Shown here in pieces: positions 1 through 64,000 of a DNA stretch of 64,000 nucleotides. How positions within the stretch are numbered: position 1 is the first letter of the stretch; each line of letters starts with the position of its first letter. This DNA is from Halosimplex halophilum. GTDB taxonomy: Archaea > Halobacteriota > Halobacteria > Halobacteriales > Haloarculaceae. The position numbers and the translations under genes were made by a program. The DNA is taken from NCBI RefSeq assembly GCF_004698125.1, contig NZ_ML214297.1, positions 558,001-622,000 on the forward strand. Direction: 5' to 3'. The notes below the pieces were generated by a model that was not told the DNA's origin, made no database searches, and saw only the letters and a list, made by a program, of their open reading frames with translations.

Positions 1-40
1 CTCGACGGAAAACCGGGCGCCAACCGGTCGCCCGGGCCGC

Positions 41-247
41 TCAGACCATCTGCCCGAGCGCGACCGCGTCGTCGGCCTCGACCCACGCGAGGGGGTTCTC
101 CGTGTGGAAGAGGACCACGCCGCCGTCGACCTCGTAGGCGTCCGTGGCGGCGACGCCGTCGGTGTCGGCCGGCCCGACTCGCACGTCCGCGGACGGCTCG
201 CTCTCGGCACTGTCCGCCTCGCCGCGTCGCGTCGCGTGGTCCGTCAT
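41..247 (-). CDS. small conserved haloarchaeal protein, DUF7331-like (68 aa)
   Basis: A short acidic protein whose C-terminal half (TDAYEVDGGVVLFHTENP and the following WVEADDAV) matches the small haloarchaeal family I know as DUF7331. The function is unknown. The ATG at 245-247 is preferred over an in-frame upstream start because the conserved part follows it closely and the extension is basic, unlike haloarchaeal proteins. It is divergently oriented to the DUF357 gene, with the structured repeat between them. No signal peptide or membrane segment is present. Confidence 0.75.
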   Translation of the reverse strand: MTDHATRRGEADSAESEPSADVRVGPADTDGVAATDAYEVDGGVVLFHTENPLAWVEADDAVALGQMV

Positions 248-329
248 GGCTTCACGACCGGGTTTGGTACACCGTATCAAGTATCTTCTGCCTGCACCAA
301 CACTACCCGGCCCGCACTCAGGACAGACA

Positions 330-770
330 GTAACTGTTGCAGTGAGCGGTCGCGGTGCGGTCGGCGCGCGCTGGAGCGCGCTCTCGTGCGCGCGACGACA
401 TCGCGCGAGGGATTCGCGACTCGCGTGTCGCGAATCGGCTGGGGAGGCTCGTGGCCGTCTGCGGTGCTGTGCGGGGCGGTCTGCGGTACTGTCCTGGTGG
501 ACTGAACGGGCGAGGCGGGCTCGCGTTTATCTAGTCGCCTGAGCGGGCCACTATCCGCGCGGGCCGTGCGGAGAGCGCGGATATCCCGCTCAGCGACCGC
601 GAGCGCGCCGAGGGCTTTCATCGCTTGCTGTCCTCTGCGGTGTTGACTCCAGGTAGCGAGCGCGGCGAGGGTTTTCAGCGCTCACCGGCGAGTGCGGCCA
701 CTCCGAGACGACTTCCTTCCCCGACAAACCCAACAGAAACAACTACTCGATTCGCAACACGAACTGACAA
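330..770 (+). repeat. dispersed structured repeat, copy A (about 440 bp)
   Basis: This region aligns with 9105-9390. Shared blocks include the start (gtaactgttgcagtgagcgg versus gtagctgttacagtgagcgg), the core at 492-628 with its nested hairpin, and a 3' block with the shared word acagaaaca. Relative to copy B it carries about 115 extra bases (roughly 361-470) and a second, partial copy of the gagcgcg-cgaggg-ttttca block at about 654-680. The extra part holds two perfect hairpins: GCGCGC-tgga-GCGCGC at 366-381 and a 10-bp-arm hairpin at 411-436. It does not look protein coding. It may be a non-coding RNA, a MITE-like element or a structural DNA repeat. Confidence 0.75.
541..591 (+). other. 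nested hairpin in repeat copy A
   Basis: Two stacked stems lie in one fold. The outer arms are GAGCGGG (541-547) and CCCGCTC (585-591). The inner arms are ATCCGCGC (553-560) and GCGCGGAT (575-582). The same two-stem design is kept in copy B (9216-9266) although the bases differ, with a shortened inner arm there. Conservation of pairing suggests a functional fold. Confidence 0.7.
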
Positions 771-820
771 CTCACATCGGGTCCGAACGCTTAGGCCCGC
801 GGGTACACTCTACTCCGAGT

Positions 821-1105
821 ATGCCCGCCGACCTCGAAGAGAAGACCGACCGCTACGAACGGCTGCTCGCGGAGGCGCTCGACGCCGCCGAGGTGGCGCC
901 GCCCGAGGGGACGCCGATGGCCGACGCCGCCGCCGAGTGCGAGGAGATGGCCCGCTCGTACCTGGAGGACGGCCGCCACTTCCGCGACGAGGACGACCCC
1001 GTCAACGCCCTGGCCTCCTTTTCCTACGGCCACGCCTGGCTCGACGCCGGCGCCCGGATCGGGCTGTTCGACGTGCCCGAGGAGGGCCATCTGTTTACAG
1101 TCTAA
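821..1105 (+). CDS. DUF357 family protein (94 aa)
   Basis: A small helical acidic protein that matches DUF357, an archaeal family of unknown function. The recognisable part runs from YERLLAEALDAAE to the FSYGHAWLDAGARIGLF segment. The ATG at 821 removes a basic, unlikely N-terminal extension. An 11-bp palindrome (TACTCCGAGTA, 811-821) abuts the start codon. The gene converges on the HepT-like gene. As sequenced the two stops overlap by 4 nt, but if the HepT frameshift is corrected an 18-bp gap separates them. Confidence 0.8.
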   Translation: MPADLEEKTDRYERLLAEALDAAEVAPPEGTPMADAAAECEEMARSYLEDGRHFRDEDDPVNALASFSYGHAWLDAGARIGLFDVPEEGHLFTV

Positions 1106-1551
1106 AACCGGGGTCGAGAGACCTCAGCCGATAGTGTCTCGGATCTGTGTGAGGTACGCTTCGAACCGTCGAGCTGGTTCTGGAGAGAAGTGTAGACGGC
1201 TTCGTCGTCGATGTCTGCGCCGTACTGATGTGTGAGGATGTTCCGGAGTCCGGCAGCGCGAGCCATCCGGTCGGCAGTGGCGTCGTCTAACACCGCTTCC
1301 GCTTCGAGGCGGCGGAACACGCTCCGATTCGTCTCCGGGACGGCAATGTCTCGCGACCGGAGTAGCATCTCGCCGATGTCGATACAGTCTTCGATCGCGG
1401 TCTGGAGTTCCCGTTCGACGACTGCGCGGTCCTCTCGGCTATCCCGGTACTCTTCGAACGACAGCGAATCGCGTTTTTCGGCGAGCACCTCGACCGCATC
1501 CCGGACGTACGACGCTTTCTCCACGATTCGCCGTCTCGTCGACTCGTCCAT
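1102..1551 (-). CDS. hepT: HepT-like (DUF86) toxin of a MntA/HepT system, frameshifted C-terminus
   Basis: HepT proteins are HEPN-fold RNases. The signature RX4HXY is present as RNILTHQY near residues 114-121, so the catalytic part is intact. The last ~30 residues (after LQNQLDG) are Ser/Arg-rich and unlike the family. Reading one base out of register from about 1167 gives (R)FEAYLTQIRDTIG followed by TGA at 1124-1126, the expected HepT tail. A single missing base (GACCGG to GACGG at 1166-1170) explains this. The gene lies directly after the antitoxin (TAGGATG junction). The frameshift may be a real inactivating mutation or a sequencing error. ATG 1551 is chosen because it follows the antitoxin stop. 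Confidence 0.85.
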   Translation of the reverse strand: MDESTRRRIVEKASYVRDAVEVLAEKRDSLSFEEYRDSREDRAVVERELQTAIEDCIDIGEMLLRSRDIAVPETNRSVFRRLEAEAVLDDATADRMARAAGLRNILTHQYGADIDDEAVYTSLQNQLDGSKRTSHRSETLSAEVSRPRF

Positions 1552-1552
1552 C

Positions 1553-1972
1553 CTACACCACTCGTCTGAGATCCCCGAGTATGTCGTCGAACGAGTCGAG
1601 CGGCGCGTCGTCGGCTTCAGAGTCCGGCGTCGCGAGCAGGTCGCGAGCCCTGTCGAGCGACCCGTACACGACCACCCCATCGCGACGGATCGAGCGCCGG
1701 AGTTCTGGCGGCGAGTCGGTGATCGGAACGACGTCGATGTCGTCGGTGCCGAGCGCGGCCGACAGCGCGTCGATCAGCGACAGGCGCTCGCGAGTCCGAT
1801 CCGACGGGGAGTGTACGTCTTCGAACGCGACTCCGATGTCGATGTCACTCCGACTGTGGGCATCGCCGCGCGCGCCCGAACCGTAGAGGACTCCGACCGA
1901 CACCGGAGCCGCGTCGAGAACACGGCGAACGGCGTCCAGATCTACCCCGGAGATCTCGTCTCGCCGCTCCAT
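1553..1972 (-). CDS. mntA: MntA-like nucleotidyltransferase antitoxin (139 aa)
   Basis: A minimal nucleotidyltransferase with the GSX10DXD motif (GSGARGDAHSRSDID) at about residues 34-48 and a downstream third acidic residue in DDIDVVP. In characterised MntA/HepT pairs this enzyme neutralises HepT by AMPylating the Tyr of the RX4HXY motif. It precedes hepT in the same transcript, with one base between stop and start. ATG 1972 is chosen because the longer upstream frame is basic. Length and motif order are normal, so the antitoxin looks intact even though the toxin tail is disrupted. Confidence 0.88.
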   Translation of the reverse strand: MERRDEISGVDLDAVRRVLDAAPVSVGVLYGSGARGDAHSRSDIDIGVAFEDVHSPSDRTRERLSLIDALSAALGTDDIDVVPITDSPPELRRSIRRDGVVVYGSLDRARDLLATPDSEADDAPLDSFDDILGDLRRVV

Positions 1973-2143
1973 GCCTGACCGTTGCCAGCGGATGGTAATA
2001 AACGTTCGAGCAAGCGGGCGTAGGTCCTCGCTCCCGCGCCGCCCTTCGTGAAGCGGATCCCATCGATCCGTGTGTCGCCGGTCAACGTATCGACGCGACA
2101 CCGCCCCCTCGCGAATTTCAGCCGTGATTCCTGGGGCTCCGGG

Positions 2144-2149
2144 TTTAAG
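2144..2149 (+). promoter_or_regulatory. TATA-like box upstream of pilB
   Basis: tttaag, preceded by gg, lies about 45 bp before the preferred ATG at 2194. A transcript starting 25-28 bp downstream would have a ~20-nt leader containing the purine-rich aggggggc stretch just before the ATG. This supports 2194 over the in-frame GTG at 2149. Confidence 0.45.
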
Positions 2150-2193
2150 TGACTCGCCGGGATAGTTGGAGTAACACCCTCAGGGGGGCACTC

Positions 2194-3915
2194 ATGTCAC
2201 GGGAAGCGACGGACGGACCGGGCGCGGACGGGCGGCTCGCGGCGTTCCAGCGGTGGCTCTCGCGGGCCGCCGGGGCGCTGGCGGGGTCGCGGATCCACGT
2301 CCCCGACTACGACCCGGCCCGGCACGGTCGGCTGGTCGCCGACGACCCGCCGAGCGGCGGCCGCGAGGTCGACCGCTACTGGCTCAACGCCCCCTTCGCC
2401 TACGTCTCCATCGCCTACGACGACGAGGAGAACGAACACCGCTACCGCGTCGTCGAACCGACCCTCGACGGGACCGAGCGCGAGTTGCTCGACCGGGTGT
2501 TCGACGACATCCGCGACCCGCTGCTCTATCGCGACGACGTGAGCGACGACCCCGCCGACGCCCTGCGCGAGGAGCTCCGCCTGCGCCTCGAGGAGTACGG
2601 CGTCTCCATCGCGACGGAGACGTTCTACCGGCTGTACTACTACCTCCACCGCTCTTTCCTGGGCTACGGCAAGCTCGACCCCGTGATGCACGACCCGCGC
2701 GTCGAGGACATCTCCTGCGACGGGTCCGGCCTGCCCGTGTTCGTCTACCACGAGGAGTACACCGACGTAGAGACGACGGTCGTCTTCGAACGGGACGAAC
2801 TCGACGACTACGTCGTCCAGCTCGCCCAGCGCTCGGGCCGTCACGTCAGCGTCTCCGACCCCGTCGTCTCGACGACGCTGCCGGACGGCTCCCGGATCGA
2901 GCTGGCGCTCGGCGAGGAGGTGACGCCGCGGGGCTCGGCGTTCACCATCCGGAAGTACGCCGACGAGCCGTTCACGCCGGTCGACCTGATGAACTACGGC
3001 ACCTACGACGCGCGGATGCTCGCCTTCCTCTGGCTCTGCATCGAGCACAACAAGAGCCTCATCTTCGCCGGCGGGACCGCGGCGGGCAAGACCACCTCGA
3101 TGAACGCCGTCTCGATGTTCATCCCGCCGCGGTCGAAGGTCATCACCATCGAGGACACCCGCGAGCTCTCGCTGTACCACGAGAACTGGCTCTCGTCGGT
3201 CACCCGCGAGCGGATGGGCGACGGCGACATCACGATGTACGACCTGCTGCGCTCGTCGCTGCGCCACCGCCCCGAGTACATCGTCGTCGGCGAGGTCCGC
3301 GGCGAGGAGGCCATCACGCTGTTCCAGGCGATGAACACCGGCCACACCACCTTCTCGACGCTGCACGCCGACTCCGTGCAGACGGTCATCAACCGGCTGG
3401 AGAACGAGCCGATCAACGTCCCGCGGCCGATGGTCCAGAGCCTGGACGTGCTGAGCGTCCAGGTCCTCACCCGATCCGGCGGCGAGCGGGTCCGCCGCGC
3501 CCGGACCATCGCCGAGATCGAGGGCATCGACCAGCGGACGGGCGAACTCGACTACTCGAACACCTACAGCTGGGACGGCACCGCCGACACCTTCACCCGC
3601 AACAACAGCGAACTCCTGGAGGAGATCCGCGAGGAGCAGGGCTGGACCCGCGCCGAGTTGCTCCGCGAACTGCGCGACCGGCGGCGGTTCCTGACGTACC
3701 TCCGGGACAACGACATCACCGACTTCCGGCGGTTCACCGCGATGGTCAACAAGTACTACGCCGACCCCGACGAGGTGGTCGAGATGATCGACGAGGCCGA
3801 CGTGACCGTCGACGAGGGGACGGGCCCGGACGCCGGGGCCGGGCCGGCGGTCGGTGAGGGCGCCGACCCGGCGGCGGGCGAAGGAACCGACCCGGCGACC
3901 GGCGACCAGCAATGA
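2194..3915 (+). CDS. pilB: type II/IV secretion (pilus assembly) ATPase, PilB-like
   Basis: A 573-aa cytoplasmic hexameric ATPase that would power assembly of type IV pilus-like filaments. The Walker A motif GGTAAGKTTS is at about residues 294-303. The acidic Walker B/Asp-box region EDTRELS and the segment YIVVGEVRGEEA follow, then the His box MNTGHTTFSTLHAD. The N-terminal third is the usual haloarchaeal adaptor domain, and the C-terminal ~40 residues are a low-complexity Gly/Asp/Pro tail. It overlaps pilC by 4 nt (ATGA), so the two are co-translated. No prepilin gene is visible nearby, so the filament type (adhesion pilus or other) cannot be assigned. Confidence 0.93.
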   Translation: MSREATDGPGADGRLAAFQRWLSRAAGALAGSRIHVPDYDPARHGRLVADDPPSGGREVDRYWLNAPFAYVSIAYDDEENEHRYRVVEPTLDGTERELLDRVFDDIRDPLLYRDDVSDDPADALREELRLRLEEYGVSIATETFYRLYYYLHRSFLGYGKLDPVMHDPRVEDISCDGSGLPVFVYHEEYTDVETTVVFERDELDDYVVQLAQRSGRHVSVSDPVVSTTLPDGSRIELALGEEVTPRGSAFTIRKYADEPFTPVDLMNYGTYDARMLAFLWLCIEHNKSLIFAGGTAAGKTTSMNAVSMFIPPRSKVITIEDTRELSLYHENWLSSVTRERMGDGDITMYDLLRSSLRHRPEYIVVGEVRGEEAITLFQAMNTGHTTFSTLHADSVQTVINRLENEPINVPRPMVQSLDVLSVQVLTRSGGERVRRARTIAEIEGIDQRTGELDYSNTYSWDGTADTFTRNNSELLEEIREEQGWTRAELLRELRDRRRFLTYLRDNDITDFRRFTAMVNKYYADPDEVVEMIDEADVTVDEGTGPDAGAGPAVGEGADPAAGEGTDPATGDQQ

Positions 3916-6503
3916 GTTCGGTCGTCGGGCTCGCCCCGCTGGTCGTCGCGCTGGGGCTGGCCGCGCTGGTCCCGCTGTCGTCGCTCCACTCCGGCCTCGA
4001 CACCCGGTTCACCCGGACGGCGCGGCGCTACTTCGGCCGGTACGTCCCCGACGAGGCGCCCGACCGACGGCGGCGGCTCAGGGAGGCCTACGTCGACGAG
4101 ACGTACCGCACCTACGCGGCGGAGACGTACCTCGTGACGGTCCTGGCCGCGACGGCGGGCGCGATCGTCGGCGTCTACGTCTTCGGCGGCGTCCTGCTCG
4201 TGCTCCCGGCGGTCGGCGAGTTCATCCAGGGGTTGCCCGACGCCATCGCGAACACGCTCGGGCGGCCGGAACTGGAGCCCGACCTGACCCCGAACCAGGT
4301 GTTCGGCGTGCTGACCGCCGGCGGGGCCGTCTCCGGACTGGCCGTCGCCGGAGTCGCCTACTGGTACCGCTGGGAGCGTCTCCGGAGTACCGCGGAGGTC
4401 CGCCGCCGGGGGATCAACGAGGGGCTGCCGCGGACGGTCGCGTTCGTCTACGCGCTGTCGCGGGGCGGGATGGCGACGCCGGCGGTGATGCGGACGCTGG
4501 CCGAGAACCGCGACGTGTACGGCCACGGGGCCGACGAGATCTCCGTCGCCGTCCGGGAGATGGATCTCTTCGGCCGTGACATCATCACCGCCGTCCGGTC
4601 GGTCTCGAAGCGGACGCCCAGCGAGGAGTTCAAGACCTTCAGCGAGAACCTCGCGAGCGTCCTCCAGAGCGGGCAGAACCTCCCCGGGTTCCTCCGCGAC
4701 CAGTACGAGCGCTACCGCGAGGAGGCCGCCGACCGCCAGGAGGAGATCCTCGAACTGCTGGCGACCATCGCCGAGGCCTACGTCACCGTCCTCGTCGCCG
4801 GCACGCTGTTCCTGATGACGATCCTGCTCGTCTTCGGGCTGACGACGGCTCAGACCATCAACTTCCTTCGCCTGCTCGCCTACGTGATGATCCCGCTGGC
4901 CAACCTCCTGTTCGTGGTCTACCTCTCGGGGAAACTCGACCTGCTGGGCGTCTCCGGCGGGAGCGAGACCGGCGCGCTCGCGGCGTCGATCCGCGGCCGG
5001 AGCGGTCTCCCGGGCGCGGGCGGGTCCGGGACCGACCCGGCGGCCGAGGGGGAGGTCGCCGACGGTCGGACGGTCGACGGGGCGGGCACCGACTCGGCGG
5101 CCGACAGTCCCGTGACCGACGGCGGCTACACGGCGTCGTCGACACTCCGCGAGCAACTGGCGGCGTACGACTCGCTCGCCCGCGTCCGGGCGCTGTTCGA
5201 CCGACCGGGACAGGCGCTCATGCAGCGGCCGACGGCGATCCTCTACGTGACCGTCCCGCTCGCGCTGCTGTCTATCGCGCTCCGGGCGCCGGACGCGGTG
5301 GGGGCCACCGGCGTCCAGGTCCGGGCGCTCGACGACGTGCTGATCCAGGCGGCGCTGCTGGTGGTCGGCTCGTTCGCGGTCGTCTGGGAGCTCTACAGCC
5401 GGCGGATCCGGAAGCTGGAGGCGGCGCTGCCCGAACTGCTCGAACGGCTCGCCAGCCTCAACGAGGCCGGGATGTCCGTCGTCGAGGGGTTCGAGCGCGT
5501 CCGCGAGAGCGACCTTGGCGTCCTCTCGGTCGAGGTCGACCGCATCTGCCGCGACCTGACCTACGGCGCGAACGTCGACGACGCGTTGCGCCGGTTCGGC
5601 CTGCGGGTCCGCACGACGGCGACGACCCGCGTCGTCACCCTCCTCACGAACGCCCTCCGCGCGAGCGGCGACCTCGCGCCCGTCCTGCGGATCGCCGGCG
5701 AGCAGGCCAACACCGAACTCAAGCTCCGGCGCAAGCGCCGCCAGCAGATGTTCACCTACCTGATCGTCATCTACATCTCCTTTCTGGTCTTCCTCGTCAT
5801 CATCGTCGCCGTCCAGGAGGTGCTCGTGCCGAGCCTCCCGAACAACGTCCCGACCCCCGAGAACACCGACCGCCTCGCGGTCAACGTCGACGCCTTCGCC
5901 CGCTTCGGCCGGGTGAACAAGGCCGCCTACACCCTCGTCTTCTTCCACACGGCCATCGTCCAGGCGGTCCTCTCGGGGTTCGTCGCCGGCCAGCTCGGCG
6001 AGGGGTCGCTCAAACACGGCGCCAAACACGCGGCGGTCATGCTCGCGGTCGCCTACGGCGCGTTCCTGCTTCTGTCCTCCCCGGTCGCGCAGGTCACCTT
6101 CGACGACCAGACGATGGCCGGCGAGACCGTCACCGTCGACTCGGTGTCGCTCTCGGAGGGCGGCTACGTCACGGTCCGCGCCCGGAGCGCCGACGGCGAG
6201 ATCGTCGGCCACAGCGGGTACCTCGCGGCCGGGGGCCACGAGGACGTGCGGATACGCCTCGAATCGACCTACAGCGACGAGATGGAGCTGTACGCCGTCC
6301 CGCACCTCGACACCGACGGCGACGAGCGGTTCGGCTACACCGGCGGGGCGGTCGACCGCACCTACCCCGAGGAGCGCACGCGGATCTACGACGTGGCGAC
6401 CGTCCGGCGGCCCGGCACCGGCGGGACCCGGTCTCTCCAGCCCACCGCGGGACCGGCGGAACGGTCGAGACTGGCGGACCGGCTCGGGGTCGGCAGCTTT
6501 TAG
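3912..6503 (+). CDS. pilC: PilC-like pilus assembly platform protein with extra C-terminal domain
   Basis: An 863-aa integral membrane platform partner of the PilB ATPase. Two type II secretion F-type regions are seen, around residues 160-350 and 500-650, each followed by hydrophobic segments. They are separated by a Gly/Asp-rich loop near 355-420. After a late membrane segment (about 715-730) there is an added ~100-residue domain: AGETVTVDSVSLSEGGYV, then GHSGYLAAGGHEDV and HLDTDGD. This matches the DUF7282 beta-sandwich seen in haloarchaeal secreted proteins, so the C-terminus is probably outside the cell. The gene starts inside the pilB stop codon. Confidence 0.9.
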   Translation: MSSVVGLAPLVVALGLAALVPLSSLHSGLDTRFTRTARRYFGRYVPDEAPDRRRRLREAYVDETYRTYAAETYLVTVLAATAGAIVGVYVFGGVLLVLPAVGEFIQGLPDAIANTLGRPELEPDLTPNQVFGVLTAGGAVSGLAVAGVAYWYRWERLRSTAEVRRRGINEGLPRTVAFVYALSRGGMATPAVMRTLAENRDVYGHGADEISVAVREMDLFGRDIITAVRSVSKRTPSEEFKTFSENLASVLQSGQNLPGFLRDQYERYREEAADRQEEILELLATIAEAYVTVLVAGTLFLMTILLVFGLTTAQTINFLRLLAYVMIPLANLLFVVYLSGKLDLLGVSGGSETGALAASIRGRSGLPGAGGSGTDPAAEGEVADGRTVDGAGTDSAADSPVTDGGYTASSTLREQLAAYDSLARVRALFDRPGQALMQRPTAILYVTVPLALLSIALRAPDAVGATGVQVRALDDVLIQAALLVVGSFAVVWELYSRRIRKLEAALPELLERLASLNEAGMSVVEGFERVRESDLGVLSVEVDRICRDLTYGANVDDALRRFGLRVRTTATTRVVTLLTNALRASGDLAPVLRIAGEQANTELKLRRKRRQQMFTYLIVIYISFLVFLVIIVAVQEVLVPSLPNNVPTPENTDRLAVNVDAFARFGRVNKAAYTLVFFHTAIVQAVLSGFVAGQLGEGSLKHGAKHAAVMLAVAYGAFLLLSSPVAQVTFDDQTMAGETVTVDSVSLSEGGYVTVRARSADGEIVGHSGYLAAGGHEDVRIRLESTYSDEMELYAVPHLDTDGDERFGYTGGAVDRTYPEERTRIYDVATVRRPGTGGTRSLQPTAGPAERSRLADRLGVGSF

Positions 6504-6530
6504 ACCGGCGAGGGACCTACCGACGAGGCG

Positions 6531-8240
6531 ATGGAGTTCGCCGCCTTCGCCGAGCGCGCCCGGGCGATCGAAGCCGAGAGCGCCGACTCCGACGTGCGCG
6601 AGCGGGTGACCGACCTGCTGGCGGCGGCGGGCCCGGACCTGCCCGTCGTCGCCCGCTACGTCCAGGGGCGGGTGTTCCCCGCCCACGACTCGACGAAACT
6701 CGACATCGGGCCGGCCCTCTGTTACGAGGCCATCGCGAAGGCGGCCGGCCGGAACGTCACCGCCGACGACGTGGAGGAGCGGGTCGCCGACGTGGGCGAC
6801 GTGGGCGAGGTCGCCGCGAGCTACGACTTCGGCGGCCAGCGGGGCCTCGCCGCGTTCGGCGCCGGTGGCGGCGGCGACAGCGGGGACGGCCACGGCGGGA
6901 GCGACGGCCTGACCGTCGCCGAGGTCGACGCCGAGTTGCGCGACCTCGCCGCGACGGAGGGGTCGGGCAGTCACGACACCAAGCGGGACATCCTGTTCGG
7001 CCTGTTCAACCGGACCGAGGGCGACGAGGCGCGGTATCTCGCCCGACTCGTCCTCTCGGAGATGCGCATCGGCGTCGGCGACGGGACCGTCAGGGACGCG
7101 GTCGCCGACGCGTTCGACGTGCCCGTCGAGGCGGTCGAGCGGGCGCTGCAGGTCACCAACGACCACGGCGAGGTGGCGGTCGTCGCCCGCGACGAGGGGC
7201 GCGACGGGCTCGAATCGCTCGGGCTGGAAGTCGGCCGGCCGGTCGGCGCGATGCTCGCCCAGGCGGGGACCGTCACCGACGCGCTGGACGACTGGGGCGA
7301 GGCGGCCGTCGAGTGGAAGTTCGACGGCGCGAGGGTCCAGGTACACTACGACCCCGACGGGATAGACGACGGGGTCACCACCGCCCTCTTCTCCCGCAAC
7401 ATGGAGGACGTGACCGACCCGCTCCCGGAGGTCGTCGAGTTCGTCGAGGAGAGCCTTGACGCCCCCGCCATACTGGACGGCGAGGTCGTGGCGGTCGCCG
7501 AGGACGGCTCGCCGCTCCCCTTCCAGGAGGTCCTCCGGCGGTTCCGCCGGAAACACGACGTGGCGAAGGCCCGCGAGGACGTGACCGTCGAGTTCCGCGC
7601 GTTCGACTGCCTGCACGCCGGCGGCGACGACCTCCTCGACGACCCCCTCACCGACCGCCACGACCGGCTCGCCGCCGTGCTGGGCGAGGCCGGTACCGAC
7701 GCGCTGTCCGAACCGACCGTCTCCGAGGATCCAGACGAGATCGCCGCCATCGAGGCCGATGCGCTCGACGCCGGCCACGAGGGGATCATGCTGAAGAACC
7801 CCGAGTCGGCGTACACGCCCGGCCGGCGCGGGAAACAGTGGCTGAAGCGCAAGCCCGACGTGGAGACGCTGGACCTGGTCGTCACCGGCGCCGAGTGGGG
7901 CGAGGGCCGGCGGGCCGAACTCCTGGGCACCTTCGAGGTCGCCGCCCGGACCGACGACGGCTTCGCCCCCCTCGGCAAGGTCGCCACCGGCATCACCGAC
8001 GAGGAACTCGAAGAGCTGACCGAGCTGCTCGAACCCCACGTCCTGAGCGAGGACGGCGCCGACGTGGACATCGACCCGTCCGTCGTCTTCGAGGTGGGGT
8101 ACGAGGAGATCCAGACCTCCTCGACCTACTCGGGCGGCTACGCCCTGCGGTTCCCGCGCTTCCTCGGCGTCCGCGAGGACATCGACCCGACCGACGCCGA
8201 CTCCCTGGAGCGGGTCGAGCGGCTCGCCGAGCGGCAGTGA
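6531..8240 (+). CDS. ligA: ATP-dependent DNA ligase
   Basis: Seals nicks in DNA during replication and repair. This 569-aa archaeal LigI-type enzyme has an N-terminal DNA-binding domain (residues 1-230, with a Gly-rich haloarchaeal loop near 115-128). The adenylation domain follows, with the nucleophile Lys in WKFDGARVQ at about residue 263. Then come the conserved LDGEVVA and GIMLKNP motifs, KQWLKRKP (motif V-like), and a C-terminal OB domain. The start lies 28 bp after pilC, so read-through from the pilus genes is possible, but the function is housekeeping. Confidence 0.96.
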   Translation: MEFAAFAERARAIEAESADSDVRERVTDLLAAAGPDLPVVARYVQGRVFPAHDSTKLDIGPALCYEAIAKAAGRNVTADDVEERVADVGDVGEVAASYDFGGQRGLAAFGAGGGGDSGDGHGGSDGLTVAEVDAELRDLAATEGSGSHDTKRDILFGLFNRTEGDEARYLARLVLSEMRIGVGDGTVRDAVADAFDVPVEAVERALQVTNDHGEVAVVARDEGRDGLESLGLEVGRPVGAMLAQAGTVTDALDDWGEAAVEWKFDGARVQVHYDPDGIDDGVTTALFSRNMEDVTDPLPEVVEFVEESLDAPAILDGEVVAVAEDGSPLPFQEVLRRFRRKHDVAKAREDVTVEFRAFDCLHAGGDDLLDDPLTDRHDRLAAVLGEAGTDALSEPTVSEDPDEIAAIEADALDAGHEGIMLKNPESAYTPGRRGKQWLKRKPDVETLDLVVTGAEWGEGRRAELLGTFEVAARTDDGFAPLGKVATGITDEELEELTELLEPHVLSEDGADVDIDPSVVFEVGYEEIQTSSTYSGGYALRFPRFLGVREDIDPTDADSLERVERLAERQ

Positions 8241-8312
8241 GGGCGCGGCCGAGAGCCGGAAGGCGCCACCCGAAGCCGAACCCTTAACCGCGTCTCGGCG
8301 GAAATCGGGGGT

Positions 8313-9059
8313 ATGACTGTCCGACACGACGGCCTGACTGTCGACTGGCTCGGCTACGCGACCCTGCGCATCGAGGGCGACGACACGGTCGTCTACCTCG
8401 ACCCCGGCCGCTACGGCACGCTGACCGGCGAGTGGGAGCCCGACACGCCCGGCGTCGGCCACCCGCCGGGACAGGACTACCGCGCCGAGGACGCCGACGT
8501 GGTCTGTGTCACCCACATCCACCACTACGACAGCGACGGCGTCGAGCGCGTCTCGAACGAGGACACCACTGTCGTCGCCTTCGAGGGCATCGACGTGACC
8601 GACACCGACCGCGAGTTGACGCCCGTCGACGACCTCCCCTACGAGGTCGTCGAGGTCGGGATGGAGGACGAACTCGTCGTCGGCGACGTGCCGATCGCGA
8701 CCGTCCCGGCGTACAACGACCCGGACGGGGAGAACGTCGACGAGGACGGCGAACCCTTCCACCCGAAGGGGATCGGCTGCGGGTTCGTCGTCACCGTCGA
8801 CGGCACGAACGTCTTCTGGACGGGCGACTCCGACGCGCTGGAGGGTCACGAGGCGCTCGACGTGTCGCTGTTCGCCCCCTCCATCTCGCAGTCGTTCACG
8901 ATGGACCGCCACGACGCCGCCGACCTCGCCGAGGCGATGGACCCCGACCTGGTGCTCCCGATCCACTACAACACCTTCGCGGCGCTCGAAGCCGACAGCG
9001 GCGCCTTCGCCGAGGACGTGGCGAAGCGCGGCGTCCCGGTCGTGCTGGACGAGCGGTAG
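8313..9059 (+). CDS. metallo-beta-lactamase fold hydrolase (UlaG-like)
   Basis: A 248-aa soluble MBL-fold protein. The metal motif is present as THIHHYDSDG (HxHxxD form, about residues 67-76), with a later DSD-type ligand (FWTGDSDAL) and a terminal conserved His (LPIHYNTF). The N-terminal half DWLGYATLRIEG and VYLDPG are typical of the UlaG/L-ascorbate-6-phosphate lactonase-like branch, whose haloarchaeal members have no known substrate. It stands alone; repeat copy B follows its stop codon. Confidence 0.88.
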   Translation: MTVRHDGLTVDWLGYATLRIEGDDTVVYLDPGRYGTLTGEWEPDTPGVGHPPGQDYRAEDADVVCVTHIHHYDSDGVERVSNEDTTVVAFEGIDVTDTDRELTPVDDLPYEVVEVGMEDELVVGDVPIATVPAYNDPDGENVDEDGEPFHPKGIGCGFVVTVDGTNVFWTGDSDALEGHEALDVSLFAPSISQSFTMDRHDAADLAEAMDPDLVLPIHYNTFAALEADSGAFAEDVAKRGVPVVLDER

Positions 9060-9104
9060 ACTTCGCGGACAACGCGGTCGCTCATCGGTTGTTCAGTACA
9101 GGCG

Positions 9105-9390
9105 GTAGCTGTTACAGTGAGCGGTTGCGGTGCTGTGCGGAGCCGTGCGGTGTCGTGCGGTTGCGGTCCTGGCGGACTGAAAGGGCGAGGCGTGCTCGCG
9201 TTTATATAGTCGCCTGAGCGGGCACTGTCCGCGCGGGCGGTGCCGAGAGCGCGGATATCCCGCCTCAGCGACCGCGAGCGCGCCGAGGGCTTTCAACGCC
9301 TGTGGTTGACTGCGCTCTCCCCGACACGACTTCGTTTCACGACTCCACAAACAGAAACACCCACTCAACTCGCACGTCGAACCGGACGAT
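9105..9390 (+). repeat. dispersed structured repeat, copy B (about 286 bp)
   Basis: The shorter copy of the element at 330-770, in the same orientation. The core (9167-9300) has a small hairpin GCGAG-GCGTG-CTCGC at 9185-9199, then the sequence TTTATATAG, then the nested hairpin (outer arms 9216-9222 and 9259-9266, inner arms 9228-9234 and 9249-9255), then a G/C-rich block ending in gggctttca. The 3' part shares acgactt, cgac and acagaaaca words with copy A. The lack of coding bias and the preserved base pairing suggest a structured RNA or repeat element. Confidence 0.75.
9201..9209 (+). promoter_or_regulatory. TATA-like box inside repeat copy B
   Basis: TTTATATAG is an excellent haloarchaeal TATA box in a G/C-rich setting. 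The equivalent in copy A is TTTATCTAG (527-535). Transcription starting ~25 bp downstream would begin inside the nested hairpin. The box may drive a small RNA or may simply be a conserved part of the repeat. Confidence 0.4.
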
Positions 9391-9415
9391 TGTCAGAGAC
9401 GAGGTGTCCCTGTCG

Positions 9416-10513
9416 TCACAGCACGCCCATCTCGTCGAGGCGCTCGGGCAGGTAGGTGTCCGTGACGAAGTCCAGGCCGTAGGAGGCCAGGCTCTGCTGT
9501 TCGGACTTCTTGTCGATCTCGAGTTGCAGTTCGATCTGCTCCTTCCAGTAGTCGGACTGGAACCGCGGGTCCTCCAGTTCGCTCTCCAGGGCGTTCACGT
9601 CCGAGTCCGAGAGCGGGTCGGTCGGCAGGTCGTACTCGACGATGTCCTCGGGCTGGATGCCGACGAACTGCGCCTCCGGCGTGGCGAGGTACTCCGAGAG
9701 GTGCGCGCTCTTGATGGAACCGTAGGAGACCGACCCGAAGATGCGGTACGACCACGGGTCGCCGTCGGTGAAGACCACGACGGGCAGGTCCAGTTCGTCG
9801 TGGAGCCGCTTGGTCAGCCGCCGGGTCGCCCGCGCGGGCTGGCCGCCGAGGTGGACGACCAGGGCGTCGTAGTCGTCGTCGAAGCCGTTCTCGACGAGGC
9901 GGTCGCGCATGCCGCCGGTCTCGACGCAGAGGACGAACTCCGCGTCGTTGTCGAGGAACTCGATGGTGTCGGGGTTGTTGGGGATCTGGTAGCCGCCCTG
10001 GCCCACGTCGTCCTGGCAGTGGATCTCCCGGTCGCCGCGGTTGGTCTGCTCGCGGATGCGCAGCGGGCCCATCACCTTCGCGCCCGACTCCTCCGGGCGC
10101 ATGTGGAAGTCCTCGCGTTTGACCTCCGAGACGATCTCCAGGTCCTCGACGAGGTTGTTCGACTCGTCCTGGCTGTTGAACTGGGCCTCGTCCAGGTCCC
10201 ACGACTCGCTGAGGTAGTAGAGCTCACGCAGGGTCGACGAGCGGTCCTCGTCGAGCTGGCGGGCGAGGAAGTCGATGGTGTAGGTGGCCTTCAGCAGCTT
10301 CTCCGCGCCGGAGATGGTCTTGGCGGTGCGCGTGCTCTCGCGGTCGCCGTACACCCAGACGTCCTTGTCCTCGTCGTACTCGATGTTGGACTTGGTCCGG
10401 GTCGGAATCTTCATCTTCGGCACGTCGCCGCCCTCGAACTGCTCGTAGAACTGCTCGGCCAGGTCGATCAGCTGTTCTCTCGCGTCGGCGTCGGTGTCTG
10501 TGTCTGCGCTCAT
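9416..10513 (-). CDS. top6A: DNA topoisomerase VI subunit A
   Basis: The catalytic (Spo11-like) subunit of the type IIB topoisomerase that relaxes and decatenates DNA in an A2B2 complex with Top6B. This 365-aa protein has the CAP-domain active-site region [10 protein letters not shown] (Tyr 99/100) and a TOPRIM domain with the metal-binding [13 protein letters not shown] segment. Length is normal. It follows top6B by 28 bp and is presumably co-transcribed from the promoter before top6B. ATG 10513 follows a short AT-poor spacer; the Ser/Asp/Thr-rich N-terminus is typical for haloarchaea. Confidence 0.97.
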
Positions 10514-10541
10514 TGGTATGTGTCGGTGTCCGCGCTCGTCG

Positions 10542-12980
10542 TCATGCGTCGATAGTGACTCGCTCGGCCTCGACGCCGTCGACGGAGATGTCGAACTCCG
10601 CGTCGGCGCCCGCGTCGTACTCCAGGGTGGCCTCGTCGCCGGCCGACACCGAGGTCGACCACTTGACGAACCACTCGCCGTCCATCTCGACGACGCTGGC
10701 GTCGCCGTTCGCGAGGGCGGGCTCGCTCCCCGCGACGATGTCGGTGATCTCTACCTCGGCCGCCCGGTCGGAGTTGTTCTCGACCACCAGCCGGACGGTG
10801 TCGCCGTCGCGCTGGCGCTCGATCAGGACGTTGTTCATGATCCGCGCGAGGGTGTCGTCGATGTCCAGCTCCTCGTTGTCGGTGACCGCCGAGAGCTTCT
10901 CGGCCATCTCCGGGAGGATGGTGGCGAGCTTGTCCTGCTTCTCGCGGCGCTGCTGCATCGACCGGCGCTTCTTCAGGAACGACTTCAGCTCGCGGGCCGC
11001 CTCCCGTACCGCGAGTTCGATCTCCGATTCGAGCTCGGGGACGTTCGCGACGGCGTCTTTCGACTCGCTGGTGAACGGGACGTTCGTCGAGGCCACGTGG
11101 ACCATGATCACGGCCGGCCCGTTCGGGATGCCCGAGCCGCCTGGCTGGTCGAGGTTGTAGTTGCGCCAGTTGATGTCCTTGACCACGTCGGTCGTGGCGC
11201 AGGCGCCTCGCTGGTAGACCAGCGGGACGCGGTTGGCGAAGCGCATCACCTCGGCCTTGCCCTCGGCTTCCACGTCGCCGCCGTAGGCCAGGCCGGCCTC
11301 GACGATGAACGGGTCGCCGCCGTGGACCGATGCGTCGCGGGTCGACGCGGCGTAGAACTCCGCGTCGTACTCCTTGCGCAGCCCCTCCTCGATGAGGTCG
11401 GACTCGATGGGCGAGAGACAGTCCGTGGGGGGCGCGATGATGTCCGTCTCGCGCATCGCCTCCAGCAGCTGGCTGGACGTGTCGCGGTCGCCCGCGATTT
11501 CGTTCACGTTCGGCGGGTCGTCGGGAACGCGGCGGGCCCGCTCCCACAGCGCCTCGACGACGTTCTCGCGGGCGGTCTCGCCGAAGGTCGCGTCGTCGTA
11601 CTCCTCGGTGGCCTCGGCCGCGCGGCGGACGAACTCGCGGATCTCGTCGCGGGTCAGCCGGTGGCGGGCGTCGTCGGCGTCGCCGAACTTCGGCGCGAGC
11701 CGGTCGGCGACCCCCTGGATCGTCGCGTCGTCCTTCTGGGTGGTCGTCACCTCGTCGACGACGGCGTAGAGGTCCCCGCGGAGGTGCTCGTACTCGTCGG
11801 CGTCCTCGCCGAGGTCGACGGCCTCGCCGGTCCCGGTGACGGCGCCCCAGCCGGCCTCGCAGGCGTTCTCGCGGACGGTCGAGCCGAAGGTCACGTCGTG
11901 TTTCTCCTCGATGTCGTCGGCCACGTCGTCGACGATGTCGCAGAACTCGTGGTGGGCGACCCGCTCGTAGCCGTCGACGGCGTCGGCGACCCGGTCGGCG
12001 AACTCGGCGGTCGCCTCGGCGCCCTTGTTGGCGACCGCGGCGTCGAGCGCGCGGGCCACGTCCGCGGGTTCGTGTGACTTCGGCGGGGTCCACGACATCT
12101 CGCGGCCGAAGTGCCGGTCGCGGAAGTTGTCGATGACCGAGTCGGCGGTCTTGCCGCCGACGCGGGTGAACTCGCTCTGGAGGAAGCCCGACACCGAGTA
12201 CGAATCCGTGGCGTCGAGCATCTTGATGAGCGTGCCGAGTTCGACCCCGTGAGGGTGGGGCCGGATCTCCTCGGTCTCCGCGGGGAGCTTGTCGGTCACC
12301 CGCTCGTATTTCATGTGCTCGCTCGGCTCGCGGAGCTCGATGCGGGCGTGGGGGTTGACGACCGCGGTGTGTTTGATGTAGTCGTGGAGCTGGTTGCGGG
12401 CGCGCATGTTCGCCTCCATCTCCAGTTCGATCCGCGTCCCGTGGGGGCGCTCCCACGTGGTCGTCTCCTCGACGTCGATCTCGGGCTCGTTGGTGTCGGT
12501 GTCGATGATGAGCTCGAAGTACTCGGCGTCGGTGCCGCCCTTCGTGCGGGAGGTGATCTTCGCGGGCTTGCCCGAGGTCAGCTGGGAGTAGAGGACGGCC
12601 GCGGAGATGCCGATCCCCTGCTGGCCGCGGGACTGCTCGCGGGCGTGGAACCGCGAGCCGTAGAGGAGCTTCCCGAAGACCTTGGGGATCTGCTCTTTCG
12701 TGATGCCCGGCCCGTTGTCCTCGACGATGAGGCGGTAGTAGTCGCCGGCCTCCTGGATCTCGACGTAGATGTCGGGGGCGATGCCGGCCTCCTCGCAGGC
12801 GTCCAGTGCGTTGTCGACCGCCTCCTTGACGGCGGTCACGAGCCCCCGGGCCCCGCTGTCGAACCCGAGCATGTGCTTGTTCTTCTCGAAGAACTCGGCG
12901 ATGGAGATCGACCGCTGGCTCTCGGCCAGCTCCTCGGCGATCCCCTCACCCTCGCCGAGTTGCGACTGATACGATGTCAT
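10542..12980 (-). CDS. top6B: DNA topoisomerase VI subunit B
   Basis: The ATPase subunit of topoisomerase VI. The N-terminal GHKL domain shows the N-box ([15 protein letters not shown], about residues 50-65), G1 (EDNGPGI) and G2 (GQQGIGISA). The H2TH and transducer domains follow, with the catalytic-loop Lys region. At 812 aa it is longer than crenarchaeal Top6B because of an acidic insertion around residues 290-450 and a C-terminal Ig-like extension ending in a CARDB-like [13 protein letters not shown] segment, as in other Euryarchaeota. It is the first gene of the leftward operon and appears leaderless. Confidence 0.97.
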
Positions 12981-13007
12981 CCGTGCGCCCCCCTACTGCC
13001 GGGCAGG

Positions 13008-13014
13008 TTAAAAG
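13008..13014 (-). promoter_or_regulatory. TATA-like box of top6B
   Basis: CTTTTAA on the minus strand ends about 27 bp before the ATG of top6B. That is the spacing expected for a leaderless haloarchaeal transcript. Confidence 0.6.
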
Positions 13015-13047
13015 GCGTTCGCCGGCGGGGTGAAAGTGAAACCCGGC

Positions 13048-13109
13048 TCCCGGAGCGGCGGGGACGGTCCGGTCTGTCGCCCGGAGCGGCGGGGACGCCC
13101 CGGCCTGTT
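13048..13109 (+). repeat. 31-bp tandem duplication before gyrB
   Basis: Two adjacent 31-bp units (13048-13078 and 13079-13109) share the first 18 bases, CCCGGAGCGGCGGGGACG, and most of the rest. The first unit also forms one arm of a 13-bp inverted repeat with 13128-13140. Confidence 0.75.
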
Positions 13110-13210
13110 GCCCGACGCTGGATCCGGGGACAGACCGGACCCGGCGTGCGATCCCGCGGGCGAGCGGGCCGCTCCGCGGCGAGTCTCGCGCGAGCGCGCG
13201 TGCGAGGGCT

Positions 13211-15163
<1,953 letters not shown>

Positions 15164-15212
15164 CCCGGCGCGACCGAGCGGCGGACGACACTGACCGACG
15201 AGAGGTGACACG

Positions 15213-17768
15213 ATGAGTTCCGACGTACCCGACTCGGACGTGACGCCGGCCGCGGAGGTCGACCGCGTCCGCGTCGAGAACGAGATGGAGCAGAGCTACA
15301 TCGACTACGCGATGAGCGTCATCGCGGGCCGGGCGCTGCCGGACGTGCGGGACGGGCTCAAGCCCGTCCACCGGCGCATCCTCTACGCGATGCACGAGAT
15401 GGGCGTGACGAACAACAGCTCACACCGCAAGTCCTCGTCGATCGTCGGCGAGACGATGGGGGACTACCACCCCCACGGCGACTCCGCGATCTACGACACC
15501 CTGGTCCGGATGGCCCAGGACTTCGCGATGCGGTACCCCCTGGTCGACGGCCAGGGCAACTTCGGATCGATGGACGGCGACCCCGCGGCGGCCATGCGCT
15601 ACACGGAGGCCCGGATGGCCCCCATCGCCGAGGAGATGCTCGCGGACATCGAGAAGGACACCGTCGACTTCCAGTCGAACTACGACGACCGACTGACCGA
15701 GCCGGAGGTCCTGCCCGCGAAGGTGCCGAACCTGCTGATCAACGGCTCCTCGGGCATCGCGGTCGGGATGTCGACGAACATCCCGCCGCACAACTTCGGC
15801 GAGGTCGTCGACGCCGTCGTCCACCTCATCGACAACCCCGACTGCGACGTGGAGGACCTGATCGACACCCGCGACGGCCGCGGCAACGGCACCGCCGGCC
15901 CGATCAAGGGGCCGGACTTCCCGACCGGCGGCACCATCGTCGGCCGCGAGGCCGTCCACTCCGCCTACACCACCGGCCGCGGCCGGGTGACCGTCCGCGC
16001 GAAGTACGAGCTCGACCGGGAGAACGGGCAGATCGTCCTGACGGAGATCCCGTTCCAGGAGAACAAGGCGCGGATGGTCGAGCGCATCGCCGAGGACGTA
16101 AACGAGGGGAAGATCGAGGGCGTCTCGGACCTGCGCGACGAATCGGACCGCAACGGCGTCCGCGTCGTCATCGAACTCAAGCGCGGGGCCAACATCGACG
16201 TGGTCGAGAACCAGCTGAAGAAACACCACTTCGAGTCGACCTTCGGCGTCATCAACCTCGCCCTCGTCGACGGCCAGCCCCAGGTGCTGACGCTCAAGGA
16301 GACCCTCGAGGAGTACCTCGACCACCGCAAAGAGGTCGTCCGGCGCCGTTCCGAGTACGAACTCGCGGAGGCCGAGGACCGCGCGCACATCCTCGAAGGC
16401 CGGCTGAAGGCCCTGGAGCAGGTCGACGCGGTCGTCGACCTCATCCGCAACTCCGAGGACCGCGACCAGGCCAAGGCCGCGCTGCGCGGCGAGGTCGACC
16501 TCGGCGAGCTCGACGCGGAGTTCGAGCACCTCGACGAGCAGACCGCCTTCGACTTCTCGGGCGACCAGGCCGACCACATCGTCCGGATGCAGCTCGGCTC
16601 GCTCACCTCGATGGAGGCCGCGGAGATCGAGAGCGAGTACGAGGACCTGCAGGCCGAGATCGAGCGCCTGGAGACGATCCTGAACGACGAGTCGGAGCTG
16701 CTGGCGGTCATCAAGGAGGAGCTGGAGGCGATGAAGGCCGAGTACGACGACGAGCGCCGGACGAACTTCGTCGAGAGCGACGAGATCACCAACGAGGATC
16801 TGATCCCCGAGGAGGACGTGGTCGTCGTCATCACCGAGGACGACTACATCAAGCGGATGCCCGTCGACCGCTTCGACCCGCAGGGCCGGGGCGGCAAGGG
16901 CATCATCGGCGCCGACCCCAAGGAGGGCGATCGCGTCTCGAAGGTGTTCCGGGCAAACACCCACGACTACCTCCTTTCGTTCACCAACCAGGGGCAGGTC
17001 TACAAGCTCAAGACCTACGAGATCCCGGAGATGAGCCGGACCGCGCGCGGCAAGTCGGCCGTGAATCTCATCGACCTGGACGACGGCGAGGAGATCACCG
17101 CCGTCGTCAACACGGACGACTTCGAGCCCGAGGAGTCCATCGCGATGGTCACCCGCAACGGCTACGTCAAGCGGACCAACGCCGAGGAGTTCGAGAACAT
17201 CCTCTCGACGGGGATCATCGCCGCCGACCTGGAGGCGGGCGACGAGCTCGTCGACGTGGAGGTCACAGACCGGACGAAGGACCTGGTGATCGCCACCGAA
17301 CAGGGGATGACGATCCGCTTCGACGAGAGCGAGGCCCGCGAGATGGGCCGCAACGCCCGCGGTGTCGGCGGGATCGACCTCCAGGGCGACGACCGCGTCG
17401 CCGGCATGGTCGCCACCGACGGCGAGGACGACCGCTGTCTGCTGACGGTCACCCGCAACGGCTACGGCAAGCGCACCCGCCTCTCGGAGTACCGCCGCCA
17501 GTCCCGCTACGGCAAGGGGCTCATCGACATCAAGACCGACGAGCGCAACGGGCCCGTCAGCACCGTCAAGGCCGTCGGCGCGGACGACCACCTGATCATC
17601 ATGAGCGAGCGCGGGCAGATCATGCGCATCCGCGCGGGCGACGTGAGCGAGGTCGGCCGCAACACCAAGGGCGTCGTCGTGATGGACGTGGAGGAGGGCG
17701 ACAGCGTCGCCAGCGTCGACGTGGTCCCCGAGTCCGTCGACGAGGTCGACGCCGAGGACGCCGAGTAG
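15213..17768 (+). CDS. gyrA: DNA gyrase subunit A
   Basis: The breakage-reunion subunit of gyrase. The active-site Tyr is at residue 130 in AMRYTEARM. The quinolone-resistance region precedes it ([17 protein letters not shown]). The long coiled-coil gate arm covers roughly 340-500. The C-terminal DNA-wrapping domain has six GyrA beta-pinwheel repeats, including the GyrA-box QGRGGKGI near 563-570, so this is a true gyrase rather than ParC-like topoisomerase IV. It ends in an acidic tail. It is the second gene of the operon with gyrB. Confidence 0.98.
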
Positions 17769-17900
17769 CGCCCCTGTTCCCGGCCGATTTCGCTTTCGCC
17801 GTTCTCGCCGTCGAGCGGAGCGCTCGCCCGTGAAGGGACACAAGAACTTTGCCGGAGTCGGGCGGACTCCCGGACAGCGACGGGGGAACTCACGATCACG

Positions 17901-20093
17901 ATGTTCGAGAGACGCGGCGGTTCGACGCTCGGAGTACTGTTCGTCCTGGCGGTGGCGGTCGCCGGGACCGCGGCGATACCGGCGTTCGCGGCCGCTGGAC
18001 CGGATACACGGGCCGGGACGGCGCCGGCGAACGCGGGCGGCGGGACGCAGTGTCCGGTCGGCGGCGGGGCGGTCGGGTCGGCGGCGGCCGCAGATGGGGG
18101 CGCTGACGACAGCGGTCCCGGCGGCGCTTCGACCGCGTCGGCGGCGAGCGACCACTCGCTGGCGAGCTACCCGGAGGCGCCGCGGACGGACGTGGCCCGG
18201 GGGGACATCGCGGCCATCGAGACGGGGATCACGCGCGGCGAGACGGGGACCGTCCGGATCGAGTCGGTCGACGGCGAGTTCAACGTCTCGCTGACGTTCG
18301 CGAACAACGACGGGCGCAAGCCGGCGGAGCTGTACGTCAACACCTACCTCGCGGGCAACGAGACGGCGGTCGCCGGCCTCGCGTACACCGCCGGCGACAA
18401 CGACCGCGTGGCCGTCGAGGACCGGGAGTCGGTCACCGGCGCGCCGATGCCGGTCGGCGCCTACGACGTGACCGTCGAGACGCGGTCGGGGACGACCACG
18501 CAGCGGCTGACCGTCGACGACCCCGCGGTCGGCGACACGACGCTCCAGCGGGCGCCCGGCGACCGGTTCGGCGAACTGGACTCCGACGAGGACATCGTCG
18601 CGGCCCGCGAGGCGGGTCTGATCACGGAGCCGCCGATGACTGACGACGGCCCGGAGGCCGCGCTGGGCGACACGATGGTCTACCGGCTGAACGCCAGCGG
18701 GGTCTACGGACTGCTGGCCGCACAGGGCGGCGCGACCAGCGAGGCGAACTTCCTCGCCGCCACGGGCGAGGAGGGTCCGTTCGACCTGTCGATCACCTCG
18801 TCGGGCGACTGCGAGTCGGCCGTCGACGTCCGCGGGAGCGTCGCGGACGGGACCGCCCGGGTGATCCCCGACCCGGACAGCGAGACGCTGTACGTGACCG
18901 CCGACCTGCGGCGCGTGGCCGTCCGCGAGGGCCTCGACCGCGGGTTCCGCGGGCCCGGGCGGGCGACATACACGTTCTCCGGGGGGAGTCACATCGCCGA
19001 ATCCGATACGACGACCGCGGTCGACTACACGGTCGCGGCCCGCGAGTACAGCTACGACGCCGACGGCGGGATCCTCGTCCGGGCGGCCGAACCCGGCCAG
19101 CGGGTCGCCGGCGAGACGAACCTGGCGCCGGGGACGAACCTGACGGTCAACGTCACGGGGCTCGACCGCGACTACGAGACGAGCGCGCGGACGACCGTCG
19201 ACGACGACGGGAGCTTCGGCGTCGACGTCGACCTGAGCGACGCGCGCGACGACGCGCGGTACACCGCCTCGATCGCCCAGATCGACGACTCGGAGACGCT
19301 GCTGACGACGGGGTCGGCCGAGGCGACGGCCGTCCTCTTCGAGGAGTACGCGTCGGCGAGTTCGAGCGAGGCCGACCGGGTCGAGAACGCCCGCGTCGCG
19401 CTCGAAGACGGCGGGTTCCTGGCGGCCTACCGCGTGCCGCCGAACGAACAGGTGACCCGGGAGGACCTGATCGGTCGCTCGGGGTACCTCCAGCCGGGGG
19501 TCCACGACCCGACGGTGTCGCTCGACCGCCCGCTGACCCGCAGTGAGAACGTCGTCCTCGTGGCCCACCGCGACGGCGACGGCGACGGCCGGTTCGACTA
19601 CCCGGCCGACGACAGCCCCTACCGGATCGGCAGCGACCCGGTCTACGGCGTGGGCAGGGTGCTGCTCGACGGCGGGTCGAAACCGCCGAGAAATCCGCAG
19701 TACCTCGGCGTGACGCTCCCGCCGGCCGACGAGATCACGGGGACGCCGGTCCCGACGGCGACGCCGACCGACGAGCCGACGGCGACCGCCACCCCGTCGC
19801 CGACGCCGACCGCGACGCCGACGGACCGTGCGGTCACGACGACGGAGCTCCCGCCGCCGACGCTGCGCGGGACGGACACGCCGACGGCGACGCCCGCGGG
19901 GACGACCGCCCCGAACGGGACCGGCGTCCCGACCGCCGCGAACGGCACCGCCGGGCCGAACGGCACGGCCGCCAGCGGGACCGCGACGGTCACAGACGGC
20001 GCCGCCGACGGGTTCGGCCCCGGGTTCGGAGTGACAGCGGTCGTCGTGGCCGTCGTCCTGTTCGGCGCGGCCGCGCTGTCGCGGCGGGAGTAG
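17901..20093 (+). CDS. secreted surface protein with BGTF/DUF7282-like domains and PGF-CTERM anchor
   Basis: A 730-aa exported protein. It has an N-terminal signal segment (LGVLFVLAVAVAGTAAIPA, about residues 10-28) and beta-rich surface domains. A BGTF-type segment lies around 400-455 (GETNLAPGTNLTVNVTG). A DUF7282-like domain follows at about 480-590, with RSGYLQPGVHDPTV and VAHRDGDGDGRFDY. Then comes a Thr/Pro-rich, presumably O-glycosylated stalk (about 615-660). The C-terminus FGPGFGVTAVVVAVVLFG followed by Arg residues is a PGF-CTERM signal for archaeosortase A processing and lipid anchoring. It is an S-layer-associated or cell-surface protein of unknown ligand. Several N-x-T/S glycosylation sequons are present. 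Confidence 0.85.
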   Translation: MFERRGGSTLGVLFVLAVAVAGTAAIPAFAAAGPDTRAGTAPANAGGGTQCPVGGGAVGSAAAADGGADDSGPGGASTASAASDHSLASYPEAPRTDVARGDIAAIETGITRGETGTVRIESVDGEFNVSLTFANNDGRKPAELYVNTYLAGNETAVAGLAYTAGDNDRVAVEDRESVTGAPMPVGAYDVTVETRSGTTTQRLTVDDPAVGDTTLQRAPGDRFGELDSDEDIVAAREAGLITEPPMTDDGPEAALGDTMVYRLNASGVYGLLAAQGGATSEANFLAATGEEGPFDLSITSSGDCESAVDVRGSVADGTARVIPDPDSETLYVTADLRRVAVREGLDRGFRGPGRATYTFSGGSHIAESDTTTAVDYTVAAREYSYDADGGILVRAAEPGQRVAGETNLAPGTNLTVNVTGLDRDYETSARTTVDDDGSFGVDVDLSDARDDARYTASIAQIDDSETLLTTGSAEATAVLFEEYASASSSEADRVENARVALEDGGFLAAYRVPPNEQVTREDLIGRSGYLQPGVHDPTVSLDRPLTRSENVVLVAHRDGDGDGRFDYPADDSPYRIGSDPVYGVGRVLLDGGSKPPRNPQYLGVTLPPADEITGTPVPTATPTDEPTATATPSPTPTATPTDRAVTTTELPPPTLRGTDTPTATPAGTTAPNGTGVPTAANGTAGPNGTAASGTATVTDGAADGFGPGFGVTAVVVAVVLFGAAALSRRE

Positions 20094-20138
20094 CGGCTGG
20101 GACCGGGGTCGGCGCGCTCGCTCGCGCGTCGTCCCGTG

Positions 20139-21053
20139 TCAGAGGATGCGTTTGCCGAGCGCGCTCGCGGCGAGTTCGACCGCGAGTTCGGCGGTCCTGT
20201 TGTGGTCGTCGAGGATGGGGTTGACCTCGACGATCTCCATCGAGACGAGGTCGGAGCCGGTCGTCCGGGAGACGACCTCCATCGCGGTGTGGCCCTCGCG
20301 GTAGGAGGCGCCGCCGCGGACGGGCGTGCCCACGCCGGGGGCCTCGGTCGGGTCGAGGAAGTCCATGTCGAGGCTGACGTGGACGCCGTCGGTCCCGTCG
20401 GTCGCGGCCTCGACGGCCTCGCGGGTCACCTCGGGCAGGCCGCGCTGGTCGACGTCGGTCATCGAGAACGCGGTCACGTCGCTCTCCCGGAGGGCCTCGC
20501 GCTCCTCGTCGTCGAGGTCGCGCAGGCCGACCATCGCGACGTTCTCGGGGTCGACCGTGGGGGACGCCGCCCAGTCGCTGTCGGCGAACGCGCCGCGGCC
20601 GAGGATCGCGGCGACGGACATCCCGTGGACGTTCCCGCTCGGTGTGGTGGCGGGCGTGTTGAAGTCGCCGTGGGCGTCGAACCAGACGACCCCCATGTCC
20701 CGGTCGCGGGCGACGCCGCCGACGGTCCCGATGGCGATGGAGTGGTCGCCGCCGAGGACGAGCGGGACCGCGCCGTCGGCGACGGCCGTGGCCACCTCGT
20801 CGGCGAGGTCACGACACACCCGCTCGGTCGCCGCGAGGTACTTCGCCCGACCATCAGGGGGGCGGCCGGCGTCCGCCTCGGTCCGTTCCGGGCTGGGGAC
20901 CGGGACGTTTCCGCCGTCGTCGCAGTCGATCCCGAGCGACTCCAGTTCGTCGGCCAGTCCGGCGTAGCGGATGGCCGACGGGCCCATGTCGACGCCGCGC
21001 CTGTCCGCGCCCAGGTCCATCGGGACGCCGAGGACGCGTACCGGTCGGTCCAT
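20139..21053 (-). CDS. rocF: arginase (ureohydrolase family)
   Basis: Hydrolyses arginine to ornithine and urea. At 304 aa it has all ureohydrolase metal motifs: LGGDHSIAIG (about residues 121-130), FDAHGDFNTP with ATTPSGNVHGM, which favours arginase over agmatinase, then SLDMDFLDP and EIVEVNPILDDHNRTAEL. ATG 21053 starts the typical RPVRVLGVPMDLGADRRGVDMGP stretch directly; the upstream extension is basic and non-homologous. It converges on the surface protein gene and lies downstream of the small membrane protein. Confidence 0.93.
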   Translation of the reverse strand: MDRPVRVLGVPMDLGADRRGVDMGPSAIRYAGLADELESLGIDCDDGGNVPVPSPERTEADAGRPPDGRAKYLAATERVCRDLADEVATAVADGAVPLVLGGDHSIAIGTVGGVARDRDMGVVWFDAHGDFNTPATTPSGNVHGMSVAAILGRGAFADSDWAASPTVDPENVAMVGLRDLDDEEREALRESDVTAFSMTDVDQRGLPEVTREAVEAATDGTDGVHVSLDMDFLDPTEAPGVGTPVRGGASYREGHTAMEVVSRTTGSDLVSMEIVEVNPILDDHNRTAELAVELAASALGKRIL

Positions 21054-21126
21054 ACCACCGCAAGGTGGCCGAGCGGCAAAACGGTCGGGGCCACCGGACC
21101 GGGCACGCCGGTCTCCACCGCCCCCT

Positions 21127-21588
21127 TCAGTAGGTCGGCGGGTCGGTCCCCGGAGGGACGACGAACCGACGGAGGACGGTCCCGAAGCCACCGCCCACGG
21201 CGCCGACGAAGCCGAACAGTGGACCGAGGACCATCAGAAACACCGCGGACAGCAGTGCCCCGTACACGGAGTTCCCCTCGGGCTGGACGAGCCACAGGGC
21301 GAACAGTCCCACCGAGACGGCGACCGCCGAGACGACCAGCCCGATGACCACCGCACGGAAAGCCACGGCGACCCCCTCGTACCACGCGCGACCCAGCGAG
21401 AGTCCGGTGAGAAAGCCGGCGAGCGCGACGACCGCGAGCCCCGTCGTCCCGATCGCCTGTGACAACCCGTCGAAGAACACACCGGCGGAAAACAGGACGA
21501 CCGTCGTCACCGAACCGAACACGACCTGTCGCGGGTGGTCACCGAGGTAGAACTGGTAACTGCCGCCCACCCCCTCTCGAAGGTCCAT
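21127..21588 (-). CDS. hypothetical membrane protein (153 aa, about four segments)
   Basis: I do not recognise a family. Hydrophobic segments are visible around residues 22-40, 45-63, 70-92 and 104-130, with Gly-rich turns, and a short basic C-terminus. ATG 21588 is preferred to an upstream TTG in the same frame. The stretch ttaatt on the minus strand just upstream could be its TATA box. It sits 45 bp downstream of the epimerase gene on the same strand and may be co-transcribed. Confidence 0.7.
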   Translation of the reverse strand: MDLREGVGGSYQFYLGDHPRQVVFGSVTTVVLFSAGVFFDGLSQAIGTTGLAVVALAGFLTGLSLGRAWYEGVAVAFRAVVIGLVVSAVAVSVGLFALWLVQPEGNSVYGALLSAVFLMVLGPLFGFVGAVGGGFGTVLRRFVVPPGTDPPTY

Positions 21589-21633
21589 ACCAACCGCTGA
21601 CGCGGGTGTCAATTAAGTGTTCTGTATGGCCAG

Positions 21634-22554
21634 TTACTCGTACTGGCTGCAGACGCGCCGGACGCCCTCCTCGAAGGAGATCTCGGGTTCCCAGCCGGTG
21701 GCCTCGCGCATCCTGGAGGCGTCGGCCATCGTGTCGTGGACGTAGACGTCCTCGGGGATGGGGTTGTCTTCGTAGACGGGTTCGACGTCGGTGCCCAGTT
21801 CGTCGTTGATGCGGTCGACGAGGGTGTTGAAACTGTACTGCTGGCCGGTGCCGAGGTTGTAGACGCCCGTGAGTTGGTGGTCGGCGGCGAGTTCGAGCCC
21901 GCGGACGATGTCGTCGACGTGGGTGAAGTCCCGGGTTTGCGAGCCGTCGCCCCAGATCTCGGGGTTGCGGCCGTTGGCGATGTCGTCGGCGAACTGCGCG
22001 ATGAGGTTGGCGTACTCGCCCTTGTGCTCCTCCGCACCGTCTTCCATCCCTTGATACACGGAGAAGAAGCGCATGCCGGCCATGGACATGTCGTAGTGGT
22101 TGGCGAAGTACTCGGCGTACTTCTCGCGGGCGAGCTTCGACGCCTCGTAGCCCGTGTTGACCGTCACGTCCATGTCCTCGGGGGAGGGGTCCGTGCGGTC
22201 GCCGTAGATCGACGAGGTGGAGGCGTAGACGACGGTATCGCAGCCGTCCTGGCGGGCCTGGTCGACCGTGTTGACGAACCCCTCGACGTTGACCCGGGCG
22301 CCCCGCGTCGGGTCGTCCTCGTGCATCGCGTAGGAGGACAGCGCCGCGATGTGGAAGACCACGTCCACGTCCGTCGGCAGGTCGTCGTCCAGGACCGACC
22401 CCTCGACGAACTCGACCGACTCGTCGAGGTTGTCGGGCGTCCCCAGATAACAGTCGTCCAGCGCGATCACGTCGTTGTCCGCGGCGAGGTGGTTCGCCAG
22501 GTTCGACCCGATGAACCCCGCGCCGCCCGTGACGAGTACCCGCTTGCCGTCCAT
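21634..22554 (-). CDS. NAD-dependent sugar-nucleotide epimerase (extended SDR)
   Basis: An extended short-chain dehydrogenase of the UDP-glucose 4-epimerase type, 306 aa. The Rossmann motif GGAGFIGSNLA is at residues 8-18. The catalytic YxxxK appears as YEASK (about 147-151), with the Ser of STSSIYG upstream, and a sugar-binding C-terminal half. It probably makes an activated sugar for surface glycans or N-glycosylation. The exact substrate cannot be told. ATG 22554 is chosen because the Rossmann strand starts three residues later. It is divergent from the HrcA-like regulator. Confidence 0.88.
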   Translation of the reverse strand: MDGKRVLVTGGAGFIGSNLANHLAADNDVIALDDCYLGTPDNLDESVEFVEGSVLDDDLPTDVDVVFHIAALSSYAMHEDDPTRGARVNVEGFVNTVDQARQDGCDTVVYASTSSIYGDRTDPSPEDMDVTVNTGYEASKLAREKYAEYFANHYDMSMAGMRFFSVYQGMEDGAEEHKGEYANLIAQFADDIANGRNPEIWGDGSQTRDFTHVDDIVRGLELAADHQLTGVYNLGTGQQYSFNTLVDRINDELGTDVEPVYEDNPIPEDVYVHDTMADASRMREATGWEPEISFEEGVRRVCSQYE

Positions 22555-22696
22555 GGGTCGAGATGTCACTCCGAGCGCAATAAGTCATCCCATTATCGCC
22601 GGGCCGCGAGCGGATCGACCGTGTGAGGGACTGACTGTCGCGGGTTCGAGCCAGCGGGTGGCGAATATTGCCGCGGTCGCGGCCGGCCACCGCCGG

Positions 22697-22706
22697 CTTT
22701 AATAAA
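22697..22706 (+). promoter_or_regulatory. TATA-like box of the HrcA-like regulator gene
   Basis: The sequence ctttaataaa is centred about 27 bp before the ATG at 22728. It predicts a leaderless transcript and supports that start over an in-frame upstream ATG at 22668. Confidence 0.6.
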
Positions 22707-22727
22707 ATCTATGACCAAAATGCGGGT

Positions 22728-23261
22728 ATGTCATCAATCGAGTTGACGCCCAGCCAGAAAAACATCCTGCAGGAGCTGGTCAATCTCTACCGGGAGTCCG
22801 AGAGCGCGGTGAAAGGGGAGGACATCGCCGAGAAGGTCGACCGCAACCCCGGGACGATCCGCAACCAGATGCAGAGTCTCAAGGCCCTCCAACTGGTCGA
22901 GGGCGTCCCCGGTCCGAAGGGCGGGTACAAGCCGACGGCGACCGCCTACGACGCGCTCCAGATCCAGGACATGGACCAGGCCGCCGACGTGCCGCTGGCC
23001 CACAACGGCTCGGACATCGAGGACGCCAACGTCGAGGAGATCGACCTCACCAGCGTCCACCACCCCGAGGAGTGCCGCGCCGAGATCCAGCTGCAGGGGT
23101 CGATCGCCGACTTCCACGAGGGCGACACCATCACCGTCGGCCCGACGCCGCTCTCGAAGCTCCAGATCATCGGCACGCTCGAGGGCAAGGACGACACCAA
23201 CAACAAGCTCATCCTCACCATCGACGACATGCGCGCACCCGCCGGCGAACCCGAGCACTGA
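22728..23261 (+). CDS. winged-helix regulator with HrcA-type DNA-binding domain (PF03444-like)
   Basis: A 177-aa protein. Residues 6-80 match the archaeal HrcA-DNA-binding winged-helix family: LTPSQKNILQELVNLYRES, then GEDIAEKVDRNPGTIRNQM, then GVPGPKGGYKPTATAYDAL. The C-terminal half (about 110-170) is a beta-rich domain, EIQLQGSIADFHEGDTITVG, likely for ligand binding or dimerisation. It is sometimes labelled Rrf2-like, but no Fe-S cysteines are seen: the only Cys is in PEECRAE. The target genes are unknown. It is divergent from the epimerase and upstream of the NADH dehydrogenase. Confidence 0.82.
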   Translation: MSSIELTPSQKNILQELVNLYRESESAVKGEDIAEKVDRNPGTIRNQMQSLKALQLVEGVPGPKGGYKPTATAYDALQIQDMDQAADVPLAHNGSDIEDANVEEIDLTSVHHPEECRAEIQLQGSIADFHEGDTITVGPTPLSKLQIIGTLEGKDDTNNKLILTIDDMRAPAGEPEH

Positions 23262-23493
23262 CCGCGATACCGCCCCGTCGACCGGTCGACTCGCTTCACC
23301 CCCTCGGCTCCCACCGGCTCCGCGCTCCCCGACTCCGATCCGGGCGGCCCCGGGCCCGAGCCGCCCGTCGTTCGTCTCGACTGACTCGATCGGACCCGTC
23401 GATCCTGTATTTTCGTGACAGACGGCCGTCGGAGCGACCGATTCTCGCGACGGATTCGTAGGGTTTGTATCGCCCGCCTCCCGAGTCGGTCGC

Positions 23494-24657
23494 ATGAGCG
23501 ACAACGTCGTCGTGCTCGGGTCCGGTTACGCGGGCGCGGGTGCCGTCAAGAGCCTCGAATCCCACCTCGACGGGCGGGCCAACGTGACCTGGATCTCCGA
23601 CGTGGACTACCACCTCGTGCTCCACGAGTCCCACCGCTGTATCCGCGACCCGAGCGTCCGCGAGAAGGTCACCATCCCGGTCGAGGAGGTCAAGTCGCCG
23701 TCGACGACGTTCCGCCAGGCCACGGTCGAGGGCGTCGACACCGACGAACGGGTCGTCGAACTCGCGGACGGCGACGAGGTGGCCTACGACTACCTGCTGG
23801 TCGGGATCGGCTCGCGCACCGCCTTCTTCGGCATCGAGGGCCTCCGCGAGCACGCCCACACGCTCAAGAGCCTCGACGACGCCCTCTCGATCCACGACGC
23901 CGTCTCCGAGGCCGCCGCGGGCGCCACGCGGGACGACCCCGCGACGGTCGTCGTCGGCGGCGCCGGTCTCTCGGGCATCCAGACCGCCGGCGAGATCGCC
24001 GAGTACCGCGACGACTACGGCGCCAACGTCGACATCGAACTCGTCGAGGGGCTCGACCGCGTGCTGCCCAACAGCGACCCCGAACTGCAGGGCGCGCTCC
24101 GCAAGCGCCTGGAGGCCGCCGACGTGAACATCCACACCGGCGAGTTCATCGGCGAGGTCGACGAGGACACCGTCTACATCGGCGACGACACCGAGATGGA
24201 CTACGACGTGCTCATCTGGACCGGCGGCATCACCGGCCGCGACGCCATCGCGGACGCGAACGTCGACAAGGACGAGCGGAGCAACCGCATCTTCGCCGAC
24301 ATGACCTTCGAGACGGACGACGACCGCGTGTTCGCCATCGGCGACGCCGCGCTGGTCGACCAGCCCGGCGACGACCCCGCGCCGCCGACGGCCCAGGCCG
24401 CCTGGCAGGCCGCCGAGGTCGCCGGCGAGAACCTCGCCCGCCGCGTCAAGGGCCAGCCGCTCACCGAGTGGACCTACGACGACAAGGGCACCGTCGTCTC
24501 CGTCGGCGACGAGGCCGTCGCCCACGACGTGAAGTTCCTCCCCATCTCCACCTTCGGCGGCAAGCCCGCCGAGATCCTCAAGAAGGGCATCGCAGCCCGC
24601 TGGATCGCCGACGTGTCCTCGATCGGCAACGCCATCGACGCCTGGCCCGACATGTGA
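23494..24657 (+). CDS. ndh: type II NADH dehydrogenase (NAD(P)/FAD-dependent oxidoreductase)
   Basis: A single-subunit respiratory-type NADH:quinone oxidoreductase, 387 aa. The FAD-binding motif VVLGSGYAGAGAV is at residues 4-16. A second dinucleotide fold, VVVGGAGLSGIQTAGEIAEY, begins near 150, and the third FAD contact is IGDAALVD at about 285-292. There is no obvious membrane helix, so it would be a peripheral membrane flavoprotein. The quinone-reductase role is inferred from family membership; a sulfide:quinone-like role cannot be excluded, but no catalytic Cys pair is seen. Confidence 0.85.
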   Translation: MSDNVVVLGSGYAGAGAVKSLESHLDGRANVTWISDVDYHLVLHESHRCIRDPSVREKVTIPVEEVKSPSTTFRQATVEGVDTDERVVELADGDEVAYDYLLVGIGSRTAFFGIEGLREHAHTLKSLDDALSIHDAVSEAAAGATRDDPATVVVGGAGLSGIQTAGEIAEYRDDYGANVDIELVEGLDRVLPNSDPELQGALRKRLEAADVNIHTGEFIGEVDEDTVYIGDDTEMDYDVLIWTGGITGRDAIADANVDKDERSNRIFADMTFETDDDRVFAIGDAALVDQPGDDPAPPTAQAAWQAAEVAGENLARRVKGQPLTEWTYDDKGTVVSVGDEAVAHDVKFLPISTFGGKPAEILKKGIAARWIADVSSIGNAIDAWPDM

Positions 24658-24761
24658 CGACGTTCCGGGGAACGAGGCCGGCAGCTCGCTTCGCTCGATC
24701 CCGGTGAATCGCGCTCAGTGCTTCGGACGAGTGCTACCTACAGTCGAGACGTGGAACACTC

Positions 24762-24785
24762 TGTGAGGGACTACAGTAACTCACA
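24762..24785. promoter_or_regulatory. inverted repeat upstream of the DUF7344 gene
   Basis: Arms TGTGAG (24762-24767) and CTCACA (24780-24785) are separated by 12 bases. They lie 25-50 bp upstream of the TATA box at 24811. The site could be an operator or the terminator of the preceding NADH dehydrogenase gene. The resemblance to the bacterial CRP box is probably coincidental in an archaeon. Confidence 0.3.
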
Positions 24786-24810
24786 AAATCATATTATGTG
24801 CTAGAAATAG

Positions 24811-24824
24811 ATTTATTTATATAA
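24811..24824 (+). promoter_or_regulatory. TATA box of the DUF7344 gene
   Basis: tttatttatataag is the most AT-rich promoter-like stretch in the window and lies 28 bp before the ATG at 24852. A leaderless start there fits better than the in-frame GTG at 24825, which would overlap the promoter. Confidence 0.6.
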
Positions 24825-24851
24825 GTGGCGAATATTGCGGTGGTCTCACCC

Positions 24852-25187
24852 ATGACCCCCTCGGAGAGTGCAACATACCGGATTCTCGCACACCGACGCC
24901 GACGCCAACTCCTGCGGTATCTTCAGGACGCCGAAGACAAAGTGGCCCAAGTCGATACCCTCGTTGAGTGCATCGCCCAGGAAGCATCGGACTCCCCGCC
25001 CCCCGACCGTAGGTCGATTCGGATCGGCCTCTATCACCACCAGCTACCGTTTCTGGATGAGAAGGGCGTGATCGATTTCGATCACCGCTCGGAGACAGTT
25101 CGGTATCGGAGCCATCCGAAGCTCGAAGCGGAACTGGAACAAGGTAGTGACGCCGAAACAGCCGACGACGCACCACCGTTCCCCTGA
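24852..25187 (+). CDS. DUF7344 winged-helix-like protein (111 aa)
   Basis: A small ArsR-like winged-helix protein. YRILAHRRRRQLLRYLQD (about residues 8-25) and the region LYHHQLPFLDEKGVIDFD (about 63-80) are the recognised features of the haloarchaeal DUF7344 family, which is often encoded near regulatory or mobile islands. It is presumably a DNA-binding regulator, but its target is unknown. The gene lies in a patch with lower GC and looser third-position bias than its neighbours, suggesting recent acquisition or relaxed selection. Confidence 0.75.
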   Translation: MTPSESATYRILAHRRRRQLLRYLQDAEDKVAQVDTLVECIAQEASDSPPPDRRSIRIGLYHHQLPFLDEKGVIDFDHRSETVRYRSHPKLEAELEQGSDAETADDAPPFP

Positions 25188-25353
25188 ACCGGGCAGTTCA
25201 CCGAGAGCGGCAATCTGTTACGTCACTGTCTGAAATTGGTGTCCGGTTCTACCCACAGGGTCGGATCTACTCGGTCGAGTATTAGACGTGCCCTCGGCCC
25301 AGAAGACAGGCACTCGATAGCAATCACTCAGATAATCACACTAAACATAAGTC

Positions 25354-25368
25354 ACTACAGCGAGTAGT
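25354..25368. promoter_or_regulatory. inverted repeat at the HalOD1 gene promoter
   Basis: Arms ACTAC (25354-25358) and GTAGT (25364-25368) lie between the TATA-like actaaacataag (about 25340-25351) and the GTG start at 25375. This position fits a repressor site. Confidence 0.35.
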
Positions 25369-25374
25369 CACATT

Positions 25375-25644
25375 GTGGATTGTTCTTTCGGAGACGCCCC
25401 AGTCAAGCGCCAGTTCGATTGGTCAACGACAGATCCGAGCCACGCGGTCGTTCTCGGAGTCGCAGAACTGGAAGGTGTAGAAGCGACCCGGCTCCCCGAG
25501 AAGTTTGACACGACCCTATCGGACCACGTTGACCCCGACGCGCTTGACACACTTGTCCGCTCGGAGGCTCGCGTCGTGATCTCGTTCACCTATGAAGAGT
25601 ATTCGATTCAGATCGAGGGAGACACGCTGTTTGCATCGCGCTAG
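25375..25644 (+). CDS. HalOD1 output-domain protein (89 aa)
   Basis: A stand-alone haloarchaeal output domain (HalOD1, PF18545-type): DPSHAVVLGVAELEGVEATRLP, then LSDHVDPDALDTLV, then SFTYEEYSIQI. Such proteins are widespread in Halobacteria, often fused to response regulators, and their output is not known. GTG at 25375 is used, about 25 bp after a TATA-like element, so the mRNA would be leaderless. It lies in the same AT-richer patch as the DUF7344 gene. Confidence 0.8.
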   Translation: MDCSFGDAPVKRQFDWSTTDPSHAVVLGVAELEGVEATRLPEKFDTTLSDHVDPDALDTLVRSEARVVISFTYEEYSIQIEGDTLFASR

Positions 25645-25725
25645 CTATCGGAACAGCAGTTCGCAACCCAAACTGGCCACTCGACTGGACAAAGCATATA
25701 CCGGACTGCCGAATCGTCAGACACG

Positions 25726-26340
25726 ATGCGCGGCGCGCTCCCGGTGGCACTTGCACTACTCCTGGTCGTCGCGGGCTGCAACGCTCCTGCGACCGGTCGT
25801 TCACCGACGACCGAGTCGGCGGACCCAGCGACCGAAACGATGCCCGGTCCGGGACCGAACTCGCCGGTCGCGTCGCCGCGCGAGTCACCGTCGGACCCTC
25901 CCGCGGAGGCGTCCGTTACCCGACCGACATCGGCAACGCCGGTCGCGTTCGATTCCGACGGCACGGCCTGTCCCGACAGCCTCTGGATCGGATTCTCGCG
26001 GACCGACAGAGCGGATATCTGGGCACAGGACGCCGTCCGCGTGAGCTTCACGATCCCGTCGAACAGGTCTCTCTTTCTGGTGACGTACGTGGACGGCGAA
26101 GTCGCGAGCACGTACTTCCGCGCGGACATCGGCGAGGAGGTCGTCACTGCCGACGGGTATCCCCTCGACCTCCGGCGGTCGTACTCCGGGACTCGCGCCG
26201 TCCAGACGGTCGTCTACAGCGACCGGAACGGGAACGGCGAGTTCGACCGCGACGCGGACGGCCCCTGTCTGGTCGACGGGTCGGTCGTCCAGGCCGGACC
26301 CGAACGGCTGAACTTCACGGCGTACGGCGGAACCGAGTAG
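25726..26340 (+). CDS. lipoprotein with DUF7282-like domain (204 aa)
   Basis: An exported lipoprotein. The N-terminal helix LPVALALLLVVAGC ends in a lipobox, with Cys at residue 18 as the lipidation site. A Pro/Ser/Thr-rich linker (about 20-75) leads to a beta domain (about 80-200) with IGFSRTDRADIWAQDAVRV and SDRNGNGEFDRDADGPC. That Ca-binding-like D/N-rich loop resembles the DUF7282 domains in the surface protein at 17.9 kb and in PilC. Two Cys (near 85 and 182) could form a disulfide. Function is unknown; the position suggests an independent transcription unit. Confidence 0.75.
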   Translation: MRGALPVALALLLVVAGCNAPATGRSPTTESADPATETMPGPGPNSPVASPRESPSDPPAEASVTRPTSATPVAFDSDGTACPDSLWIGFSRTDRADIWAQDAVRVSFTIPSNRSLFLVTYVDGEVASTYFRADIGEEVVTADGYPLDLRRSYSGTRAVQTVVYSDRNGNGEFDRDADGPCLVDGSVVQAGPERLNFTAYGGTE

Positions 26341-26411
26341 CGACCGCCCTCGACGGGAGCGATAGGTGAGGCCACAACGTATTTACAGGTGACACGGGTC
26401 CAACCGAACTG

Positions 26412-26594
26412 ATGTCACAGAACCCCCTGGCGAGCCCCGCTGTGAGATACGGTATCGGTGCCTCCGGCGCGCTAGCGGTCGCCGTCGTCGCGTACCTCTT
26501 CCTCGATGGCACGACCCAGCTCGTCGCCTACGCGGTGGCCGTCCTCGACATGATCGTCACGCCGCAGATCCTGAAACGAGCCGCGACCGCCTGA
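26412..26594 (+). CDS. small conserved membrane protein (60 aa)
   Basis: One or two hydrophobic stretches (about residues 14-30 and 33-50) are followed by QILKRAATA. The opening NPLASPAVRYGIGASG and the ending TPQILKRAA look like a conserved haloarchaeal small membrane protein I have seen without a name. No function is known. It is encoded between the lipoprotein and the chemotaxis transducer. Confidence 0.65.
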   Translation: MSQNPLASPAVRYGIGASGALAVAVVAYLFLDGTTQLVAYAVAVLDMIVTPQILKRAATA

Positions 26595-26704
26595 CCCCGG
26601 ACTGGCGAGCCGCGACCGCCCGGCCGCAACCGGCCGGATCGGCCGTTTCAGCGGCTGATACTCGGGCCGGTGTGCTTTTGTCGAGCTAGTCCTCCGAGCT
26701 TGGT

Positions 26705-28663
26705 ATGCCAGCCGAGGGAGCCACCGAACCGGCCGCAGCGACCGGGGGGCTGCGGTCCGGTCTCCGAACCTTCGTCGAGTACATCCCGAGCGGGGACACG
26801 ATCCCCGACGAGGCGTGGCGGCGGCGCCACCGCAACATCCTCCTCGTGGTCCTCGCCCACGTCCCCGTGCTCTTTCTGCTGGGGACCTTCGAGGGGACCG
26901 AGACGACGTTCTCCGGGGCGACGATCCCCGCCATCCCGCTGTCGACCGTCCTGCTGGAGCTCGGAGTCCTGGTCGGGCTGGTCGCCGCGGCGAGCCGCTC
27001 GCGGCTGCCCCGGCGCGCCCGCACCGCGCTCGGTACGGTCAGCCTGCTGACGGCGTCGATCGTCCTCGTCCAGTTCTCCGGCGGGTTCATCGAGGCGCAC
27101 TTCCACTTCTTCGTCGCGATGGCGGTCGTCGCGGTCTACGAGGACTGGTTCCCGTTCGCCCTGGGGATCGGGAAGGTCGTCCTCACCCACGGCGTCTTCG
27201 GGATGATCAATCCCGGTCGGGTGTACAACCACGAGGCCGCGATCGCCAATCCGTGGGCCTGGGGACTGATCCACGGGGTGTTCGTCCTCGCGCTGGCCGC
27301 CGCCCTGATGTCCCACTGGTACTCGACGGAGCGGTCCCGCGAGGAAGCGACCGAGCGGCTCCGCGAGGCCGAACAGAAACGCGAGCAGGTCACCGATCTG
27401 GAGGAGCAGCGGGCGGAGATCGAGCGGGCGAAGGCCGAGGCGGAGGCGGCCCAGGAGCGCGCCGAGGAGCGCCGGCGGGAGGTCGAGCGGCTGAACGACC
27501 ACCTCGAAGCGAAGGCCGACGACTACAGCGCGGCGATGTCGCGGGCCGCGGACGGCGCCCTGTACGTCCGGCTGGACCCCGAGAGCGAGAGCGAGGCGAT
27601 GACGCGGATCGCCGAGGCGTTCAACGAGATGATCGCGGAGACGGAGTCGGCGATGGCGGAGATCCAGGGGTTCGCCGCGGAGGTCGGCGAGGCGAGCGCC
27701 GAGGCCGACGACGGGGCCGCGGCGGTCGAGGAAGCCAGCGAGGCGGTCCGCGAGTCGATCGAGGCGATCTCCGAGGGCGCGAGCGAGCAGTCCGAACAGC
27801 TCGACGCGGTGTCGGCGGAGATGAGCGACCTGTCGGCGACGGTCGAGGAGGTGGCGGCCTCCGCGCAGACGGTCGCCGAGACCTCCCGCGAGACGGCCGA
27901 GATCGCCGACGATGGGGCGGAGACGGCGCGGACGGCGATCGAGAACACGCGGGAGAGCCGCGCGGCGATCGGCTCGACGGCCGACCGGGTCGAGGCGCTC
28001 GACGACCGGATGGCCGAGATCGGGGAGATCGTCGACCTCATCGGCGACGTGGCCGAGCAGACGAACATGCTGGCGCTGAACGCCAACATCGAGGCGGCGC
28101 GGGCCGGCAGCGGCGGCGACGCGGCCGGCGACGGGTTCGCGGTCGTCGCGGAGGAGGTCAAACAGCTCGCCGAGGAGACCCGGGCGTCGGCGACGGAGAT
28201 CGAGGAGCTCGTCGAGGAGACGCAGGCCCAGACGACGGCGACCGTCGAGGAGGCGCGCCGCGCCGAGCGGCGGATGGGCGAGAGCGTCGACGTGGTCGCG
28301 GACGTGGTCGACGCGTTCGAGCGGGTCGCCGAGAACGCAGAGGAGACCGACAGCGGGATCCGGGAGATCAGCGAGACGACCGACGAGCAGGCCGCCAGCA
28401 CCGAGGAGGCGGTCTCGACGGTCGAGGCGGTCGCCGAGATCAGCCGCTCGACCGCCGACGAGAGCGAGCAGGCGGCGGCGACCGCCCGGGAGCAGGCAAC
28501 CGCGATCGCCGAGGTCAGCGGGAACGTCACGTCGCTGAGCGAGCGGGCCGGACGCCTGCAGTCGCTGCTGGGGACCTTCGAGGTCGGCGAGGGGACCGCC
28601 GGCCGGGGAACGCCCGCGGCCGGCGGGACGGTCGCGGTCGAGGACGGCGGCCGGCCGGAGTGA
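26705..28663 (+). CDS. methyl-accepting chemotaxis transducer with multi-spanning sensor
   Basis: A 652-aa taxis transducer. Residues 35-205 hold about six membrane segments with almost no extracellular loop. They contain the histidine-rich motif FIEAHFHFFVAMAVVAVYEDW and a later VLTHGVFGM. A coiled-coil stalk (about 215-275) follows, then a HAMP-like linker, then the methyl-accepting signalling domain with the hairpin tip VDLIGDVAEQTNMLALNANIEAARAG (about 443-468), to which CheW and CheA bind. Glu/Gln-rich methylation helices flank it. The stimulus is unknown; buried His residues could bind a metal or haem (inference). Confidence 0.9.
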   Translation: MPAEGATEPAAATGGLRSGLRTFVEYIPSGDTIPDEAWRRRHRNILLVVLAHVPVLFLLGTFEGTETTFSGATIPAIPLSTVLLELGVLVGLVAAASRSRLPRRARTALGTVSLLTASIVLVQFSGGFIEAHFHFFVAMAVVAVYEDWFPFALGIGKVVLTHGVFGMINPGRVYNHEAAIANPWAWGLIHGVFVLALAAALMSHWYSTERSREEATERLREAEQKREQVTDLEEQRAEIERAKAEAEAAQERAEERRREVERLNDHLEAKADDYSAAMSRAADGALYVRLDPESESEAMTRIAEAFNEMIAETESAMAEIQGFAAEVGEASAEADDGAAAVEEASEAVRESIEAISEGASEQSEQLDAVSAEMSDLSATVEEVAASAQTVAETSRETAEIADDGAETARTAIENTRESRAAIGSTADRVEALDDRMAEIGEIVDLIGDVAEQTNMLALNANIEAARAGSGGDAAGDGFAVVAEEVKQLAEETRASATEIEELVEETQAQTTATVEEARRAERRMGESVDVVADVVDAFERVAENAEETDSGIREISETTDEQAASTEEAVSTVEAVAEISRSTADESEQAAATAREQATAIAEVSGNVTSLSERAGRLQSLLGTFEVGEGTAGRGTPAAGGTVAVEDGGRPE

Positions 28664-28745
28664 GGGCCACCACGATTAAATCGCGTCCCGCACCTAGACT
28701 GGCCATGAGAGAGACGACCCCCTCGCCGTCCCGTCGGTGGTCGCG

Positions 28746-30143
28746 ATGGTAGACATCCTGTTCTCGACGGGGCGCCTGCTCGCCGCGCTGTTCCTGGTGG
28801 CCCTGAACGGCTTCTTCGTCGCCTCGGAGTTCGCGTACGTCCGCGTCCGGTCGAGCGCGGTCGACCAGATGGTCGCGGAGGGCCGAGCGGGCGCGGACCT
28901 GCTGCGGGACGCGCTGGACGAACTCGACAACTACCTGGCGGTGACCCAGCTCGGGATCACGCTCGCCTCGCTCTCGCTGGGCTGGATCGGCGAACCGGCC
29001 ATCGCGGCGCTGATCGACCCGGTCCTGGGCGCCGCGTTCCCCAACGCCCCCGTCCACCTCATCGCCGTCGGGATCGGGTTCGGGATCATCACGTTCCTGC
29101 ACGTCGTCTTCGGGGAACTCGCGCCGAAGACCATCGCGATCGCCCGGGCCGAGCAGATCGCCCTGTTCGTCTCCCCGCCGATGAAGTTCTTCTACTACAT
29201 CTTCATCCCCGGGCTGGTCGTCCTCAACGGGACGGCGAACTACTTCACGCGCCTGATCGGCGTCCCGCCGGCCTCGGAGACCGAGGAGACCCTCTCCGAG
29301 GAGGAGATCCTGACGGTCCTCTCGCGGTCGGGCACGGAGGGTCACGTCGACGCGACCGAGGTGGAGATGATCGAGCGCGTGTTCGAACTCGACGACGTCT
29401 CGGTCCGGGAGGTGATGGTCCCGCGGCCGGACGTGGCGAGCGTCCCGGCGGACGCCACGCTGGCGGACCTGCGCGAGGCGGTCCTCGACTCGGGTCACAC
29501 CCGGTATCCGGTGCTCGACGCCGAGGACCCCGACCAGGTGGTCGGGTTCGTCGACGTGAAGGACGTCTTCCGGGCCGAGGAGTCGATGGCCGACGACGTG
29601 ACCGCGGCCGACATCGCCCGGGAGATGCCGCTGATCCCCGAGACCGGGGCCGTCGACGACCTGCTCGCGGAGTTCCAGGCCGAGCAGCGCCAGATGGCCG
29701 GTGTCATCGACGAGTGGGGCTCCTTCGAGGGGATCGCGACCGTCGAGGACGTGCTCGAACAGGTCGTCGGCGACCTCCGCGACGACTTCGACGCCGCCGA
29801 GCGCGAGCCGACGGTCGACGAGCGGGCCGACGGCTCCTTCGCCATCGACGGCGGCGTCGTCCTCACCGAAGTCGAGGACGCTCTCGACACCGAGTTCGAG
29901 ACCGACGACGTGGGCACGGTCGGGGGGCTCGTCCTCGACCGGCTCGGCCGCGCGCCGGAGGTCGGCGACGAGGTGACCGTCGACGGCTACCGGTTCACGG
30001 TCGCGGCCGTCGACGGCGCCCGGATCGACGAAGTGACGGCCAGAGCGGTCGAAGAGAGCGACGAGGGGACGGGGACCGACGAGAAGGGAGTCGCCGACGC
30101 CGAGACCCAGGACTCGCCGACGACCGACGACGCCGGCGAGTGA
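28746..30143 (+). CDS. CNNM/CorC-like membrane protein with CBS pair (hemolysin III-like family)
   Basis: A 465-aa protein in the usual order. The DUF21/CNNM transmembrane domain (residues 1-195, about four segments) is followed by a CBS pair (about 210-330) and a CorC_HlyC domain (about 350-430), and the protein ends in an acidic tail. Bacterial and eukaryotic relatives take part in Mg2+ or Co2+ efflux, so a divalent-cation transport role is likely but unproved here. ATG 28746 is preferred to the in-frame GTG nine bases earlier. Confidence 0.88.
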   Translation: MVDILFSTGRLLAALFLVALNGFFVASEFAYVRVRSSAVDQMVAEGRAGADLLRDALDELDNYLAVTQLGITLASLSLGWIGEPAIAALIDPVLGAAFPNAPVHLIAVGIGFGIITFLHVVFGELAPKTIAIARAEQIALFVSPPMKFFYYIFIPGLVVLNGTANYFTRLIGVPPASETEETLSEEEILTVLSRSGTEGHVDATEVEMIERVFELDDVSVREVMVPRPDVASVPADATLADLREAVLDSGHTRYPVLDAEDPDQVVGFVDVKDVFRAEESMADDVTAADIAREMPLIPETGAVDDLLAEFQAEQRQMAGVIDEWGSFEGIATVEDVLEQVVGDLRDDFDAAEREPTVDERADGSFAIDGGVVLTEVEDALDTEFETDDVGTVGGLVLDRLGRAPEVGDEVTVDGYRFTVAAVDGARIDEVTARAVEESDEGTGTDEKGVADAETQDSPTTDDAGE

Positions 30144-30188
30144 CCGGCGTCTCCGGGCGGGTCCCCACGCCGCCCGCCACTCGGCCGC

Positions 30189-31079
30189 TCACTCCCCCAG
30201 GCCGAGCCCGGGGTGCCACCGGTCGACGCCCGCAGCCTCGGCGGCGTCGTCCATCTCGGCGAGGATCGAGACGGCCTCGCTCGCGACTTTCGCGGCCTTG
30301 CGCTCGCCCTCGGTGCGAAACTCGCCGGTGACGCGGTTGGCGTAGACGGTACAGACCGCGCCCGCCCGGAGCCCGTAGAGGTTGGCGAGCGTCAGGATCG
30401 CCGCGGCCTCCATCTCGAAGTTGAGGACGTTCGCCTCGCGCAGGTTCTCGACGAGTGCGTCGCTCCCCGCGGCCTCGAACCCCCGGAAGCCGGGGCGGCC
30501 CTGGCCGGCGTAGAAGCTGTCCGTGCTGGCGGTGAGCCCGACGTGGTGGTCGTAGTCCAGCCGCTCGGCCGCGGTGACGAGCGCGCCCACGACGCGGTCG
30601 TCGGCGCTCGCCGGGTAGTCCTCGCGGACGTACTCGTCGCTGGTCCCCTCCTGGCGGACGGCGCCGGCGGTGATGACGAGATCGCCCACGGACGCCTCTT
30701 CGCGGATGGCGCCGCAGGACCCCACCCGGAGCAGCGTGTCCACGCCGACGCGGGCGAGTTCCTCGACGGCGATCGCTGCCGACGGCGAGCCGATCCCCGT
30801 CGACGTGACCGATATCGGCGTGTCGTCGTAGGTCCCGGTGGCGGTGCGGTACTCGCGGTGTTCGGCCACGAGCTCGTGGCCGTCCCAGCCGTCGGTGATC
30901 TTCTCGACGCGCTCGGGGTTGCCCGGCAGGAGCACGCTGTCGGCCACGTCCCCCGGCGAGACTTCGAGGTGGTACTGCTCGCCGTCGTTGGGGTCCTCGC
31001 TGGCGGGGGTGTCTCCGTCGGTCGGTGCGTCCCCGGTCGCCGCCCCGTTCCCGCCGGCGGCGTCGTCCCCGTCGCTCAT
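30189..31079 (-). CDS. udp: nucleoside phosphorylase (uridine phosphorylase-like)
   Basis: A PNP/UDP-family phosphorylase that splits nucleosides with phosphate into base and ribose-1-phosphate. At 296 aa it shows VLLPGNPERV (phosphate-binding Arg), STGIGSPSAAIAVEEL, LLRVGSCGA (about 117-125) and the nucleoside-binding NFEMEAAAI (about 222-230). The first ~45 residues are a disordered Asp/Gly-rich extension. The start overlaps the cytidine deaminase stop by 4 nt (ATGA), giving tight coupling in a pyrimidine nucleoside salvage operon. Confidence 0.9.
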   Translation of the reverse strand: MSDGDDAAGGNGAATGDAPTDGDTPASEDPNDGEQYHLEVSPGDVADSVLLPGNPERVEKITDGWDGHELVAEHREYRTATGTYDDTPISVTSTGIGSPSAAIAVEELARVGVDTLLRVGSCGAIREEASVGDLVITAGAVRQEGTSDEYVREDYPASADDRVVGALVTAAERLDYDHHVGLTASTDSFYAGQGRPGFRGFEAAGSDALVENLREANVLNFEMEAAAILTLANLYGLRAGAVCTVYANRVTGEFRTEGERKAAKVASEAVSILAEMDDAAEAAGVDRWHPGLGLGE

Positions 31080-31465
31080 CGCTCGACCATCTCCCGAGTG
31101 ATCGTCTCCGGTAGCAACTCGCCGAGTTCGTACTCGACCGGGTCGTCGGCCCCCTCGCAGACGACGACGAACGACTCCGCGCAGAACTCCGCGAGCGACT
31201 GGCGACACATGCCGCAGGGGGTCACGCCGTCCTCGGCGGCCGAGGAGACCGCCAGCCGGTCGAACTCGCGGTGGCCGTCGCGGACGGCCGAGCCCAGCGC
31301 GACCTCCTCGGCGTGGAGGCTGTTGCTGTAGTTGGCGTTCTCGATGTTACAGCCCGTGTAGACGGTCCCGTCGGCGGTCCGCAGCGCCGCGCCGACGGCG
31401 TACTCCGAGTAGGGGGCGTAGGCGTTCTCGCGCGCCTCGCGGGCGCGTTCCAGCAGGTCGCTCAT
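31076..31465 (-). CDS. cdd: cytidine deaminase
   Basis: Converts cytidine or deoxycytidine to uridine. The 129-aa homotetrameric type has Zn/catalytic motifs HAEEVAL (about residues 50-56) and TPCGMCRQSLAEF (about 83-95). It sits between the phosphomutase and the nucleoside phosphorylase, so its uridine product would feed directly into the overlapping downstream gene. A cttaagc box 25 bp before the ATG indicates its own leaderless promoter in addition to any read-through. Confidence 0.95.
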   Translation of the reverse strand: MSDLLERAREARENAYAPYSEYAVGAALRTADGTVYTGCNIENANYSNSLHAEEVALGSAVRDGHREFDRLAVSSAAEDGVTPCGMCRQSLAEFCAESFVVVCEGADDPVEYELGELLPETITREMVER

Positions 31466-31489
31466 GGCCGTACCGAACGGCGGACGCCA

Positions 31490-31496
31490 CTTAAGC
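31490..31496 (-). promoter_or_regulatory. TATA-like box of cdd
   Basis: GCTTAAG on the minus strand lies about 25 bp before the cdd ATG within the 42-bp gap after the phosphomutase gene. It suggests an internal promoter for cdd-udp. Confidence 0.45.
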
Positions 31497-31507
31497 CGTC
31501 GCCCGGA

Positions 31508-32860
31508 TCAGGCGTCGGCGACGGCGCCGCGGACGACGGTCGTGACCGCGTCGACCAGCTCGGCCACGCCCTCGCTCTCGGCGTAGACGCGGACGTACGG
31601 TTCGGTCCCGCTCGGGCGGACGAGCGTCCACGAGCCGTCGGGCAGTTCGAGCCGCACGCCGTACTCCGTGTCGACGCTCGCCTCGGGGAACTCGGCGGGG
31701 AGTCGCTCCTCGACCAGCGCCATCGCGCGCTCCTTGTCCTCGTCGGGGCACTCGACGCTGACCTTCCGGTACGGTCGTTCGGTCACCGGGTCACGGAGCA
31801 CGGCGAGGCCGGGGCCGGCGACGAGGCGGGCGAGCACCGCCGCGCTCGCGACGCCGTCGATCCAGCCGCCGAAGCCGGTGTGGATGTGCTTCCAGGGCTC
31901 GGCGGCGAAGACGACCTCGGTGTCGTCACCGCCGGCCGCCCGGGCGGCGTCGACGCCCTCGTGGAGCGCGCCCAGGCGGACGCGCTCGACGCGGCCGCCG
32001 GCCGCGCGGACCCGCTCGTCGATGCGGGCGGAGGCGTTGGGCGTCGTGACGACGACGGGGTCGGCCGCGTCGCTCCGGGCGGTGTAGTGCTCGGCGAGGA
32101 TGGCGACGATCGTGTCCTCGTGGACGACCTCGCCGCTCGCGTCGACGACGACGATGCGGTCGGCGTCGCCGTCGTGGCCGATCCCCAGGTCGGCGTCGCT
32201 CTCCGCGAGATACGAGCGGAGGTCCCGCAGACTCTCGGGCGTGGGCTTGCTCTCGCGGCCGGGAAAGTGACCGTCGACGTTGGCGTGGATCGCGGTCACG
32301 TCGGCGCCCAGCGCGCGGAGGACCTGCGGCGTCGCGACGCCGGCCATCCCGTTGCCGCAGTCGACCGCGACCGAGAGACCGTCCAGCGGCTCGCCGTGGT
32401 CGCGTGCGTACTCGGCGACGGCGTCGCGGTACGCGCCCAGTACGTCGGCCCGCTCGCTCGCGCCCCACTCGTCCCACGCGACGGGGTCGGGGTCGTCGGC
32501 GACGCGGCGTTCGATCCGCGCCTCGGCGTCGTCGCCGTACTCGCGGCCGTCGGCGAACAGCTTGAGCCCGTTGTCCGTCGGCGGGTTGTGGCTGGCCGTG
32601 ACCATCACCCCGCGGCGCTGCTGGGCGGCGTAGGCCAGGGCGGGGGTCGGAACCTGCCCCACCCTGGTCACGTCGGCGCCGGCGCTGAGGAGCCCGGCCT
32701 CGACGGCGGCCGCCAGTCCCTCGCCGGTGGTTCGCCCGTCGCGGCCGACGACGAACGAGTCGCCGTCCGCGCCGGCCGCGCGCCCGACCGCCCGCGCCAG
32801 TTCCGGCGTCACCCGAGACTGCGCGTCGCCGCGGATCCCCGCGGTCCCGAACAGTTCCAT
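31508..32860 (-). CDS. alpha-phosphohexomutase family protein, candidate phosphopentomutase
   Basis: A 450-aa phosphomutase. FGTAGIRG opens the protein. The phosphoserine loop is TASHNPPTDNG (about residues 88-98), the Mg-binding loop GHDGDADRI (about 222-230), and the phosphate-binding loop RPSGTEPYVR near the C-terminus. The sugar-specificity loop, usually GEQSGH-like in GlmM/PMM, is FAAEPWKHIHTGFGGW (about 309-324). Being first in an operon with cytidine deaminase and a nucleoside phosphorylase, it may interconvert ribose-1-phosphate and ribose-5-phosphate; that role is inferred. It is commonly annotated as phosphoglucosamine mutase. Confidence 0.85.
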   Translation of the reverse strand: MELFGTAGIRGDAQSRVTPELARAVGRAAGADGDSFVVGRDGRTTGEGLAAAVEAGLLSAGADVTRVGQVPTPALAYAAQQRRGVMVTASHNPPTDNGLKLFADGREYGDDAEARIERRVADDPDPVAWDEWGASERADVLGAYRDAVAEYARDHGEPLDGLSVAVDCGNGMAGVATPQVLRALGADVTAIHANVDGHFPGRESKPTPESLRDLRSYLAESDADLGIGHDGDADRIVVVDASGEVVHEDTIVAILAEHYTARSDAADPVVVTTPNASARIDERVRAAGGRVERVRLGALHEGVDAARAAGGDDTEVVFAAEPWKHIHTGFGGWIDGVASAAVLARLVAGPGLAVLRDPVTERPYRKVSVECPDEDKERAMALVEERLPAEFPEASVDTEYGVRLELPDGSWTLVRPSGTEPYVRVYAESEGVAELVDAVTTVVRGAVADA

Positions 32861-33013
32861 ACCGGCTCCACGGGAGGGTGGCCATTAACCGTAGTGGCAT
32901 GCGGCCGAACGGCGACGGGGACCGAGGGACCGGTGCGGTCCCGGCGAGCCGCGCCCGGACGCGAGCGCGGCCGCTGGTCGGCGAAAGAGCGAGAGCGAGA
33001 GAGAAGGGCGGCG

Positions 33014-33745
33014 TTACTCGACGCCGTCGAAGTCCGGGTAGTCCTCGATCTCGACGCCGTCCTCGGTGACCTCGGCGATGTAGACGCCGTTACCGGAGCC
33101 GGTGTCGCGCTCGGCGGCCGCGCGGACGCCGGCGACGGCGGCCGAGCGGGCCTCGTCGATGCTCATGCCGTCCTCGTAGCGGTCCTCCAGGGTGCCGTAG
33201 GCGACGGTGAGGCCGGAACCGGTGACGGTGTAGTCGTCCTCCATGACGCCGCCGGCGGGGTCGATGGAGTAGACGTGGCTGCCCTCGTCGTCGATGCCGC
33301 CGAGGATGGGGTTGATGGCGAAGAAGGGACCGCCGCGGGCGAAGTTGCCGGCGAGCGTCGAGAGGGCGGTCATGCTCATGTCCTCGCCCTTGCGGGCCTC
33401 GTAGAGGTCGACCTCGGCGCGCAGCGAGCGGATGAACGACTGGGCGCCGCCGACGGAGCCGACCAGCGTCAGCGCGGCGGTCGGGTGGATCTGCTCGACC
33501 TTCTGGACGCGCTTGTTCGAGACGAACCGCCCGCCCAGCGAGGCGCGCATGTCCGTCGCGACGACGACGCCGTCCTCGGCGGTGATGCCGATGGTCGTCG
33601 TCCCGGTCTCGGCGACCTTGCTCTGGTCGCCCTGGGGGGACTCGTCGGGGAACGAGCCGATCTCCGGCTCGGTCGGGTCGGGGATCCCCGCGTCGTGGCG
33701 CTGCAGATTCTCCGAGAACTCCGGGCCTGCGGATGGGTCGCGCAT
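33014..33745 (-). CDS. psmB: proteasome beta subunit
   Basis: The catalytic subunit of the 20S proteasome. This 243-aa precursor has a 48-residue propeptide and the autocleavage site ETG|TTTIGI, so Thr49 would be the N-terminal nucleophile. The catalytic Asp (VATDMRAS) and Lys (SNKRVQKVEQ) positions follow, then SGSG-type and DARSAA-like conserved helices. Length matches other haloarchaeal beta subunits. No alpha subunit gene is nearby. Promoter features with a flanking inverted repeat lie just upstream. Confidence 0.96.
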   Translation of the reverse strand: MRDPSAGPEFSENLQRHDAGIPDPTEPEIGSFPDESPQGDQSKVAETGTTTIGITAEDGVVVATDMRASLGGRFVSNKRVQKVEQIHPTAALTLVGSVGGAQSFIRSLRAEVDLYEARKGEDMSMTALSTLAGNFARGGPFFAINPILGGIDDEGSHVYSIDPAGGVMEDDYTVTGSGLTVAYGTLEDRYEDGMSIDEARSAAVAGVRAAAERDTGSGNGVYIAEVTEDGVEIEDYPDFDGVE

Positions 33746-33755
33746 GGTAGTCGGG

Positions 33756-33777
33756 TATCAGTCCTGTGCTGATAAAA
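33756..33777 (-). promoter_or_regulatory. psmB TATA box with overlapping inverted repeat
   Basis: TTTTATC on the minus strand (33771-33777) is about 26-30 bp before the psmB ATG. Arms TATCAG (33756-33761) and CTGATA (33769-33774) form a 6-bp inverted repeat that overlaps the downstream edge of the box, which could allow repressor occlusion. Confidence 0.45.
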
Positions 33778-33864
33778 CCACCTTTTCGATCCCCCGTCCG
33801 GCGACGGCGCCGGTGCGACGCGTCGCTCGCCGGTTGGCGGGTCGACGACAGAAGGGTGGCCCCG

Positions 33865-34047
33865 TCAGTTCGCGTGTTCGGCGTCCATCTCCTCGTAGGT
33901 CTCGTTGACGCGGTCGACCGCCCGGTGGACGGGCAGGGTGACCCCCGCCTTCCGCATCACGAGCGCCACCGGCATGAGCAGAATGCCGGCGAACAGGGTC
34001 AACTGGTACACTGCGAACACGGCCGCGCGGTTCAGGGTGGTCGGCAT
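33865..34047 (-). CDS. small conserved membrane protein (60 aa)
   Basis: A single clear membrane helix (AVYQLTLFAGILLMPVALVM, about residues 12-31) is followed by a conserved amphipathic tail VHRAVDRVNETYEEMD. It resembles small haloarchaeal membrane proteins of unknown function. A stretch reading tatataagct at about 34078-34087 provides a TATA box for the minus strand. It converges on no gene and lies just upstream of psmB on the same strand. Confidence 0.65.
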   Translation of the reverse strand: MPTTLNRAAVFAVYQLTLFAGILLMPVALVMRKAGVTLPVHRAVDRVNETYEEMDAEHAN

Positions 34048-34374
34048 CGTGGTATGCTCTCTTCTCCAGTCGAGGGAGTATATAAGCTTTACCCCCCGAC
34101 ACCGGGTATTTGATCATGGATCATGTGGTTTCACCCCCACGCCGTCTTGCGGTTCAACCGGAGTTGTCCCGGAGACAACCACACCGGCGCTCGCGCGGGT
34201 TTCGGGGTAACGGGTCCGCTGGTGAGCCCGGGAATCGTCATAAGTTATGGCCATGATTGGAGTCACGTGCGCAGCGGCCCGCGGCGGTCGTCGGGGAGGG
34301 CCCGGGCCGGCGGGCGGCCCTGCTGGCGGGAGCGGACCAAAAACAGGATTACGGAGAAAGGCGGAGCAACGTGT
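34048..34374. other. divergent intergenic region with palindromes
   Basis: This 327-bp gap separates a leftward small membrane protein gene and the rightward UPF0212 gene. It contains a TATA stretch near 34078-34087, a palindrome GTTGTCCCGGAGACAAC (34163-34179), and a second, CATAAGTTATG (34239-34249), which may itself be a TATA element. The sequence caaaaacagg (about 34337-34346) is suitably placed as promoter of the UPF0212 gene. No gene or known RNA was recognised. Confidence 0.5.
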
Positions 34375-34731
34375 ATGAACTACATCGTAGTGATGGAAGC
34401 GGCCTGGTTGGTTCACGACGTGGACAACATCGACGACGCCATCGGCGTCGCCATCAGCGAGGCCGGCAAGCGCCTCAACCAGAAGGACATGGACTACGTC
34501 GAGGTGGGCGTGGGCTCGACGAACTGTCCGGCCTGCGGCGAGCCGTTCGACTCCGCGTACATCGCCGCCGACACCGCCCTCGTGGGCCTGGTCCTGGAGA
34601 TGGAGGTGTTCAACGCCGAGAGCGAGGAACACGCCCAGCGCATCGCCAAGAGCGACGTGGGCGGCGCGCTCCGCGACGTGCCGCTCAACGTCATCGACAC
34701 CGTCGAGACCGAGGACGACGAGGAGAACTGA
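34375..34731 (+). CDS. UPF0212/DUF555 family protein (118 aa)
   Basis: An archaea-specific protein of unknown function. Recognisable parts are [30 protein letters not shown], the possible metal site [14 protein letters not shown] (about residues 52-65) and [20 protein letters not shown]. One CxxC is not enough for a full zinc site, so oligomeric or redox use is possible. The ATG at 34375 starts the conserved region directly. It converges with the HisG-like gene, 7 bp apart. Confidence 0.85.
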
Positions 34732-34738
34732 CCGCTTC

Positions 34739-35644
34739 TCACTGCGCCGCCAGGCGCGTCCCCGTCTCGGCGCTGACCAGCAGGTCGGCCACCCGCTCGG
34801 CCGCCGCCGTCACCTCCGGTTCGCTCCGCAGCAGCACCGTCTCGCTCGGGAAGAGGCGCTCGCCGACTTCGAGGCCGTGCTCGCGGGCGGTCCCGCCGGA
34901 GACGGTCAGGTAGACGCCGATGCCCGTCTCGGCGATGGCCGCCTCCTCCTCCTCGTGGTCGTCGGTGGGATAGGTGAACTCGATCCCCTCCGTGGCCGAG
35001 GTGCCGAGGACTCCCTCGACGAGCCGCTCGTAGCGCGGCGAGATGCAAAGGTCGCCCTCGTAGGCGTCGACCAGCTCCCGCGTCGGGTCCGGATCGTACT
35101 CGGCGGCGACCTCCGGGGTGACCAGCAGCGAGTGCCAGACGGTGTCGCCCAGGCCCGCGACCAGGCGTACGTCGGTGTCCCGGGGGTCGACCCGCTCGTT
35201 GACCTCGCCGAGTTCGGCCAGCGGCTCCGCGCGGAGTTCGACGACTTCCTCCAGGAAGAGGTCGGCGCTGTCGAAGCCCAGCGGCATCTCGTGTTTCCGG
35301 AGCGCGCGGAACGGTTCCTCGCGGCCGACCAGTCGCAGTCGCAGGTCCTCGTCGACCGGCACGACCACGCTGTCGAAGACGATCCGGCGGGGCATCCCCG
35401 AGCGGTCGTCGCGGACGAGCGTGTACTCCGGGGCATGGGGGTCCCCGTCGTCGCTGTAGGCGGCCAGCCGTTCGTACACGTCGCCGGTCGCCGACTGCTC
35501 GCCCTTGGTGACTGCCTTCTCGTAGCGCAGGGTCGAGATCACGTCGTCGGCGAGGCCGGCGACCCCCGTCTCGTCGGCGAGTCTGTCGAGGACCGCTTCG
35601 AGCGGGCGTCCCTTCCGCGGCACCGCGACGCTGACGGTCGTCAT
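34739..35644 (-). CDS. HisG-like protein (ATP phosphoribosyltransferase paralogue?), 301 aa
   Basis: Not a standard HisG, but both ends resemble it. VSVAVPRKGRPLEAVLDRL at the N-terminus corresponds to the HisG IAVPNKGRL start. AIAETGIGVYLTVSGGTAREHGL (split here by its position near 245-267) parallels the PRPP-binding loop in which STGTTL is usual. The middle (about 85-190) is divergent and contains PRRIVFDSVVVPVDEDLRLRL. It probably has the same periplasmic-binding-protein-like fold with altered chemistry. The gene stands alone, without other his genes. A cgttttacg box ~25 bp upstream suggests a leaderless start. Confidence 0.5.
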   Translation of the reverse strand: MTTVSVAVPRKGRPLEAVLDRLADETGVAGLADDVISTLRYEKAVTKGEQSATGDVYERLAAYSDDGDPHAPEYTLVRDDRSGMPRRIVFDSVVVPVDEDLRLRLVGREEPFRALRKHEMPLGFDSADLFLEEVVELRAEPLAELGEVNERVDPRDTDVRLVAGLGDTVWHSLLVTPEVAAEYDPDPTRELVDAYEGDLCISPRYERLVEGVLGTSATEGIEFTYPTDDHEEEEAAIAETGIGVYLTVSGGTAREHGLEVGERLFPSETVLLRSEPEVTAAAERVADLLVSAETGTRLAAQ

Positions 35645-35720
35645 TGCTATCGAGCACGCAAGCGGCGCGTAAAACGAGTCCGATCTCCGCCACGTCCGCC
35701 CGGCCGGGGGTTTTCCGGGC

Positions 35721-35789
35721 CCCGCTCGACTCCAGCGCCCGGTGCTGCTCGACCCCAGTGCCCAGTCCCGCTCGACTCCTGCTCCCGGG
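35721..35789. repeat. three 23-bp imperfect tandem repeats
   Basis: Units 35721-35743, 35744-35766 and 35767-35789 share the pattern cccgctcgactccagcgccc with substitutions. They lie between the HisG-like gene and the coiled-coil protein gene, upstream of the promoter of the former. The function is unknown. Confidence 0.6.
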
Positions 35790-35812
35790 GCTCGCCGGTC
35801 CGGGGAAACCGC

Positions 35813-37027
35813 TCAGCTGCCGCCGATGACCGAGGAGAGCTGCTCGCGCCACTCCTTGAGCTCCTCGATCTCGTCGTTGATGTCCTCGATGTCCGAGCGC
35901 ACGTCCCCGACGTCGATGTCGCCGACCTGCGCTTCGAGGTCGTCGAGGTCCTCCTCCACGTCGTCGACGGTGTCCTCGACGGAGTCGACCTCGTCCTGGA
36001 CGGACTCCACGTCCTCCTGGACGGACTCCACGTCGTCGAGCACCTCGTCCATGTCCGACTGGAGCGCGTCCATCGACGACTCGACGGAGGCGACGGTCTC
36101 CTCGACCTCCGAGATCGACGCCTCGTGGCCGGAGGCCATCTCGCGGACCTCCTCCAGCTCGGACTCGAACGACTCCACCTGCTCGCGGAACTCCTCGATC
36201 ATCTCGTCGCCGGTGCCGTTCTCGTCGAGGAACTCCTCGAGCGCGGAGGTGTAGGCGAGCAGGTCCGACACCTCGGTCTGGAGGTGCTGGATGCGCGCGT
36301 CGACGCTGCCCTTGTCGTCCTCGGCGAGGTCGAACGCCTTGCGCAGCAGCTTCACGTCCTCGGCGTCGACGTTCTGGTTGCGGATCTCCGCGGCGAGCGC
36401 GCCGACCAGCGAGTCCACGTCGGCGTCCTCGACGGCCACCGTCCCGCCGCCGCCCGAGGAGTCGCCGCCACCGCCGCCACCGCCGGACCCGGCGTCGTCG
36501 GGCTCGTTGGGGTCTTTCAGGTTCAGCGTCTCCACGTCCTCGTCGCTGCCATCGGCCTCCTCCTCGTCTTCGAGCCCCGGCACGTCGCCGTCGCCGGAGA
36601 TCACGTCGCGCACCACGTCGCTGCTGCCCTCGTCGACGACGCTCCCGTCGCCGCCGTCGTCCAGCGGCGGGTCGACGGACTCGATGGTCGGCGTCGTGAG
36701 GAACTGCTCGACGTTGTCCGTCCCGGTCGCCCGGATGCCGTAGACCGTCGTGTACTCCGCGCCCGCCTCCAGCTCGCGCTCGAAGGTGATCTGGTCCTCG
36801 TCGATCGTCCAGTACTCCGAGCCGTACTCCGGGTGGAACCCCAGGTCCTCGACGGCCACGTCCTCGGGCACCCGGTCGACCAGCGTCACCGTCACCGTCT
36901 CCGAGCGCGCCGACTGGATCTCGAAGGCGATCGCCGGCACCGGGAACTCGTCCTCCTCGAACCGCTTGTCCACCGTCACCCCGTCCGACGAGACGGACAC
37001 TTTCTCGTACTGCTGGGAGTCGCTCAT
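35813..37027 (-). CDS. acidic coiled-coil protein (404 aa), haloarchaeal hypothetical
   Basis: Cytoplasmic by composition, with no signal peptide or membrane helix. Residues 1-112 form a beta-rich domain (VSVSSDGVTVDKRF, AIAFEIQSARSETVTVTLVD). A highly acidic linker with a Gly/Ser run (about 115-200) follows. A helical region (DVDSLVGALAAEIRNQNV) leads into a long heptad coiled coil (about 240-400) with repeated VESVQ/DSVED motifs. This could be a scaffold or a segregation-type structural protein. No family function is known to me. It is monocistronic, with a TATA-like ATTAAG about 25 bp before ATG. Confidence 0.7.
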   Translation of the reverse strand: MSDSQQYEKVSVSSDGVTVDKRFEEDEFPVPAIAFEIQSARSETVTVTLVDRVPEDVAVEDLGFHPEYGSEYWTIDEDQITFERELEAGAEYTTVYGIRATGTDNVEQFLTTPTIESVDPPLDDGGDGSVVDEGSSDVVRDVISGDGDVPGLEDEEEADGSDEDVETLNLKDPNEPDDAGSGGGGGGGDSSGGGGTVAVEDADVDSLVGALAAEIRNQNVDAEDVKLLRKAFDLAEDDKGSVDARIQHLQTEVSDLLAYTSALEEFLDENGTGDEMIEEFREQVESFESELEEVREMASGHEASISEVEETVASVESSMDALQSDMDEVLDDVESVQEDVESVQDEVDSVEDTVDDVEEDLDDLEAQVGDIDVGDVRSDIEDINDEIEELKEWREQLSSVIGGS

Positions 37028-37201
37028 GTGTTCCCTCTCGTTTAGGGACCAACTTAATGATACTTATTGTCCGGATCCTTTCATCTCTGCGCAGCGGAAC
37101 GAAAGCGCGGAATTTCGGGCGAAAAGCGGTCGGTCGTCCGGCGGTCCCGCGGCGCCGGACGGGCGGATACCCGGCCGACGACGGCACGTGCGGCGACCGT
37201 C

Positions 37202-38032
37202 TCAGAGGTCGAAGCGGTCGCCGATCTCGACGACCTGCAGGTTCTCGGGGTACTCGAAGCTCGCGGCGTGGTTGTGCAGCACCGTCGGCTCGGTGGTCAT
37301 GCCCTTCCACATGTCCCAGTGGCTCGGCACGAGCGTATCGAGCTGGAGTTCGTTGGCGGCCTCGATCACCATGTTCTCGTCGCTGTACCACCGGGTGCGC
37401 ACGTCCTCGCCGGTCTCCTTGTCGGGGATGTTGCCGACCGCGCCGAACGCCAGCACCCCGATGTCGATGTCGTAGGCCTCGCCCACCCGCTCGAACTCGC
37501 CGGGGCGGGCGTCGCCGCCGTGGAAGAAGGTCCCGGCCTCGTGCTCGAAGACCAGCGAGACGGGGTGGACGGCGTCGGGGTCGTTGGCCGGTTCGACGTG
37601 GACGGTCAGCTCGCCGACTTCGACCGTGTCGCCCTCCTCGATCTCGTGGAGCTGGTCGTCGCTCACGCCCCACTCGCCGGTCCAGTCCTCCTCGTCGATC
37701 ACGTCGTGGCCCGAGTCGGAGGTGTAGTAGTCGGCGCCCGTGTTCGCGAGGATCGGCGCCTGGCTCGGGCCGTGGACGTGGTCGACGTGCTCGTGGGTGC
37801 CGAAGATAGCGTCGGCCTCTTCCACGTGTTCGGGTTCGAACGGGACGGGGATCATCCGGACCGTCCGCGGCGGGTCGCCGATCCCGAGATAGGGGTCGAC
37901 GTAGACCGTCGTGCCGTCGCTGGCCTTCAGGACGAACCCGTTGCAGCCGAGGTACCAGACCGCCAGCGTGTCCGGCGACGCCGATTCGACCGCGCGGGGG
38001 AGCCAGTCGCCCCAGTCGCTGTCCACTGTCAT
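37202..38032 (-). CDS. metallo-beta-lactamase fold hydrolase (276 aa)
   Basis: An UlaG-like MBL-fold enzyme. The metal site is GTHEHVDHVHG (HxHxDH, about residues 83-93). HGGDARPGEF supplies the next acidic ligand, and PSHWDMW the final His. The start YLGCNGFVLKASDGTTVYVDPYLG is typical of lactonase-like or phosphodiesterase-like members; the substrate is unknown. ATG 38032 is chosen because the upstream extension lacks conservation. It lies next to the YlbF-like gene on the same strand, 74 bp apart. Confidence 0.88.
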   Translation of the reverse strand: MTVDSDWGDWLPRAVESASPDTLAVWYLGCNGFVLKASDGTTVYVDPYLGIGDPPRTVRMIPVPFEPEHVEEADAIFGTHEHVDHVHGPSQAPILANTGADYYTSDSGHDVIDEEDWTGEWGVSDDQLHEIEEGDTVEVGELTVHVEPANDPDAVHPVSLVFEHEAGTFFHGGDARPGEFERVGEAYDIDIGVLAFGAVGNIPDKETGEDVRTRWYSDENMVIEAANELQLDTLVPSHWDMWKGMTTEPTVLHNHAASFEYPENLQVVEIGDRFDL

Positions 38033-38106
38033 ACCCGCACCTCCGCGCGACGCCAGCAAAAAGGTGGGTGAAACCGGCCGTTCGCTCGGCGGCGCCCGCG
38101 AGACGG

Positions 38107-38505
38107 TCAGTCCTCGCAGCAGCCGCCGGCCTTGCCGCCGAAGTCCACCGTGAGGGGTTCGGAGATGATCTCGTTGAGCTCCTGCAGGCGCAGCTCCAGC
38201 TCGCTCTGGACTTCGAGGTACTCCGCCATCTTCGGGTGGTCGTGTAGCTCCTCCTGGGCGTCCTGCAGCGTCCGGAGGTCCTCCTGGGTGGCCTCGTTGG
38301 TCTGGCGCGCGAGCATGAACTCCTCGCGGATCTGCTCGAACTCGCGGATCTGCTCCTGGAGGTCCTCGTCGGCCTCGACCTCGGCCTTGGCCTCGCGGTA
38401 GCGCTCGTAGACGGGCAGCTCCGCGATGCGCTCGCCGAGTTCGCGGGCGAGCGCGTCGACCTCCTCGCTGGCCTCCGCGTTCGCCGCGTCGGTCTCGATG
38501 CTCAT
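38107..38505 (-). CDS. YlbF/YmcA-family protein (132 aa)
   Basis: An all-helical protein of the Com_YlbF family: LPVYERYREAKAEVEADEDLQEQIREFEQ and EELHDHPKMAEYLEVQSELELRLQELNEII, shown here in part. Bacterial YlbF/YmcA with YaaT stimulate RNase Y-dependent mRNA maturation and carry an Fe-S cluster. The archaeal role is unknown. The C-terminus GGKAGGCCED has an adjacent Cys pair that could bind a metal or cluster. ATG 38505 cuts off a basic, unlikely extension. Confidence 0.8.
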   Translation of the reverse strand: MSIETDAANAEASEEVDALARELGERIAELPVYERYREAKAEVEADEDLQEQIREFEQIREEFMLARQTNEATQEDLRTLQDAQEELHDHPKMAEYLEVQSELELRLQELNEIISEPLTVDFGGKAGGCCED

Positions 38506-38602
38506 ACCCGCCGTTGGTCCCTCGCGGGTTTCAAGGTGCCGACTCCGGCCGCAGTCGCCGGGTCGACCCCGTCGAACGGCACCGGCCGAGTACCCCGGGC
38601 GC

Positions 38603-39034
38603 TCACCGCTCCAGGTGGTCGTCGGCGTCGAGCGGTCGGAGGCCCAGCCGGCGACGCACGCGGTCGCGGAACGCCGCCGCGGCGGCGACGGGATAGGCGA
38701 CCGCGAGCGCACCCGCCCGTGCGACGACCGACGAGGGGAGCGAGACGTCGAGCGACCGGAGGACGGCGATGCCGGCCAGCCCCGCGGCGCCGCTGGCGAC
38801 GTACAGCGCGACGACGAAGACGGCCAGCCGCCGATACGACCAGTCGCCGGCGACGAACGGGTAGCTCCCGCCGACGGCGACGACGACAGCGGCGGTCTGG
38901 GGCGGCTGGGCGAACAGCGTCGCGTCGGCGACCAGCGCGTAGACGACCGTAAAGGCCGGCGCGAGCGCGAGGTAGAGCCCGACCGCCGCGAGCAGGAAGT
39001 CGACGGTCGCGGACGCCCACGTACGGGGAGACAT
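38603..39034 (-). CDS. hypothetical membrane protein (143 aa, four segments)
   Basis: Four hydrophobic segments are seen around residues 9-35, 45-62, 70-95 and 102-120, followed by a basic/acidic cytoplasmic tail RDRVRRRLGLRPLDADDHLE. No family is recognised. The next gene on the same strand is the YlbF-like gene, 97 bp downstream. Confidence 0.65.
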   Translation of the reverse strand: MSPRTWASATVDFLLAAVGLYLALAPAFTVVYALVADATLFAQPPQTAAVVVAVGGSYPFVAGDWSYRRLAVFVVALYVASGAAGLAGIAVLRSLDVSLPSSVVARAGALAVAYPVAAAAAFRDRVRRRLGLRPLDADDHLER

Positions 39035-39125
39035 ACCCGACTCCGGGTGCGCGAGCGCCAAAGCTCCCGCGACTGCGCGGGGACCGGAACTGGAACTTCG
39101 GGACCCCGCGGACGGGGCCGCGAAC

Positions 39126-39401
39126 CTACCCGAGCAACAGCGCGTCGAGCGCGACGTTCGCGAGGCCGAACGCGACCCAGAAGGCCAGGAAGGCGAGGAT
39201 GAACGGGTTCAGCCCGTCCCGAGGTTCACGGTCGGCCTGGCGGAGCGGTCGGCCGTGCCAGCTGTCCGGGAGGCGGTCGTGCATCGCGAAAAAGCGGGTG
39301 CGGACGGCGAGGCGGGTGACCGCGACCGCGGCGCCGGCTGCGACCGCGAACGAGGCGACGGCGACGACCGCCGTGCGGAGGACCGTCGAGAGAGGGACCA
39401 T
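39126..39401 (-). CDS. hypothetical membrane protein (91 aa, two segments)
   Basis: An N-terminal helix (about residues 8-30) and a C-terminal helix (FILAFLAFWVAFGLANVALDALL) flank a central polar loop with RFFAMHDRLPDSWHGRPLRQADR. A conserved-looking haloarchaeal protein with no known function. It precedes the four-segment membrane protein on the same strand. Confidence 0.65.
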   Translation of the reverse strand: MVPLSTVLRTAVVAVASFAVAAGAAVAVTRLAVRTRFFAMHDRLPDSWHGRPLRQADREPRDGLNPFILAFLAFWVAFGLANVALDALLLG

Positions 39402-39546
39402 CGGCGGTCGACCCTACTCGGCGGGCGGCGATAAATGCGTGGGCGCGGTCGCTCCTGGCGTCCGGACCGACGGGAGCGCGTCACCGGATCCGGCGACGTT
39501 CGCACGCTCCCCGAGCCCTTATCCGACGCGGGACCGAAGCGGGGGT

Positions 39547-39681
39547 ATGGTCTCAGAACTCGTCGTCGGCGGGCTGCTCGCGACGCTGGTGTTCGGCTTC
39601 CTCCGGTTCCAGGACCGCATCGTCTCGGCGCTGACCCGCGCCCGCGGCGGCGACGAGCGGGTCGTCATCGAGGACCCCTGA
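39547..39681 (+). CDS. very small membrane protein (44 aa)
   Basis: The ORF from ATG 39547 encodes one hydrophobic helix (ELVVGGLLATLVFGFLRF) and a charged tail QDRIVSALTRARGGDERVVIEDP. Start context gggggtATG and the membrane-like composition make it plausible, and the length is near the limit for confident calling. It is located upstream of dph2 in the same direction. Confidence 0.45.
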   Translation: MVSELVVGGLLATLVFGFLRFQDRIVSALTRARGGDERVVIEDP

Positions 39682-39805
39682 CGGCGGTTCGACCCTCGGG
39701 TTCGTTCCTCGCGCTCGCCGCCCGCCCAGCCGTGCGACTGCGACGCACTGACGGGTCCGCCGGGGACCGCGGAGGTTTTACCCCGCGAGCGGATACGAGC
39801 CCCTA

Positions 39806-40879
39806 ATGAGCCAGGATTCGCGCGGCGAGGCCGACGAGGCGCCTCGCACCGAGGGCGACCTCAGGGAGACGGGCATGTCGCTGCGCCACGACCGCGAGTG
39901 GGACTACGAACTCGACCGCATCGTCGACGCCGTCGCCGAACGTGACGCCGAGACGGTCGGCCTGCAGTTCCCCGAGGGGCTGAAGCGGCGCGGTCCGCGC
40001 GTCGCCGACGACCTGCGCGCCGAGCTGCCCGACGACGTGACCGTCATGATCTCCGGCCAGCCCTGCTACGGCGCCTGTGACCTCGACACCTATCTGATGC
40101 GCCGGACGGACGTGTTCGTCCACTTCGGCCACTCCCCGATGAAGGAGTCGGACAAGATCATCTACGTCCCCCTCTTCTCGAACGTCGACGTCTTCCCGAT
40201 CATGGAGCGGGCGCTCGACGAGGAGATCGCCCCGGCCGACGAGGACGAGGACGTGGGCCTCGTGACGACCGCCCAGCACATGAACAAGTTCGACGAGATG
40301 CGCTCGTGGCTGGAGGAGCGGGGCTACACCGTCCACACCCGCAAGGGCGACGAGCGGCTCACTCACGAGGGGCAGGTGCTGGGCTGTAACTACGCCAGCG
40401 CCGACGTGGACGCCGACCAGATGCTGTACGTCGGCGGCGGCAAGTTCCACCCGCTCGGGCTGGCGATGGAACACCCCGACAAGAAGGTTGTCATCGCCGA
40501 CCCCGTCAACAACGCCGTCTCAGTCGCCGACACGGAGAAGTTCATGAAACAGCGCTACGGCGCGGTTCACCGCGCGATGGACGCCGAGGAGTGGGGCGTC
40601 ATCTTCTGCACCAAGATCGGGCAGGGCCGCTGGGACCAGGCCCAGGAGATCGTCGAGAACAACGACGACGCCTACCTCATCACGATGGACGAGGTGACGC
40701 CCGACCGGCTGACCAACTTCGGGATGGACGCCTACGTGAACACGGGCTGTCCCCGGATCACCACCGACGACGGCCCGCAGTTCAAGCAGCCGATGCTCAC
40801 CCCCCAGGAGTACCGCATCGCCATCGGCGAGGAACCGCTGGAGGCGCTGGAGTTCGACACCTTCCACGGCACCTGGTAG
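39806..40879 (+). CDS. dph2: diphthamide biosynthesis enzyme Dph2
   Basis: A radical [4Fe-4S] enzyme that transfers the 3-amino-3-carboxypropyl group of SAM to the target His of elongation factor 2, the first step of diphthamide synthesis. At 357 aa the three cluster Cys regions are visible: SGQPCYGACDLDTY (about residues 88-101), LGCNYASADVDAD (near 193) and VNTGCPRITTDDG (near 312). The disordered acidic first ~25 residues are typical of haloarchaea. It is monocistronic in appearance. Confidence 0.95.
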   Translation: MSQDSRGEADEAPRTEGDLRETGMSLRHDREWDYELDRIVDAVAERDAETVGLQFPEGLKRRGPRVADDLRAELPDDVTVMISGQPCYGACDLDTYLMRRTDVFVHFGHSPMKESDKIIYVPLFSNVDVFPIMERALDEEIAPADEDEDVGLVTTAQHMNKFDEMRSWLEERGYTVHTRKGDERLTHEGQVLGCNYASADVDADQMLYVGGGKFHPLGLAMEHPDKKVVIADPVNNAVSVADTEKFMKQRYGAVHRAMDAEEWGVIFCTKIGQGRWDQAQEIVENNDDAYLITMDEVTPDRLTNFGMDAYVNTGCPRITTDDGPQFKQPMLTPQEYRIAIGEEPLEALEFDTFHGTW

Positions 40880-40961
40880 CCCGCCGCCGGAGACCCGTTC
40901 TCGCGGGCCCAGTGGAGTATCAGCCGCGATAACTGGTGGCACAACGATTTACAGCCGGACG

Positions 40962-43097
40962 GTGAGCCTCGCGTATGCGCACCGAATCGAGCGCGAGAGC
41001 CCAGCGAGTGGCGGTCGGTCGTGGACCCACCGGCCCGGCGGCGACGGTGTCCGACGGCGGAGGGGACACCCCGTGAGCAACGGTCGCCCGTCGTCGTCGA
41101 CGTACGTCAGGCCGCTCGACGAGCGGGAGTCGGGAGTCAGCGTGGTCTGTCTCCACCCGGATGAGGCGACGGGCGAGCGCCTCGCCGACGGTATCGAGGC
41201 GACCGGCGACACGGCGAACGCGACGGCGGTGACGACGGTGTCGTCGGCCTTCGAACGCCTGGACGCCGAGGACGTCGGGTGTCTCGTGTGCGGGCTGACC
41301 GCGGGGGAGCCGGACGGGATCGCGGTCCTGGAACGCCTGCGGGCGGAGCACGGCGACCTGCCGTTCGTGCTGGTCACCGGGGACGGGAGCGAGCGCGTCG
41401 CGGCCGACGCCGTCAACGCCGGTGCGGACGGCTACGTCGCCTACGACGGCGAGCCCGGGTCCGAGGCGTTTCGAACGCTCGTCGACCGGATCGACGTGGT
41501 CGTCGACGAGTACCGTTCACACCAGCGCTACGAGGAAACGACGGAACTGCTGTTCCGGCTCACCGAGTACACGACGGACACGCTGTGGATGTTCACGGCG
41601 GACTGGTCGGAGACGGTCATCGTCAACTCCGCGTACGACGACGTGTGGGACCGGACGAAGGCGGACCTGATCGAGGACCCGACCAACTTCCTCGAGGGGA
41701 TCCACCCCGAGGACCGCGAGATGGTCCGCGAGAAGATGGGTGTCCTCTCGGAGGGCGACCCGGCCGACCTCGAGTACCGCACCCTGACGGACGACGACGA
41801 GACGCGGTGGCTCAGCGTCCACGCCGAACCCGTCTTCGACGAGGACGGTGCGGTCGCGTACGTCGCCGGGTTCACGCGCGACATCTCCGAGCTCAAGCGG
41901 CGCGAGACGCGACTGAAGAACCTCGCGGAGACGACCAGAAAGCTCCCACACGCTCGCTCGGAGCGAGCGGTCGTCGAGATCGTCGTCGAGATCGTCGACT
42001 CGATCGTCGGCTGTCCCGTGTCGGCGTACTGGTCGTACGACGGGGCCGAGCGACTCGAACCGCTGTACGCGTCGGACGGCGCGCTCGACGCGTTCGGGGT
42101 CGAGACGACGGAGGCCCTCCCCGACATCGAGCCCGCTCACGACGAGATGGGCTGCTTCGAGGCGGGAGAGCTGTCGGTCGTGGCGGACTACGGCGACCTG
42201 GCGAACCCGTCGGTCCCGCGGGCCGACCTGGGGACGCTGATGCTGGTCCCGGTCGACGACCACGGGCTCCTGATCGTCGGCCAGCCCGGGCCGGCCGAGA
42301 TCGATGAGTTCGAACACACGATGGTCGAGATGGTCGAGCAGGCCATGGTCGACGCCCTGGACCGCGTCGAACGCGAGGCCGAACTCGAACGCCAGCGGAC
42401 GGAACTGGAACGTTCGAACGAGAGTCTCCAGCAGTTCGCCTACGTCGCCTCCCACGACCTCCAGGAGCCGCTGCGGATGGTGTCGAGCTACGTCTCGCTG
42501 CTCGAAGAGGAGTACGGCGACAGCTTCGACGAGGAGGGCGAACTGTACATGGAGTACGCCGTCGACGGCGCGACCCGGATGCAGGCGATGATCGACGCGC
42601 TCCTCCAGTACTCGCGGGTGACGACGAAGGGCGACGAGCCGACCGAGACCGACGCCGGGGCCGTCTTCGAGGAGACGGTCCGGAGCCTGGAGCTTTTGAT
42701 CGACGAACGCGACGCGACCGTCGACAGCGGCGAACTGCCGGCGGTCACCGTCGACCGCAACCAGCTCGGACAGGTGTTCCAGAACCTCGTCGAGAACGCG
42801 CTCCACTACGGGGGCGAGGAGCCGACCGTGACGGCCGGGGCCGAACGCGAGGACGACCGCGTCCACTTCACCGTCGCCGACGACGGCCCGGGCATCGAGG
42901 CCGACCAGCACGACCGCATCTTCGAGATATTCAAACAGAACGCCAGCCGCTCGGGGAGCACCGGCATCGGGCTGGCGATGTGCAAGCGCATCGTCAACCG
43001 CCACGGCGGCGAGATCTGGGTCGAGTCCGAACCCGGCGACGGCGCGACGTTCCACTTCACGATGCCGGCGACGGCGGAGACGGAGATCCACGCATGA
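40962..43097 (+). CDS. multi-domain sensor histidine kinase (degenerate receiver-PAS-GAF-HK)
   Basis: A soluble hybrid kinase. An N-terminal receiver-like domain (about residues 55-180) lacks the phospho-acceptor Asp: the strand reads [13 protein letters not shown] where haloarchaeal paralogues have Asp. PAS (about 190-310), GAF (about 325-460) and the HisKA H-box [13 protein letters not shown] (His ~498) follow. Catalytic motifs are [17 protein letters not shown] and [13 protein letters not shown]. No membrane helix is present. The start is uncertain: the first 37 residues are basic, and GTG 41073 is an alternative. The stop overlaps a mini-ORF that leads to the response regulator. Confidence 0.88.
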
Positions 43098-43174
43098 ACC
43101 GCAACGACACGACCGCGACCGACCGAGCGCGAACCGTCGACGAACCGACCCGACCCGCGGGGGCGCGGGTATGA
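43094..43174 (+). CDS. 26-codon mini-ORF bridging kinase and response regulator
   Basis: Its ATG overlaps the kinase stop (ATGA) and its own TGA overlaps the response-regulator ATG (ATGA). The peptide begins [17 protein letters not shown] and is low-complexity. It may serve only to couple translation of the flanking genes across a 73-bp gap; random occurrence cannot be excluded. Confidence 0.3.
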
Positions 43175-43611
43175 ACGACCACGGCGAGCCGGTCGAGATA
43201 CTCCTCGCGGAGGACAACCCCGGTGACGTGACGCTGACGCGGAAGGCGCTCGAACGGGGGAGCATCAGCAACAACCTCCACGTCGTCGGCGACGGCGTCG
43301 AGGCGCTCTCCTTTCTCCGCCAGGAGGGGGAGTACGCCGACGAGCCCCGCCCCGACCTCGTGCTCCTCGATCTCAACATGCCGCGGAAGGACGGCCGCGA
43401 CGTGCTGGAGGAGATCAAGACGGACGACGACCTCAGGCGGATCCCGGTCGTCGTCATGACGAGCTCGGAGGCCGAGGAGGACATCGTCCAGTCGTACGAC
43501 CTGCACGCGAACGCGTACCTGACCAAACCGATCGACTTCGACGGCTTCCTCGACATCGTCAAGCGGATCGAGGACTTCTGGCTCACCGTCGTCAGGATGC
43601 CCCCCGAGTGA
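43171..43611 (+). CDS. response regulator, Rcp1-type receiver (146 aa)
   Basis: A stand-alone receiver of the cyanobacterial-phytochrome-partner (Rcp1) type common in haloarchaea. Acidic pocket EDNPGD is at about residues 15-20. The phospho-acceptor Asp is in [13 protein letters not shown] (Asp ~67), the Thr/Ser switch in [12 protein letters not shown], and the Lys in YLTKPIDF. No output domain is present. It likely relays signal between the preceding kinase and partners, and overlaps the next gene at TGATG. Confidence 0.92.
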
Positions 43612-44681
43612 TGAACCAGGCCGTCAACGCGTTGCTCGTCGAGGACAACCCCGGCGACGCGAAGCTCGTCGAGCATCACCTCGAGAACCCCTCCGTCCAG
43701 GCGTTCCTTGACGAGGTCGCGCTCACCCACGTCGAGTCGCTGTCGGCCGCACGCGACGCGCTCGTCGCGCGCCACTACGACGTGCTCCTGCTCGACCTCG
43801 GGCTCCCGGAGTCCGAGGGGATCGAGACGCTCCGCCGCGCCGCGGCGTTCGACTCGGGCGTGCCGATCATCGTGCTCACCGGGCTCGACAACACCGAGAT
43901 CGCCGTCGAGGCGATCCAGTCCGGCGCCCAGGACTACCTGCCGAAAGGCGACCTCGACGGTGACAGGCTCGTGCGGGCGCTCCGCTACGCCATCGACCGC
44001 CACGAGCAGGAGCAGACGCTCGCGCGCCGCAACGAGCAGCTCGACTTCTTCAACAGCGTCCTCCGCCACGACATGATGAACGGGTTCAACGTCATCATGG
44101 CGCGAGCCGACATGCTCCGAACGGAGCTTGACGACCCGGAACTCGTCGGTCACGCCGAGAACATTCACGACTGGAGCGTCAAGATCACCGACCTCAGCGG
44201 GAAGGTGCGGTCGATCCTCGACTCCGTCGCCAGCGACGGGGACGCCGCCCTCGAAGCGGTCGCGCTCCGGCCGCTCGTCGCCGAGGAGGCCGACCGCGTC
44301 GACGCGATGACCGACCGGGTGGACGTCGACGCCTCGGTCCCGGCGGGGCTGACCGTCCTCGGGAACGACCTCCTCGACGACGTGGTCGGGAACCTCCTCA
44401 CGAACGCCGTGGAGCACTCCGAGGAGACCACCAGCGTCGCCGTCACCGCGGAGGACGAGGGGTCGACCGTCGTCCTCCGGGTGGCCGACGACGGGCCCGG
44501 GCTCCCCCCGGAAGACCGGACCGACATCTTCGAGCGCGGCGGGAAGGGCGCCGCCTCCTCGGGCACGGGATTCGGCCTCTTTTTCGTCTCCTCGATGGTC
44601 GAGTCCTACGGCGGGTCGGTCCGCGCCGAGGAGAGCGACCGCGGCGGCGCCGCCTTCGTCCTGGAACTCCCCCGGGCGTGA
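43611..44681 (+). CDS. hybrid receiver-histidine kinase (356 aa)
   Basis: An N-terminal receiver (EDNPGDAKLVE; phospho-acceptor in LLLDLGLPESEG; Lys in YLPKGDLDG) is fused directly to a compact histidine kinase. The H-box is SVLRHDMMNGFNVI (His153), the N-box LLTNAVEHS, and G1/G2 are DDGPGLP and GTGFGLFFV. It could receive phosphate from, or pass it to, the adjacent regulator. ATG 43611 shares bases with the preceding stop. This is the third gene of the two-component cluster. Confidence 0.9.
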   Translation: MNQAVNALLVEDNPGDAKLVEHHLENPSVQAFLDEVALTHVESLSAARDALVARHYDVLLLDLGLPESEGIETLRRAAAFDSGVPIIVLTGLDNTEIAVEAIQSGAQDYLPKGDLDGDRLVRALRYAIDRHEQEQTLARRNEQLDFFNSVLRHDMMNGFNVIMARADMLRTELDDPELVGHAENIHDWSVKITDLSGKVRSILDSVASDGDAALEAVALRPLVAEEADRVDAMTDRVDVDASVPAGLTVLGNDLLDDVVGNLLTNAVEHSEETTSVAVTAEDEGSTVVLRVADDGPGLPPEDRTDIFERGGKGAASSGTGFGLFFVSSMVESYGGSVRAEESDRGGAAFVLELPRA

Positions 44682-44758
44682 CCCGTCCGCGACCCGCCCT
44701 GGAATTACTGTTGTGCATTCACAAACGTTTTTGCATACGCAGGAGATATTGTCGACGG

Positions 44759-44812
44759 ATGACCGACCAGGCGCGACGCGCGGGCGGGAGCAACCGCGGG
44801 GTGAGAGCGTGA
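44759..44812 (+). CDS. 17-codon leader-like ORF before the METTL5-type gene
   Basis: ATG 44759 follows a purine-rich ggagat stretch and encodes MTDQARRAGGSNRGVRA. The TGA overlaps the GTG start of the methyltransferase (GTGA), a layout suited to translational coupling. The small size makes chance quite possible. Confidence 0.25.
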   Translation: MTDQARRAGGSNRGVRA

Positions 44813-45453
44813 GCACGAAGACCCGGCTGGCCCAGCAGCTGGCGGTCGTCGCGGGCTTCGAGGACCCGCGGGTCGACCTCGAACAGTACCGGACGCCGCC
44901 GGACGTGGCGGCCCACCTGATCCACACGGCGGACCTGCAGGGCGACATCGAGGGTCGGACCGTCGTCGACCTGGGGACCGGGACGGGGATGCTCGCGCTC
45001 GGCGCCGTCCTGCGGGGTCCCGAGCGGGTCGTCGGCGTCGACCTCGACCCCGGCCCGCTGGCGACGGCGCGGGCCAACGAGCGCCGGGTCGCGGCCGCCG
45101 CCGACGTGGAGTGGGTGCGGGCCGACGCGACCGCGGTCCCCCTGTGCCCGGACGGCCCGACGACGGTCGTGATGAACCCGCCGTTCGGCGCCCAGTCGGG
45201 CAACGAACACGCCGACCGGGCGTTCCTCGGGACGGCCGCCGCGGTGAGCGAGGTGTCCTACTCGGTCCACAACGCCGGCAGCGAGGACTTCGTCGAGTCG
45301 TTCGCCGCCGACAACGGCGGCCGCGTCACCCACGCCTTCGCCGCCGAACTCGACCTGCCCCGTCAGTTCGACTTCCACGAGGCCGACTCGCAGACGGTCG
45401 ACGTGGAGGTCTTCCGGATCGCCTGGGACGGTAGTGACGCCGACGACGAGTGA
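44809..45453 (+). CDS. METTL5-family N6-adenine methyltransferase
   Basis: A 214-aa class I SAM-dependent methyltransferase. TVVDLGTGTGMLALGA (about residues 48-63) is the SAM motif, and VMNPPFGAQSGNEHADR (about 120-136) is the NPPF catalytic motif of N6-adenine enzymes. Eukaryotic METTL5 modifies small-subunit rRNA, and the archaeal family is thought to act on rRNA or tRNA. The start is taken as GTG 44809 because STKTRLAQQLAVVAGFEDP begins the family homology. The gene converges on the rhomboid gene. Confidence 0.85.
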   Translation: MSTKTRLAQQLAVVAGFEDPRVDLEQYRTPPDVAAHLIHTADLQGDIEGRTVVDLGTGTGMLALGAVLRGPERVVGVDLDPGPLATARANERRVAAAADVEWVRADATAVPLCPDGPTTVVMNPPFGAQSGNEHADRAFLGTAAAVSEVSYSVHNAGSEDFVESFAADNGGRVTHAFAAELDLPRQFDFHEADSQTVDVEVFRIAWDGSDADDE

Positions 45454-45480
45454 CTGCCGCGCGCCCGGGGCGCCCGCAGT

Positions 45481-47181
45481 TCAGCCCTGCCGCGCCCGCG
45501 GCACGGACTTGCTGGCGACCTGCACTCTCGTCCGGTCGCTGATCGCGACCAGGTCGCGGCCGGTCCGGTTGAGAGTCAGTCCGCCGACGGTCGTCGCGTT
45601 CGACCGCGCGGGGACCGGCGCCCGCCCGAGGACGGTCCCGTTCGTCGAGACGACGGCCTCGAACCCGCCCTCTACGGGCGCGATCGAGACGTTGCGGCCG
45701 TCGATCACCGGCCGCGCGCGGCGCGCGTCGGACGCGTAGGCGAGCCGTTCCCGTCCGCCCTGCTCGCGGAGCGACACCTTGTACACCGACCCGTTGCCGA
45801 CCACCGACCAGCCCTCGCGGTCGGCGTGGACCGACTCCCGCCAGCCCAGCCCGCCGACGCGGACGGTCCCGCCGCCGCTGAAGGCGAGCCGGCTCTTCGA
45901 GATGGCCTCGATCCACACCCGGCGCTCCTCGCTGAGGACGACCACGCCGCTGGAGCGGATCGTCCCCGTGTCGCCGTAGAGGTACTCGTTGACCAGCGAG
46001 ACGTACTGGTTGGGCTCGTTCTCGACGTAGGTGACGGTGTAGTCGCGGACCTCGACGGTCGCGGCGTCGGCCGGCAGTTCCCCCGAGACGGTCGCGAACC
46101 CGAACGGTACCGCGAACGACGAGAGCACGACAAGCGCGACGGCGACCACCACCACGGGCGAATCGGGGCTGGGCAGGTCGACGCTCCGTCCCTCCAGCCG
46201 CGGGACCAGCGACCGGTTCGACGCCGAGACGGCGGTCGCGATCAGCGCCGCCGAGAGGAAGATCACGCCGACGCCGACCGCGCGGAAGAGGACGAACCGG
46301 TTGGCGCCCATCGGCGCGTAGATCGCCCACAGCGACTGCCGGATGCCCAGCACCAGCGCAGCGAACCACAGGGCGAGCGGGTTCGGGTACTCCTCGCGGA
46401 CGGCGAGGACGGCGATCCCGGCCAGCACGCCGGCCAGGATGCCGATCGCGTGGCCCTGGATCGCGATGTCCGCCCACCACGGCGAGAAGAAGCTCGGGCC
46501 CGGCTCGCGGCTGATGTAGGGGTTGCGCAGCCCCCGGTAGAGCAGGTCGACGACCCGCTCGGAGACGAGCGCGAGCACCGCCAGGGTCGGCCGCGTCACC
46601 ATCGCGAAGCCGACGTAGGCGTAGACCACGCCGGAGAAGCCGATGACCGGCCCCATCGAGAAGAAGCCGGTGAACACGCCCACGGCGACGGACCCGGCGG
46701 GGACCGCCAGCAGGCGGACGAACGGGTTCGCCCGGAGCGAGGAAAACGACTCCGAGCCCCGCTCGGTCGGGTAGTGGCCGAGGTAGTACTCGACGACCGG
46801 GGCGAACACGACCGTCCCGACCAGGTTGCCGGTGATGTGACCGACCCCGTTGTGGGCGAACCCGGCGACGAGGACCCCGAGCGGGTAGAAGTACGACCAC
46901 GACCGGAAGGGGATAACCAGCGGGCTGTTGGGGTGTTCCCAGCCGCCCTGGACCACCCAGTAGACGAGCAGGACGCCGAGGACCGTCAGCAGCGTCCCCC
47001 ACGGGACGCCGAGGACGAACCGGGCGCGCAGGCGGTCGCCCCAGCGTTCCCCGGGAACGAGCCGGCGGGCGACGGCGACGGAGACCCCGACGGCGACGAG
47101 GAGGAACAGCTGCTGCCAGGGGGCGACCGCGCGGACGGCCTCGACCAGCTCGGCGACCTGCCCGGGCGACGACTGCAGCAT
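45481..47181 (-). CDS. rhomboid-family intramembrane serine protease (large form)
   Basis: Multi-spanning. The first ~330 residues hold the rhomboid core: HNGVGHITGNLVG, active-site GFSGVVYAY (Ser) and the partner His in IQGHAIGILAG. The C-terminal ~190 residues form a beta-rich soluble domain (VEVRDYTVTYVENEPNQYVS and later repeats), probably extracytoplasmic. That extra domain is characteristic of haloarchaeal rhomboids, whose substrates are unknown. ATG 47181 is used; a GTG three codons upstream is possible. Confidence 0.88.
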   Translation of the reverse strand: MLQSSPGQVAELVEAVRAVAPWQQLFLLVAVGVSVAVARRLVPGERWGDRLRARFVLGVPWGTLLTVLGVLLVYWVVQGGWEHPNSPLVIPFRSWSYFYPLGVLVAGFAHNGVGHITGNLVGTVVFAPVVEYYLGHYPTERGSESFSSLRANPFVRLLAVPAGSVAVGVFTGFFSMGPVIGFSGVVYAYVGFAMVTRPTLAVLALVSERVVDLLYRGLRNPYISREPGPSFFSPWWADIAIQGHAIGILAGVLAGIAVLAVREEYPNPLALWFAALVLGIRQSLWAIYAPMGANRFVLFRAVGVGVIFLSAALIATAVSASNRSLVPRLEGRSVDLPSPDSPVVVVAVALVVLSSFAVPFGFATVSGELPADAATVEVRDYTVTYVENEPNQYVSLVNEYLYGDTGTIRSSGVVVLSEERRVWIEAISKSRLAFSGGGTVRVGGLGWRESVHADREGWSVVGNGSVYKVSLREQGGRERLAYASDARRARPVIDGRNVSIAPVEGGFEAVVSTNGTVLGRAPVPARSNATTVGGLTLNRTGRDLVAISDRTRVQVASKSVPRARQG

Positions 47182-47378
47182 GTCCGCCACATAGGGGGCC
47201 GGTTAGTTATCGTTGGTGGCGCCACCGGGCTACCGTCGGGCGGTCGGAGGGCCGGAAGCCACCGGGGCGCTGGACGCCCTGTAGCCCGCGAGCGACCGAG
47301 CGCCGTGGGCCGAACACGCCGCTACGGGGAGCGTTCGAGCCGCAGGATTTTCGGGGGTCGACGCCGATGTGTCCGGCA

Positions 47379-47708
47379 ATGGGAGTTCGGCCACCGTCGA
47401 ACGACGTGGACGAGGAACCGGACGTCGTCGAGTTCGGGATCGCGGCACTCGACGCGCGACTGGCCGACGCGGACGTGTCCTTCCCCGCGACAGCCGAGGA
47501 GCTGCGCGAGTACTTCGGGGACGCGACCGTCCCGTACGACGCCTCGGGCAACGAGATGCCCGTCGCCGAGGCGCTGGCCGAGGCCGACGGCGAGTCGTTC
47601 GACTCCGAGGACGAGCTGCTCAACGCCCTGCATCCCGTCTTCGAGCGCAAGCGCCAGGCGGCCTCGACGAGCCTCGTCAAGCAGCTGCGCGGGCTCGTCC
47701 CCTTCTGA
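47379..47708 (+). CDS. DUF5789 family protein (109 aa)
   Basis: A small acidic soluble protein with VEFGIAALDARLADADVSFPATAEELREYFGD in its N-terminal half, seen here in part, and a C-terminal FERKRQAASTSLVKQLRGLVPF. This matches haloarchaeal DUF5789. The function is unknown. ATG 47379 is preferred over one 12 bases earlier. It converges on aglJ. Confidence 0.8.
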   Translation: MGVRPPSNDVDEEPDVVEFGIAALDARLADADVSFPATAEELREYFGDATVPYDASGNEMPVAEALAEADGESFDSEDELLNALHPVFERKRQAASTSLVKQLRGLVPF

Positions 47709-47723
47709 GCCGGTCCCGGCCCG

Positions 47724-48776
47724 TCACCCCTGCCGTTCGGCCGCCGACGGCTCCGGATCGGACGGGCGCTCGCCGTCCGCGCGGCCCGCGGTTCCCCCCG
47801 CGTCGCGCCCGGTCCCGGACTCGTCGACGCGAGCGGTCCCGCGCGCCCGGTCATCGCTCAGCCGCTCGGTGAGGTCCTCCAGCTGCCGGGTCTGTTCGCG
47901 GTTGACCGTGACGATCATGTCCGAGAGGACGCCAAACATCAGTAGCTGCACGCCGAAGATGATCGCCAGACCGCCGAGGAAGGCGATCACCTCGTGGGAG
48001 GTGTTGGCCGTGATCCACTCGACGGCGACGTAGGTACCGAGGACGAGGCCGACGACGAGGCTGACGGCGCCGACGCTCCCGAAGTAGAACAGCGGGTTGT
48101 TCGTCTTGGCCATCTTGTACAGCGTGAGGATGATGTCGGCGCCGTCGCGGAACGGGCGGAGGTTCGTCTCGGAGTCGTCCGGCCGGGCGCGGTAGCGGAT
48201 CGGGACGACCTCCGTGCGGACGTTGTGCTTGACGCACTCGACGGCCATCTCCGTCTCGATGCCGAAGTGATCCTCCGTCAGCGAGATGCGGTCGATGCTC
48301 TCGCGGGTCAGCGCCCGGTAGCCGCTGAGGATGTCCCCGTAGTCGCGGCCGTGGATGAGCGAGAACGCGCGGTTGATGACGCCGTTGCCGAACCGGTTGA
48401 GCCGCGTCATCGCGCCGTCCTCCATGTCGGCGAAGCGGTCGCCGATGACGTGGTCGGCCCGGCCCTCGAAGATCGGTTCGAGCATCGTCGCGGCGTCCTC
48501 GGCCCGGTAGGTCATGTCGCCGTCGAGCATGAGCACGACCGGGGCGTCGGTCCGCTCGAACCCCTCCTGGAGCGCCTGGCCCTTCCCCTTCGAGCCGCGC
48601 TGGGCGACGACGCGCGCGCCCTTCTCCTCGGCGATCGACGGGGTCCCGTCGGTCGACCCGCCGTCGATCACGAGGATGTCGTCGAACCCCTCGGCCGCGA
48701 ACGACTCGACGACCGGCCCGATCGTCTCGGACTCGTCCAGCGTGGGGATCAGCACGCAGACGTCGTCGTAATCCAT
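47724..48776 (-). CDS. aglJ: AglJ-type dolichol-phosphate hexosyltransferase
   Basis: A GT2-family glycosyltransferase. In Haloferax the homologue adds the first sugar of the N-linked S-layer glycan to dolichol phosphate. This 350-aa protein shows VLIPTLDESETIG, VIDGGSTDGT, the DxD region VLMLDGDMTYRAED (about residues 85-98) and GYRALTRESID. Two C-terminal membrane helices (about 232-258 and 270-296) and a disordered Asp/Arg-rich tail follow. It is divergent from the TrmB-family gene across a small Cys-motif gene and marks the left edge of the surface-glycan locus. Confidence 0.9.
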   Translation of the reverse strand: MDYDDVCVLIPTLDESETIGPVVESFAAEGFDDILVIDGGSTDGTPSIAEEKGARVVAQRGSKGKGQALQEGFERTDAPVVLMLDGDMTYRAEDAATMLEPIFEGRADHVIGDRFADMEDGAMTRLNRFGNGVINRAFSLIHGRDYGDILSGYRALTRESIDRISLTEDHFGIETEMAVECVKHNVRTEVVPIRYRARPDDSETNLRPFRDGADIILTLYKMAKTNNPLFYFGSVGAVSLVVGLVLGTYVAVEWITANTSHEVIAFLGGLAIIFGVQLLMFGVLSDMIVTVNREQTRQLEDLTERLSDDRARGTARVDESGTGRDAGGTAGRADGERPSDPEPSAAERQG

Positions 48777-48900
48777 CGTCCGCGCTTTGACGCTCCGGGA
48801 GAAAAAGGTTCCCCGTTGGACACGGGCTCGCCCGCCCCGAGCGGACCCCACCGCCGCGGCTGTGGGACGAGAGAGCGGGGAGAATGACGGCGCGGACGGC

Positions 48901-49077
48901 TCAGTCGTCGGCGCGCTCCTCGCTCAGGTGCTCCCAGATCTCGGTGCAGCCACAGCCGTCGGCCACGCCGTCGAGGTGGGCGTCGGCGCGAGCGTCCCCG
49001 TCGGCCGGCTCCTCGTCGACCCGGTCGTCCGTGCTACCGTCGGCCGCGTCGCCGTCCGCGTTGTCGAGTTCGACCAT
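48901..49077 (-). CDS. small acidic Cys-motif protein (58 aa)
   Basis: Reading ATG 49075-49077 to TGA 48901-48903 gives an acidic N-terminus (MVELDNADGDAADG) and a C-terminus GVADGCGCTEIWEHLSEER. The CGC motif resembles small haloarchaeal zinc/redox micro-proteins, and acidic composition and third-position GC favour a real gene. A TrmB-consensus-like palindrome lies 2-26 bp upstream of the start. The function is unknown. Confidence 0.65.
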   Translation of the reverse strand: MVELDNADGDAADGSTDDRVDEEPADGDARADAHLDGVADGCGCTEIWEHLSEERADD

Positions 49078-49078
49078 A

Positions 49079-49103
49079 GTTACTCGGCTTGTGAGTAACT
49101 CAC
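49079..49103. promoter_or_regulatory. TrmB-consensus-like operator (TACT-N8-GAGTA) with overlapping palindrome
   Basis: GTTACTC (49079-49085) and GAGTAAC (49093-49099) are perfect inverted arms and contain TACT-N8-GAGTA. A second perfect palindrome, GTGAGTAACTCAC (49091-49103), overlaps it. The published Halobacterium TrmB motif, as I recall it, is TACT-N7-8-GAGTA. The site sits just upstream of the 58-aa gene and about 35-55 bp upstream of the TATA box of the TrmB-family gene. Confidence 0.65.
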
Positions 49104-49134
49104 GACGGCGACAGGTAAGTACCTTTCGGGGGCA

Positions 49135-49140
49135 TTTTAA
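49135..49140 (+). promoter_or_regulatory. TATA-like box of the TrmB-family gene
   Basis: ttttaa (within gcattttaagccc) lies 26 bp before the ATG at 49167, predicting a leaderless transcript. Confidence 0.55.
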
Positions 49141-49166
49141 GCCCGGGCGGCGAACCGGCCGGTACC

Positions 49167-50024
49167 ATGAGCGGCGACGGGAGCGCGGTCTTCGACCGGC
49201 TGGGGCTGACCGAGTACGAGGAGACGGCGCTGCGGGAGCTGCTCTCGCTCGGGAAGACGACGGCGCCGAACCTCGCCGAGGCGACGGACATCCCCAAGGC
49301 CCGCATCTACGGCGTCCTCGACTCGCTGTCGGACCGGGGGTTCGTCGAGGTGATCCCCGGCCGGCCCAAAGAGTACCAGCCCAAGCCGCCGGAGGCGATC
49401 CTCGACCGCGCCGTCGAGAACCGCCGCCAGGACTACGAGGAATTCTCCGCCGCCATCGACGACCTGCGCGAGGAGTTCCTCGCGGCGTTCCGGCCCCGCT
49501 ACGAGCGGGCGAGCGAGGACGTGACCCCGACCGAGGAGCTGTTCCACGTCGTCGACGTGGGCGAACCCAGCGAGCGCGAGACCCGACGGCTCTACCACGA
49601 GGCCGACGAGGAGGTCGACGTCGTCACCAAGAGCTTCGAGTACTTCGACTCGGTCGAGCCCGCCCTCGCCGACGCCCTGGAGCGGGGCGTCGAGGTCTCG
49701 GTCCTGATGCTCGTCCCCGACTTCCTCTCGACGGACCCGCGCGACGAGCCCGCCATCCAGCGGGAGATCGTCGAGCGGATCCGCGAGGACTACCCCGCCG
49801 TCGAGATCCGCTTCTCGACGGGCAAGCTCCCCTTCCGCGGCCACGTCGCCGACCCGAGCCCCGACTACGAGACCGGCTCGGCCATCCTCCTCGTCGAGGA
49901 GGAGGACGTGCCCAACCACATGCGCCAGGCCGCGATCACCGACAACGGCGCGTTCGTCGCCGGCCTGAAGCGGTACTTCGACCTCATCTGGGACCACGAG
50001 AGCGTCGCCGACCGCGAGGGGTGA
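49167..50024 (+). CDS. TrmB-family sugar-sensing transcription regulator (285 aa)
   Basis: An N-terminal winged-helix TrmB domain (residues 10-80: LGLTEYEETALRELLSLGKTTAPNLAEA, seen here in part, and PKARIYGVLDSL). A short coiled coil follows, then a C-terminal effector domain (about 130-280) with the PLD-like strand pattern EVSVLMLVPDFLS and GSAILLVEEEDVPN. TrmB proteins control sugar transport and glycolysis/gluconeogenesis genes, either repressing or activating according to site position. The location within a glycan locus suggests control of sugar supply or glycosylation. A consensus-like operator sits in its own upstream region. Confidence 0.88.
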   Translation: MSGDGSAVFDRLGLTEYEETALRELLSLGKTTAPNLAEATDIPKARIYGVLDSLSDRGFVEVIPGRPKEYQPKPPEAILDRAVENRRQDYEEFSAAIDDLREEFLAAFRPRYERASEDVTPTEELFHVVDVGEPSERETRRLYHEADEEVDVVTKSFEYFDSVEPALADALERGVEVSVLMLVPDFLSTDPRDEPAIQREIVERIREDYPAVEIRFSTGKLPFRGHVADPSPDYETGSAILLVEEEDVPNHMRQAAITDNGAFVAGLKRYFDLIWDHESVADREG

Positions 50025-50111
50025 CGGGTCCGGGCGGCGACGCGGCCGCGACGAAAGGGAATCTTCATTGGCGGGCCCGCGGAACGGGTTGGCGAGAACG
50101 GTGAGTCCGCA

Positions 50112-51020
50112 ATGATCGCAGGCGCGTCAGTCGCCCTCGGTGTCCCCGTCTACGAGCGGACCGAGAAGCTCCGGAACCTCCTCGAATCGGCCGAGAACGT
50201 CCCCGTCGACACCGTCTACGTCGCCGACAACGGCCACACCGAGGAGCGGCGCGACCTCTACGACTCGGAGTTCGGGTTCGAGCTGGTCCCCATCGACGTG
50301 GAGTACGACTCCGGGCTGGGGAACTGCCGGCGGAGCATCGTCGACCGGCTCGACGAGGACTACCTGGTCATCGCCGACAGCGACCACACGATCCCGGGGA
50401 ACGTGGCGACGCTCGTCGACCAGCTGGAGGCCCGGCCCGAGTTCGGCGGCGTCTGCGGGCTCCTCTTCGAGCACGGCGGGCTCCGCGGGACCTGCCACGA
50501 CCTCTACGAGCGGGGGGACCTCCTCGTCCGGGACATCCGCGGCAAGGACGCGGAGCTCGTCGCCGGCCAGCCGCTCGTCGAGTTCGACTTCCTCCAGAAC
50601 GTCGCCGCCTTCCGCCGCGAGTGCGTCGAGGACTACGCCTGGGACCCCCAGCTCCAGCAGGGCAAACCCCACCTCGACTTCTACGTCGGCCACAAGCGCC
50701 GGACCGACTGGCGGTTCGGCTGCTGTCCGGCGGTGCAGTTCCCCCACTACCCCGGCGGCGGCAGCTCCTACACCGCCAACCGGAACAAGCGCGAACGGTT
50801 GATGGACGCCCGCGAGTACTTCCTCGACAAGTGGGGCTACCGCCAGATCGTCTACGGCCAGCTCGAGTGGCTGGAGACCCAGGACCGGCTCCCCTCGGAC
50901 GGCCGCGTCGCCGAACTGCTCGCGAAGCGACTGCTGACGCGGCTTCCCCTCGAACTGCAGGCGAAGGTGACCGACGCGCGGCAGTTCGTCCGCAAGCTCC
51001 AGGGCCGGCCGCCGCTGTAG
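50112..51020 (+). CDS. family 2-like glycosyltransferase (302 aa)
   Basis: GT-A fold. It opens VALGVPVYERTEKLRNLLES. A nucleotide-sugar strand VDTVYVADNGHTEE is followed by the DxD-type metal motif YLVIADSDHTIPGN (about residues 86-99). A later RTDWRFGCCPAVQFPHYPGG stretch could be the acceptor loop. It is soluble, with no membrane helix. The donor and acceptor are unknown. It follows the TrmB-family gene by 87 bp in the same direction and converges on the AlkP-family gene. Confidence 0.82.
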   Translation: MIAGASVALGVPVYERTEKLRNLLESAENVPVDTVYVADNGHTEERRDLYDSEFGFELVPIDVEYDSGLGNCRRSIVDRLDEDYLVIADSDHTIPGNVATLVDQLEARPEFGGVCGLLFEHGGLRGTCHDLYERGDLLVRDIRGKDAELVAGQPLVEFDFLQNVAAFRRECVEDYAWDPQLQQGKPHLDFYVGHKRRTDWRFGCCPAVQFPHYPGGGSSYTANRNKRERLMDAREYFLDKWGYRQIVYGQLEWLETQDRLPSDGRVAELLAKRLLTRLPLELQAKVTDARQFVRKLQGRPPL

Positions 51021-51079
51021 CGCGCGGTCGGCGACCGCTGTCGCCGTAGCAGGCGCTCACCGGCACCGCCAGAATCCGT

Positions 51080-52420
51080 CTAGACGTAGCCGAGTTCCGA
51101 CAGCCGCTCCTCCACGTCGCTCGGGAGGTCCTGGCCCTCGCCGAGCGCCACGTCCCTGACGGCGAGCGTGTCGACGACCTCGTCGATGGCCGCCCGGACC
51201 GTCGCCTCGTCCGTGTCGCCCCACGTCCGGAAGCCGTCGAGCGTCTCGCAGCCGTAGGATCCGTCCTCGACGACCGCGCCGTTGAGCGGCGCGTCGTAGC
51301 GCTCGACGGTCGCCTCGTCGTAGCCCTGGTTCCGGAGGTGGGAGATCCGCTCGGAGCGGAGGCCGTGGCGCTCGGTGAGATACGAGCGCGACCCGCGGTC
51401 GGCGCGCAGGTCGCGGCCGCGCGCCTCGTCGTCCGCCACGCCGGCCGCCGACAGCACCGTCCGGTAGACGTCGAGCAGCCCCACCGTCTCCTCGCGGGTC
51501 TCGACGGCGTCCCCGCCATCCCAGACGGTCAGCGGCACGTGGGTCAGCTCGGGGTAGAGGCCGTGGTTGTGCCCCCAGACGTCGTCCTCGCCGAACATCT
51601 CCCCGTGGTCCGACAGCGTCACGACCACGTCGAACTCCTCGCGGAGCTCCGCGAAGATGTCCCGGTAGACGTCCGAGAGATACCGGACGCAGTCCTCGTA
51701 GGCCTGGCGCACGTCCGCCGGGTCTGCCTCGGGGCCGTCGCCGACCGTCTCCTCGAAACTGGGGTTGGCCGAGACGTCGACGGTCCGGTACTCCTCCGGG
51801 GCGTTGTACGGCCCGTGGGCCTCCATCAGGTTCACGAAGAGGAACTCGTCGTCGCCGAAGTCGGTCGACTCGACGAGGTCGAGGACCTCGCTGGCGCCGT
51901 CGTCCTCGCCGGCGATGGAGGCGATGCCCAGGTCGCGGGCCTTCATCCTGACGCCGAACTTCAGCGACTCGACGGTGTCGACGTCGTCGGCGAAACAGCG
52001 CCGGACCGCCCTGAGGAACCGCGTCGGTCCCTCGCCGCGCGTCTCGGAGATGAACTCCGCCCAGTCGACGATGTCGGGGTCGCGCCGGCGGCCCCGCCAG
52101 CTGTGGTGGAACTCGTCGAAGCCGCGGGTGAACTGGAAGGCGTCCGCGATGTTGGCGTTGGCGCTGAACCCGCGGGTCGTGTAGCCGGCCCGCGAGAGGT
52201 GCTCCGCGAGGACGGGCTTCTCGCAGTCGAGCGCCGTGGTCTTGGCGTAGACGCCGAGCTCGCTCGAGTACAGCCCGCCGAACAGCGTCGCGTGGACCGG
52301 GACGGTCCACCCGCCGGGCGACCACGCGTTCTCGTATCGCGCGCCCGGCAGCCAGTCGAAGTGCTCGTCGAACGAGTCCTTCCGCAGCGTGTCCATCACC
52401 ACCAGTGCGATGTTCGTCAT
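51080..52420 (-). CDS. alkaline-phosphatase-superfamily protein (sulfatase-like), Thr nucleophile
   Basis: A 446-aa soluble hydrolase or transferase. The metal ligands start at LVVMDTLRKDSF. The nucleophile region reads WTVPVHATLFGG, so the sulfatase CxPxR is TxPxH here. The second metal motif is TLSDHGEMFGED. Thr is the usual nucleophile of phosphoethanolamine and phosphoglycerol transferases, so a sulfate ester substrate is doubtful. It ends RLSELGYV. The start lies one base after the stop of the upstream AlkP-family gene (TGACATG), so the two are co-transcribed. Confidence 0.8.
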   Translation of the reverse strand: MTNIALVVMDTLRKDSFDEHFDWLPGARYENAWSPGGWTVPVHATLFGGLYSSELGVYAKTTALDCEKPVLAEHLSRAGYTTRGFSANANIADAFQFTRGFDEFHHSWRGRRRDPDIVDWAEFISETRGEGPTRFLRAVRRCFADDVDTVESLKFGVRMKARDLGIASIAGEDDGASEVLDLVESTDFGDDEFLFVNLMEAHGPYNAPEEYRTVDVSANPSFEETVGDGPEADPADVRQAYEDCVRYLSDVYRDIFAELREEFDVVVTLSDHGEMFGEDDVWGHNHGLYPELTHVPLTVWDGGDAVETREETVGLLDVYRTVLSAAGVADDEARGRDLRADRGSRSYLTERHGLRSERISHLRNQGYDEATVERYDAPLNGAVVEDGSYGCETLDGFRTWGDTDEATVRAAIDEVVDTLAVRDVALGEGQDLPSDVEERLSELGYV

Positions 52421-52421
52421 G

Positions 52422-53408
52422 TCACATGTACCCGAGGTCTTCCAGCTGCTCTTTCACGCGGTCCCCGCCGACGCCGCCGCCCTCGCCGGCCGCCGGCCGG
52501 TGGGTCGGCGTCCCCGAGTGGTCGGTCCCGTCGAGTTCCGCGTCGATGGCCGCCCGCACGTCCGTGACGCTCTCGATCGACTCGACGAGCGACCCGTCGG
52601 TCGCGGCGACCATCGCCTCGTGGGTGTGGACGCCGTCCTGCAGGCCGTGGTCGCTGACCAGCAGGAGTTCGTCGTCGTCCCCGAGGTCCGCGCGGAGCTC
52701 GCCGACGAACTCGTCGAGTTCGTCGTAGGCGGCCCGCTGCAGTTCGGGGCGGTCGTAGGTCACGTGGCCGATCAGGTCGAGGCCGCTGGTGTAGGCGAAG
52801 ACGAGCTCGTGGCGGCCGCCGCGGTAGGCCCGCCGCGCCCGGGCGACCCGTATCATCGCCATCTCCATGCACTGCTCGTAGAACGTCTCGGGGTCCGAGG
52901 AGGTGTGGCCGCCGGTCGCCTCGGGGTCGCGCTCGAACAGGTCCCCCAGGCTCCGCCGGAGGGCGTGTTCGCGGTCCTCGCTGTCCGGGTCGACCACGTA
53001 GTTCGGGACGCCGATCGGCTCCGCCTCGCGCCCGTCGAAGACGGTGGTGAGGCCGTTGTCGGCGTAGTAGGTGGCCGGCGTCCGGAAGGCGTCGGTGTCG
53101 GTGTTGGTCAGCAGCCAGGCGCCGAGGCGGGTCTGCAGCGAGTCGGGCAGCAGGTAGTCGGCGACCGCGCTGCCGAACTCCAGCACCGGGTTGCCCCACG
53201 CCACGCCGTCGTCGCCGAGTTCGAGCCCGTGCTCCGACGGGGGCAACCCCGTGATGATCGTCGGCCAGAGTTCGTGCGTGCTCGGCTCGCCCGCGTGGCT
53301 GTCGATCGTCCCGATCGCGCCGTGGGCCGCCAGGGTGAGGTTCGGGTGGGCGTCGGCGTCGACCAGGTCCGGGTCGAGCGCGTCCACGCCGAGCACGACC
53401 AGCGTCAT
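52422..53408 (-). CDS. AlkP-superfamily phosphodiesterase/pyrophosphatase-like protein (328 aa)
   Basis: Resembles the nucleotide pyrophosphatase/phosphodiesterase branch. VVLGVDALDPDLVDAD supplies the first Asp. GEPSTHELWPTIITGLPPSEHG (about residues 40-60) carries the likely Thr nucleophile. LVSDHGLQDGVHTHEAMVA gives the Asp/His metal ligands. No signal peptide is present. It ends EQLEDLGYM, the same tail style as the sulfatase-like neighbours. It is the first gene of a two-gene leftward operon, divergent from the next AlkP gene. Confidence 0.8.
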   Translation of the reverse strand: MTLVVLGVDALDPDLVDADAHPNLTLAAHGAIGTIDSHAGEPSTHELWPTIITGLPPSEHGLELGDDGVAWGNPVLEFGSAVADYLLPDSLQTRLGAWLLTNTDTDAFRTPATYYADNGLTTVFDGREAEPIGVPNYVVDPDSEDREHALRRSLGDLFERDPEATGGHTSSDPETFYEQCMEMAMIRVARARRAYRGGRHELVFAYTSGLDLIGHVTYDRPELQRAAYDELDEFVGELRADLGDDDELLLVSDHGLQDGVHTHEAMVAATDGSLVESIESVTDVRAAIDAELDGTDHSGTPTHRPAAGEGGGVGGDRVKEQLEDLGYM

Positions 53409-53591
53409 CTACCGTCCCGGAGTCCGCCGTCGCTCAAGTATCTTGTCGTTTTCCCCACCGTGGCCCGCTCTCGTCGGTTTCCCGCCGCGGCGCTCTCGTC
53501 GGTCTCCGGCTGTAGCTCCCCTCCCCCGCGCTCGCCGGTCGACCGCGAGCGACCCGTTAGACATTACTGCACCGCCGAACTCAGGGCGGAC

Positions 53592-54989
53592 ATGGCGCGG
53601 AACGTCGTCCTCGTGGTCCTCGACTCCGTCCGGAAAGACTACTTCGACGAGCACGCCCCCCGGCTGGCCGACGCGGCGGACGTGTCCTTCGAACACTGCC
53701 GCGCGGCGAGCAACTGGAGCCCCTCCAGCCACGGCGCCATCTTCACCGGCGAGCTCCCGCACGTCTCGGGGCTGCACAGCCACGACCCCAGCTACGACGA
53801 CATCCCCATCGAGGACACGCTGTTCGACGCGTTCCGCGACCACTACCGCTTCGCCGTCAGCAGCAACCTCTTCGTCGCCCGGCCGTACGGGTTCGACGAG
53901 TACTTCGACGAGTTCACCAGCGTCTCGCGCCACGCCGTCTTCGCCGAGGGCGAGGAGATCGACTCGTTCCTCCACGACGTCGACGCCGATGGGGTCCGCC
54001 GCTACTACGAGTTCCTCAGGCAGGCGCTGGGCCACGACGAGACCGTCAGGAGCATCGCCAACGGGCTGATGCTCAAGACCAACGACTACCTGGAGGGCGT
54101 GCCCGTCCCGCGGCTGTGGGACTACGGCACCCGGACGCAGCTCTCCCACGCGGCCGACCTCGCGACGGCCGGTCGCGAACCCTTCTTCGGCTTCATCAAC
54201 CTGATGGAGACGCACAACCCCCACGCGAACAACGTCTTCTACCGGGCCGAGGACGTGCCGAACGACTGGTGGTCCGACAAGCACCGGACGGTGCCGTTCA
54301 ACAACCGCCTCCTGGAGGACCCCGACGGCTACGACGACCACGTCCAGCACTACCGCGACACCTACGCCGCGTCGATCGACTACGTCGACCGCAAGCTCGT
54401 CCCGTTCGTCGAGCGGCTCCGGCGGGAGACCGAGGAAGAGACGACGGTCGTCGTGACCGCCGACCACGGCGAGAACCTCTGCTATCCCGACGACGACGGC
54501 ATGCTGGGCCACATCGGCAACGTCACCGAGTCGCTGCTGCACGTGCCGCTGCTCGTGTTCAACGCCCCCGAGTCCGTCCGCGAGCCCGACGACACCTACT
54601 TCTCGCACCTCGACCTGCGGACCCTCCTGGCGGGGCTCGCCGACGACGAACTGCCGACGACCTACAGGGACCGGGTCCCCGCCGAGGTCGTCGGCGGCGC
54701 GCCGCCCGACCACGTCGAGAACTACGACTACTGGGACCGGATGATCCGCGCGGTCTACGACGGCGACCGCAAGTACGTCTGGGACTCGTTCGGCGAGCGG
54801 TCGGTCTACCGCGTCGACCGCGACCGCCCCTGCCGCCAGGAGGAGGTCGACGAGCCCTTCGACGAGAGCGTCGAGGAGCTGTTCGAGGTCCCGCTCGCCG
54901 AGTTCAAGAGCCGGTTCGGCGACGCCCAGGAGAAAGACTGGGGCGACGACATCCCCGAGGACCGGCTGAAGCGGCTCGGCTACCTCTGA
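53592..54989 (+). CDS. AlkP-superfamily protein (sulfatase-like), Ser at nucleophile position
   Basis: A 465-aa protein. VLVVLDSVRKDYF gives the first metal Asp. The nucleophile region reads SNWSPSSHGAIFTGELP, with Ser where sulfatases have Cys/Ser but without the following xPxR pattern. The DHGE motif is in VVTADHGENLCYPDDD. The C-terminal part has MIRAVYDGDRKYVWD and ends DRLKRLGYL. It is probably a phosphodiesterase or phosphotransferase of surface material (inference). ATG 53592 is the first codon compatible with family homology. Confidence 0.78.
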   Translation: MARNVVLVVLDSVRKDYFDEHAPRLADAADVSFEHCRAASNWSPSSHGAIFTGELPHVSGLHSHDPSYDDIPIEDTLFDAFRDHYRFAVSSNLFVARPYGFDEYFDEFTSVSRHAVFAEGEEIDSFLHDVDADGVRRYYEFLRQALGHDETVRSIANGLMLKTNDYLEGVPVPRLWDYGTRTQLSHAADLATAGREPFFGFINLMETHNPHANNVFYRAEDVPNDWWSDKHRTVPFNNRLLEDPDGYDDHVQHYRDTYAASIDYVDRKLVPFVERLRRETEEETTVVVTADHGENLCYPDDDGMLGHIGNVTESLLHVPLLVFNAPESVREPDDTYFSHLDLRTLLAGLADDELPTTYRDRVPAEVVGGAPPDHVENYDYWDRMIRAVYDGDRKYVWDSFGERSVYRVDRDRPCRQEEVDEPFDESVEELFEVPLAEFKSRFGDAQEKDWGDDIPEDRLKRLGYL

Positions 54990-55096
54990 GTCGACGCCGC
55001 GGACCCGAGCCGGCGGTTCGGGCCCCCGGCCGGACTCCGGCCCCACCGGTCCGGAACCGCGGGACCGGGACCCGTCGGCCGGAACGATCCGCATCC

Positions 55097-55102
55097 ATTA
55101 AG
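55097..55102 (+). promoter_or_regulatory. TATA-like box of the AlkP gene at 55.1 kb
   Basis: attaag (within ccattaagttagg) is 24-29 bp before the ATG at 55126, indicating an independent leaderless promoter. Confidence 0.55.
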
Positions 55103-55125
55103 TTAGGATATCGCTGACATCTGGT

Positions 55126-56457
55126 ATGCCCTCCCTGTTGATCACGGTCGACGCCGTCAGGCAGTCCCATCTCGGACAGTTCGGCTACCACCGCGACACG
55201 ATGCCCGCGCTGGACCGGCTGGCGGCCGACGGCACGACCTTCCCCAACGCCTTCTCGAACGCGCCGTACACGCGGATGTCGATCCCCTCCTTTCACACGT
55301 CGCAGTACCGCGGTCACGAGCTCATCGGCGAGTCGCCCACGATCGCCGAAGCCCTCAGCGACGCGGGCGCCCACACCGCCTGCCTCGGGACGCTGACGGG
55401 GTTCAAGGACAACGAGGGCGCGCTCGTGTTCGACGAGTACGCCGACCTCGGCCGCGACGAGTTCTACGAGCAGGCCAACCACTCGCCCGTCCTCGACGCC
55501 GCGAAGCGGGCCGTCGAGCCGGTGGTCAGCGTCTCGCGGCCGCTCTACGAGGCCGCCGAGTCCGTCCACGACCGCCTGTTCTCGACCCACGAGTTCAAGG
55601 GCTACACCAGCGCCGAGCGGATGACCGACGAGGTGATCGACTGGCTCCGGGAGGCCCCCGACGACTTCTTCCTGTGGGTCCACTACATGGAGGGCCACCG
55701 CCCCTACGGCGTCCACGACCCCGACCCGGAGTACCTCGACGAGCAGCCCGACGACGAGACGATCATGGAGCTCATGGAGACGGCCGGCACCGCGCCCGAC
55801 GACGTGACGATGGGCCAGAACCGCCTCATCGAGGACCTCTACGACTCCGATCTCCGGTACTGCTCCGAGCACCTCGACCGGCTGTTCGACTTCATGCAGT
55901 CGGCCGGCCTTTGGGCGGAGACGGACATCTACTTCACCTCCGACCACGGCGAGGAGTTCTACGACCACGGGATGTACTTCCACCGGAACCTCCCGTACGA
56001 CGAGCTGATCAACGTCCCGCTGTTCACCAAGCTCGCGTCCCGACCGGGCGGGGAGACGATAGCGGCGGACCGCGAGCTGCTCGATCTGGCCCCGACGATC
56101 TGCCGGGAGCACGGCCTCGACACGGACGACCTGCCGTTCCTCGGGACCAACCTCTTCGAGGGGGGCGACAGGAAGGTGATCACGACGGGGTCGGCGGCCA
56201 TCGACGACAGGGCCGTGGTCGGCGGCCGCTGGGACGGCTGGAAGTACATCCGCGACGGCGACCGCCGGCACCTGTTCGACCTGGAGGCCGACCCCGACGA
56301 GCGGGCCGACCTCGCGGACGACCGTCCGGGCGTCGTCGACGAGTTCGAGGCCGAGATCCCCGACCCGCTGTTCCGGACGGAGTCGCTGGGCACCCGCGAC
56401 CCCGACGACGCCGCCGACGAGGAACAGCTGGCGGCGCTCGGCTACATGGAAGTCTGA
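55126..56457 (+). CDS. AlkP-superfamily protein (sulfatase-like), Thr nucleophile
   Basis: A 443-aa protein. LITVDAVRQSHLGQFGY provides the first metal residue. The nucleophile loop is SNAPYTRMSIPSFHTSQY, with Thr replacing the sulfatase Cys and no Arg at the +4 position. The metal-binding His/Asp are in TSDHGEEFYDHGMYFHRN. Its C-terminal region has YIRDGDRRHLFDLEADPDE, a common sulfatase-family subdomain, and ends QLAALGYMEV. It has its own promoter. It converges with the flippase gene. Confidence 0.8.
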   Translation: MPSLLITVDAVRQSHLGQFGYHRDTMPALDRLAADGTTFPNAFSNAPYTRMSIPSFHTSQYRGHELIGESPTIAEALSDAGAHTACLGTLTGFKDNEGALVFDEYADLGRDEFYEQANHSPVLDAAKRAVEPVVSVSRPLYEAAESVHDRLFSTHEFKGYTSAERMTDEVIDWLREAPDDFFLWVHYMEGHRPYGVHDPDPEYLDEQPDDETIMELMETAGTAPDDVTMGQNRLIEDLYDSDLRYCSEHLDRLFDFMQSAGLWAETDIYFTSDHGEEFYDHGMYFHRNLPYDELINVPLFTKLASRPGGETIAADRELLDLAPTICREHGLDTDDLPFLGTNLFEGGDRKVITTGSAAIDDRAVVGGRWDGWKYIRDGDRRHLFDLEADPDERADLADDRPGVVDEFEAEIPDPLFRTESLGTRDPDDAADEEQLAALGYMEV

Positions 56458-56508
56458 CCCCGTCTTTCCGACGAACATCGACCCGCTCCGCCTCGCTCTG
56501 GACGCCCG

Positions 56509-57915
56509 CTACACGCCAGCGAGCCCCCGGACCTTCGCCCGGATCCGGCCGGAGACGGCGATCAGGACCGCGGTGTAGACCGCCGCGCCGGCCAGCACCA
56601 GCCCGATCGTCAGGTAGTTCCCGGTCGGGACGGCCGGGCGGACCGAAACGACGGCCGCGACCATCACGAGGGCCGCGACGGCCTGGCGGGCGATCTCGAG
56701 GACCGGCACGTCCGGTCGCCCGACGAGCCGGGACAGCGCGACGTAGGAGTACACGAGGCCGACGCCGGCCGAGAGAACGGTCGCGACGGCGGCGCCGACC
56801 CAGCCGTAGAGGTAGATGAGCGCGACGTTCAACAGGAGGTTCGAGCCGGCGAACGCGAGGTTGACGCGGAAGGCCACGTCGGGGCGGTCGATCGCGTTGA
56901 CGACGTTGAGGAACTGCTCGCCGTAGGCCGCGAGCATCCGCGCGAGGACGAGCAATACCAGGATCGGCGCGCCCTGGGTGAACTCGGGCCGGTAGATGCG
57001 CAGGACGCGCTCGCCGAGCGCCCACGCGCCGAACAGCCCGGGGATGACGAAGACGCCGGTGAACACCAGCCCCTCGTTGAGGTAGTGGTGGATGCGGTCG
57101 TGCTCGTCGTCGACGCCGAGCTCGCTCATCTCCGGGAAGAGCGTGCTCTTGACCGAGACGGCGACGAGCGCGAACACCGACGCGAGGCTCCAGGCCACCT
57201 CGTAGACGCCGATCAGCGTCGACCCGACCGCGAACGCGGCGAGGACGACCGTGTCCATCCAGCTGAACGCGCGGGTCTTCAGCGTGCTGAGCCACGTGTA
57301 GCGGGCGAAGTCGAAGAGGCTCCGCGCCGCCCGCCGGGTCGGCCGCCCCGGCGAGAGGTCGACGAAGACGACGGCGGCCAGCGTCCCGACGAACAGGGCG
57401 GCGGCGTGGCCGGCGACGAGCGCGGTGACGCCGTAGCCGGCCGCGACCGCCGCGATCTGCAGGACCGAGCGGACGATCCGCTCCAGGGACTTCGTGCCCG
57501 CGGCCCTGGCCACCTTCTTCTCGCCGTTGAGGACGGCTCTGACGCCGATGAACGCGACGTTGCCGACGACCAGCAGCGCGACCACGTCGCCGACCTCGGC
57601 GCCGACGAGCCAGTTGACCAGCGGCGTGCCGAGGACGACGGCGACCCCGAGGACGACGGCGATCCCGGCCAGCATCACGAGGCCCGTCGCGAGGTACTCC
57701 CCCCGGTCGCTCCCCTCGCTCAGCCGCTTCGTGAGCGAGTCGCCGACTGCCGTCGCGGGGATGTTCAGCCAGAAGGCGACGGCCACGGCCGGCGCGTAGA
57801 GGCCGATGAGGTCCGCGCCGCCGAGCCGGGCGATCGCGAACGTCGCCGCGAACCCGGCGAGCGAGACGACGACGTGGGAGGCGAAGTGAAAGAGGGTTGT
57901 CCGGCCGAGCCGCAT
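56509..57915 (-). CDS. polysaccharide/lipid-linked oligosaccharide flippase (MATE/Wzx-like)
   Basis: A 468-aa integral membrane protein with 12-14 hydrophobic segments and the family opening LFHFASHVVVSLAGFAATFAIARLGG (seen here in part), typical of RfbX/Wzx-type exporters. The segment AYGEQFLNVVNAIDRPD lies near residues 325-340. Such proteins move dolichol- or polyprenol-linked glycans across the membrane; AglR has this role in Haloferax. In this locus it is likely to export the unit built by the flanking glycosyltransferases. ATG 57915 is chosen, since the upstream frame is basic and non-membranous. Confidence 0.88.
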   Translation of the reverse strand: MRLGRTTLFHFASHVVVSLAGFAATFAIARLGGADLIGLYAPAVAVAFWLNIPATAVGDSLTKRLSEGSDRGEYLATGLVMLAGIAVVLGVAVVLGTPLVNWLVGAEVGDVVALLVVGNVAFIGVRAVLNGEKKVARAAGTKSLERIVRSVLQIAAVAAGYGVTALVAGHAAALFVGTLAAVVFVDLSPGRPTRRAARSLFDFARYTWLSTLKTRAFSWMDTVVLAAFAVGSTLIGVYEVAWSLASVFALVAVSVKSTLFPEMSELGVDDEHDRIHHYLNEGLVFTGVFVIPGLFGAWALGERVLRIYRPEFTQGAPILVLLVLARMLAAYGEQFLNVVNAIDRPDVAFRVNLAFAGSNLLLNVALIYLYGWVGAAVATVLSAGVGLVYSYVALSRLVGRPDVPVLEIARQAVAALVMVAAVVSVRPAVPTGNYLTIGLVLAGAAVYTAVLIAVSGRIRAKVRGLAGV

Positions 57916-58106
57916 CGTTACCCGCCGACCCCGTCGACCCGGCGCGTGCTTGAACGACGATCGCTCATGGGCCCACTGTGACCGGCGGGGTTCAGAACCT
58001 TTCTGATACGCGCCCGCACCGGACCGCCCGACGCCCGTGGCGGCTCCGGACTCGCGGCGCCCGGGAGATAGCAATCTTTTCGACACCGACCGAACAACCG
58101 GGGCGT

Positions 58107-59927
58107 ATGTCACGGGTACGGGAGCGTCTGGGCCGCCCGCTCGGTCGGGTCCGGGCCGACCTCGGGGCGGACCCGTATCTCCCCTATCTGCTCGCGCTCG
58201 CCGCGGTGACCTGCGGGTTCGGCGTCTGGTTCCGGCTGCCGAACTTCGCCGCGCCCGACGAGTACTCCCGGCTCATCCAGCCGATGAAGGTCGCCGGCCG
58301 GTTCGTCGCGGACCCGGGCTTCGAGTCGATCCGGGCCGGCGTCACCGACGGCCGGGCGCTCGGCGCGACGTTCTACCTCTACGCGGCCACCCTGGCGCCG
58401 GTGTTCCTGGTCGTCGTCGCCACCGGGCGGCTCGGGGAGTTCGCGACGCTCGGGACGATCCAGTCGCGCTGGGAGCTGTGGCACGCCGCGCCGGCGTGGT
58501 TCTGGACGCTCGCCGTCCTGCTCGGCCGCCTCGTCAGCGTCGCGCTCGGCGTCGGCTGCGTCTACCTCACCTACCGCCTCGGGACCGAGCTCCGCGACCG
58601 CTTCGCCGGCCGCGTCGCGGCGCTCTCGCTCGCGCTCTCGGTCGGCTTCCTCGCCCAGACCCACATGATCGGCGAGGACATCCCGATGATCTTCCTGCTG
58701 CTCGCGACGGTCCTGCTGGCCAACCGGTACGTCGCCGTGGGGCGCGCGGCCGACTTCCTGCTCGGGTCGTTCGCCGGCGGGCTCGCCGTCGCGTTCAAGC
58801 TCTCCGGGGGCGTCGCCGCGGTGGTCCTCGGCGTGGCGCTGCTCGTCCGCGCGGCCCGCAGCGACGACCCGGTCGGCGAACTGGCCCGGCCGCGGGTCGT
58901 GCTGGGCGGGCTCGCGGTCGGCGCCGCGACCATCTACGTCGCGATCCCGAGCGTGCTGCTCGGCGGCCCACTGGAGCTGTTCGCGCGGGCGACCGGGTCG
59001 ATCGCCTCGAAGACCGGCAAGTCCGGCGGGCTCACCGCCCCGATCTCCTACTGGCTGGTCCGCCAGTACGTCCGCGGGCTCGGCGTCCCGCTGTTCGTCG
59101 CCGCCCTCGCCGGCGCGGGCGCGACCGCCCGTCACCTCGTCACCCGCCGTTCCCGGATCGAACCGCTCTACTGGCTGCTTGTCACCTCGGTAGCGGTCTT
59201 CCTGCTGGTCTACTCGCGGTGGGAGTTCGTCCGTCTGCGCCACGTCGTCCCCACGTTCCCGCCGCTGCTCGTCCTGTTCGGCGCGGCCGCCAGCCGCTGG
59301 TGGGACGTCGACCGGCCGAAGGTCCGGACCGGCGTCCGCGCGGCGCTCGCGCTCGTTCTCGTGTCGAGCGCGCTGATCGCCGGCGTCGCCGGCGCCGGCT
59401 ACCTGACGGAGCCGCGTGACGGCGCGACGGAGTGGATCGCGACGAACACGAACGCCGACGACCGCGTCGAGGTCTACGAGAACTCCATCGCCGACGTGGG
59501 GACGCCCCACGGCCGGGAGACGGTCCACTTCGACTACCGGGAGGAGCGGGCCACGTCCAGCTCCTCGCTCGTCCTGAACGAGTCGCGGTTCACCGAGTGG
59601 ATGACGAGCGGGCCCGAGCGCGAACCGGCCTACATCGAACTCACCGCGAACGAGCTGTCCTACGTCGACCCGACGGACACGGACTACCACCGCTACCCCG
59701 AGCGGCGGGCCTACGTCCGGGGCCTGCTCGCCGGCGAGTACGACTACCGCGTGGTCGCGACGTTCGGCCACTGGGAGCGGACCGAGACGCTCCGGGACGA
59801 CTTCATGCGGGCCGTGTTCCGCCCCGAGGTCGAGGGCCAGGAGCGATACGTGGTGATCCTGGCCCACGAGGAGCGGACCGGGACGATGGCGGACGCCGGC
59901 GGTCGCGAGGTCCGTTCGGGCGGGTGA
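58107..59927 (+). CDS. GT-C membrane glycosyltransferase (ArnT/family 39-like), 606 aa
   Basis: About ten membrane helices over residues 20-430, followed by a soluble extracytoplasmic domain (about 435-600). The early luminal loop has the acidic pair FAAPDEYSRLI (about residues 45-55), expected for a polyprenyl-phosphate-sugar-using GT-C. The second conserved stretch is SVGFLAQTHMIGEDIPM. It would transfer a sugar from a dolichol-phosphate donor outside the membrane. The acceptor is unknown. It is divergent from the flippase and upstream of two AlkP genes. Confidence 0.82.
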   Translation: MSRVRERLGRPLGRVRADLGADPYLPYLLALAAVTCGFGVWFRLPNFAAPDEYSRLIQPMKVAGRFVADPGFESIRAGVTDGRALGATFYLYAATLAPVFLVVVATGRLGEFATLGTIQSRWELWHAAPAWFWTLAVLLGRLVSVALGVGCVYLTYRLGTELRDRFAGRVAALSLALSVGFLAQTHMIGEDIPMIFLLLATVLLANRYVAVGRAADFLLGSFAGGLAVAFKLSGGVAAVVLGVALLVRAARSDDPVGELARPRVVLGGLAVGAATIYVAIPSVLLGGPLELFARATGSIASKTGKSGGLTAPISYWLVRQYVRGLGVPLFVAALAGAGATARHLVTRRSRIEPLYWLLVTSVAVFLLVYSRWEFVRLRHVVPTFPPLLVLFGAAASRWWDVDRPKVRTGVRAALALVLVSSALIAGVAGAGYLTEPRDGATEWIATNTNADDRVEVYENSIADVGTPHGRETVHFDYREERATSSSSLVLNESRFTEWMTSGPEREPAYIELTANELSYVDPTDTDYHRYPERRAYVRGLLAGEYDYRVVATFGHWERTETLRDDFMRAVFRPEVEGQERYVVILAHEERTGTMADAGGREVRSGG

Positions 59928-60017
59928 CCACGAGGGAGAGCGGCTCTGCGTCGAGCGGTTGTGCGTTCGAACAGTCGTGGCCTCGCTCGCGCCGCGGGCG
60001 GGACCGGGTTCCGAAGG

Positions 60018-60025
60018 GATTGTAT
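60018..60025 (+). promoter_or_regulatory. TATA-like box before the AlkP pair at 60.1 kb
   Basis: tgtatagg lies about 33-40 bp before ATG 60058, suggesting a separate promoter for the AlkP pair with a very short leader. Confidence 0.4.
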
Positions 60026-60057
60026 AGGTTCCCGGAAAATGACGGCACGAGCTTCGA

Positions 60058-61206
60058 ATGAGAGATGTCGTCCTCCTGACCGCGGACTCGGTCCGCCGCG
60101 ACTTCGTCGACGCGATGCCCTTCGTCGACGGCCACGACGTGCTGACGGGCGTGACCGCCGGCCACTACACCCGGCCCAGCCTCGCCGCCCTCCAGTCGTC
60201 GCGGCTGCGCGCCTCGGTCCAGTCCAGGGTCATCGGGCCCTCGCTGGCCGAGGTGCTCTCCGAGGCGGGCTACGAGACCATCGGGCTGGTCCCGACCGCC
60301 CAGGCCGACCCCGCCTTCGGCTTCGACGCCGGGTTCGACCACTACGACAACTACATGAGCGGCAGCGGCAACGCCGCGAAGAACCGCCGCAGCGGCCTCC
60401 GCGAGTTCCTCGGCTCGTTCGACATCGTCCGGCAGGTCTACCGCCGGGTCTACCCGATGGAGGCGAACATGGCCGACCTCCCGGCCGACGACGCGGTCGT
60501 CGACGAGGCCGTCGAGCGGTTCAACGACGCCGACGGCCCCCGGTTCCTCTGGGTCCACCAGATGGAGAGCCACCGCCCCTACGGCCGCGGCGACGACGCG
60601 ATCCCGGGGTCGGTCGACCGGAAGGCCGAGGCCAGCGGCGGCCGCCACTGGTTCGGCTCCTCGGAGGTCACGGACGCGGAACGTCGCACCATCCTCGACG
60701 CCTACCGGGACGCGCTCGGCCGCGTCGACGACCGGGTCGAGCGGGTGGTCGAGGGGATCGACAGCGAGGACCCGATCTTCGCCTTCGCGGCCGACCACGG
60801 CGACGAGTTCGGCGAGGAGGGGTACTACTACCACCAGGGCTACCGCCGCAGGGTCGCCGACCCGATCATCCGCGTCCCGGTCGTCCTCGACGGGGTCGAC
60901 ACCGTCGGCGACCGGTGTAGCCTGCTCGACATCGCGCCGACGCTCGCCGGCGCGGTCGGCGCCGAGGCGCCGGCCGCGTGGCAGGGCAACGACCTCGCGA
61001 AGACCGAGACGGGCGAGACGCTCACGGTCGCGCCGTGGCACGACAGCGCGACGGTCTGCTGGCAGGACTTCGACCGCAAGCTCGTCGCGCGCGACGCCGA
61101 CGTGTCGATCACCGACGACGAGGGCGAGGCGACGGTCGAACGGACCGACGTCTCGGAGGACGTGGAGGCGCAACTGCGCGACCTGGGCTACTCGGACGCG
61201 GGGTAG
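60058..61206 (+). CDS. AlkP-superfamily protein (sulfatase-like), Thr nucleophile
   Basis: A 382-aa protein. VVLLTADSVRRDFVD is the first metal strand. The nucleophile region GHYTRPSLAALQSSRL has Thr-x-Pro-Ser with no Arg. Metal ligands are in AFAADHGDEFGEEGYYYHQG. It ends AQLRDLGYSDAG. It is shorter than the other members, so it has a compact C-terminal subdomain. The next AlkP gene starts 2 bp after its stop, so the two proteins are probably made together. Confidence 0.8.
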   Translation: MRDVVLLTADSVRRDFVDAMPFVDGHDVLTGVTAGHYTRPSLAALQSSRLRASVQSRVIGPSLAEVLSEAGYETIGLVPTAQADPAFGFDAGFDHYDNYMSGSGNAAKNRRSGLREFLGSFDIVRQVYRRVYPMEANMADLPADDAVVDEAVERFNDADGPRFLWVHQMESHRPYGRGDDAIPGSVDRKAEASGGRHWFGSSEVTDAERRTILDAYRDALGRVDDRVERVVEGIDSEDPIFAFAADHGDEFGEEGYYYHQGYRRRVADPIIRVPVVLDGVDTVGDRCSLLDIAPTLAGAVGAEAPAAWQGNDLAKTETGETLTVAPWHDSATVCWQDFDRKLVARDADVSITDDEGEATVERTDVSEDVEAQLRDLGYSDAG

Positions 61207-61208
61207 CC

Positions 61209-62447
61209 ATGTCGCGGAAGAACCTCCTCCTCGTCACCGTCGACTGCCTCCGCGGCGACTTCGTCGGGACCGACCACGCCGACACGCCGTTCATCGACGG
61301 CCTCGTCGCCGACGGGACCGACTACCGCGAGATGTACGCCACGGCGACGACGACGACGCCCTGCGTCGCCAGCTACATGACCGGCACCTACTCCGAGCAC
61401 AACGGCGTCTACTCGCTGGAGGAGGCCCGCCTCGACGAGTCGGTCCCGACGCTCGCCGAGCACCTCTCGGCCGCCGGCTACGACACGACCGCGATGGTCA
61501 CGGGGCCCATCGTCGCCGACACCGGCCTCGACCGCGGCTTCGACGAGTACGCCTACCGCGACCGCAACGAGGAGCTCGTCGGCGACTGGTTCGACGAGGC
61601 CGTCGAGACGGTCGCGGGCCTGGAGGAGCCGTTCTTCTGTTACCTGCACCTCTGGGAGATCCACGACCCCGTCCGCGTCCCCGACGGCTACGATGACCCG
61701 GAGTACGGGCGCTACCCCTACGCGCGAACCCTCTCGGCGCTCGACCGCGCGCTCGGACGGTTCCACGACCACATCCCGGCCAACACCGTGACCGCCCTCC
61801 ACGGCGACCACGGCGAGGCCATCGCCTACCGCGACAGTTACCTGCACAAGCTGACGAAGTTCCTCCGGACCGGGCTCCGCTACGGGCTCGGACTCGACAC
61901 GCGCGCGCTCGAACGCCGCCTCAAGCGCCGGTTCGACCGCGACCCGCCGGTCCCCGACCACTTCATGGAGGACGGCCACGGCGAGAACGTCTTCGACTTC
62001 GTCTCGAACGTCCCGTTCGTCCTCTCCGGGCCCGGAGTCGAGGACGCCACCGTCGACGCGCAGGTCCGGCAGGTCGACGTGCTGCCGACGCTGCTCGACC
62101 TCCTCCGCGTCGAACCGACCGACGACCGGCCGATCGACGGCGAGTCGCTGCTGCCCCCCGAGTCGGTGAGCGACCGCGACGCCTACATCCGCGCCTGCGG
62201 GAAGTCGCTCGTCCGCGAGGCCAACTGGCAGCGCGCCGTCCGCGCGGAGGGCCACAAGTACGTCGAGTACGTCGACCGCGACTGGGAGCCCGAGCTGTAC
62301 GACCTCGACGCGGACCCGCTCGAACTCCACCCCGTCGAGGACGAACCCACCGCCTCCGACCTCCGGTCGCGGATCCCCGAGGAGGGCGTCCGCGACGGCG
62401 AACAGCTGGAGATCGACGGCCTCCTGAAGGACCTGGGCTACAAGTAG
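61209..62447 (+). CDS. AlkP-superfamily protein (sulfatase-like), Thr nucleophile
   Basis: A 412-aa protein. LLLVTVDCLRGDFVG is the first metal strand. The nucleophile loop TATTTTPCVASYMTGTYSEHNG has Thr-Thr-Pro-Cys-Val instead of Cys-x-Pro-x-Arg. Metal motif HGDHGEAIAYRDSYLHK follows, then FVSNVPFVLSGPGV and a C-terminal YVEYVDRDWEPELYDLDADP subdomain. It ends LLKDLGYK. It is tightly linked to the previous AlkP gene. ATG 61209 is the only start compatible with the spacing and homology. Confidence 0.8.
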   Translation: MSRKNLLLVTVDCLRGDFVGTDHADTPFIDGLVADGTDYREMYATATTTTPCVASYMTGTYSEHNGVYSLEEARLDESVPTLAEHLSAAGYDTTAMVTGPIVADTGLDRGFDEYAYRDRNEELVGDWFDEAVETVAGLEEPFFCYLHLWEIHDPVRVPDGYDDPEYGRYPYARTLSALDRALGRFHDHIPANTVTALHGDHGEAIAYRDSYLHKLTKFLRTGLRYGLGLDTRALERRLKRRFDRDPPVPDHFMEDGHGENVFDFVSNVPFVLSGPGVEDATVDAQVRQVDVLPTLLDLLRVEPTDDRPIDGESLLPPESVSDRDAYIRACGKSLVREANWQRAVRAEGHKYVEYVDRDWEPELYDLDADPLELHPVEDEPTASDLRSRIPEEGVRDGEQLEIDGLLKDLGYK

Positions 62448-62528
62448 GGGCGTCCCGCCTGTCGGGGTCGCACGGCCGCCGAGGCCGTCGGCCGTTCGGG
62501 TCGACTCGACCGCTCGCTGCGCTTTCGT

Positions 62529-63605
62529 TCACCGGATCCAGGTGACGAAGATCGTCCGCGCGAGCCCGACCGCGTAGCCGAGCTTCGGTTTCTTGGTCTC
62601 GCCGGCCTCCCGCTCGTGGATGGTCACCGGGACCTCGACGATGCGCAGGCCGTTCTTGCGGGACTCGATGATGAGCTCGGGCGCGGAGAACCGTTCCTCG
62701 GTGAGCGTGAGCTCGGCGAGCCGGGAGCCGCGGATGGCGCGGAAGCCGTTGGTGCAGTCGGTGATGTCGGTCTTGGCGAGGCGGTTGATCAGCCAGGTGA
62801 ACGTGCGGATGCCGCCCCGGCGGGTGATCGAGTTGCCGGAGTTGTCCTCGCCGCGGTACCGGGAGCCGAGCACGTAGTCGGCCTCGTCGTCGACGATGGG
62901 GGCGACGAGGTCGTCGAGCTGGTCGACGGGGTGCTGGCCGTCGGCGTCCATCGTGACGACGATGTCGGCGCCGTGGTCGCTGGCGATGTCGAAGCCGGTC
63001 TGGAGAGCGCCGCCCTGGCCCTGGTTGATCGGGTGTTCGACGACGATGGCGTCGTACTCCTCGGCGGCCCGCCGGGTGGCGTCGTCGGAGCCGTCGGAGA
63101 CGACGACCGCACGGACGAGGTGGTCGTGGATCCGGTCGGGCAGCGCCGCGAGGACGGTCCCGATCGTGTCGGCCTCGTTGTAGGCCGGGACGACGACGTA
63201 CAGCGTCCGCTCGTCGAGGTCCGCGTCCGGGTCGGCCTGCTGGACGGCCAGGCTCCGCGTGAGGTCGCCGATCGTCCGCTGGCTGGTGTTGACCTGCGAG
63301 ACGAGGTAGAAGATGAGCACGAGGAACGTGACGTTGGCGAAGATCTGGATGAGGATGAAGCGGCTCTCGAGGTTCAGGACGCCGGCGAGCGCGCCGTACA
63401 GCCCCGGCGCGAACGCGACGGTGAGCAGCCCGAGCGCGACCCCGAGGGCGATGGCGAGTTCCGCCCGCGAGAAGGTCGTGCGGTAGCGCTCGAACCCCCA
63501 CAGGAGGACGACGGCCGCTACCCCGGCGAACAGCAGGGTCAGCGCCTCGTTGCTCAACCCCGGGAGGGCTGCCAGGGGGGCGTCGGCGGACACCAGCGGC
63601 GACAT
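62529..63605 (-). CDS. DUF2304-GT2 fusion glycosyltransferase (358 aa)
   Basis: The N-terminal ~110 residues are a DUF2304 membrane domain with three hydrophobic segments (LTLLFAGVAAVVLLWGF, ELAIALGVALGLLTVAF, FILIQIFANVTFLVLIFYLV). They are joined to a dolichol-phosphate-mannose-synthase-like GT2 domain: VVVPAYNEADTIG, VVSDGSDDAT, the DxD in VVTMDADGQHP (about residues 221-231), SRYRGEDNSGN and CTNGFRAIRGSR. It is likely to make a polyprenyl-phosphate sugar, possibly the donor for the GT-C enzyme (inference). ATG 63605 precedes the first helix. Confidence 0.85.
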   Translation of the reverse strand: MSPLVSADAPLAALPGLSNEALTLLFAGVAAVVLLWGFERYRTTFSRAELAIALGVALGLLTVAFAPGLYGALAGVLNLESRFILIQIFANVTFLVLIFYLVSQVNTSQRTIGDLTRSLAVQQADPDADLDERTLYVVVPAYNEADTIGTVLAALPDRIHDHLVRAVVVSDGSDDATRRAAEEYDAIVVEHPINQGQGGALQTGFDIASDHGADIVVTMDADGQHPVDQLDDLVAPIVDDEADYVLGSRYRGEDNSGNSITRRGGIRTFTWLINRLAKTDITDCTNGFRAIRGSRLAELTLTEERFSAPELIIESRKNGLRIVEVPVTIHEREAGETKKPKLGYAVGLARTIFVTWIR

Positions 63606-63762
63606 TGGTTCACCACGGATCACGAACGCCGCCCGATTTGTATCTGCCGGTCCCCCGCGGACGCTCCCGATACCCTTCTCGGAGATCCGGTCCTGGCGGT
63701 CGCGGGCGAAGCGCATCGCCCAAGTAGGCCGGGGGTGTACCCCACGACGAGTCTCCCCGCCG

Positions 63763-64000
63763 ATGTCACAGCCACGCGCCGCGCTCTCCGTCGACCTCGA
63801 GTTCTTCACGCACCTGCCGGCCTACCGCGGGGCCCGCGGGGTCACCGACCGCCCGGCGGTCGGGCTCGGCGGCGTCACGGCGCTGCTCGACGCCCTCGCC
63901 GACGCCGACGCGGCGGGCACGTTCTTCACCGTCGGCGACATCGCCGACGACCACCCGCGGGTCGTCGAGCGCGTCGCCGACGAGGGCCACGAGGTCGCCT
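63763..64000 (+). CDS. polysaccharide deacetylase family protein (partial, runs off the window)
   Basis: The first 79 codons of a NodB-homology protein. ALSVDLEFFTHLP includes the first metal Asp region, and AGTFFTVGDIADDHPRVVERVADEGHEVA is the typical strand-helix before the His motif. It would remove N- or O-acetyl groups from a glycan. Its position at the end of the glycosyltransferase/AlkP cluster supports a glycan modification role. The 3' end lies outside the window. It is divergent from the DUF2304-GT2 gene. Confidence 0.82.
   Translation, partial: MSQPRAALSVDLEFFTHLPAYRGARGVTDRPAVGLGGVTALLDALADADAAGTFFTVGDIADDHPRVVERVADEGHEVA

Follow-up and report, generated by a model that had tools for sequence, protein, structure and literature searches.

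Two AlkP-superfamily proteins of the aglB-anchored gene cluster of H. salinarum, VNG1056C (Agl30) and VNG1057C (Agl31), attach sulfate to sugars 3 and 4 in the N-glycan of this organism, and the sulfate is gone upon deletion (PMC11980604). Expressed in Hfx. volcanii, they add sulfate to a glycan that normally carries none, and Agl31 was found to be cytosolic by fractionation (PMC11980604). The structures 5G2U and 6HHM were named for VNG1056C and VNG1057C as their closest solved folds, and the primers used in that study encode the C-termini HLEDLGYL (VNG1056C), LEELGYT (VNG1057C), and KELGYIE (VNG1063H; PMC11980604). VNG1063H has such an LxxLGY-type tail, yet no sulfation role was found for it (PMC11980604); the tail is therefore no proof of sulfotransfer. 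Besides Agl30 and Agl31, we found no role-tested AlkP proteins of archaeal N-glycosylation clusters in the literature. Agl7 of Haloferax volcanii is needed for sulfation of the Dol-P hexose of the low-salt glycan (PMC3871713). It resembles the putative role considered here in being a haloarchaeal N-glycosylation protein concerned with sulfate on a lipid-linked sugar. Presumably, Agl7 has the AlkP fold as well. The AlkP-fold enzymes EptA, EptC, LtaS, and OpgB are membrane-anchored, with the catalytic domain outside the cytoplasm.

The window, which is the whole stretch of 64,000 nucleotides of Halosimplex halophilum DNA analyzed, contains part of an AglJ-AglB N-glycosylation locus of this haloarchaeon. 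AglJ forms the left border, and AglB, located 8 kb beyond the window end (L114:9976-13134), closes the locus on the other side. The features are as follows:

47724..48776, minus strand, AglJ, the Dol-P hexose transferase starting N-glycan assembly (TIGR04182, 448.9 bits, cut-off 325)
49167..50024, plus strand, TrmB-like transcriptional regulator (sequence reading)
50112..51020, plus strand, GT2-type glycosyltransferase (PF00535, 5.7e-6)
51080..52420, minus strand, AlkP protein A (TVPVH), putative glycan sulfotransferase (PF00884, 2.8e-23, and motif)
52422..53408, minus strand, AlkP protein B, NPP-type, with Thr and the second metal motif D-x-x-G-H (PF01663, 3.1e-13)
53592..54989, plus strand, AlkP protein C (SPSSH; PF00884, 5.5e-18; profile A1; model m34b771915902)
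55126..56457, plus strand, AlkP protein D (TRMSIP; PF00884, 2.8e-38; model mf5fe8d86b0a3)
56509..57915, minus strand, MurJ/Wzx-type flippase, which presumably turns over the lipid-linked glycan (PF03023, 1.9e-9)
58107..59927, plus strand, GT-C (PMT-like) glycosyltransferase (PF13231, 4.7e-7)
60058..61206, plus strand, AlkP protein E (TRPSL; PF00884, 1.4e-21)
61209..62447, plus strand, AlkP protein F (TTPCV; PF00884, 2.8e-26)
62529..63605, minus strand, GT2 with DUF2304, PpgS-like polyprenyl-P-sugar synthase (PF00535, 1.5e-27; PF10066, 4.2e-9)
63763..64000, plus strand, start of a polysaccharide deacetylase that runs on past the window end (L114:1763-2626; PF01522, 1.6e-21)

All six AlkP proteins that the initial annotation had listed between positions 51080 and 62447 were recovered in a profile search, five as PF00884 and one as PF01663 proteins, each with a significant family match. 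A seventh AlkP gene of the PF01663 type, above the Pfam cut-off, lies just beyond the window end, between AglJ and AglB. The placement of the proteins in a glycan locus with AglJ holds in that this is an N-glycosylation locus; AglJ itself, however, lies outside this interval, and the GT2 gene at 62529-63605 is not AglJ but PpgS-like with a DUF2304 domain, with NF058614, under the cut-off, as its top NCBIfam match. Genes A and B are on the same strand with a gap of 1 bp and possibly form an operon. The TrmB-like regulator adjoins AglJ in three genomes of the same genus, too (82-94% identity). With 13 PF00884-type genes in the 4.47 Mb genome, the chance expectation of five within 11.4 kb is about 3e-7. 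F has a paralog elsewhere in the genome (G000:C1:2038498). The cluster of Agl30 and Agl31 has two or three AlkP genes; the PF00884 proteins of the window number five and come from different clades.

The nucleophile motifs were read from alignments in which canonical sulfatases encoded elsewhere in this genome (ICTPSR, VCAPSR) served as references. They match exactly those given before (TVPVH, SPSSH, TRMSI, TRPSL, and TTPCV), and the motif C/S-x-P-x-R, also in the form C/S-x-P/A-x-R, was found in none of the five PF00884 proteins of the window. Thr, which had been read at this position, occupies it in A, D, E, and F, but in C it is Ser; the nucleophile is T49 in D and S43 in C. D-x-x-R, the Ser/Thr, H-x-P, D-H, and a further His are kept in all five proteins. 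Judged by these alignments, none of the five is a formylglycine sulfatase, and their AlkP catalytic residue set is complete. Protein B was correctly described as a phosphodiesterase type with Thr; besides this nucleophile it keeps the two-metal residues (D-x-x-G-H, DHG) and, like the seventh protein, falls with the NPP/type I phosphodiesterases (PF01663), from whose typical members it differs by its haloarchaeal origin and an LxxLGY tail. The formylglycine-generating enzyme FGE (PF03781) scored over the cut-off in the genome, which also encodes two Cys sulfatases; FGE would serve these rather than the AlkP proteins of the window. FGE was found neither in H. salinarum G064 nor in four Haloferax genomes. 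Proteins A to F are strongly acidic and soluble by sequence, with a hydrophobic segment in none of them (maximum KD19 1.14).

These features recur among haloarchaeal relatives. Thr or Ser without C-x-P-x-R is the rule for AlkP proteins of haloarchaeal glycan loci (113 of 129 sampled), and 105 of the 113 keep D-x-x-R, Ser/Thr, H-x-P, D-H, and the further His. The LxxLGY tail ends 106 of the 113 Thr/Ser-type proteins and all six window proteins, but none of 10 Cys-type sulfatases (Fisher p 1.3e-10 for Thr/Ser against Cys type, the rows not being independent). AlkP clusters are usual in haloarchaeal glycan loci: several AlkP genes stand within the AglJ-AglB frame also in genomes of the same genus and in Haloferax and Halobacterium species, with six between AglB and AglJ in Haloferax gibbonsii. 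An ortholog of A is located in the AglJ-AglB locus of Haloferax sp. Q22, the clade of C has members in 92 of 392 haloarchaeal genomes (profile A1), homologs of D (46-47% identical) occur in the AglB-AglJ loci of Haloferax gibbonsii and prahovense, and orthologs of E (50-84% identity) in three genomes of the same genus. On a Haladaptatus plasmid, the neighbors of E are, just like those in the window locus, genes of the GT2/DUF2304, deacetylase, LPG_synthase_TM, and NPP types; the part of this stretch viewed carries neither an AglJ nor an AglB annotation. In a phylogenetic tree, the five proteins fall into four or five separate clades. The deep branches joining A, C, D/E, and F are not resolved, so that the five may well differ in function. 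EptA, EptC, and OpgB of E. coli were placed elsewhere in the tree, on long, weakly placed branches.

The likeness of the window proteins to Agl30 and Agl31 consists in the AlkP superfamily, the AglB-anchored cluster, solubility (shown for Agl31), and the LxxLGY C-terminus, the last as read from the primer-encoded tails. The primer peptide VHYFQPH of VNG1063H matches a short AlkP clade (approximately 300 amino acids), while those of VNG1056C and VNG1057C are too short for placement. Genome G064 belongs to H. salinarum, judging from a bacteriorhodopsin match of 100%. Its contig C17 has three AlkP genes whose order and size, together with a hydrophobic stretch, had suggested Agl31, Agl30, and VNG1063H. 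The primers of PMC11980604 are absent there, which makes this identification wrong; pairwise and tree results with these genes say nothing about the proven Agl30 and Agl31. The primer sequences were also not matched in the loci of several Halobacterium species or in 1.2 Mb of G072, and AglB was not found in the latter 1.2 Mb either.

The structure prediction suggested with the initial annotation was carried out for C and D and gave an AlkP fold for both, with sulfatases as best fold matches. The top chains for C include 6HHM (Z 27.1) and 5G2U (Z 27.0). For D, sulfatases reached Z scores up to 37.4, and LtaP (31.5) and YejM (31.4) were both among the top 50. The NCBIfam comparison of D likewise gave choline-sulfatase (3.7e-18) and arylsulfatase (6.3e-18), next to an EptA model (5e-8) on residues 5-61. 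The formylglycine sulfatases (S1) have the fold in common with the window proteins and gave the best fold-comparison scores, and the choline-sulfatase and arylsulfatase models rank with the best NCBIfam matches for all five; the five differ from them by the replaced C/S-x-P-x-R and by their tail.

We consider it fairly likely that the five PF00884 proteins (A, C, D, E, and F) act in the cytosol as AlkP-fold group transferases, namely as sulfotransferases of the Agl30/Agl31 kind, which decorate the lipid-linked glycan. In favor of this are the proven activity of Agl30 and Agl31, the AglJ-AglB setting and its recurrence, the tail, the residue set, the solubility, and the sulfatase-like models of C and D; the unresolved deep branches, the case of VNG1063H, and the EptA-like nucleophile motif of D speak against it. 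Each of them would act on a different sugar or position, and the decorated glycan would be turned outward by the flippase and then moved onto protein by AglB. The N-terminal Asp, together with the Asp-His pair, would bind a metal that activates the Ser/Thr, which in turn would take the sulfuryl group off an activated donor and hand it to a sugar hydroxyl; H-x-P and the later His would serve in acid/base catalysis or binding. As NPP-like phosphodiesterases, B and the seventh protein perhaps cleave a nucleotide by-product. Sulfotransfer has been demonstrated for the related proteins (PMC11980604); for the window proteins, we infer both the reaction and its mechanism.

The initial annotation had taken the Thr as a sign of phosphotransfer. 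Phosphotransferases adding phosphoethanolamine, phosphoglycerol, or sugar-phosphate to the glycan or to lipids are, in our view, unlikely here, although the window proteins share with EptA/EptC, OpgB, and LtaS the AlkP fold, the Asp-His metal pair, H-x-P, and the later His, and the Thr nucleophile of EptA, LtaS, and OpgB is present in four of the five. Phosphotransfer is possible chiefly for D, for which it is least excluded because its motif T-x-x-S-I-P resembles T-x-x-S-V-P of EptA; the EptA match and the appearance of LtaP and YejM among its fold matches point the same way. Against this, D scores higher with the choline-sulfatase and arylsulfatase models and with sulfatase folds. The Thr-type residue set is general among Thr/Ser-type haloarchaeal AlkP proteins and the rule in their glycan loci, EptA, LtaS, and OpgB are membrane-anchored whereas A to F are soluble, and none of the genes examined from AglJ to AglB was recognized as one for a phospho-donor. 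Moreover, the role-tested AlkP proteins of like context and with a like tail, Agl30 and Agl31, add sulfate (PMC11980604), so that the step from Thr to phosphotransfer is not supported.

The locus could also encode a trimming system, in which cytosolic sulfatases or phosphodiesterases would serve quality control or recycling by stripping groups off nucleotide sugars or lipid-linked glycans. Promiscuous hydrolysis is common among AlkP enzymes, and both B and the seventh protein belong to the NPP type. We judge this improbable, as the formylglycine motif is missing from all five PF00884 proteins despite FGE and two Cys sulfatases in the genome, and six or seven trimming enzymes would be odd beside a handful of glycosyltransferases. 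A variant that overlaps with the sulfotransferase reading is a mixed set, with some of the proteins sulfotransferases and others transferring other groups or acting on other glycoconjugates, and E in a separate lipid or polysaccharide module. The separate clades and the plasmid setting of E agree with this variant, the catalytic residue set and C-terminal tail common to all five speak against it, and we hold it to be possible, if somewhat doubtful.

Sulfotransfer by A, C, D, E, and F would require an activated sulfate donor. No match for classical APS kinase, Sat-type ATP sulfurylase, or Sulfotransfer_3 was obtained in the genome or in that of Haloferax volcanii, which served as a control; Sulfotransfer_3 (PF13469), the sole sulfotransferase Pfam family searched, was absent from all 10 haloarchaeal genomes including this one. 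CysN gave no match over the cut-off in the haloarchaeal genomes examined; matches of 280-295 bits, all below the CysN cut-off, were taken as elongation factor 1-alpha. The only sulfate-activation candidate in these genomes was a CysD-like PP-loop protein below curated cut-offs. Occurrence of the C-type clade is not linked to APS kinase (10 of 32 APS-kinase genomes compared to 92 of 392 overall, Fisher p 0.28), which leaves the classical PAPS route unsupported. PAPS made by a classical APS kinase is thus improbable as the donor; APS is a candidate, and some other non-classical donor may be used instead.

With the publication of the sulfotransferase role in 2025 (PMC11980604), the description of the system as largely undescribed no longer applies. 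AlkP-type glycan sulfotransferases are already known, and the window proteins are best read as further members of this just-described kind. More tentatively, the haloarchaeal AlkP-fold enzymes might constitute a separate class of sulfotransferases with a Ser/Thr-metal site and APS or another non-classical donor, and the loci might be combinatorial cassettes in which the AlkP gene set writes the surface-glycan sulfation pattern of each strain. If the sulfotransferase reading is right, most genes annotated as "sulfatase-like hydrolase/transferase" in haloarchaeal glycan loci would write sulfates instead of removing them, which would reverse the annotation. The question of the activated sulfate of haloarchaea would then become testable, as Agl30 and Agl31 sulfate in Haloferax volcanii although the control genome is without matches for APS kinase, Sat-type ATP sulfurylase, and Sulfotransfer_3.

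The window DNA is haloarchaeal (GC 62-75%) and stems from a genome of 4.47 Mb, in which it lies on contig C1. The six AlkP-superfamily genes described in the initial annotation are present: five products (A, C, D, E, and F) matched PF00884 with E-values of 5.5e-18 to 2.8e-38, and B matched PF01663 at 3.1e-13. Because AglJ is encoded in the window and AglB 8 kb past its end, A-F lie in the interior of an N-glycosylation locus bounded by AglJ and AglB, whose features include the following:

47724-48776, AglJ (TIGR04182, 449 bits)
51080-52420 (-), A, PF00884 type
52422-53408 (-), B, PF01663 type
53592-54989 (+), C, PF00884 type
55126-56457 (+), D, PF00884 type
60058-61206 (+), E, PF00884 type
61209-62447 (+), F, PF00884 type
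C1:623815-625362 (L114:3815-5362 in the stretch fetched past the window end), seventh AlkP gene, PF01663 type (1.2e-32), between window end and AglB
C1:629976-633134, AglB

The seventh AlkP gene (90-91% identity in two same-genus genomes) adjoins genes for an LPG_synthase_TM protein and a deacetylase, and its product carries a C-terminal LxxLGY tail. Elsewhere in the window, ARAGORN called a tRNA-Leu (GAG) at 10575-10669 (-), within the 3' end of a co-oriented ORF of 812 aa (10542-12980).

Alignment to two canonical sulfatases of the window genome (motifs ICTPSR and VCAPSR) reproduced the five nucleophile motifs noted before, namely TVPVH (A), SPSSH (C), TRMSI (D), TRPSL (E), and TTPCV (F). 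The nucleophile residue is Ser in C and Thr in the other four. All five PF00884 proteins retain the N-terminal Asp (D-x-x-R), H-x-P, Asp-His-Gly, and the later His; B has the Thr and an extra D-x-x-G-H typical of two-metal phosphodiesterases. No hydrophobic segment was found in the sequences of A-F, which carry 33-58 net negative charges per protein; both properties would fit cytosolic proteins, as expected in a halophile. In the tree, whose deep branches are poorly resolved, C belongs to a strong clade of its own, D and its Haloferax homolog are placed next to E, and A and F branch separately.

The AglJ-AglB frame is conserved in same-genus genomes, with variable inner genes. One (G400) lacks D but has the other five of the set, with identities of 74-88%; a second (G209) has B, C, and E, and a third (G280) one C-type and one E-type gene, each with two further AlkP genes. 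Similarly arranged AglJ-AglB loci were found in Haloferax gibbonsii, with six AlkP genes, and in Haloferax sp. Q22, with four, and loci of similar kind occur in Halobacterium species. The presence of several AlkP genes per N-glycosylation locus is therefore recurrent and not particular to the window genome. In the Halobacterium genome G072, an F-type gene shares 4 bp with the gene for a short AlkP protein of 319 aa (C1:595204-597416, L227); neither AglB nor AglJ was found in the 400 kb fetched around this pair. The genes for E, GT2/DUF2304, deacetylase, LPG_synthase_TM, and an NPP-type protein, whose counterparts in the window genome extend from window position 58107 to C1:625362, are grouped on a Haladaptatus pallidirubidus plasmid. 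They look like a separable module, because this plasmid stretch (L274) contains no annotated AglJ or AglB gene.

Three AlkP-superfamily genes of an aglB-anchored cluster have been deleted in Halobacterium salinarum (PMC11980604, 2025). Agl30 (VNG1056C), found in the membrane fraction, adds sulfate to the third sugar, an iduronic acid, and the soluble Agl31 (VNG1057C) to the terminal glucuronic acid, and no role was found for VNG1063H; expressed in Hfx. volcanii, Agl30 and Agl31 both sulfate the host pentasaccharide (PMC11980604). Nothing is stated there on their active site or sulfate donor. Agl7 is required for sulfation of the Hfx. volcanii low-salt glycan (PMC3871713). The initial annotation had expected a phospho-decoration or phosphodiester-trimming system to be largely undescribed; a sulfotransferase role for AlkP proteins of this kind was, however, published in 2025, for the H. 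salinarum proteins rather than for A-F themselves.

The AlkP proteins gathered for comparison comprise 129 distinct sequences, of which 113 bear Ser/Thr but no Arg at +4. An LxxLGY C-terminus was present in 106 of these 113 and in none of the 10 Cys-type proteins (p 1.3e-10, with rows that are not independent), and all six window proteins, including B, possess it. The tail (e.g., window 51080-51100) is nearly universal in Ser/Thr-type proteins and also occurs in the PF01663 type; it may serve in docking or assembly. The C-termini decoded from the published primers (PMC11980604) are HLEDLGYL (VNG1056C), LEELGYT (VNG1057C), and KELGYIE (VNG1063H). These primer-encoded C-termini place Agl30 and Agl31, the proven sulfotransferases, with the Ser/Thr group of the window proteins. 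The tail is no proof of sulfotransfer, because VNG1063H also has it. Another H. salinarum genome has an 18 kb contig (G064:C17, L105) on which three AlkP genes accompany glycosyltransferase genes. These three were ruled out as Agl30, Agl31, and VNG1063H, since none of the VNG1056/1057/1063 primers matched there; glycan loci seem to differ among H. salinarum strains.

The initial annotation took the nucleophile residues as a sign of phosphotransfer. These residues are general across the Ser/Thr group and therefore cannot separate phospho- from sulfotransfer. AlphaFold models of C (10 sequences, pLDDT 69, pTM 0.78) and D (13 sequences, pLDDT 74, pTM 0.78) matched sulfatases best. The leading chains for C include 6HHM and 5G2U, which were reported for VNG1057C and VNG1056C, respectively (PMC11980604), although a common fold does not demonstrate function. 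For D, LtaP/YejM folds rank close below the sulfatases, and its T-x-x-S-I-P motif resembles T-x-x-S-V-P of EptA. However, the membrane domain of EptA, LtaS, and OpgB is absent from A-F, profiles of this kind score below choline-sulfatase and arylsulfatase models, and of the AglJ-AglB interval genes that were inspected, none was recognized as a phospho-donor gene. The original observation was right, and phosphotransfer is the weaker of the two interpretations.

Concerning the donor that A-F would use if they transfer sulfate, 392 genomes of the order were searched: 32 have APS kinase (PF01583) and 12 have Sat-type ATP sulfurylase (PF01747); both are absent from the window genome, and G064 was not among the positives. 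This rarity contrasts with the established sulfated glycans of H. salinarum and Hfx. volcanii. A permissive search of ten genomes (including G064 and four Haloferax) gave just partial or weak P-loop matches. Hfx. volcanii, the named control, had no match to PF01583, PF01747, FGE, or Sulfotransfer_3, and yet Agl30 and Agl31 are active in this host. The C-type clade occurs in 92 of the 392 genomes and showed no association with APS kinase; 82 of these 92 have neither APS kinase nor Sat-type ATP sulfurylase. Because the classical genes are scarce, the control was null, and this association is missing, PAPS made by the classical pathway is unlikely to be the donor, as judged by a sequence search that is blind to non-homologous replacements. 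CysN gave no match above cut-off in nine genomes. A CysD-like PP-loop protein of about 323 aa (e.g., L156:1216-2187 in G064 and L158:874-1845 in the window genome) is present in the genomes examined, scoring under the curated cut-offs where checked; Haloferax gibbonsii (L154) has two tandem gene copies. This protein is a candidate sulfate activator, and APS supplied by it as the donor for glycan sulfation is at most a testable guess.
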